Positions 1 to 26,658 of a stretch of DNA of 26,658 nt are shown here, in pieces. The stretch's first letter is position 1. Each line of letters starts with the position of its first letter. Source of the DNA: a virus; the IMG/VR virus record IMGVR_UViG_3300020166_000098, positions 1 through 26,658 of that record, one strand, 5' to 3'. The notes below the pieces were generated by a model, which saw only the letters and a program-made list of their open reading frames with translations, was not told the DNA's origin and did no database searches. Position numbers and translations under genes: made by a program.

Positions 1-170
1 CCTTTAAATTCTTTTTCAGTTTTAGAACTAACGATCGCCCCAATAATTTCTTGAGATTTTAATTCTGTGCCTTCATCTGTTAAAAAATCATCAATTTTAA
101 CATCAGAATCAGGTGTAACTTTTTTTGCATCTTCGGCTATAAAATCTTCGTATAGTCTTACTTTTTTCAT
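1..170 (-). CDS. Partial gene downstream of portal, possible prohead core protein
   Basis: The reading frame starts at an ATG at 170-168 and stays open to the left window edge, giving 56 visible residues with the C-terminus missing. The visible part is acidic and lysine-rich and begins MKKVRLYEDFI. Short basic/aromatic openings of this kind are common in prohead scaffold and core proteins of T4-like phages. In T4 the genes after portal gene 20 are the prohead core genes 67 and 68, protease 21 and scaffold 22, so position alone suggests a core or scaffold role. It follows the portal gene by 29 bases in the same direction. No catalytic motif is visible, so the functional call is inference from gene order. 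Confidence 0.6.
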   Translation of the reverse strand, partial: MKKVRLYEDFIAEDAKKVTPDSDVKIDDFLTDEGTELKSQEIIGAIVSSKTEKEFK

Positions 171-199
171 TTTATTAATCTATTTTTATTATATATCTC

Positions 200-1795
200 T
201 TAAATTCCCATATCCATAGGGTCAACTTCAGGTTCTTCAGCATCTTTTGCTGCTTTTCTAGCTTTATAAGCATTATTTGCAGCTTTATCATCTGGACTTA
301 ATTTTAAATATCTGTCTACTAAGAATTCTGAATCAAAATAATATTCTTCTTCCATTGTTTCTGGATTTGTTTCAACTAATGAATCTTTTATAGAACTAAT
401 AAATTCTACTCTACGTTCCATGATTTCCATTTGTTTTAATTCAGCAAACATATTCTCTTCAATGAATTGTAAAGATATTTGAGTTTTAAATGCTGGATCA
501 TTTTCAAATTCAGGAAATTTTAAACACATTTGAATATACAAAGGCTTTACTAAAATTTCTTGGAATGTAGATCTTAATCTATTAATAAATTTACCAAACT
601 TAATTTCATCTCTAATCATACCATCAGCGGCTAGATTGAAATCTCCTCCACCGTCTTCATACATAAATCTATTAAATGGTATCTTAGAAACGTGCTTTAA
701 TTTATCTGAAAAGTATTTAAGAGCTTCTGTGTCTGATAATTCAGGACCTTCTCCTCCAAGTGTTTCAATTTCTGGTTGTTCGCCATCTTTACTTGGTAGC
801 CAATATTCTTTATTAAATTGTAGCATTGGTTTACCGTCAGTATGCATACTTCCAGATTCCCAATCAAAATCGACAACCTCTTTATAGTTATTCATTAACT
901 GCGCAAGTGATTGTTTTGCTCTTGTTTTAGATTTACCTCCAACTGGAATAATAAATTTCATTCTATATGAAGAATTAGTAACTGCCCAAATTACTCTGGT
1001 GTGTTCCATAATTCTCATTAAATTAAATGATCTTATAAGTCTCTCTAAGTAACTTACTCTAGATGCTGTGGTAATTGATGAATAAGAGATATAAATGATC
1101 TGAGCGTCATACAGTGTTCTCTCTTTAACTGGATCGTCTTTGAATTGAGTCCATACTTTTTTACCATCAGTTTTATTATAACCTGGAATCAATGTAATAG
1201 GATCAATTTCTTTAAATCCAATAATCTCAGTTTGATCTGGGCTATATATAATTTCAAATGATAAATATCCATCAACTAAAAACTTTCTAAAGAAATACCA
1301 AGCAGACTGATCTTGATTAAATCCAAAATATTGGTAAATATCTCGATATGCTTTATTTAAATATTTTTGAACATCTTCACTAACTTCCATTCCTATAAGT
1401 TCTGGGTTTGCGAAAAAGTTTTTATTATCATAAACAACTGATTCGTCACAAAGAATGTCTAAAATATCTTCTATCTCATCATAAGTTGAAAATGCTCTTA
1501 ATTCATTACGTTTACTTTCGTATGCTTGATCAAAGAATGGTATATTCTTACGCATATTAGTGTCAGACATTGAAAGAGCCGCAAAAGCGCCATACATATC
1601 ATCTGAGTCTAATCCCATTTGATTCATTTGACCAAAACCTATTGCGTCTTCAATTGGACCTATTGCCTGTGATTGCCTAAGCACTAAATCATCATAATAC
1701 ATTCCGAAAGAGCTTAGCTTTTTTAGCTGATCTCTCAGTGTAAATGATTTTTTATTGTAGCTTAATGGTCCATTTCTATCTACGAATCCTGCCAT
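200..1795 (-). CDS. gp20: Portal vertex protein (T4 gp20-like)
   Basis: This 531-residue protein matches the length of T4-type portal proteins (about 520-560 residues). It would form the dodecameric ring at the head vertex through which DNA is packaged and to which the tail attaches. Recognisable family features are the central EYWLPSKDG segment followed by an ETLGG stretch, then the conserved YFSDKLKHVSKIP block with its short NRFMYED continuation. The C-terminus is acidic. The ATG at 1795 is preceded by an AT-rich leader without a Shine-Dalgarno site. It lies downstream of gp55 and gp4 and upstream of a probable prohead-core gene, which fits the T4 head-assembly order. The call rests on remembered family motifs and gene order. 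Confidence 0.9.
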   Translation of the reverse strand: MAGFVDRNGPLSYNKKSFTLRDQLKKLSSFGMYYDDLVLRQSQAIGPIEDAIGFGQMNQMGLDSDDMYGAFAALSMSDTNMRKNIPFFDQAYESKRNELRAFSTYDEIEDILDILCDESVVYDNKNFFANPELIGMEVSEDVQKYLNKAYRDIYQYFGFNQDQSAWYFFRKFLVDGYLSFEIIYSPDQTEIIGFKEIDPITLIPGYNKTDGKKVWTQFKDDPVKERTLYDAQIIYISYSSITTASRVSYLERLIRSFNLMRIMEHTRVIWAVTNSSYRMKFIIPVGGKSKTRAKQSLAQLMNNYKEVVDFDWESGSMHTDGKPMLQFNKEYWLPSKDGEQPEIETLGGEGPELSDTEALKYFSDKLKHVSKIPFNRFMYEDGGGDFNLAADGMIRDEIKFGKFINRLRSTFQEILVKPLYIQMCLKFPEFENDPAFKTQISLQFIEENMFAELKQMEIMERRVEFISSIKDSLVETNPETMEEEYYFDSEFLVDRYLKLSPDDKAANNAYKARKAAKDAEEPEVDPMDMGI

Positions 1796-1832
1796 TATAA
1801 TATAATATTAATTTTGTTTATATATTCTTTTT

Positions 1833-2423
1833 TTATTTCTTAGAAAACAATCTTCTAATTTGCTTCATTGTAACCCCATTTAAATCAATAAAATCACATA
1901 GTACTATCTCTGGCCATTTAGAATAACTAACAACTGCTTGTTTTTGTTTTCTACTTGGTTTATATTGTCTGATAGCAAAATCGCATCCAGATCTTTCTAA
2001 ATACGATTTCATACCATCGTATGTTACTCTTAATCCTCCTTGTGTTTCTGCGTTATAATATTTTACACCTTTTGAATTACTTTTTATCTGACCTTCTAAT
2101 TTACTGTATAAATCATCTAATAGATCTTCTTTAACTCTATTTGGTAATAAATTTAAATTAACTCCTAAATCGTTATTATTATCCAATTGTTCTAATGCTA
2201 GTACTACTGGGTTTTTATCAAAAAACTCTAGATCCGGTGTAATAGGGTCATATTCAAATATGTATATTTTTCCGGGTTGAAATCTTTTGTTAACATAAGC
2301 CGCTTCTTTTACACTTCTATTACTAACGCCGTCGTTAAACCATTGTTCAGCAGCCTTTCTAGCAGCTCTTTTACTACCAGCGTCTTTTATTAACTCTCTT
2401 ATTTGCTTTTTAACGTAACCCAT
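1833..2423 (-). CDS. Conserved phage protein of unknown function
   Basis: The protein has 196 residues. Its N-terminus is basic and helical. From about residue 50 comes a GKIYIFEYDP stretch, then DKNPVVLALEQ and a GVNLNLLP segment. That order (beta strand, YDP, then hydrophobic strand, then NLLP before a helical LLDDLY part) is one I recall from unnamed proteins of many large myoviruses, whose role I cannot state. The C-terminus is basic. Its ATG lies inside the end of gp4 with a 14-base overlap, so the two are probably translationally coupled. It sits between gp4 and portal gp20, so a role in head completion or packaging is plausible. In T4 the gene after 4 is the baseplate wedge gene 53, but I see no gp53 resemblance. 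Confidence 0.7.
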   Translation of the reverse strand: MGYVKKQIRELIKDAGSKRAARKAAEQWFNDGVSNRSVKEAAYVNKRFQPGKIYIFEYDPITPDLEFFDKNPVVLALEQLDNNNDLGVNLNLLPNRVKEDLLDDLYSKLEGQIKSNSKGVKYYNAETQGGLRVTYDGMKSYLERSGCDFAIRQYKPSRKQKQAVVSYSKWPEIVLCDFIDLNGVTMKQIRRLFSKK

Positions 2424-2898
2424 TTAATATAGTGTCTTCTGTTAATACTATAAAGTTCCAATTACGACCTTCACAATATTCTTTAGCAGCATTGTATTTA
2501 TCCATGTTTTTAACATATTGTTCTGCCAGAAATTTATAAGATTTTATAGCTTTTTTTGAATTTTTCTTAGGAGGTTCTGGTTTTTGAATTTGTGCCTTTG
2601 GTTTAATTTCAACTAAATATTCTTTATTAGAATTATCTTGTTGTTTTTGTTTAAAATAAAAATCAGGATAATATTTACGTGCCTTATTATCTTGCCTTGA
2701 CCAATATTTAATTTCAACAGGCTCACTTGACCAGCTTAATACTTTATCATTCATGTCACACCAGATACAGAATTTGCGCTCCCATGAGCTTCTGTATATA
2801 ATCGGAGTTGGTCCGATATATTTCTCAGGAAAGTTAGGAATAAAATAACCTTGATTAAATCCTGAGTTTTTAGTTGGTTTAACATTCTTTATTGACAT
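2410..2898 (-). CDS. gp4: Head completion protein (T4 gp4-like, nuclease fold)
   Basis: From the ATG at 2898 the protein is 162 residues, close to T4 gp4 (about 150). It carries the gp4 signature: a YIGPTPIIYRSSWE block, an RKYYPDFYF block and a LVEIKPK block. The Glu of SSWE, the Asp of PDF and the Glu-x-Lys of EIKP form a PD-(D/E)xK-like nuclease core, as known for this family. T4 gp4 acts late in head maturation, before tail joining. A longer reading frame from 3042 exists, but its first 48 codons lie almost wholly inside gp55. The start at 2898 falls one base after the gp55 stop and gives the expected length, so I chose it. The gene lies between gp55 and a conserved unknown. Confidence 0.85.
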   Translation of the reverse strand: MSIKNVKPTKNSGFNQGYFIPNFPEKYIGPTPIIYRSSWERKFCIWCDMNDKVLSWSSEPVEIKYWSRQDNKARKYYPDFYFKQKQQDNSNKEYLVEIKPKAQIQKPEPPKKNSKKAIKSYKFLAEQYVKNMDKYNAAKEYCEGRNWNFIVLTEDTILNGLR

Positions 2899-2899
2899 G

Positions 2900-3277
2900 T
2901 TATATTGTATAGATTCCAGACTGTTCTCCTCCTTTATCAGATCCGTATCCATCAATTGATATAGTTCCTTTATATTTTTGTGGATGAATTTTATTCCAAC
3001 CTTTGGCGTATCCTCTTTTTGCGATTTCTGTAAAATAAGCAAATGCGTTAGGGTATTTTGGATTAAAGTTTCTCCAATATTTAAGAAGATCTAAAATAGC
3101 AAACTGAAGGCAGTCATGTCTATCATCTTCATTAACATATCTCATCTTGTTTATTGCTTTTTCAGCAAGTAGAAGAAGCATCTTCTCCGCGGTCGGCGTA
3201 AGTGAGTCTTGTTCTTTTGAAAGACTCATTTCTGCGTGAAAGTCTTTGTTGTTAAGGTAATTCTTTTTACGTGGCAC
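2900..3277 (-). CDS. gp55: Late-gene sigma factor (T4 gp55-like)
   Basis: This 125-residue protein resembles the short gp55 sigma factors of marine T4-like phages. It has an N-terminal YLNNKDF segment, then LSKEQDSLTP, then EDDRHDCLQFA, and a final NAFAYFTEIAKRG helix that aligns with the NPHAYITQA region of T4 gp55. gp55 redirects host RNA polymerase to late promoters together with gp33 and the sliding clamp gp45. The start is GTG at 3277-3275, because an in-frame stop lies only two codons upstream; the alternative is Met17, which would remove the conserved N-terminus. T4 gp55 is longer (185 residues). The gene follows a strong terminator, so it needs its own promoter. A TATAAATA sequence abuts the start (see findings). 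Confidence 0.82.
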   Translation of the reverse strand: MPRKKNYLNNKDFHAEMSLSKEQDSLTPTAEKMLLLLAEKAINKMRYVNEDDRHDCLQFAILDLLKYWRNFNPKYPNAFAYFTEIAKRGYAKGWNKIHPQKYKGTISIDGYGSDKGGEQSGIYTI

Positions 3278-3335
3278 TATTTATAATTTAATTTATTTAA
3301 AGGTTATACAGTAAAAATGAAATTTGTTTATTAAT

Positions 3336-3360
3336 AAAAAAAGGGAACTTTCGTTCCCTT
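3336..3360 (-). terminator. Rho-independent terminator after the replication/recombination operon
   Basis: On the minus strand an 8-bp stem (AAGGGAAC with GTTCCCTT) closes on a four-base GAAA loop and is followed directly by a run of seven T (3336-3342). It lies 25 bases past the stop of the gene at 3385-4140 and upstream of gp55. It should end the long transcript that includes polymerase, uvsX, gp41 and gp46/47. Confidence 0.88.
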
Positions 3361-3384
3361 CGTTAGAGTAATATGTAATCTTAA

Positions 3385-4140
3385 TTACTTCTTTAACTCT
3401 GCAATTTTATTTTTCCAATCTGATATCTCTTTATTAATTAATATATCAGCAGCTTTTATTTCAGAAATTGATTTGTCAGCCTCTGCTAATAAACCTCTTT
3501 GATCTTTTAAAAATGTTACTATATCTTCGTATGATTCTATTTTTGCGTTTATGTCTGCCATTGTTTTAGATTCTCCTTCTAATAAATCTAATAAAAAGGA
3601 AGATGCATCTAATTTAGTTTCTTCAGATACTATATTAAGTGCTATGTTTGCAGAATCGGCTTTAAAAAATCTTGCAATTTTTGTTTCTGAATTAAATCTA
3701 GAAACATATACTGTTTCATTTATTTTAAATAAATCAACATTAATGTTTTTATTATTAAATGAAGCTACAAAATCTAAAACTATAAAGTTTTCAATTAGAT
3801 TTGGTAAAGATTCAAATAGATCAGATTTATTCTTATTATTATATCTTACTAAACCTGCTTGTAAAACGTGGTTTGTAAAAGAACCATTTATTTCAATTCC
3901 ATTAACCTTAAAAATATTTTCTTTGATAAGATATTCAAATTGAGAAGATCCGTTGTACCAATTTATTTTATTAGCTAAGAAGTCAAACGATTCAAATGCA
4001 TTGATTGCGCTTTTTAAAGTATTACTTATGTGTTCAGTTTCTGTTAAAATATCATTATTTAATTTAAAAGTTCTACCATTAATATAAAATGTTGAAGAAT
4101 TTTTGTCTTTAAAAAATGGAGATAATATATTTGTTTTCAT
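3385..4140 (-). CDS. Hypothetical protein with C-terminal coiled coil
   Basis: I do not recognise this 251-residue protein. The first 185 residues or so alternate short hydrophobic strands with Asn/Lys-rich turns, suggesting a mixed or beta-rich fold. The last 60 residues, from about MADINAKIESYEDI, are charged and heptad-like, consistent with a helical or coiled-coil tail. No signal peptide or membrane segment is visible. It is the last gene before the strong terminator at 3336-3360 and follows the tail-sheath-stabiliser-like gene by 14 bases. A virion or assembly role is possible from context only. Confidence 0.65.
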   Translation of the reverse strand: MKTNILSPFFKDKNSSTFYINGRTFKLNNDILTETEHISNTLKSAINAFESFDFLANKINWYNGSSQFEYLIKENIFKVNGIEINGSFTNHVLQAGLVRYNNKNKSDLFESLPNLIENFIVLDFVASFNNKNINVDLFKINETVYVSRFNSETKIARFFKADSANIALNIVSEETKLDASSFLLDLLEGESKTMADINAKIESYEDIVTFLKDQRGLLAEADKSISEIKAADILINKEISDWKNKIAELKK

Positions 4141-4154
4141 CGCTTGTTTATTTT

Positions 4155-5282
4155 TTAGTAAGTTACATTACTATTAGAATGCCCTACAATATACCAAAAA
4201 TCTTGATAGTATTTGATACTTATTGCTCCTCCTGCTAAAATCTCAATTGACTGAGGTCCTTCAAAATTAGAAGTATCTATTTGAATAGAACCGTTTGCTG
4301 CTATAATAACTGATTCTTGCCCTACTGTTCCAGAAGAAAGAACTAATGGAGATTGTTGTTGATTAGCATCAATAATCATTGGTGTTGAATTAGAACTTCC
4401 AGCGTTTGGAATATATGTATCGCTTGCGTTAAATGAAGTGTCTGCTGCAAAATTGCTATTATTTTGAGAGGGCTTAGATGTTAATGTAGAATCTATAACC
4501 ATTGTAGTATCTCCCCTGTTTGTAGACATTGTTTCATCTTCTAAACTTCCTTTCGAAACTACCGAAGATACAATTTCAAACATTCTATTACCAACATGCT
4601 TTTCTGAATCAAATTCAAAAGCAGGAATAAATGAATTTACTACTATTGGGAATGTTATTTTATATTTATCTTTATCGTCAAATGTAAAATCAATTGGATT
4701 TTGTATTTCAAAATCTTCAGGAATGGCATAGTATGAATTTAATCTATATGTCGCTTCGTCTAAATGACCAACCTCAACATTAAAAATATTAGACTTATAC
4801 AAAGTCTTAACCATCATTTCAGTTATTTTAAAAGCATCTAATGTAGAGCTAACTAAAATCTCAATATCAAATGAAAGCTCTATAGGAATCATTTCAAATT
4901 CAGATTGATAACCTTCCATTGCACCTTGACTATTCATCTTAGTATAACTCCCGACATTACGTTTATTTACTAAACTACCTGAATCAATTGCCATTCCAGT
5001 TACTCTTGCAACTCCTCTTGGAACAACATCATAATTACCATCAGCAAACCCTACGTCAGGGTGACAATCTGGTCCAGAAGGTGTTGAAAATAAAAAATTA
5101 TCTCTTAAGAATTGATCATCCCCTGTTATCGAATAATAGAAAGGAACATCGATTGCCTTACGAGTATTTGCGTCTACTTGTCTGTAGAAATATAGCTTAT
5201 TATTTAAGTCTGCTAATAAGCCTATGATTAAATGTCTAACGACACTGTCATCTGAATTGTATTTTAAATTGTATGAAGCCAT
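4155..5282 (-). CDS. Tail sheath stabiliser-like virion protein (gp15/gp3-type)
   Basis: The protein has 375 residues. Residues 1-230 follow the layout I associate with T4-like tail sheath stabiliser/completion proteins: a hydrophobic helix leading to an LYFYRQ strand, an IDVPFYYS strand, a PRGVARVTGMAIDS segment, then IPIELSFDIEILV with a helix like the QI-EQ helix of gp15, and a final strand pair near KITFPIVVNSF. The C-terminal 140 residues are Ser/Asn/Thr-rich and then beta-rich. They look like an added domain, since T4 gp15 is only about 270 residues. The family would cap the tail tube and sheath at the neck. It follows gp46 by 7 bases, an unusual place for a structural gene. The assignment comes from a pattern match and is not certain. 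Confidence 0.5.
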   Translation of the reverse strand: MASYNLKYNSDDSVVRHLIIGLLADLNNKLYFYRQVDANTRKAIDVPFYYSITGDDQFLRDNFLFSTPSGPDCHPDVGFADGNYDVVPRGVARVTGMAIDSGSLVNKRNVGSYTKMNSQGAMEGYQSEFEMIPIELSFDIEILVSSTLDAFKITEMMVKTLYKSNIFNVEVGHLDEATYRLNSYYAIPEDFEIQNPIDFTFDDKDKYKITFPIVVNSFIPAFEFDSEKHVGNRMFEIVSSVVSKGSLEDETMSTNRGDTTMVIDSTLTSKPSQNNSNFAADTSFNASDTYIPNAGSSNSTPMIIDANQQQSPLVLSSGTVGQESVIIAANGSIQIDTSNFEGPQSIEILAGGAISIKYYQDFWYIVGHSNSNVTY

Positions 5283-5289
5283 ATTAATT

Positions 5290-6963
5290 TTATTCTATAG
5301 CTTCTATCTCAAATTTAGAGAAGCCATTTTCTCTATATATTTGTATTTTTTTATCAAATAATTCATGTGGAAGAACTGAGTGATTAATTACAAATGTATT
5401 AATCTTACTCTCTTTAATAACATTACTTAATATTTTTAATATATTATGAACACCATCAGCATCAACTGAACTTAATAACTCATCTAAAAATAATAAATTT
5501 AGTTGTGGAAATCTTAGTTTTAATATTTTAATAATAGCAATAATAACTATAAAATCTGCTTTCTTCCTTTCTCCAGTTGATAAAGTCATTGGATTAATGT
5601 CTTCTCCTAAATGATTTATAATGCAATCAAACTTTTCATTAAACCTAACATGGAATGGTAAATGCATTGTTTGAGCCATTGCTGCTATATTTGTATTAAG
5701 ACCCGGCAGTATTGTTTGGATAGCTAAATTCTTAACACCATCTTCTCCTAAAATCTCTTCTATATTTTCTAAGAAATAATAATCACCATTAACAGAAGCT
5801 TGTAAAGATGTTTTCTCTTCTTCTTGAGATTCAAAACCTTCAATAAGCTCTTTCATGTGAGGGAAATTACCTTCGCTATCTATTGTTTCTTTTATTTTTA
5901 CTAATTCTTTTTTAAGGTTTAATATATTTGTATTTATTGAAGCAACTTTTTCTCGAACCTGATTATTTTTATGAGACATTTCTGATAACTTTGTTTCAAC
6001 ATCTTTAACTTTTACCTCTGCTTCTTTTATTTTTGCAGGTAAATCCTTTAATTCTGATTCTAATTCTTTTTTACGATCTTCATGGAAATCAGAACTTAAA
6101 GGAGTTGTACATGTAGGACATGAGTTATTTTCATATAAACTTAATTTTTTCTTAAGTTCTTTTAATTCATATTCAAGATCTGTATTATTTTTATTTTCTT
6201 TTTGGTAATCTATATTTAGATTTTTTATAGAATCTGATATTTTATCTTGGGCCTCTACTAATTTATCTTTATTTTCTCCGTATTTTTTAAGAGTATTTTT
6301 TAATTCTTGAATTTTAGCTTTATCTTTTTTATTAGATTCTGCCTGCATTTCATTTAGTTTCATATTAACTGATGTTATATTTTCAGTTAATTGCTTTAAT
6401 TCTCTATCATAAACATCTAGTTCTGTTTTTAAACTTTTACGCTCTTCTTTAATTTGGCGCTGCATATCATTAAGTATTGAAAACCCAAACATTCTATCGA
6501 TAATTTGTTTTTTATCGGTATTTGTCATTGTCAAAAAAGATTTAAAATCATTAACTGACAATATGATTATATTTTTAAAAACATGATATGGTATACCAAA
6601 TATTTCTTCTTCTAAATATTCTTGAACTGATCTTTTACCTGCTTTATCAAATTCAACACCGTTTAATTTAACTTCAAATTTATTAGGTGCTAATCCTCTC
6701 TCAATAGAAACTTCATTAGTTCCACATAAAAGATTAACCTTTACCCAAAGTTCTTTATTGATTCTGTTTGGTAAATCAGACATTTTAACACCTTCAACTT
6801 TACCATATAATGCAAAAACTATCGCATTAGCAATTGTTGTTTTTCCATGTCCGTTTTTACCTAATGTTAAAAACAGTTCTGAAGAATTATCTGTAAATTC
6901 TAAACGCTGTATAGAATTTCCATAACTAGCAAAATTCTTAAACTCTATTGATTGAATTCTCAT
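5290..6963 (-). CDS. gp46: Recombination endonuclease subunit gp46 (SbcC/Rad50-like ATPase)
   Basis: This 557-residue SMC-type ATPase matches T4 gp46 (about 560). The N-terminus has a FKNFASYG strand and Walker A GKNGHGKT (residues 35-42). Residues about 165-380 are long coiled coil interrupted by a CPTC zinc hook (Cys282, Cys285). The C-terminal lobe carries the LSTGERKKAD signature (461-470) and Walker B LLFLDEL (490-496). With gp47 it forms the Mre11/Rad50-type nuclease that resects DNA ends for UvsX-dependent, recombination-driven replication and degrades host DNA. Its ATG overlaps the gp47 stop in an ATGA, so the two are coupled. Confidence 0.95.
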   Translation of the reverse strand: MRIQSIEFKNFASYGNSIQRLEFTDNSSELFLTLGKNGHGKTTIANAIVFALYGKVEGVKMSDLPNRINKELWVKVNLLCGTNEVSIERGLAPNKFEVKLNGVEFDKAGKRSVQEYLEEEIFGIPYHVFKNIIILSVNDFKSFLTMTNTDKKQIIDRMFGFSILNDMQRQIKEERKSLKTELDVYDRELKQLTENITSVNMKLNEMQAESNKKDKAKIQELKNTLKKYGENKDKLVEAQDKISDSIKNLNIDYQKENKNNTDLEYELKELKKKLSLYENNSCPTCTTPLSSDFHEDRKKELESELKDLPAKIKEAEVKVKDVETKLSEMSHKNNQVREKVASINTNILNLKKELVKIKETIDSEGNFPHMKELIEGFESQEEEKTSLQASVNGDYYFLENIEEILGEDGVKNLAIQTILPGLNTNIAAMAQTMHLPFHVRFNEKFDCIINHLGEDINPMTLSTGERKKADFIVIIAIIKILKLRFPQLNLLFLDELLSSVDADGVHNILKILSNVIKESKINTFVINHSVLPHELFDKKIQIYRENGFSKFEIEAIE

Positions 6964-8075
6964 TGGTCGCTATCGTAATTATAAGCACATAAATCATGTA
7001 GCTTCTTTATTCTATCTTTAATTTGATCTTTTGTTTCATCATCATGAGTCATTCCATCAATATACATATTACATAAGTGAAGAATATTGTAATTTTTATA
7101 CATATCTTCAATCTCATCCATGTCATACATGTCTTTATCTATAAAAGTATCTTGTTCGTATATGTTAGGTTCTATCTTACGAGCACCTTCTTGAATTTTA
7201 TTAATTAACTTTGATAAAGCGTTAGATGCTGCAATATGTGAAGGAACAAATAGATCTACAAAATTATTCTCAATCTCACTTTTAAATTCACCTAGAGGTA
7301 CGTTATACAAGCTTGTAAGATACTTCTTAATAAATTTAGGTGATCTAGTATTTTCGAAGAAAGTCTCACTCATGTCACTTAAATCAACGAGGTCAAATCC
7401 TTTTTCATTATTCGCGTCAGATCTTGTTAGTTGATATGGAACACCAACCATTCTTAGTTTACCCTTATTTTGTCTATAGTGTATATGACCAGAATATACT
7501 GCCTCATAATTATCATAGGAATTAGCCTCAACTCCACTATGATTTGTTACCTTAGCGTTTAATTTAATACCTCTAACTTCAGAGTGACAAAATACAATAT
7601 TAGCTTGAGGATATTTAGCTAATGTTTCTATCTCATGTTGAGTGTCTCTTCTCCATGGCATAAGTAAAACATTTTTATCTCCCCAATTAAATATTTTAGG
7701 CTCTTTATATATTGCAACGTTTGGAATCCACTTTAAACTATCAATTGAAGTAACTTCATTACTTTTCTTTGCCCATATATCGTGATTTCCACATATAACA
7801 TGCGTTGGTAAGATTTCACCAACTCTTTCAAAGAAATCTACGGCATAGTTTAATACCTTTAAATTAATACTTTGTCTATTATCAAAAGCATCTCCAACCT
7901 GGACTAATATATCTCCTGGTTTTACATTTTCTTTTAATGTGGGTATAAATACATTTTCGTAAAAGTCTTTTTGAATATCAAGCCATTCCATTGAATTGGA
8001 GCGAACACCTAAATGCATGTCTCCTAATATCCAAATCCTTTTAACTGGTTTGTTTAAGATTTTAGGGTCGATCAT
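6960..8075 (-). CDS. gp47: Recombination endonuclease subunit gp47 (SbcD/Mre11-like nuclease)
   Basis: This 371-residue metallophosphoesterase has all the expected metal-binding motifs in order: GDMHLG (Asp19, His21), GDAFDNR (Asp62), CGNHD (Asn97, His98), FCHSE (His164) and GHIH (196-199). T4 gp47 is about 340 residues. It is the nuclease partner of gp46 and makes 3' single-stranded tails for strand invasion. Its stop overlaps the gp46 start (ATGA), and its start is only a base or two beyond the upstream stop. The arrangement gp41, small gene, gp47, gp46 in one transcript places end processing with the replicative helicase. Confidence 0.95.
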   Translation of the reverse strand: MIDPKILNKPVKRIWILGDMHLGVRSNSMEWLDIQKDFYENVFIPTLKENVKPGDILVQVGDAFDNRQSINLKVLNYAVDFFERVGEILPTHVICGNHDIWAKKSNEVTSIDSLKWIPNVAIYKEPKIFNWGDKNVLLMPWRRDTQHEIETLAKYPQANIVFCHSEVRGIKLNAKVTNHSGVEANSYDNYEAVYSGHIHYRQNKGKLRMVGVPYQLTRSDANNEKGFDLVDLSDMSETFFENTRSPKFIKKYLTSLYNVPLGEFKSEIENNFVDLFVPSHIAASNALSKLINKIQEGARKIEPNIYEQDTFIDKDMYDMDEIEDMYKNYNILHLCNMYIDGMTHDDETKDQIKDRIKKLHDLCAYNYDSDQ

Positions 8076-8076
8076 A

Positions 8077-8523
8077 CTAAAACAGTCTGTTTATATTCTT
8101 TCTTTGTAAAATGTTAGTTCTTTCGTCTAATTGTTCAATTAGTTCTTCTTTAAATTTATTACCAAGAGATTGGTAAAATCTGTTAGGATTAATGTTAAAA
8201 TAATCACAAAGCTCAGAGAAAACTTCTATTAAAGAATGTGTTGCTCTAGTTTCTTCACTAATATAACCATACACTTCATTAATATCTATTTTCTTTAACT
8301 TAATAGTTTGTTGGAATTCATCAACAACATTAAAATCCTTGAATCTAGATTTTAAAATCAAATCATGTATTTTATCTGCAATAATTCTTGTTTCAATTTT
8401 ATCTTCTTCTGATCTATTGTCAACCATGTGAGGGGCTAAATTAAATGTCATTGAAGTGTCAAATTCGTATTCTGTTTCTTCAAACGTATTGTCGAATATT
8501 TTATCTCTTTTAGTTCTTGCCAT
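8077..8523 (-). CDS. Candidate late transcription coactivator (gp33-like)
   Basis: The protein has 148 residues. The N-terminal 35 residues are polar and probably disordered. The rest is helical and charged. The C-terminal third (THSLIEVFSELCDYF, then a NINPNRFYQSLG turn, then KEELIEQL) has the spacing of the core of T4 gp33, where a helix, an N-I-P turn and a second helix ending in an acidic patch are seen. gp33 bridges RNA polymerase and the sliding clamp and works with gp55, both of which are encoded in this window. The gene overlaps gp41 by one base (TAATG) and precedes gp47. The resemblance is weak and recalled from memory. It could instead be an unrelated helical phage protein. Confidence 0.4.
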   Translation of the reverse strand: MARTKRDKIFDNTFEETEYEFDTSMTFNLAPHMVDNRSEEDKIETRIIADKIHDLILKSRFKDFNVVDEFQQTIKLKKIDINEVYGYISEETRATHSLIEVFSELCDYFNINPNRFYQSLGNKFKEELIEQLDERTNILQRKNINRLF

Positions 8524-9836
8524 TATAAACTGTGTATATTTGAATTAGTTACTTCGTCGGTTTCTGTTAATCTCATATAACTGTAATTAATATGTAATTT
8601 ACATTTAGTTCCTTTACCTTCACCGTCCCTGATTTTCAGGATTTTTAGCCAATATTCTTGGCTTGCTCTCATTAAATCATCTTGAATAATACCAAGCATC
8701 ATATCCGCAGTATGTGAAAGCCCTGCAGATTCTGCAACGTCTCCCATACCTATATCACTTGAATTATAGTTATTTCTATTAATTTGCGTTGCCGTTACAA
8801 TCAACCATCCATTACGTACTCCCATTGCTCTTAAATCCTCAGCTATTTGCTTAATCTTTAAGTACATGTTTTCTGAATTTAGATTTCTATAATTTGCTAA
8901 GATGTTAATATAATCAATAACAACACATCCTAATTTTATTTTTCTTTCTTCTTCGATTTGTTTTAAATATGCTTCAATATCTGGTACTGTTGCTTGCGAT
9001 GTTGGAAATTGTCTTACGAATAATTGCCCTGGAGGGGTTAAACCATCTCCAACTGTTTCAATCTTACGTTTCATAAGATCTCTATTCTTTGCTTTTTCAT
9101 CGTAATCATTCATCTCAATTGTAAGAAGATTTGCACCAATACGTTTCATTACTTTGTGAGCTGCCATTTCAGCAGAAACAAAGGCAGTATTTACTCCCAT
9201 CTTTACAAAGCTAGCAGCATCATTCGCTAAAAATATAGATTTACCAATATTTTGTTCTCCAACATATACTACTAAAGAACCATCTTTATCATATCCTCCG
9301 TTAAGAACTCTATCTAAAAAATGATAACCACTACTTACTTTTTGTCTTTCTTCGTCCCAGTGATGATCCGGATTAAAAAAGTCTAGTCCTAAATCTGAAT
9401 TGAATACAATTGCGTTTCTATCATTAATTAAACCTTTTACCTTTGATACAATGCTATCTACATTTTCAGGAGTAACCTCTGTTGTTTTAACATATTCAAG
9501 TGTATCTATTAAAGTTGCATCAAAAGTACGCCACTTTATCCAAGATTCTGCGGTTGATTTTAACCACTCTTCATCATATTCATTTAAATCAGCTGAATAT
9601 ATTAGTTCTATTAATTCAGGATCTACTCGATCTCTTGCTTTCGAATCTGATACAAGTGCTGTCATCTGTCCTAAAGTGGGACAATCATTAAACTTTCTAT
9701 GAAATTGCTTAGCGATAGAATGTAAAACATCTATTTCATCAGATTCATAAAAACCTTTTTGTATTTTATCTAAATATTTTGGTTTAGAAAGTGATAACTT
9801 AAAGAATATTTTTTCAAAATTTTCGCCAAATTTCAT
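8523..9836 (-). CDS. gp41: Replicative DNA helicase (T4 gp41/DnaB-like)
   Basis: This 437-residue RecA-fold hexameric helicase has an alpha-helical N-terminal domain (about 1-140), a linker, then the motor domain with Walker A GEQNIGKS (193-200), an AFVSAEM segment, Walker B VVIDY (305-309), and an ATQINR sensor segment. Length and layout match T4 gp41 (about 475) and DnaB-family helicases. It unwinds duplex 5' to 3' on the lagging strand and partners with a primase that is not in this window. It follows the 2-oxoglutarate oxygenase by 51 A/T-rich bases without a gene. The ATG at 9836 has an A-rich leader and no Shine-Dalgarno site. Confidence 0.92.
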   Translation of the reverse strand: MKFGENFEKIFFKLSLSKPKYLDKIQKGFYESDEIDVLHSIAKQFHRKFNDCPTLGQMTALVSDSKARDRVDPELIELIYSADLNEYDEEWLKSTAESWIKWRTFDATLIDTLEYVKTTEVTPENVDSIVSKVKGLINDRNAIVFNSDLGLDFFNPDHHWDEERQKVSSGYHFLDRVLNGGYDKDGSLVVYVGEQNIGKSIFLANDAASFVKMGVNTAFVSAEMAAHKVMKRIGANLLTIEMNDYDEKAKNRDLMKRKIETVGDGLTPPGQLFVRQFPTSQATVPDIEAYLKQIEEERKIKLGCVVIDYINILANYRNLNSENMYLKIKQIAEDLRAMGVRNGWLIVTATQINRNNYNSSDIGMGDVAESAGLSHTADMMLGIIQDDLMRASQEYWLKILKIRDGEGKGTKCKLHINYSYMRLTETDEVTNSNIHSL

Positions 9837-9887
9837 AAGTGTTTATTTTTATATAGGTTATAATGTAAATTAATAGATTGTTTCTTT

Positions 9888-10460
9888 TTATTCTACACTA
9901 ATAAATCCTTGACCTACTGACCATGGCTCTTGACCCCATATATTGATTGCAATAGCACCTCTGATTCCTTCAGTTACCGTATCAACGCAATGCGCAACTT
10001 CTCCTGGGTTAAAGATTACTAATCGATTTGGTCTTGTTTTAATACGATCTGGTGTGTTATTTTCTCCGTCAGTATATACTAATAAATCTCCTCCTTTAAA
10101 ATCAAAACCAGGTGGATAATAAACACATCCTAATATTGGGAACATTCTTTCTCCTGTTTTTTCTCTCAAATGGACATCATCATCATAATGCATTTCTAAA
10201 TAATTTCTACGACCATCTTCTAAAGCAGTCTGAAGTCCTGTCCAATATTCAAATCCATCAACTTCTAAATCTAATTTAATTGGAAGCTTTTCTCCCCAAA
10301 TGTATTGGGCTAATCTTTGTTTAGTATTAGCGGCTTCTTTTGACCACCAGCCTTTCCAATACTTGTAATCTCCAGTAGGAACAAAAAATGATTCTCCTTC
10401 TTGAGCTATTGTGTTTAATAAATCTTGATCTTGTATAAAATCATCAAATACTGCTATCAT
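9888..10460 (-). CDS. 2-oxoglutarate/Fe(II)-dependent oxygenase
   Basis: This 190-residue protein has the double-stranded beta-helix iron site of prolyl-4-hydroxylase-type oxygenases: His91-x-Asp93 in MHYDDD, the distal His157 in EVAHCVD, and Arg167 in EGIRGA for the 2-oxoglutarate carboxylate. A FKGGDLLVY strand lies between them as in the family. Small enzymes of this type are frequent in marine T4-like phages; substrates (protein, nucleic acid or small molecule) are mostly unknown. It overlaps the upstream 103-residue gene by 4 bases and sits between uvsX and gp41, where T4 carries gene 40. Since a glucosyltransferase is also present, DNA modification is a possible but unproven role. Confidence 0.85.
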   Translation of the reverse strand: MIAVFDDFIQDQDLLNTIAQEGESFFVPTGDYKYWKGWWSKEAANTKQRLAQYIWGEKLPIKLDLEVDGFEYWTGLQTALEDGRRNYLEMHYDDDVHLREKTGERMFPILGCVYYPPGFDFKGGDLLVYTDGENNTPDRIKTRPNRLVIFNPGEVAHCVDTVTEGIRGAIAINIWGQEPWSVGQGFISVE

Positions 10461-10768
10461 ATATATGGGTTTATTTTTATTTCGTAAGTTTCTTTTCCTT
10501 TTTCAAATTTAATTTGTTCTAAAAGACCTAGTTGAATTGCTCTTTTAAGACCTTCTTCTGCGTTTTCATGGTTACCTTTTGAGTGGTATCTCATTAAGGC
10601 ATGCTTTGTAAATGTTTCCTTCTGTCGAGAGGGATTCTTTACAGCTTCGTTGATAAATATGTATAAAATATCAAAAGCATCAGGGAAGGCTTCTAATTTA
10701 TCCTGAACCCCTAATATATATTTTATAGGTAGCTTTTTTTCTACTATTTTATGAACGTTTACTTTCAT
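10457..10768 (-). CDS. Hypothetical protein, possibly winged-helix-like
   Basis: I do not recognise this 103-residue protein. It is basic. The C-terminal half reads as helix (FTKHALMRYHSKG), helix (AEEGLKRAIQLGLL) and then a beta hairpin (EQIKFEKGKETYEIKI). This is the usual shape of a winged helix-turn-helix, so DNA or RNA binding is possible. It starts directly after the uvsX stop and its end overlaps the 2-oxoglutarate oxygenase gene. The tight packing supports it as a real gene of the recombination operon. Confidence 0.65.
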   Translation of the reverse strand: MKVNVHKIVEKKLPIKYILGVQDKLEAFPDAFDILYIFINEAVKNPSRQKETFTKHALMRYHSKGNHENAEEGLKRAIQLGLLEQIKFEKGKETYEIKINPYI

Positions 10769-10771
10769 TTA

Positions 10772-11872
10772 TTAATCTTCTGCTAACATTTCTTCAACAT
10801 CTAAATTTGCTGCTTCAGAATTATAATTAAATATTGGTTGAATGTGTTCTTCAATTCTCTCAAGAACTTCTTTAGTAAATACTTTATCTGTAAAAAAATC
10901 TTTGTTAGGAACTGCAGTATCTAAGTGTTCACAAATCCATCCTCTAGCAGTTGCCTTAGGAACTTTCTTTCCTTTTTCAATAGTTCCTCGTGTTATTCCA
11001 CAAATATCCCAAGTAGCATATTGTTCTAGTCCAACGTACGGATTCATACCTTCACTGAAATTTAAATGGAATTTAATAGGAGTTGGTTTTGCAAAACGAT
11101 TTTTTGAAGGCTTTGCAGTTACAATAATACCTACCTTATCAGCGCCATCTTTTAACTGTGCTTTATTTAACATTAACACAATTGAAGCAGCATATTCTGG
11201 ACCTGTTCCTCCACCTGCAATTTGCATAGGAATAAAAGATTGAGATTGATATGTGTGGTTTGTAAATATAAATGGAATTTTAAGATCCGCAAGAGGAGTC
11301 ATAATAATTCTAAATATAGATTTTAGTATTTTAGAACGTGTCATATCTGATTTTTCAGAACCGCTTGCAGCATCTGCGATTTCTTTAGCTGTTGCTAAGT
11401 TACCTGCAGAATCTAAGATAATCATAAGTTTAGGTATTTCTCCACCCTTTCTTTTGATTTCTTGCATTTTTTGTGTAATTGTTGTAATAGAAGTTCTAAA
11501 GTCTTGAACCGTATTCATTGGTTGATAATTTACTTTAGTAATATCAATACCGAATTTAATCATTTGTTCTTTATCTACCGCTGCTTCACTATCATAATAA
11601 ATTACATTATATCCCATGTTAATTGCCTCTCTAACGGAATTTAATGTAAGGAATGTTTTGCCAGTTCCTGAAGGACCTGCAACTGAGCATGATCTATTGT
11701 TAGGCCATCCTCCAAATAGAGAACCGCTGACACATGCATTCAAGTGATAGTTGTTGGTGTGAATCCACTCAGTAACTTCACTAAAATTAGATTGATCCAT
11801 TACAGATCCTAATGGATTTAAGTTTGCTAATTCAGCATTTAAATCATCGAATGTAAAATCTTTTTTAGCCAT
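10772..11872 (-). CDS. uvsX: RecA-like recombinase (T4 UvsX)
   Basis: This 366-residue protein is a RecA-fold strand exchange protein. It has Walker A GPSGTGKT (66-73), the IYYDSE strand (91-96), Walker B LMIILD (149-154), and a FTNHTYQ loop followed by the GGGTGPEYAAS segment typical of UvsX DNA-binding loop 2. The length is near T4 UvsX (about 390). The acidic tail NLDVEEMLAED is also usual. It coats single-stranded DNA and drives strand invasion for repair and replication restart, using the ends made by gp46/47. It overlaps the preceding 63-residue gene by 8 bases. No UvsY or gp32 homologue is evident in the window. Confidence 0.93.
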   Translation of the reverse strand: MAKKDFTFDDLNAELANLNPLGSVMDQSNFSEVTEWIHTNNYHLNACVSGSLFGGWPNNRSCSVAGPSGTGKTFLTLNSVREAINMGYNVIYYDSEAAVDKEQMIKFGIDITKVNYQPMNTVQDFRTSITTITQKMQEIKRKGGEIPKLMIILDSAGNLATAKEIADAASGSEKSDMTRSKILKSIFRIIMTPLADLKIPFIFTNHTYQSQSFIPMQIAGGGTGPEYAASIVLMLNKAQLKDGADKVGIIVTAKPSKNRFAKPTPIKFHLNFSEGMNPYVGLEQYATWDICGITRGTIEKGKKVPKATARGWICEHLDTAVPNKDFFTDKVFTKEVLERIEEHIQPIFNYNSEAANLDVEEMLAED

Positions 11873-12056
11873 TGTTTTTATTTTTATTATCTTTTATACG
11901 CATTTTATCAAGAGTTTCAATAAGATCGTGCGTTTCATCTTGTATTTCTGTCATCTGAGCCTTTAATACTTTAAGCCTCATGTGGAGTTTTTGATACTCT
12001 TGTACTTTTTTTAACTGTTCTTCAGTTAAATTTTTTGTTAATTTCTTAGGATCCAT
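11865..12056 (-). CDS. Small coiled-coil protein upstream of uvsX
   Basis: This 63-residue protein is almost entirely helical. From residue 8 to 53 it is a heptad-like charged helix (LTEEQLKKVQEYQKL and on through ETHDLIETLDKMR), followed by a Lys/Asn tail. The start overlaps the previous gene by 11 bases and its stop overlaps uvsX by 8. Its place just ahead of uvsX suggests a recombinase accessory role. It is far shorter than UvsY (137 residues) and I see no direct match, so no function is assigned. Confidence 0.6.
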   Translation of the reverse strand: MDPKKLTKNLTEEQLKKVQEYQKLHMRLKVLKAQMTEIQDETHDLIETLDKMRIKDNKNKNNG

Positions 12057-12231
12057 AATTTTCTAAATCTTGAAATATTGTTACTTGGTTAGGATTATAA
12101 CCATTTACTATTTCTGGTTTATTTTTATCTTCAATTTTATTAATTAAAGATCTTATAGAAGAACCGAGCTCCATGTTATTTGGCGTAGATTCTACAATAC
12201 TATGTACGATGTCGTAAAAATTTGCTTTCAT
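12046..12231 (-). CDS. Small hypothetical protein
   Basis: This 61-residue protein is not recognised. The N-terminal half is amphipathic helix (FYDIVHSIVES, then SIRSLINKIED) and the C-terminus is polar. The ATG follows the stop of the polymerase C-terminal gene by one base and its end overlaps the next small gene by 11 bases. Tight coupling on both sides supports it as real. No domain or catalytic residues are seen. Confidence 0.55.
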   Translation of the reverse strand: MKANFYDIVHSIVESTPNNMELGSSIRSLINKIEDKNKPEIVNGYNPNQVTIFQDLENYGS

Positions 12232-12232
12232 A

Positions 12233-13435
12233 TTAAAAAAGTGATGTTGAATAAATTAAGTTTCTGTTTAATGTTTGAAGACCTACTGCCTTCAACACTC
12301 TGTTTAACGGATCAATAACACTCTTTTCAAATTGTAATTCGTAATCAACTTCAGGTGCTATTTCGTATGGATGATCTCCTGGTAAATATGCAAACATGTC
12401 ACATGATAGATGTTTACAATGATATAATTTTAATTTCTCTCCATTACCAATCATCTTATATTTGTTTTTATATTTAGGAGATTGATTCATTAAGAAATTA
12501 TAAAATCCAGCAGCTTTAACATTAGGTGGGCATTTTAATCCAATTTGAAATTCAATAGTGTCATCAACAATATATTTTTCAATATTATTAGTTCTTTTAT
12601 TAAATGCTATTTGATCAATATCTGCCAGTTTAAATTCTTTTTTACCTTTCTTCAAATAATCTACCAGTTTTTTAAGCAGATCTGCCGTTGGTTTTTCAGA
12701 AAGAACTATCTTTAAAGCATCTGTTAAATGCTTACGAGCAAGGGCAGGGGTTGAAGATTGAATAGTATCAAATCCTATTGTTTTAATCTTTTTAAGAGAA
12801 GGATATCTATCATCTGTTTCCAATCTATCCTCCCACGCAATATTTTGTAAATATTTCTTTTTTGCTAACCATATACCGGAATATGCAACCGATTCTAATT
12901 CAAAGAATAAGAAGTTTTTGGTGTTAGTTACTTCAGCATATTTTGACATACACTTCGTAATGTAATCTTTAAGTCTAAATGTATATAAATCCATAATAAA
13001 CTTATCAATTGTAAGTTTGTTTGGACCTAACCATTCTATAGATTCATACATTTCTTCAAACTGAACATAACAAGAATCTGTATCAATGTATACTACAGAT
13101 GGTTTTACTAATTTATTTTTAATACTAATATTAAAATGTTCATGTGCAACCGTATCTTTTGGCCAAAACTCTTGAAAATATTTATTTAATATTTTTTCAG
13201 AATATAGGATAGCGCTCTGACCTTGTAACGTAATTGATTCTGCAATTTCAATATCGAAAAAGTGAAACCATTTATTACCAAATGCACCATAAATCGAGTT
13301 TAGTGTTACTTTAACGGCCTGCTCATACGCTGTGTATTTTGCAGACATTGTTTGATAATGATCAATCAATGTTTCAGTTTCTTGAACACTAAGCTCGCTT
13401 TCTGGCTTGTCAATAAGTTCCTGTATCTCTATCAT
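12233..13435 (-). CDS. gp43B: DNA polymerase family B, C-terminal half (split gp43)
   Basis: This 400-residue protein holds the part of a T4 gp43-like polymerase after motif A. It has motif B KVTLNSIYGAFGN (42-54; binds the incoming dNTP), motif C YIDTDS (116-121; catalytic Asp118 and Asp120), then the thumb. It ends in LIYSTSLF, which resembles the C-terminal SLF clamp-binding tail of T4 gp43. It has no exonuclease domain and no motif A; these are in the gene at 17354-18751. Residues 1-38 look like the returning helix of the fingers. The ATG at 13435 follows the clamp stop by a few bases. The two halves total 865 residues, against 898 for T4 gp43, so little is missing. Confidence 0.93.
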   Translation of the reverse strand: MIEIQELIDKPESELSVQETETLIDHYQTMSAKYTAYEQAVKVTLNSIYGAFGNKWFHFFDIEIAESITLQGQSAILYSEKILNKYFQEFWPKDTVAHEHFNISIKNKLVKPSVVYIDTDSCYVQFEEMYESIEWLGPNKLTIDKFIMDLYTFRLKDYITKCMSKYAEVTNTKNFLFFELESVAYSGIWLAKKKYLQNIAWEDRLETDDRYPSLKKIKTIGFDTIQSSTPALARKHLTDALKIVLSEKPTADLLKKLVDYLKKGKKEFKLADIDQIAFNKRTNNIEKYIVDDTIEFQIGLKCPPNVKAAGFYNFLMNQSPKYKNKYKMIGNGEKLKLYHCKHLSCDMFAYLPGDHPYEIAPEVDYELQFEKSVIDPLNRVLKAVGLQTLNRNLIYSTSLF

Positions 13436-13441
13436 TTAATA

Positions 13442-14197
13442 TTATTCAGCAGTTGAACAGGTCGCAATAGTTAATAGTGTTTCTGAATCATTAGATTTTA
13501 AAACAACTCTATTATCTAATACGTTTGCTGTATAATCTTCTTTATCTAAAAGATTTAAATATTTTTTAAATAATGTAACTTTTCCAGAAGAATCTCCATC
13601 ATAATCTGGAGTAACTAACATGTTGTATGTGTTTCCTGTTAATTTAACGCCTTTTCCGTTTGCTTCAATAGAAAAAGTTTCTTCTTTGTCTAGCCCAAAT
13701 AATGATTTTACTTTATTTAATGTAGTATAATCCATATCAAACTTATAGTTTGCGTCTTCTACATTAAAGATAGTTTTAATTTGAGTATCTGTAAGATCTT
13801 TATATCCTAAAGAGGGCTCTGAACATGCTAATGTAATTTCAAGCTCATCATTATAAATTCTAAAGCTTGTAGCAACGAAATCTTCTTCGTTTTCAATAAA
13901 CTCAAGTTCACCTTGGATAGAATCATACTCAAATTGCTTAAAAGCATCAGTTAATTTTTGAGCATCAAAGAAAGCAACTTTAAGTTCTTTATCTGTTGAT
14001 ATTGAACCTTCTTCGAGTTGGAAGACTTGACCAATTGGTAATCTATGGTGTTTTACCGCATCTCTTTGAGGTAAATAAGCCGAAGCCTGAACTACACCAT
14101 TTTTAATCTTGAAATAAACGAAAGTATCGATAACTTTAAGTCTATTGATGAAGTTGATAAAATTAGTTTGATCAACTTTGTTAATTGTAATTTTCAT
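13442..14197 (-). CDS. gp45: Probable sliding clamp (gp45-like)
   Basis: This 251-residue acidic protein is made of alternating strands and short helices in a repeated layout. An example is KLTDAFKQFEYDSIQGELEFIENEEDFVATSF-type helix-then-hairpin units. This is consistent with the two-domain fold of T4 gp45 (228 residues). It lies between ribonucleotide reductase and the polymerase C-terminal half, the position expected for a replisome gene. A clamp would tether polymerase, and in T4 it also activates late transcription through gp55 and gp33. The gene follows three tandem hairpins and a terminator, so it probably has its own promoter in 14198-14275; I see a TATAAT-like box near 14235 but no clear -35. 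There is no single diagnostic motif. Confidence 0.6.
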   Translation of the reverse strand: MKITINKVDQTNFINFINRLKVIDTFVYFKIKNGVVQASAYLPQRDAVKHHRLPIGQVFQLEEGSISTDKELKVAFFDAQKLTDAFKQFEYDSIQGELEFIENEEDFVATSFRIYNDELEITLACSEPSLGYKDLTDTQIKTIFNVEDANYKFDMDYTTLNKVKSLFGLDKEETFSIEANGKGVKLTGNTYNMLVTPDYDGDSSGKVTLFKKYLNLLDKEDYTANVLDNRVVLKSNDSETLLTIATCSTAE

Positions 14198-14275
14198 GAT
14201 ATTTATTTTTTAGTAACTTATTTGATTATTATAAGTAAATAATTTAAAAAGTTTCATATATATCCTTAAAATTCT

Positions 14276-14313
14276 AAAAAAACGAAGCCAGGAAGTAGCG
14301 AACTCCTGGCTTC
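14276..14313 (-). terminator. Rho-independent terminator downstream of nrdA
   Basis: On the minus strand a 10-bp stem GAAGCCAGGA / TCCTGGCTTC (14304-14313 with 14284-14293) with a 10-base loop is followed by a run of seven T (14276-14282). It is the third and last hairpin after the nrdA stop codon and separates nrdA from the clamp gene. Confidence 0.85.
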
Positions 14314-14317
14314 TAAT

Positions 14318-14362
14318 CCGAGAACTATCTCGGTCCTAAGGGTGGTCTTCAAACCACACCTT
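14318..14362 (-). other. Two tandem RNA hairpins in the nrdA 3' region
   Basis: Directly after the nrdA stop, a 9-bp stem with one bulged A (AAGG plus GTGGT, 14338-14346, with ACCAC plus CCTT, 14353-14362; loop six bases) is followed by a 6-bp stem CCGAGA/TCTCGG (14318-14333) with a four-base loop. Neither has its own T-run on the minus strand. With the terminator they make three hairpins in 87 bases. This could be an mRNA 3' stabiliser or a small RNA. Confidence 0.6.
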
Positions 14363-14367
14363 TATTT

Positions 14368-16197
14368 CTATCCGTCACAGCTTAAACAATCTGGATCTAT
14401 TGCTGACTGTGCGATATCCCCTCTTAATACTGATTCTGTTCTCATGTAATATAAGGTTTTAATTCCTTGTTCATAAGCTTCTAAATGAACTTGATTAATA
14501 AATTTAGGTTCTGCTTCTTTTGGAAATGCTAAGTTTAATGAAACTGCTTGATCAACGTATTGTTGTCTAATTCCACCCTGTCTTACAAGTTCTAATTGAT
14601 TAATTTCTTTAAATGTTTTAAAAATATCTTTTAAAGGAATATAATTTGATTGATCTTCTACTGGAACTTTTTCAATTTCTTTTTTAGTTAAAGGTTTTCC
14701 TGATCCAGATTCTAAAATTGTTTTTGTACCGATATTTACATAATAATTTTCAATCCAATCTAATCCTTGAATTGAACCGCCATCTTTTAAGATTTGTTCC
14801 CAAGTTTTTTTTGTATTTTTACCAATTGATTCTAATGTTCTTTCTAACGTTTGATTTTTTCTAATAAAAGTTCCTTTAGCGGTTTGCTCAGTAAAAACGT
14901 TTGCCGCCCATGGCTCAATACCTGGAGAAACATTCCCAGCTAATTTAGAATTAGAAACTGTAGGTGCAATAGCTCTTAAATGAGTGTTTCTCATACCAGT
15001 ACCTACGCACCAAAGAGGTTCTCCCATTTCAGTTGCCATATCTCTCGAGGCTCTTTCAGATTCAATCTTGATTTGTGAAAAAATCTTACGAGTTTCAAAC
15101 TGAGCAGTTAAACCTTCAAATGGAATATTTCTATCTTGTAAATATGTATGCCATCCAAGAACTCCTAATCCTAATGCTCTACCTTTTTCAGCAGAACGAA
15201 TTGAATTCTCAAATCCGCGCATATATTTTGCTTTTTGAATAAATTCTTCAAGAACTCCATCAAGGAACCAAGTTGCAGTGTATATTAAATCAGTGTCTTT
15301 CCATTCATCATATCTTGATAAATTAACTGAAGATAGACAACATACAAATGAATGGTTTTCATCAGTGTGCAATGTAATTTCAGAACAGATATTAGTCATA
15401 TAAACTTTTAATCCATTTTGTTTATATGCATCTGGATTCATTCTGTTAATATTTCCTTTAAACATGATATATGGTTCTCCAGTTGCTCTTCTTTTTCTAA
15501 TAACCGCTGTCCATCTTTTTCTTGCTTCTTTATCTCCTTCTTTTACTTTTTGCATAAAACCGTCAGAAACAACAACACATTGGTGAAGATTTAAAGACTG
15601 TCTATTAACATCACCTTTAGGTTCTCTAATTTCTAACCATTCCCAAAAATCTTTATGTTCAATATCTATATTAACTGACGCTGCTCCTCTTCTAACTGAT
15701 CCTTGATTAGTTGCAAGAATTGTTGAGTCGTATACTTTACAAAAAGGAACCACACCATCACTTGTACCATTTCCTCTTATTGTTGCTCCAGCTGGTCTAA
15801 TTTGATTTATACCGATACCAACACCACCTCCGTGTTTTGCAAGTAACATCATTTCTAGATTCTTTGCTCCAATGTCGTGTATTGAATCTGCAACATCAAT
15901 ACCAAAGCAACTTATTGGTAAACCTCTTTCTGTTCCTGTATTTGAAAGAACTGGACTTGCTAGATTTAACCAACCTCTCCAAATATAATCATAAAATTTA
16001 GAAGCCATTTCAGGTTTTTGTAACCTTTTAGCTACAGTGGTTGCAACTCTCCAATATGCATCTTTAGGAGTTTCTCCCTCTAATAAATATCCATTGCTTA
16101 TTGTTTTTACGTAAATTTCAGTATTTGCCCATGTTGGAAAATCAACTCCAAGTTCCCATCCTTGAAGTTCTCCGTGATTTAATTTTTCGCTACTCAT
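14368..16197 (-). CDS. nrdA: Class Ia ribonucleotide reductase, large subunit
   Basis: The 609-residue catalytic subunit makes dNDPs from NDPs. Conserved residues are Cys97 in ISCFG and Cys287 in CCLSSVNL (the active-site redox pair), the Asn269-x-Cys271-x-Glu273 triad with the thiyl-radical cysteine, the Tyr583-Tyr584 radical-transfer pair, and the C-terminal Cys604/Cys607 shuttle. E. coli NrdA is 761 residues. Here the N-terminal ATP-cone (about 90 residues) is absent, since the protein begins close to the ten-stranded barrel domain. Loss of the cone removes the usual dATP off-switch. It follows nrdB by 19 bases. Three hairpins lie after its stop. The pair sits between the two halves of the DNA polymerase gene. 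Confidence 0.95.
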   Translation of the reverse strand: MSSEKLNHGELQGWELGVDFPTWANTEIYVKTISNGYLLEGETPKDAYWRVATTVAKRLQKPEMASKFYDYIWRGWLNLASPVLSNTGTERGLPISCFGIDVADSIHDIGAKNLEMMLLAKHGGGVGIGINQIRPAGATIRGNGTSDGVVPFCKVYDSTILATNQGSVRRGAASVNIDIEHKDFWEWLEIREPKGDVNRQSLNLHQCVVVSDGFMQKVKEGDKEARKRWTAVIRKRRATGEPYIMFKGNINRMNPDAYKQNGLKVYMTNICSEITLHTDENHSFVCCLSSVNLSRYDEWKDTDLIYTATWFLDGVLEEFIQKAKYMRGFENSIRSAEKGRALGLGVLGWHTYLQDRNIPFEGLTAQFETRKIFSQIKIESERASRDMATEMGEPLWCVGTGMRNTHLRAIAPTVSNSKLAGNVSPGIEPWAANVFTEQTAKGTFIRKNQTLERTLESIGKNTKKTWEQILKDGGSIQGLDWIENYYVNIGTKTILESGSGKPLTKKEIEKVPVEDQSNYIPLKDIFKTFKEINQLELVRQGGIRQQYVDQAVSLNLAFPKEAEPKFINQVHLEAYEQGIKTLYYMRTESVLRGDIAQSAIDPDCLSCDG

Positions 16198-16216
16198 ATA
16201 TGTTTTTTAATGTCTT

Positions 16217-17230
16217 TTAAAATAATTCGTCTTCGTCCCAGTTCTCATCTTCACCTGCTTTTGAATAGTCGGTAGATCTTACTGCGAAAAAATCAGTATG
16301 TGTTTGTCCTCCTGTTAAATGATAAAACCAATCTAAATTAGATGCAGCATCTTCATCATATTTCATAAAAGGTCCCTTTGTATATCCTAATTCAGCTATC
16401 TTTTCATTAGCTCTTTTTAAAATAAATTGCTTTAAATGATCTGCTTTAAGATTTTCAAGATCTCCTTGTTCAAATATCATGTCAATAAATTTATGCTCCA
16501 TTTCAACCATTAATTGAGCTGCTTTAAGAACATCATCTTTTACATCATTATGTAATTCAGGATATTCTGATGTCATTTGTTTAAATAATTGACATCCCAT
16601 TTTTGAATGTAATGATTCATCTCTTACAGACCATTTCATTTGTTGTCCAATACCCTTTAACATGTTTCTCATTTGAAAAGAGTATAAAACAGCAAAAGAA
16701 CTATAAAGGCTTACTCCTTCAGCAAAAGCAGAAAAAATTGCTAAAGATCTAGCAACTTCTTTTCTAGCATTACTTTGTTCGGCTAAATCGCTATGTGTAT
16801 AATCAGCTGAGGTTGATGTTAATAATTCAAATTTTTCAGCAATTGTAGGTTCGTGTAAAAAAGCCGCAAAATCTTCTAATCCTAATGTTTCATTTAAATA
16901 AGAATAAGCAGTTGCGTGTATAGTTTCTTGTGAACCGAACATCATTGCCATTTGTTTAATCTCATGTTTTGGAAACCATTTTGTAACCATTGTTGTCCAG
17001 TAGTCAGAAACTGCACACTCAGTTTGTGCAAAACCTAAAAGAATATTTCCAACTAAATGTTTTTCTTCTGCTGTTAATTTTTCGTTCCAATCTTTGACAT
17101 CTCCTTGCATTGAAATTTCCGTATGTAACCAAAAGGCCTGTGCTTGTTTTAACCAACCTTCTGTATAATATTCCGGATATTCAAATGGTTTGAATTCTAC
17201 TCTTTCTATAAATAAATTTGAATTTTCCAT
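16217..17230 (-). CDS. nrdB: Class Ia ribonucleotide reductase, small subunit
   Basis: The 337-residue radical-generating subunit has the diiron ligands and tyrosine of class I enzymes: Glu71 (QTECAVS), Glu102 and His105 in QETIHATAY with radical Tyr109, Glu171 (FAEGVSLY), and Glu205/His208 in RDESLHS. The acidic, aromatic C-terminus (ENWDEDELF) is the type that docks onto NrdA. The Tyr is present, so a conventional tyrosyl-radical enzyme is expected. An A-run precedes the ATG and there is no Shine-Dalgarno site. It is transcribed ahead of nrdA. Confidence 0.95.
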   Translation of the reverse strand: MENSNLFIERVEFKPFEYPEYYTEGWLKQAQAFWLHTEISMQGDVKDWNEKLTAEEKHLVGNILLGFAQTECAVSDYWTTMVTKWFPKHEIKQMAMMFGSQETIHATAYSYLNETLGLEDFAAFLHEPTIAEKFELLTSTSADYTHSDLAEQSNARKEVARSLAIFSAFAEGVSLYSSFAVLYSFQMRNMLKGIGQQMKWSVRDESLHSKMGCQLFKQMTSEYPELHNDVKDDVLKAAQLMVEMEHKFIDMIFEQGDLENLKADHLKQFILKRANEKIAELGYTKGPFMKYDEDAASNLDWFYHLTGGQTHTDFFAVRSTDYSKAGEDENWDEDELF

Positions 17231-17266
17231 TTTTTTAGTTTTTTTTGCGTGTTTGTTTAGACTAAT

Positions 17267-17285
17267 AAAGGCCCTGTAAAGGCCT
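17267..17285 (-). terminator. Weak hairpin between polymerase N-terminal half and nrdB
   Basis: The 122-base gap 17231-17353 has a 5-bp stem AGGCC/GGCCT (17269-17273 with 17281-17285) and a 7-base loop, followed on the minus strand by TTTATTAG. The T-run is poor, so termination would be partial at best. The same gap holds a tandem CGATATG repeat near 17323-17338 and a palindrome (AGATAAT, TAT, ATTATCT; 17343-17359) over the polymerase stop codon. Confidence 0.3.
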
Positions 17286-17353
17286 CTGTGTCTATGATAA
17301 TAGATTTTATATATCTACTTACATATCGACCATATCGCCTATAGATAATTATA

Positions 17354-18751
17354 TTATCTTAATCTTTTTTTAAGTTTATCAGCTTTAGTAAAATAATCAT
17401 ACGACATTTTCTTATATTGTTTCCTCTGCGCATATAAATCTGTTAATATCTTTTTAAGAATGCTATCATCTTTCTTATAAACTACACCGTTATCACAAAC
17501 TATTACGTCTTTATCTTTACGTCGTTCTGCAACTTCAGTTTTATATACTTGCTCAATATAAGCGTCTGGTGATATATTAAATTGTCTCATAATTGAAGGG
17601 TACAGTGAAGCGAAGTCAAATGCACTTACACCTTCATAATATCCAACAATAGGTTCTTTAACAAATGCTCCAGCGTACTGTGAATTCTTTTCACTATCTT
17701 CTCTTCTTTCAGTTCCGATTCTCATGCCTTGTTCAGCAAGTTTTCTTGCCATCAAAGATTCAGTAACTGCCACTGGAGAAGCTGCTTTATATAACGGCAT
17801 TCTTGTTATATTTGCAAGTGTTAACAGAACTTCCATTGATTTTAACTTTTGATCAATATAATATACCAGCACTGAATCGACTACGTTATAATAAATATAT
17901 TTAACAAAATTATCTCTATATAAATCCTGTAGAGATCCTGTGTATTTAATCTTCTTTACGTTTAATACTTGACCTGAAACATAATCAAGTGCGTTAGATT
18001 CTTTTACTTTAACACTACGATCATATTTGTCATACAACTGCATGTAATCTAAAATTCCAATATGAAGAGGTCGAGAATCATTGCGATCTACCTTCTGAGT
18101 CATACCCACTTCAGTAATATCGATTTGAAGTCTTTTACATCGGTTTACAATATATTGCCAGTCATAGTTTATAAAGTTCCAGCCAGTCATCATTGGAAAC
18201 TTAGGTAAAAACTTCATTAAGAAAGTGTATACCATATCATACTCGGTATTAAACTTATGATATTTGAATTCCCAATCCTGATCAAAATCTTTGAAGTACT
18301 CATTAGTATCATCATTGATCTTTTTAATTTTATCAGGCGCCATGTCTTCCAATCCTAATACAATAGCCTTACGTTCTGGTGTAATAATTGAGAATGATAA
18401 AATTCTACTTTTTGCTTCTTCAGCTTTTGGAAAACCATCTACAATTTCAGTTTCAATATCGACAAAATACGTTTTAGGCATATTATATGCTAAAATTTCT
18501 TCTTTATCTTTTTCAGGTAATCCGTCTATGAAATAATTTAATGAAAATTTATTGAATTGTCTAGCGTTTCCTAGCTTTACAGGACGACCGTCCCAGTTTT
18601 TAAATTCTGTACTTACTCCTCTTTCTTTTTCATCACAAATATACCAGTTTTGGAATTGTGCAATAGGATATTGTTTATAAGCTACTTTACCTTCAGTGTC
18701 ATAATATGAAACGATAACATCGCGATCTCTTTGCTCAATATCTAATATCAT
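17354..18751 (-). CDS. gp43A: DNA polymerase family B, N-terminal half (split gp43)
   Basis: The 465-residue protein carries the N-terminal and 3'-5' exonuclease domains plus the start of the palm. Exo I is FVDIET (Asp98, Glu100), Exo II NFINYDW (Asp197), Exo III YNVVD (Asp292), and motif A DFASLYPSI (379-387, catalytic Asp379). It ends after RKQYKKMSYDYFTKADKLKKRLR, which corresponds to the outgoing fingers helix (the RKxxKxxM segment of other gp43 proteins). Motifs B and C are missing; they are in the gene at 12233-13435, 3.9 kb downstream. No intein motif is seen at the end. Its ATG overlaps the stop of the dUTPase-like gene by one base. Confidence 0.95.
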   Translation of the reverse strand: MILDIEQRDRDVIVSYYDTEGKVAYKQYPIAQFQNWYICDEKERGVSTEFKNWDGRPVKLGNARQFNKFSLNYFIDGLPEKDKEEILAYNMPKTYFVDIETEIVDGFPKAEEAKSRILSFSIITPERKAIVLGLEDMAPDKIKKINDDTNEYFKDFDQDWEFKYHKFNTEYDMVYTFLMKFLPKFPMMTGWNFINYDWQYIVNRCKRLQIDITEVGMTQKVDRNDSRPLHIGILDYMQLYDKYDRSVKVKESNALDYVSGQVLNVKKIKYTGSLQDLYRDNFVKYIYYNVVDSVLVYYIDQKLKSMEVLLTLANITRMPLYKAASPVAVTESLMARKLAEQGMRIGTERREDSEKNSQYAGAFVKEPIVGYYEGVSAFDFASLYPSIMRQFNISPDAYIEQVYKTEVAERRKDKDVIVCDNGVVYKKDDSILKKILTDLYAQRKQYKKMSYDYFTKADKLKKRLR

Positions 18752-19218
18752 TAATAGTTATTTTTCTGACGGTTAACATTCTCTTCTGCTTTTGCAAAAT
18801 AGTAATTGTACGCTGTTTTAGCATCTAGTCCAATTGAAGCGGCATAATTAATAAAGAAGTGTAGAATATCTACCCATTCCATATACAATTCTTTTTTGTC
18901 GCCTTCAGACATGTCAGAAATTTTTAACTTATCGTATTTAGTGAAGTCTTTTTTCCAGTATTTCCATACTGCATTACCGCTTCCGTCTTTAATACCACCT
19001 AAGGCATCAGTCATTTCATGAATTTCATCAACTACTGCATGTGTGTTACAGTGCCAAAATTCCATGATTTCTCTAATTGTCATATCATCAAAGTTAAAAC
19101 CATAAGTCTGCTCTTGCATCTTTTTCTGGTTTTCCATGATATCTGCTAAGTGTGTTGTTGAATCTTCATAAAAATCTTGTACTTTAAGATCTTTGCATTC
19201 GTTATCTATGTTTGCCAT
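18751..19218 (-). CDS. dUTPase/MazG-like all-alpha NTP pyrophosphohydrolase
   Basis: The 155-residue protein has the two acidic metal-binding helices of the all-alpha NTP-PPase superfamily: DEIHEMTD (Glu65, Glu68, Asp71) and EWVDILHFF (Glu114, Asp117). The AKAEENVNRQ tail matches dimeric dUTPases. It would hydrolyse dUTP to dUMP, keeping uracil out of DNA and feeding dTMP synthesis, or clean another non-canonical dNTP. It lies between the glucosyltransferase and the polymerase with one-base TAATG overlaps on both sides, so all three are coupled. The dimeric dUTPase call is favoured over MazG by the EWVDILHFF and tail motifs. Confidence 0.8.
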   Translation of the reverse strand: MANIDNECKDLKVQDFYEDSTTHLADIMENQKKMQEQTYGFNFDDMTIREIMEFWHCNTHAVVDEIHEMTDALGGIKDGSGNAVWKYWKKDFTKYDKLKISDMSEGDKKELYMEWVDILHFFINYAASIGLDAKTAYNYYFAKAEENVNRQKNNY

Positions 19219-20255
19219 TATTCGTTTATTTTAAAAGTTATATCTAATCTATCAAATAAGTTTCTTAATTCTTTCTTTTGTCTCGCAATTAAATCGTCTG
19301 AATAAGATGATACTAATTCTTGCACATCTTTCTTGGATTTTACATACAGTTTTTCTCTTAATATTGGGTCTTCAATAAGTTCCATCGATGGATCATATTC
19401 AATTTGAATAGCAGCTAAACAATCACTTGCCATTGTTTCATAAAATCTAAAAGTAGTTACATTATCTAAATGTTCTTCATCTCCTAATATTAAACTTGCT
19501 TTACTTTTTGAAATTGTTTCTAAAAGAGTTGAATGTTCCATTTTCTTTTCAAAAGAAGTTGGTACTTTTTTTGTTTTGTAACCAATTAAAAGGCTTTTTT
19601 CGCTATGAGGCATATATTTTCTAACCTGCTGTTCTCTAAAAGATGCTCGATTATCTCCATAGTAAATTGTGTCCCATTCTTTTTTAGGAGCATCAAAATC
19701 AAATAAGGCATTAGTTTGCTTGTTATCTAACTTGTCTGCCATTCGATGTTTAAACATGTAGGTAAACCAATCTAATTTTTCCCAGTTTTTAGGTGTTCTA
19801 CCTAAGAATTTACTGATGTCTTTACCCGGAAACAAATACGTTGCATTCTCGATTATCTCGGACCACTCTGCATCAAGATCTTGAATTAGATTAAATCTTT
19901 TCAATACTTTAACTGGGTTTAAGAAATCAATCCGAGGATCATTTACAAGTGTATAAATTTTACCAGCATATTCTGCCAGAGCTCTTGCAATTGGTTCAGT
20001 ATGATCACCAACTTTACCTCCAAAGAAATTAGCAGTGCTTAGTTGAATAAAAATTGCATCGTATGAAGACCAATCAGCCTTTGAATAATCTACATAAAAA
20101 TCTAAATCAGCGGTATTTCTGTTTTTCTTACCTATTAAATCTACAGTATACTCGTTTTCTTCTAATAATTGTTTAAAATAGGTTGCTTCTAATCCTCTAT
20201 GGTTTTTATTGTTGTATGTTAAGTTTGAGAATACTGACGTTATAGCTACTTTCAT
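19218..20255 (-). CDS. DNA beta-glucosyltransferase homologue (T4 BGT-like)
   Basis: At 345 residues it is nearly the size of T4 BGT (351) and can be aligned over most of its length. Matching blocks are NFFGGK (77-81), IYTLVNDPR where Asp106 falls on T4 catalytic Asp100, a DTIYYGD segment followed by Arg-rich residues as in the T4 UDP-binding region, ASLILGDEEH against T4 AALIIGD, and FYETMASD against T4 VWETMASD (the Glu that contacts the UDP ribose). T4 BGT transfers glucose from UDP-glucose to 5-hydroxymethylcytosine in duplex DNA, blocking restriction. Here the acceptor base is unknown, and no dCMP hydroxymethylase is in the window. It precedes the dUTPase-like and polymerase genes. The fold assignment is strong; sugar and base are inference. 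Confidence 0.85.
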   Translation of the reverse strand: MKVAITSVFSNLTYNNKNHRGLEATYFKQLLEENEYTVDLIGKKNRNTADLDFYVDYSKADWSSYDAIFIQLSTANFFGGKVGDHTEPIARALAEYAGKIYTLVNDPRIDFLNPVKVLKRFNLIQDLDAEWSEIIENATYLFPGKDISKFLGRTPKNWEKLDWFTYMFKHRMADKLDNKQTNALFDFDAPKKEWDTIYYGDNRASFREQQVRKYMPHSEKSLLIGYKTKKVPTSFEKKMEHSTLLETISKSKASLILGDEEHLDNVTTFRFYETMASDCLAAIQIEYDPSMELIEDPILREKLYVKSKKDVQELVSSYSDDLIARQKKELRNLFDRLDITFKINE

Positions 20256-20256
20256 T

Positions 20257-20415
20257 TTATATTTTTTTTACAGAATCAGATCTAAGATATATTATTTTAT
20301 TTATTTTTTCAAATTTGATATTCATGAATTCCTCATTATAAAATTCAAAGTATTCACGAACTTCACCAACACCATAAGTGGGGTGCTTTACTTTTATAGA
20401 CGGGCTACTACTCAT
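20257..20415 (-). CDS. 52-residue Tudor/CarD-like small protein
   Basis: A short ORF fills the gap between two genes. The ATG at 20415 overlaps the end of the previous gene by 8 bases and the stop ends one base before the glucosyltransferase ATG. The protein is basic. It has the pattern KHPTYGVGEV, then a turn, then MNIKFE, then IIYLRSDSVKKI. This is the five-stranded barrel pattern of the UvrD/PcrA C-terminal Tudor domain and the CarD/CdnL RNA-polymerase-binding domain (H-P-x-x-G-x-G-x-V, v-x-F, then L near the end). Those modules bind the RNA polymerase beta subunit. A stand-alone 52-residue version in a phage could target host polymerase. Function is inference; no other gene fits the interval. 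Confidence 0.7.
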   Translation of the reverse strand: MSSSPSIKVKHPTYGVGEVREYFEFYNEEFMNIKFEKINKIIYLRSDSVKKI

Positions 20416-20692
20416 TTGAATTAGAATCGTTCTCTCGAATATAATTATCTAATCCTTGAATATATGCAACTGCGTCTAATAAGTTATCACGTTTGTGGTT
20501 ATAGCTTTCTCTAGAAAATTTAAGAGCTACTAAAGCTTTAAACATATCAGCACCTGTAACGGCGTGTCCTGTCATTCCTTGAAATATCATTGCAGCTCTA
20601 TCCATTCCTTCTGAAAAAGGACCGTAATTACGATCAGCTTCTTCGCTTCTGTTGTTTACAATTTCGTCTGCTTCTTCTAATATGCTTTTCAT
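20408..20692 (-). CDS. DUF6378-like phage protein
   Basis: The 94-residue helical protein resembles the DUF6378 family of small phage proteins, in which an acidic N-terminal helix (EEADEIVNNR) is followed by a YGPFSEGMDRAA helix, a GADMFKALVALKFSRES helix and an HKRDNLLDAVAYIQGL helix with the typical KxDNxxDxxxY-like arrangement. The role of this family is not known. It is the last annotated gene before the 52-residue Tudor-like ORF, which overlaps it by 8 bases. The ATG at 20692 has no Shine-Dalgarno site. Confidence 0.7.
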   Translation of the reverse strand: MKSILEEADEIVNNRSEEADRNYGPFSEGMDRAAMIFQGMTGHAVTGADMFKALVALKFSRESYNHKRDNLLDAVAYIQGLDNYIRENDSNSNE

Positions 20693-20723
20693 GTAATGTA
20701 TTTTAGTTATTATATCTCAATTA

Positions 20724-20969
20724 TTATTTTTGTTTACTTATTTTTGTTAAAGGTACCCAGGACCCTGCGACCATCTTATGTGGAATTCCGTCAATGAAGT
20801 GGTATTGTGTTGCTTTAGATTTTGATTTAGTTCCTTTTTTTATAAACATGTCAGATTTATGTTTCTCTTCTTTATCTTTAATTTTATTAATTAATTTTTG
20901 GAACTCTTCTTTGCTAGCTTTGTCTTTTATTATTTCTTGTTTATACTCCCATGGATGTTTATTCGCCAT
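20724..20969 (-). CDS. Small basic hypothetical protein
   Basis: The 81-residue protein is very lysine-rich. The first 40 residues are likely helical and the C-terminal part (HFIDGIPHKMVAGSWVPLTK) has beta character. I do not recognise it. An A-rich leader precedes the ATG. It lies between an 88-residue unknown and the DUF6378-like gene, all in the same direction. Small basic proteins in such clusters are often early host-takeover factors, which is only a possibility here. Confidence 0.6.
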   Translation of the reverse strand: MANKHPWEYKQEIIKDKASKEEFQKLINKIKDKEEKHKSDMFIKKGTKSKSKATQYHFIDGIPHKMVAGSWVPLTKISKQK

Positions 20970-21002
20970 TTTAAAATTTGATTTTATTTTTTTTTATATA
21001 TT

Positions 21003-21269
21003 TTAGTTTCTAGGTCCTCTTCCATAATCTCTAAGAGGTTCATGTTCGTTTACCCACTCTTCTTTCCCTGTTCCAATTCCCATAAACTTAACAAAAACAA
21101 CGCCATTGTTGTGTGCTATAATTTCTGTCTTTGACATGGCTTCTTTTTGACTAGATGCCATTACACAACAAACATGATCTTGTGGTTTTTTTGACTTTTC
21201 AAAAAAACGAGCATCCTCGTAAGGATAAAAATAAACTAAATAAGGTTTAATCTGTGATTCCATGTGCAT
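21003..21269 (-). CDS. Hypothetical protein
   Basis: The 88-residue protein is not recognised. It has an N-terminal YLVYFYPYED strand, a CCVMASSQKEA segment leading to a helix, and a VVFVKFMGIGTGKEEW segment. The layout suggests a small alpha/beta fold. The start is uncertain: the ATG at 21269 overlaps the previous gene by 23 bases, and a second Met two codons later (21263) would overlap by 17. The frame is uninterrupted and packs tightly with the neighbour. Confidence 0.6.
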   Translation of the reverse strand: MHMESQIKPYLVYFYPYEDARFFEKSKKPQDHVCCVMASSQKEAMSKTEIIAHNNGVVFVKFMGIGTGKEEWVNEHEPLRDYGRGPRN

Positions 21270-21843
21270 TCCAAATTTTATTTTGTTTTACTACTTTTTT
21301 CCATACTTTATTTAATCCACGGTGCTCGTGCTTTAACACATGTCTAGGTTGTTGTACAAATGCTTTAGGATATTTATCTATATCGATATTAGATGGAATA
21401 GGTTTTTTATTAGCAATCGCTCTTAAAGAATAATATAATTGTCTCGTATCTCCATCAAAGTTATCAAAGAAATTATTTATAAATTCATTTGACATATTAA
21501 ATTCTTTACATAGATTTTCTTTAAGACTTTTTAATATTTCATGTTCTTTTTTTAAATGAGCATGCATCATAAGCTTTACTCTTTTATTTTTAAGCTTTCT
21601 TCGATCAAATAATTTTTCTTGGATTGCTTCTTCATCTGATCTTGTAAGTTCTTTACGAATTTCTATTTCTTCAAGCCTATATAGCTCTTCTTCTAGAAGA
21701 CATTCCTCGGAAAGATGACAATACTCAAATTCTCCAAATTCAATTCTCTGTAATAGTTGAGGATATCCTTTCCACATTTGATTCTTTTTTAACTTTACTG
21801 GAGAATGAAAGCGTCTCCACCATGTAAATGTTCTATTACTCAT
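21247..21843 (-). CDS. Hypothetical helical protein
   Basis: The 198-residue protein is unrecognised. It opens with a Trp/Arg-rich segment (FTWWRRFHSP), followed by acidic helix (EECLLEEELYRLEEIE), a basic helix (RRKLKNKRVKLMMHAHLKKEHE) and a C-terminal basic stretch. No membrane segment or signal peptide is visible. It overlaps the upstream 46-residue ORF by 8 bases and the downstream gene at its end, so it is part of a small-gene operon starting after the terminator at 21998-22026. Confidence 0.65.
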   Translation of the reverse strand: MSNRTFTWWRRFHSPVKLKKNQMWKGYPQLLQRIEFGEFEYCHLSEECLLEEELYRLEEIEIRKELTRSDEEAIQEKLFDRRKLKNKRVKLMMHAHLKKEHEILKSLKENLCKEFNMSNEFINNFFDNFDGDTRQLYYSLRAIANKKPIPSNIDIDKYPKAFVQQPRHVLKHEHRGLNKVWKKVVKQNKIWNAHGITD

Positions 21844-21976
21844 CGTTTTTATTTTTATGCTTCTTTGTTCGTCTATACTTCTTTTTATTTCTTATGGGAG
21901 TAGGCATGCGTAAAGCGTCTAACCACTCTTGTATTGTTAGATTTACTTCTTTTAATTTTTTACCTTTTTCTTCCAT
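21836..21976 (-). CDS. 46-residue basic small protein
   Basis: A short ORF starts at ATG 21976, just after the terminator at 21998-22026, and ends with an 8-base overlap into the next gene. The protein has a short helical part (KKLKEVNLTIQEWLDALRMP) and then a very basic tail (RNKKKYRRTKKHKNK). The overlap and the fit to the interval support it as real. The basic tail suggests nucleic-acid or ribosome binding. I do not recognise it. Confidence 0.55.
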   Translation of the reverse strand: MEEKGKKLKEVNLTIQEWLDALRMPTPIRNKKKYRRTKKHKNKNDE

Positions 21977-21997
21977 AATTATACTACTAATATAAAC

Positions 21998-22026
21998 AAA
22001 AAAACCCAAACAAAAAAATGTTTGGG
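21998..22026 (-). terminator. Rho-independent terminator of the sugar/MgsA cassette
   Basis: On the minus strand, CCCAAACA (22019-22026 as read) pairs with TGTTTGGG (22005-22012) around a six-T loop and is followed by seven T (21998-22004). It lies 29 bases past the stop of the 73-residue gene, so it closes the cassette 24384-22055. Confidence 0.88.
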
Positions 22027-22054
22027 CCTTTATTTTTAAAAAATATTCATTTTT

Positions 22055-22276
22055 TTAAAGTTGTTCAACTGCTGGGAAGTATTTTTCAATAGCCCCTAAT
22101 CTATCATCAGCATCTACCAACATCGCTAATGCTTCTTCAGCATTCGTGTAAAAATCGCCAGTTGAGTGATCTCCAATACCTGTTCCTTTATTTCCTAATA
22201 AATCTAAAGATAAAAGAGCTTTTGCTTTGTCAGCCTCGGCTGACGACTTAAGCATTTTAATTAATTTAATGTTCAT
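22055..22276 (-). CDS. 73-residue hypothetical protein
   Basis: The chosen ATG at 22276 forms an ATGA overlap with the RmlB stop. The longer frame from 22342 would run 70 bases into rmlB. The resulting protein has a helical start (MNIKLIKMLKSSAEADKAKALLSLDLLG), a GTGIGDHSTGDFYTN turn region and a second helix (EEALAMLVDADDRLGAIEKYF). I recall similar small proteins as conserved unknowns in marine T4-like phages, but no function is known to me. It is the last gene of the terminator-bounded cassette. Confidence 0.7.
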   Translation of the reverse strand: MNIKLIKMLKSSAEADKAKALLSLDLLGNKGTGIGDHSTGDFYTNAEEALAMLVDADDRLGAIEKYFPAVEQL

Positions 22277-23202
22277 AATTGTTCTTGTTTTAATGTATTT
22301 ACTTGTTCTAATAAAAATTCTTGAAAAGAAAGTGTTTCCCAATCTGAAAATATTTCTCTAACTCTATTTGAGTCTATTGCATATCTACGATCATGTCCTA
22401 ATCTGTCTTTAACAAATTCAAACTTAGGTGTTTTTCCTAACATTTCTCCGATCATGTTTATAATTTCTATATTTTCATATCTCTCTCCAGATCCGATGTT
22501 ATATACTTCACCTTCTAGATCTGACATCATTAATTCATATATAATTTGGACGTTATCTTCTGCGTCAATCCATTCTCTAACTTGCCTACCGTCGCCATAT
22601 ACTGGGATTGTTAAATCATTCGCAATAGATTTCATAATCTTTGGAATAAACTTTTCTTCATTCTGGTGATCTCCATAATTGTTACATGTTCTAGTAATTA
22701 AATATGGTAATCCAAAAGTTCGACCAGCTGCTTCAACTAAAAGATCACTTGACGCTTTAGATGCTGAATAATAAGAAGACGCTGTTAAATTATAGGCTTC
22801 ATTTGCTTCTGCTAATAATCCAATATCTGCCATATCTCCATAGACCTCATCTGTTGAAATATGTATAAATTTTTTAAGGCTAGAGTTTTGCCTTGCGCAT
22901 TCTAATAAATTAAAGGTTCCTTCGACATTAGTTCTAACAAATGGTTTTCCATCTTTTATAGAATTGTCAACGTGGCTTTCTGCCGCGAAATGAACAATGT
23001 AATCATAAGAACCTAAGTCCTCGGGGGTTACATCACATATATCCATTTTAATTAATTTAGTTGGTTTAATTATATTGTTAGGATCTGCCGCATAAGTCAT
23101 TTTGTCTAGAATGACTATTTCTGCATTAGGTAATCTTCTATTTAATAAATTTACAAAAGATGAGCCTATAAATCCGAATCCTCCTGTTACTATTATTCTC
23201 AT
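22273..23202 (-). CDS. rmlB: dTDP-glucose 4,6-dehydratase-like (RmlB)
   Basis: The 309-residue extended short-chain dehydrogenase has the NAD-binding GGFGFIGS loop (7-14), HFAAESHVDNSI (71-82) with the RmlB-type substrate residues, STDEVYG (116-122, catalytic Thr117, Asp118, Glu119), YSASK (Tyr145, Lys149), RTCNNYGDHQ (171-180) and VREW, and a RLGHDRRYAID tail segment. These are diagnostic of nucleotide-diphosphohexose 4,6-dehydratases, which make 4-keto-6-deoxy sugars. RmlB is usually 320-360 residues. The nucleotide could be dTDP or another. It overlaps the preceding transferase gene (ATGA) and the following small gene. No RmlA, RmlC or RmlD is in the window, so the host would supply or use the product. 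Confidence 0.9.
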   Translation of the reverse strand: MRIIVTGGFGFIGSSFVNLLNRRLPNAEIVILDKMTYAADPNNIIKPTKLIKMDICDVTPEDLGSYDYIVHFAAESHVDNSIKDGKPFVRTNVEGTFNLLECARQNSSLKKFIHISTDEVYGDMADIGLLAEANEAYNLTASSYYSASKASSDLLVEAAGRTFGLPYLITRTCNNYGDHQNEEKFIPKIMKSIANDLTIPVYGDGRQVREWIDAEDNVQIIYELMMSDLEGEVYNIGSGERYENIEIINMIGEMLGKTPKFEFVKDRLGHDRRYAIDSNRVREIFSDWETLSFQEFLLEQVNTLKQEQL

Positions 23203-23774
23203 GATTTTTCTAATAATTCTTTAATTGCTTTTTTATATTGTGCTTTAGTTAAATTGCCTTCAGCATGCTGTGCAATCTGATCTCTAATTGCAAGCATTAA
23301 TCTTTGATGTGATGTTTGATTATCCTCATTCTTAGCTCTATCAACTATTTCAGGGTTTTGCTTAATAGTTTGAACTGCGATAAGATCTTTTAATTTTGTA
23401 GTAGACCAATTATGAGATCTTGTCGTATATATTACTTTAGGAGGTAAATCATCCCCTGTAAATTTTTTACCAATATAGTCTTCTCCTAAAATTCTAATGT
23501 CTGGTTCATAAAATTTAATTAATTTAATTAAATCTTCTTCAGTTTGATATGTGATAACCTCATCAACATATTGTATTGCCATTAACGTTTTATATCTTTC
23601 ATATAAAGGCACAACAGGTTTGTATTTTGTAAATCTTGTTTCAGATGGATCTATTTGTAAAAAAACTATGAAATGATCACAGTGTTGTTTCGCAGTCTCA
23701 AAAGTGTAAATGTAACCTGGGTGTAGTAAATCAAAATTTCCGGCGGTAAACCCTATCTTTGTTTTAGAACTCAT
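23199..23774 (-). CDS. Cytidylyltransferase-like nucleotidyltransferase
   Basis: The 191-residue protein has the Rossmann-like nucleotidyltransferase fold of TagD, HldE and related enzymes. Seen are the NFDLLHPG segment (13-20), the YERYKTLMAIQYVDEV helix, a GEDYIGKKF segment (97-105) and an STTKLKD tail motif (124-130), matching the family's ISTTxIR. The HxGH motif is changed: His18 is kept but the second His is Tyr21 (HPGY). The last 60 residues form a helical extension not in TagD (about 130 residues). It would join CTP or ATP to a sugar or alcohol phosphate, giving an activated precursor. It is coupled by ATGA overlaps to the 78-residue gene and to rmlB. Activity with the altered motif is uncertain. 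Confidence 0.78.
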   Translation of the reverse strand: MSSKTKIGFTAGNFDLLHPGYIYTFETAKQHCDHFIVFLQIDPSETRFTKYKPVVPLYERYKTLMAIQYVDEVITYQTEEDLIKLIKFYEPDIRILGEDYIGKKFTGDDLPPKVIYTTRSHNWSTTKLKDLIAVQTIKQNPEIVDRAKNEDNQTSHQRLMLAIRDQIAQHAEGNLTKAQYKKAIKELLEKS

Positions 23775-24007
23775 ATATTAGATTTTTTAATATTTAAATA
23801 TAAATATAATTGTTTTGATATATCTTGTACAGTATCATCTGAATAAGTTTCATTTAGAGCTAACATTAAAACAAAATGATCTATCATGTGTTTTGCACCA
23901 TCTAAATGATCTTCATTGATACATGAGTCAACTACTTTGATTATTTTTTGAACAGCATCGTCTGACCAAGTTTCGTAATTATCTGGTTTGAATAAAAAAT
24001 TCATCAT
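23771..24007 (-). CDS. 78-residue hypothetical protein
   Basis: This acidic, helical protein is unrecognised. It begins MMNFLFKPDNYETWSDDAV with a Met-Met start, and has a repeated-looking element: SDDAVQKIIKVVDS near residue 15 and SDDTVQDISKQLYL near residue 56. These two related helices may be a tandem duplication. It overlaps mgsA at its start and the transferase gene at its end, so it is embedded in the cassette and translationally coupled. Confidence 0.65.
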   Translation of the reverse strand: MMNFLFKPDNYETWSDDAVQKIIKVVDSCINEDHLDGAKHMIDHFVLMLALNETYSDDTVQDISKQLYLYLNIKKSNI

Positions 24008-24384
24008 GTTTGTTGCGTTTTTAAATATTTTATTAAGTAGCTAGCTGTTTTATAGTTTGTTGCTAGAGGAACATTGTGAACATCACATAGTCGCATTAGC
24101 ATAGAGATATCTACATCATGCGGGTGCTTGTCTAATGGGTCTCTAAAAAAGATAACCAAATCTATTTTACCCTCTGTTACCATTGCTGCAATCTGTGCAT
24201 CTCCACCTAGGGGACCCGATTGAACTTTAATAACATTAGAAATACCAGCATGTATCACATGTTTACCAGTAGTTCCTGTTGTTACAATTGTCGTATCTTC
24301 TCTATTAAAGAACGGTAATCTCTTTTTCACAAACGCTACCATATCAGCTTTTTTGTTGTCATGTGCTATTAATGCAATTTTCAT
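24004..24384 (-). CDS. mgsA: Methylglyoxal synthase
   Basis: The 126-residue enzyme matches bacterial MgsA (E. coli about 152 residues), lacking its N-terminal extension and C-terminal tail. It would convert dihydroxyacetone phosphate to methylglyoxal and phosphate. Conserved are AHDNKK (His8, Asp9, Lys12), the phosphate-binding TTGTTG (35-40), SGPLGGD (Asp62), FFRDPLD (Asp82) and HPHDVD (His89, Asp92). These align with E. coli His19, Asp71, Asp91, His98 and Asp101, so the catalytic set is complete. A stand-alone domain rules out PurH or carbamoyl-phosphate synthase fragments. The gene opens the terminator-bounded cassette; its ATG lies 13 bases past the T-run of the terminator at 24398. The biological reason for it in a phage is unknown. 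Confidence 0.92.
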   Translation of the reverse strand: MKIALIAHDNKKADMVAFVKKRLPFFNREDTTIVTTGTTGKHVIHAGISNVIKVQSGPLGGDAQIAAMVTEGKIDLVIFFRDPLDKHPHDVDISMLMRLCDVHNVPLATNYKTASYLIKYLKTQQT

Positions 24385-24397
24385 ATACTATATAAAT

Positions 24398-24432
24398 AAA
24401 AAAGTCTCTGTAAATTATACAGAGACTTTTTA
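24398..24432 (-). terminator. Rho-independent terminator before mgsA
   Basis: A perfect 9-bp stem GTCTCTGTA/TACAGAGAC (24404-24412 with 24418-24426) with a 5-base loop is flanked by A-run on one side and T-run on the other, so it can act in both directions. On the minus strand it ends transcripts of the genes at 24481-26658. Confidence 0.88.
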
Positions 24433-24440
24433 AATTGTTT

Positions 24441-24473
24441 CAACACAGTGTTGTGTTTCGTTGATACGCGAAA
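24441..24473 (-). other. Two tandem inverted repeats after the 432-residue gene
   Basis: Between the stop of the upstream gene and the terminator lie a 5-bp stem TTTCG/CGAAA (24456-24460 with 24469-24473) and a perfect 13-base palindrome CAACACAGTGTTG (24441-24453). Together with the terminator this makes three tandem hairpin-forming repeats, similar in plan to the nrdA 3' region. Confidence 0.5.
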
Positions 24474-24480
24474 TTAATTG

Positions 24481-25779
24481 TTATTTTACCTTTGCTGTTG
24501 CAAGATAACCTTGAATCTCAGTATACTGAGATCTGAATTTAGTTTCTCCAACTAAAGTTCCCATTGTGAAAGAGACAAATGTTCCTTCTGGTTTTTTCAT
24601 AGCTTTTTTATATGCGTCCATTGCAGATTCTTCATCGTTAAAAATACCAATAATCTGTTTTTTAGAAGCCGATCCAAATCTGATAGTACCTTCTAATCTA
24701 ATTTCTTGACCGTTAAAGCTTGCTCTGTTATTAGCCATTACTAAATACTTAGTTTCTCCTTTTGCAGGTGCATCGTTTGAGAATGCATCAAAATCAGAAG
24801 GACTAGTAAAATAGAAAGAACTCATTGATTCATTTAATGATTCTGCTAATTCAATGTTTAAATCTTTAATACCTACTGCATCATCTAATTCTGACATTAA
24901 TGATTTTTTCTTAGAAGTTAAATCTATAAGTAATTGCCTTGTCTTAGCTTTTTCAGAATTGTCATCTGACATTTTTACATAATCTTTAACAAGATCTTTC
25001 ATATCAGTTACTACGCTTCCGTATTCTTTCTGTATTTTTGCAATTGATCTTGCCTCAGATACTGCTAATTGCGAATCTGAATATAGAGCTTCTAACCACT
25101 CTAAAAAGTCTTTGGTTTTTTTCATAGCTTTGTTATCTCCATATTCTTTAAAGAATTCTTTTTGAAATGAATCAAAAGTTTTATGATTACCTATCATTTG
25201 GTGAATGTCAGACATAACACCTTCTTGTATTTTGTCTTCGGCAATTTGCATGTCAAATGGTAGATCAGCTGCTTCGCTATACCCATCACTTACATGTAAA
25301 CCATACCATTTTCCACCATCTGTAAAATAAAACCATCCATGTGCAACATCGTGAACAACTTGAAAAGGTCTTTGATATAAATTAAAAGAAATAGATTTAC
25401 TTCTACCTCTTGCTAAATGCTTTAATACAGGAACTCCATCGTCCCATGTCTTTGTTGTAGTCGTTGCTTTAATAGTAGCTGACTTACCTTTAAGTTTTGC
25501 AATATATAATTCTCCAGAAACCTCATCTGCTAAAGTGTCTGTTGCTGATTTTTCAATAATCAATTTATTAATTGTTGATCTGTTTATAAAACTATTAAAA
25601 TCCATCAATTCTTTTTTTATTTTTTTTTTATCTTCATCTTCTTTAGAAGGAATATCACCAGAACCTAATTCATCACCATTTGGTAATACAACGTCTCCCA
25701 TTCCTCCGATACTTTCTGGTGAAATGTTTTCTTTAATCCCTTTAGAAAATTCACTAAACGATGTATACGTTGTTTTCAT
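24481..25779 (-). CDS. Large hypothetical protein, possibly virion-associated
   Basis: From the ATG at 25779, one base after the upstream stop, the protein is 432 residues. A longer frame from 25821 would overlap that gene by 41 bases and is less likely. It begins MKTTYTSFSEFSKG, an opening like that of some prohead-associated proteins. Residues 40-70 are acidic/lysine-rich and low-complexity, the middle holds a beta-rich part (near FQVVHDVAHGWFYFTDGGKWYGLH), and residues about 200-320 are helical. It contains IQE-G near residue 190, the kind of sequence cut by T4-type prohead protease, but a single short match proves nothing. No homologue is recognised. Terminator-flanked end and pairing with the next gene suggest a late, structural role. 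Confidence 0.6.
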   Translation of the reverse strand: MKTTYTSFSEFSKGIKENISPESIGGMGDVVLPNGDELGSGDIPSKEDEDKKKIKKELMDFNSFINRSTINKLIIEKSATDTLADEVSGELYIAKLKGKSATIKATTTTKTWDDGVPVLKHLARGRSKSISFNLYQRPFQVVHDVAHGWFYFTDGGKWYGLHVSDGYSEAADLPFDMQIAEDKIQEGVMSDIHQMIGNHKTFDSFQKEFFKEYGDNKAMKKTKDFLEWLEALYSDSQLAVSEARSIAKIQKEYGSVVTDMKDLVKDYVKMSDDNSEKAKTRQLLIDLTSKKKSLMSELDDAVGIKDLNIELAESLNESMSSFYFTSPSDFDAFSNDAPAKGETKYLVMANNRASFNGQEIRLEGTIRFGSASKKQIIGIFNDEESAMDAYKKAMKKPEGTFVSFTMGTLVGETKFRSQYTEIQGYLATAKVK

Positions 25780-25780
25780 A

Positions 25781-26658
25781 TTACCAAGCGTAATCAAATT
25801 TCTTGATTTTTTTAACTCCATCTTTTAAACTCTTAGCATAGTTTTTAGATTCTCTCTCGTAATAACCTGAAGAATATCCGCCTAATTTTTCTTGTTCAGC
25901 TTGTGCAATATAACTTACATATCTTTCGTAATCACGTAAAATGCTATTCATGTGATTTGCAACATCAGTTACTTTAACATCTCTACCTTTAGAGTTTTGA
26001 CCTACTTTGATTTCTCCATATTGAGTCTTTTCGCCAGACTTAATACCAGCTTGCATTTGAGCAGTTAATTGATTAATTGCGTCTTCAACCATTTTATCTA
26101 ATGGCAGCGTTGCCGCTTTAGCTGCTAAAATCTCTTGGTATCTTTTTCTATTAGCATCTTTAAAATCTTTAGCTGATTTAAATGCGATAGCACCTTCTTT
26201 AGCTTCTATTCTTGATTTAATATCTTCTTGAGATGATGGTGAACCTGCTACTAAGTTAAATACAATAGCTCTGTCTGCTAATTCAGCCGCTCTTTTAATC
26301 GATGAAATACCAGTAGCTCCATATCCTTTATAGTTTTTGTTTCCACCAACGGCAGATCCATCATCTTTACCTAATGTGTATTTTGCGTTTTTAGAGTTTC
26401 TTGATGCTCTTTGATCGTAACTAACTGATAAGAAATCTTTAGCTCTTGATAGTGCTAAAATACCTGGTTTTAATGAATATCTACCATCTCTGTCAGCGTA
26501 TTGGTTTTCTTTTTCATTATCTACAATATAGAATACAACAAAGTCTTTGTTGTTTGCGTATTGCTTGTATGCTGTTTTAGGATCTACATCTACTAAAGAT
26601 TCATCACCAACTTGATCTAATTTAACTTTAGACATTCCGTAGAATGCAGAAGCTAAAT
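25781..26658 (-). CDS. Hypothetical protein, 5' end beyond window
   Basis: A Met lies at 26635 (284 residues from there), but the frame stays open to the right window edge with no stop in the seven upstream codons (reading LASAFYG before the Met). There is no A-rich leader ahead of that Met, unlike other starts here. The true start is therefore probably outside. The protein is basic: an N-terminal alpha/beta part (DFVVFYIVDNEKENQY, then KPGILALSRAKDF) is followed by long Lys/Ala-rich helices and a GYSSGYYERESK stretch. I do not recognise it. It is coupled to the 432-residue gene by a one-base gap. Confidence 0.6.
   Translation of the reverse strand, partial: LASAFYGMSKVKLDQVGDESLVDVDPKTAYKQYANNKDFVVFYIVDNEKENQYADRDGRYSLKPGILALSRAKDFLSVSYDQRASRNSKNAKYTLGKDDGSAVGGNKNYKGYGATGISSIKRAAELADRAIVFNLVAGSPSSQEDIKSRIEAKEGAIAFKSAKDFKDANRKRYQEILAAKAATLPLDKMVEDAINQLTAQMQAGIKSGEKTQYGEIKVGQNSKGRDVKVTDVANHMNSILRDYERYVSYIAQAEQEKLGGYSSGYYERESKNYAKSLKDGVKKIKKFDYAW

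Follow-up and report, generated by a model that had tools for sequence, protein, structure and literature searches.

A T4-type DNA polymerase gene divided at the tip of the fingers and kept as two open genes in a clade of large phages

Replicative DNA polymerases are textbook single catalytic chains. The stretch of viral DNA analysed here in its entirety (the window, a 26.7 kb metagenomic fragment of 26,658 nucleotides) encodes a family B polymerase (PolB) of the T4 gp43 type which is not a single polypeptide: it is divided between two open reading frames, polN and polC, which are separated by 3.9 kb and three genes. Is this gene broken, or do its two parts encode the subunits of one enzyme? 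The explanation that we favor, and hold to be very probable, is that polN and polC encode two subunits of one replicative gp43-type PolB, whose gene was cut (most simply once), has been kept cut, and was fused again in one case. The features of the window are as follows.

200-1795, open reading frame: portal gene (identity by Pfam)
10772..11872, minus strand: uvsX recombinase, downstream of polC (PF00154, 1e-12)
12233..13435, minus strand: polC, 400 aa, C-terminal half of the polymerase (phrog_1918, 8.3e-70)
13442..14197, minus strand: probable sliding clamp, 251 aa, PCNA/beta-clamp fold in the predicted structure
14267..14367, minus strand: conserved three-hairpin RNA element, directly after nrdA and before the clamp gene
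14368..16197, minus strand: nrdA, ribonucleotide reductase (RNR) large subunit, 609 aa (PF02867, 3.6e-88)
16217..17230, minus strand: nrdB, RNR small subunit, 337 aa (PF00268, 2.3e-56)
17231..17353, minus strand: gap of 123 bases between polN and nrdB
17354..18751, minus strand: polN, 465 aa, N-terminal half of a T4-type PolB (phrog_2062, 2.6e-82)
18751..19218, minus strand: MazG-like nucleoside triphosphate pyrophosphohydrolase, directly upstream of polN (phrog_173, 5.8e-13)

Domain matches and motif alignment show that polN contains the 3'-5' exonuclease, palm motif A and the first fingers helix, while polC supplies motif B within the second fingers helix, motif C of the palm (YIDTDS) and the thumb. 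The assignment to the T4-type PolBs rests on PF03104 and PF00136, on phrog_262, which matches both halves, and on the aligned motifs A, B and C; the DNA_pol_B_exo1 domain of Pfam is also present in polN. The Pfam DNA_pol_B profile is matched at positions 17-137 by polN and 151-237 by polC, and the two proteins therefore continue each other. In phmmer alignments to RB69 gp43, residues 161-448 of polN correspond to 185-487 and residues 21-315 of polC to 540-814, so that the missing part is little more than the tip of the fingers. The break maps by alignment to T4 position 501/502, between motifs A and B. The initial annotation had described a gp43 split in the fingers, with the exonuclease and motif A on one side, motifs B and C and the thumb on the other, and little lost at the junction since the halves add up to 865 residues (465 + 400, versus 898 for T4 gp43). 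Both open reading frames, the aligned motifs and the RB69 alignments bear this out.

Each gene would produce its own chain, and the chains would meet across the fingers hairpin and the palm with no covalent joint. Of the key residues, motif A's catalytic aspartate and a conserved arginine in the first fingers helix are on chain N, and the motif B lysine and the DTDS of motif C are on chain C; we take their roles to be the same as in RB69. Since motif A is on one chain and motifs B and C are on the other, neither chain alone should polymerize, but the 3'-5' exonuclease activity may persist on chain N. We infer that the chains assemble, that the assembly is active and that it serves in replication.

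The split is conserved. The arrangement of two halves flanking nrdB, nrdA and the clamp gene is found in 102 loci (101 from the clade of the window and one sister, L146), a count in which one contig can appear twice. When L142 and L146 are set aside, the remaining 100 loci correspond to 46 distinct protein pairs, and the split is kept in all 46; the clamp is found in 45/45 with a relaxed boundary and in 29/45 with a strict one. Among wider loci, some of which are the same contigs, the N half occurs without the C half in the same frame in 149 of 150. No intact PolB, nor any open reading frame covering both polymerase parts, was found in the 16 records searched, 8 of which are large relatives (133-236 kb). 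Some records (9/25 in one set, 2/5 in another) showed an N half but no C half, and may be fragments: no C half was found in the 288 kb record G009, yet its N half has 100% identity to that of LR756504, a record of 636 kb in which the C half is present. Both halves are under strong purifying selection, their pooled dN/dS (0.047 for polN and 0.044 for polC) being lower than those of uvsX (0.064) and the clamp gene (0.053).

The window is only a metagenomic fragment, but damage, whether a decay to a pseudogene, a frameshift error or a faulty assembly, is barely conceivable as the cause of the break given the same break in 46 distinct pairs whose halves lie at least 3.6 kb apart with open genes between them, the dN/dS below 0.05 in both halves, the presence of motifs A, B and C, and the lack of an intact PolB in the records searched. 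The conservation in 46/46 pairs and the low dN/dS rule out a pseudogene or an assembly error; nothing points to the latter, and the earlier view, in which the split is fixed and functional and not recent damage, is supported.

The survey of relatives extends the shared split point to a deep clade. All 13 aligned split polymerases of this clade break at about T4 501-523, at the tip of the fingers, and the same break is seen in the phages PAU, MA9V-2, pT24, PTm1 and Lak and in phages of 462-735 kb. Five huge phages encode their halves on opposite strands, at distances of 101-618 kb. Positions 11000-20000 of the window have no match in annotated phage DNA at megablast sensitivity. A scan of bacterial and archaeal genomes returned just six distant PolBs (two from Woesearchaeota, three from Photobacterium, one from Thermoplasmata), so that the host was not found.

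Could the two chains be rejoined into one covalent polymerase, by trans-splicing through a split intein or a split group I intron? Apparent split inteins do interrupt motif C of polC in LR756500, PTm1, Lak-A1, Lak-B5 and L142, and the 43B gene of an Aeromonas phage is annotated with a group I intron. However, motif C is a second site, the only one at which intein-like sequence is seen in relatives, and the break in the window is not that of a fractured gene with a split intein: its halves contain no Pfam intein domain at E 0.001 and the window has no Rfam match at gathering scores, which led us to reject an intein or intron at this place. Moreover, polN ends and polC begins inside fingers-like sequence, and the halves of the five huge phages are far apart on opposite strands. 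Rejoining is therefore very improbable.

It is also improbable, to a somewhat lesser degree, that the two-chain enzyme is real but serves for example as a repair or proofreading factor while another polymerase replicates the genome. In favor of this, Iyer et al. (2021) describe a minimal PolIII alpha, itself split, that accompanies PolB in the group 2.2 jumbo phages, which include Lak and PTm1 (PMC7824862). Against this, polC is surrounded by the clamp gene, uvsX (PF00154) and a DnaB-type helicase gene (PF03796), and the selection on the halves is as strong as on their neighbors. Putative gp46/47 genes lie further along from polC.

Split PolBs are known. Aeromonas phages 25 and 44RR have a gp43A and a gp43B. 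In phage 25, these are separated by the same cut at the fingers tip (T4 510/511, compared to 501/502 in the window), and the text of the study reports that 43A and 43B co-purify and have polymerase activity (PMC2988022). This split has a separate origin, as the trees join phage 25 to T4 (100/100) and place it apart from the clade of the window. According to the annotation of phage 25, a homing endonuclease gene separates its halves and 43B contains an intron, whereas the window has nrdBA and the clamp gene. That a homing endonuclease now fills the gap in the window is ruled out, since nrdB, nrdA and the clamp gene are the only same-strand open reading frames of at least 60 aa there. Pseudomonas phage MIJ3, as described in PMC6892783, resembles the window in encoding its PolB in two pieces, in that case with an intein. 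The PolB of Methanothermobacter thermautotrophicus also consists of two polypeptides, as mentioned in PMC7776575, but is archaeal.

Closer to the window, Sphingomonas phage PAU (gp105 and gp110), Chryseobacterium phage MA9V-2 and Tenacibaculum phages pT24 and PTm1 belong to the same clade and have the same break, with other genes between the halves. Their annotations list most of these parts as DNA polymerase genes in their own right. PTm1 has a second break, at motif C, and its gp239 is annotated as an "intein-containing split DNA polymerase precursor". Split PolB proteins have already been clustered, since the halves in the window match phrog_2062 (N half) and phrog_1918 (C half), both described only as "DNA polymerase", over nearly their whole length. 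The initial annotation was aware of no report of this exact insertion; none was found in our literature searches, although split phage PolBs as such are already in print. What is new is an old, clade-wide bipartite PolB.

The trees favor one old split and one natural re-fusion as the history of this clade. The sequence L204 is a one-piece polymerase of 950 aa, whose N and C parts are 43% and 56% identical to the LR756504 halves. It joins LR756504 at 100/99 and is nested in the split clade, so its intact gene reads as a re-fusion. An intact relative might have spoken against a fixed split, but this one lies inside the split clade. Placing L204 outside that clade is rejected on both halves (AU p = 2e-51). 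With the N halves alone, holding L204 outside is not rejected (p = 0.078), while holding out both intact sequences, L204 and MaF61, is (p = 0.0005). MaF61 has a long branch: two trees place it within the split clade (91/93 and 98/90), and in a third it is at the base of the clade, without a resolved placement. A single origin of the split that excludes MaF61 is not rejected (p = 0.123 and 0.454). A search of viral contigs for more intact MaF61 relatives gave one stretch that matched a pattern, and no relative.

An unlikely but still arguable history is that of many separate cuts at the fingers tip within the clade, L204 and MaF61 having kept the uncut gene. The tip is a demonstrated hot spot, and the same cut was made independently in Aeromonas phage 25 and in cyanophage-like phages. 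Indeed, L151 and L152 are also cut there, and are placed by the trees among intact cyanophage-type genes; the open reading frame that splits them has no Pfam match but resembles (E 1e-7) an HNH-like frame found in fractured nrdA genes. The position of MaF61 in two trees, and the gene neighborhood of L204, which is like that of the LR756504 C half, also suit this history. It requires, however, several independent cuts at the same place, and it conflicts with the grouping of L204 with LR756504 and the rejection of its outside placement, the N halves alone excepted.

A single old split remains the simplest account. The gene would have been cut at the fingers tip in an ancestor of the large jumbo/huge phage clade and maintained under purifying selection, and its halves would have fused again in one sampled lineage. 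The fusion in L204, which links the two chains, counts in favor of two subunits.

Most named members of the clade are recorded on Bacteroidota. It seems likely that an obligate two-chain replicase, produced by one cut, has existed in these phages since before their radiation, that the halves drifted to opposite strands and to distances of hundreds of kilobases, that split inteins at motif C gave a third piece in several lineages, that one re-fusion occurred, and that in the lineage of the window the gap became a landing site for swaps of whole RNR pairs between phages, with the polymerase halves as recombination anchors. If so, an active site whose motifs A and C belong to two independently encoded chains would show that a cut at the fingers tip can persist through evolution, can recur and can be undone. 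Such enzymes would offer a natural test of fingers closing with a cut hinge, and parts for split-polymerase engineering; some PolB genes of huge phages that are called "truncated" or "partial" may belong to complete enzymes encoded by two or three genes.

The initial annotation placed nrdB, nrdA and a clamp gene between the halves. The reductase genes are confirmed by the large-subunit barrel (PF02867 with PF00317) and by PF00268, but the clamp holds at the level of the fold and not of the sequence family. Neither Pfam nor PHROG gives a match to the clamp product at 0.001, and LR756500 gave the only match at E up to 1 in a sequence search among phages. Its predicted structure (mean pLDDT 74) is matched by Foldseek to PCNA and beta clamps (best E 4.9e-9, probability 1.00), with a poor global superposition (TM about 0.35, rmsd 15-17 Å), which supports the name "probable clamp" for the fold only. 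The MazG-like gene is a recurrent neighbor of polN, and uvsX likewise follows the intact gp43 of cyanophage-type relatives.

The proposal that the three intervening genes stabilize the split finds no support: other genes are there in PAU, MA9V-2 and pT24, the halves are unlinked in the five huge phages, and one locus, L314, has the clamp gene alone between them. The nrdBA pair is swapped as a cassette between the halves, being replaced in place by unlike RNR pairs among relatives; in the lineage of the window, the space holds the clamp gene and such an exchanged pair. The HNH-like frame lies inside a fractured nrdA in L073, L076, L114 and L142. In the L073 frame, the only one given a Pfam search, HNH (20.4 bits) and intein (30 bits) domains both score below the curated cut-offs.

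Scans of the window for a promoter consensus (41 sites, 43.8 ± 5.4 in shuffles) and for terminator-like sites (3, versus 2.4 ± 1.6) gave nothing above chance. A terminator-like hairpin is present in the polN-nrdB gap of 19 of the 46 distinct relatives. With its RNR swaps and its new RNA element, the locus lends itself to work on how phages exchange modules. The element matches no Rfam family at its gathering score; its third hairpin, at 14313-14284, is followed by a U tract.

The window, an IMG/VR fragment of 26,658 bases, encodes a T4-type family B DNA polymerase (gp43-type PolB) as two separate genes, polN and polC. The features discussed here are the following.

17354-18751, minus strand: polN, N-terminal half of the polymerase, 465 aa
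between polN and polC, minus strand: nrdB and nrdA (the ribonucleotide reductase, RNR, pair) and a 251-aa gene (probable sliding clamp)
14267-14367, minus strand: three-hairpin RNA element, directly after nrdA and before the clamp gene
12233-13435, minus strand: polC, C-terminal half of the polymerase, 400 aa

The split of gp43 around nrdB, nrdA and the clamp gene, proposed in the initial annotation, is real: the ORFs lie at these places and their Pfam and PHROG coverage is complementary. The Pfam DNA_pol_B profile is matched over positions 17-137 by polN, which also carries the exonuclease domain, and over 151-237 by polC; phrog_262, the intact PHROG family (856 long), is covered by polN from 90 to 495 and by polC from 490 to 843. 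The window halves also match two half-length PHROG families, phrog_2062 and phrog_1918, over nearly their full length, and Pfam confirms the identities of nrdB and nrdA. Alignment with RB69 gp43 pairs residue 487 with polN 448 and residue 540 with polC 21. In a combined alignment, the halves join at T4 501/502, which we take to be the fingers tip, where two antiparallel helices meet. polN carries motif A (FDFASLYPSI) and, in the first fingers helix, the QRK; polC carries motif B (KVTLNSIYG) and motif C (YIDTDS). If the residues have the same roles as in RB69, two chains share the pair of catalytic aspartates and the residues that bind the triphosphate.

Most likely, polN and polC are made as separate chains, which would join at the palm and along the paired fingers helices to give one replicase, presumably working with the 251-aa clamp. 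The closest experimental support for such an assembly comes, by analogy, from Aeromonas phage 25: its 43A/43B break is equivalent to that of the window, and 43A and 43B co-purify and polymerise, according to passages of PMC2988022.

Viral contigs were scanned with each half, and the best 80 loci were taken from each scan (L001-L159). Matches to both halves are found in 118 of 166 loci; 16 of these are cyanophage-like or annotated phages, and the other 102 are 101 members of the window's clade and the sister locus L146. In all 102 (one contig may count twice), the halves enclose nrdB, nrdA and the clamp gene, always in this order. Without L142 and L146, which were excluded by name, 100 loci remain; they represent 46 distinct protein pairs, each of them split, with a stop codon for the N half and a start codon for the C half. 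The pooled dN/dS (Nei-Gojobori, over the 14, 12, 14 and 14 of 15 pairs with usable dS) is 0.047 for polN, 0.044 for polC, 0.064 for uvsX and 0.053 for the clamp gene. By the evolutionary measures tested, the split PolB of the window is thus functional rather than damaged, as first proposed.

The survey of related genomes showed that the split is kept, and that it is older and wider than the initial annotation supposed. Whole records searched with phrog_262 gave matches in 16 of 16 and a single ORF spanning both parts in none, so that no intact PolB was found in these records. Eight IMG/VR relatives (133-236 kb, some mutually close) have one N part and one C part each. Each of the eight also has a separate ORF of 241-265 aa that matches the PolB profile over its exonuclease region (e.g., G002:C1:34184-34627). 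In five huge phages, the halves are on opposite strands and, in record coordinates, 132 kb (LR756502), 101 kb (LR745206), 618 kb (LR756501), 281 kb (LR756504) and 223 kb (Lak-A1) apart, the Lak-A1 record being circular and the others linear. The matched parts are separated by 2.5 kb in Sphingomonas phage PAU, 3.7 kb in Chryseobacterium phage MA9V-2 and 1.5 kb in Tenacibaculum phage pT24, with other genes between, and the polymerase of Tenacibaculum phage PTm1 is in three pieces.

Two further scans with alignments, best 80 each, gave loci L202-L351, some on contigs already met. The N half ends without an in-frame C half in 149 of these 150 loci, and in 146 no more than 11 residues of the ORF follow the model match. 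In L238, L261 and L268 the best match ends at model position 281-282; the roughly 260 residues that remain are too few for a C half. The lone exception is L204, with an intact polymerase of 950 aa. Searches of whole records found a C half in 16 of 25 (one being L204's own) and in 3 of 5. The records without one may be fragments; one of them, of 288 kb, has the same N half, residue for residue, as LR756504 (636 kb).

A second break, precisely at DTD/S of motif C, interrupts the C half in LR756500, PTm1, Lak-A1, Lak-B5 and L142 (loci L162, L166, L172, L196 and L142), the last a member of the window's own clade. This interruption reads as a split intein, with three genes for one enzyme, because of the PTm1 annotation, the mutual likeness of the cases and the published case of MIJ3, whose split PolB has an intein (passages of PMC6892783).

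Long branches that meet are flagged in the trees that follow. In a 46-row tree, 29 splits of the clade and MaF61, an intact Flavobacterium phage enzyme, form one clade (100/99), outside which fall the other intact polymerases, among them the T4, Vibrio and cyanophage enzymes. The enzyme of Aeromonas phage 25 groups with T4, and L151/L152 lie within the cyanophage group; the fingers tip has therefore been cut at least three times. MaF61, on a long branch, is inside the split clade (91/93; 98/90 with N halves), and a tree in which the 29 splits group to its exclusion is not rejected (p = 0.123). With 37 concatenated rows, MaF61 is at the base, its placement unsupported, and L204 pairs with LR756504 (100/99) in an 8-row clade (100/100) whose other members are all split. 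On these rows, a position outside the splits is rejected for L204 (p = 2e-51) but not for MaF61 (p = 0.454); the weaker tests on N halves alone give p = 0.0005 for both intact rows outside and 0.078 for L204 alone. Most simply, the gene was cut once, after the divergence of MaF61, and fused again once, in the line of L204.

The intact gene at L204:8998-11847, amid split ones, is apparently a natural re-fusion. Six ORFs that flank it also occur around the C half of LR756504, and two of the six lie near the N half of L203 as well, which suggests that the N half may have moved to the C half. In the cyanophage-like L151, L152 and L153, gp43 is split independently at the same fingers tip, and L151 and L152 have an HNH-like ORF of 232-237 aa between the halves.

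The idea that the three intervening genes hold the split in place did not survive, since the RNR pair is exchangeable and PAU, MA9V-2 and pT24 have other genes there. The window's RNR type (nrdA at least 70% identical) occurs in 26 of 46 distinct clade loci, and a different type (38-40%) in 20. L019 and L022 share 95.7% (polN) and 92.8% (polC) identity, and 37% (nrdA) and 28% (nrdB). Likewise, L146 and L288 share 92% and 89% in polN and polC and 26% in nrdA, with no match in nrdB; conversely, L019 and L288 are just 50% identical in polN, and 89% and 91% in nrdA and nrdB. Like halves with unlike RNR, and the reverse, indicate that nrdBA is exchanged as a unit in the slot between the halves. Unlike types are substituted in place, flanked by polN and polC, in L019, L022, L146, L288 and L289. 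In the wider set, 45 loci (32 distinct) contain the two halves within the stretch; nrdA is present in 44 of these, nrdB in 42, the clamp gene in 45 and all three in 42, counted with a relaxed boundary.

The nrdA-clamp interval holds up to five extra ORFs (at least 50 aa) in many clade loci. These are variable (e.g., L066:14630-15934); in a cluster of 28, the longest member starts like MKHIKLFEQF, as do several other ORFs. This start presumably resembles the T4 capsid-targeting leader, and such ORFs perhaps encode packaged proteins. In L073, L076, L114 and L142, nrdA is fractured, with an HNH-like ORF within; in L073, the Pfam matches to an intein splicing domain and to HNH stay under the curated cut-offs.

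The RNA element carries a nearly invariant TTAGGACCG motif and a TTCGCTAC loop. It follows nrdA in 46 of 46 distinct loci (exact loop in 45, one mismatch in L135) and accompanies either RNR type, the L019 and L022 copies being nearly identical despite differing nrdA. Rfam has no family at gathering score at 14267-14367, and a model search of 68 loci gave more than 50 bits in 39 and two weak matches (L169, L204). In an alignment fitted to the model, and so biased in the element's favour, double-sided changes occur at 12 of 14 pairs. There, pairing holds in 93.1% of cells, compared with 67.6% after shuffling, and covariation scores 0.689, compared with 0.250 after shuffling and no more than 0.251 in slid controls; neither value is reached in any of 500 shuffles. 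Two other measures are within the shuffles: pairs with double-sided change (291/500) and further pair types (85/500). The last hairpin and its U tract form the longest of three terminator-like sites found, a number no greater than expected by chance. In a separate scan, made without shuffles, such sites follow nrdA in 42 of 46 relatives and occupy the polN-nrdB gap in 19 of 46, so polN and clamp-polC may be separate transcription units.

Split PolB as a kind is already known. Passages of the respective papers describe Aeromonas gene 43 (PMC2988022, PMC2993671), an archaeal PolB of two polypeptides (PMC7776575), Jug phages, in which endonucleases often split DNA polymerase genes (PMC12363816), and OM43 phages with split polymerases, whose family may not be PolB (PMC10580990). 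Passages on jumbo phages report a split PolIII alpha and mention no split PolB (PMC7824862), those of two polymerase surveys no phage split (PMC7544198, PMC11348598), and those on a large-phage lineage list two DNA-directed DNA polymerase families without comment (PMC12619734). The words "split" and "intein" are absent from a text on Lak phages (PMC8346664), as is "split" from a jumbo phage review (PMC13282480). In the literature searched, partly as passages and with most subscription papers outside the search, we found no description of a clade-wide bipartite PolB or of nrdBA and clamp between the halves, an insertion for which the initial annotation also named no report. Judged by these searches, what is new is the fixation across a clade, the unlinking, the re-fusion and the cassette slot.

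The label "clamp" stands at the level of fold but not of sequence family: the 251-aa gene matches no Pfam or PHROG family, and its sole relative among annotated phages at E up to 1 is in LR756500. Foldseek matches of its AlphaFold model (9 rows, mean pLDDT 74) are PCNA and beta clamps (best E 4.9e-9, probability 1.00), with a TM of just about 0.35 and an rmsd of 15-17 Å.

Elsewhere on the minus strand of the window, 19218-20255 encodes a T4-type beta-glucosyltransferase (PF09198, 2.2e-9), a hint that the DNA is glucosylated. An MGS-like domain protein, an NAD-dependent epimerase and a cytidylyltransferase-like protein (24004-24384 and 22273-23774) are metabolic genes close to the replication block. 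A TnsA-like endonuclease N-terminal domain (PF08722, 1.7e-18) is encoded at 2410-3042, close to the portal gene.
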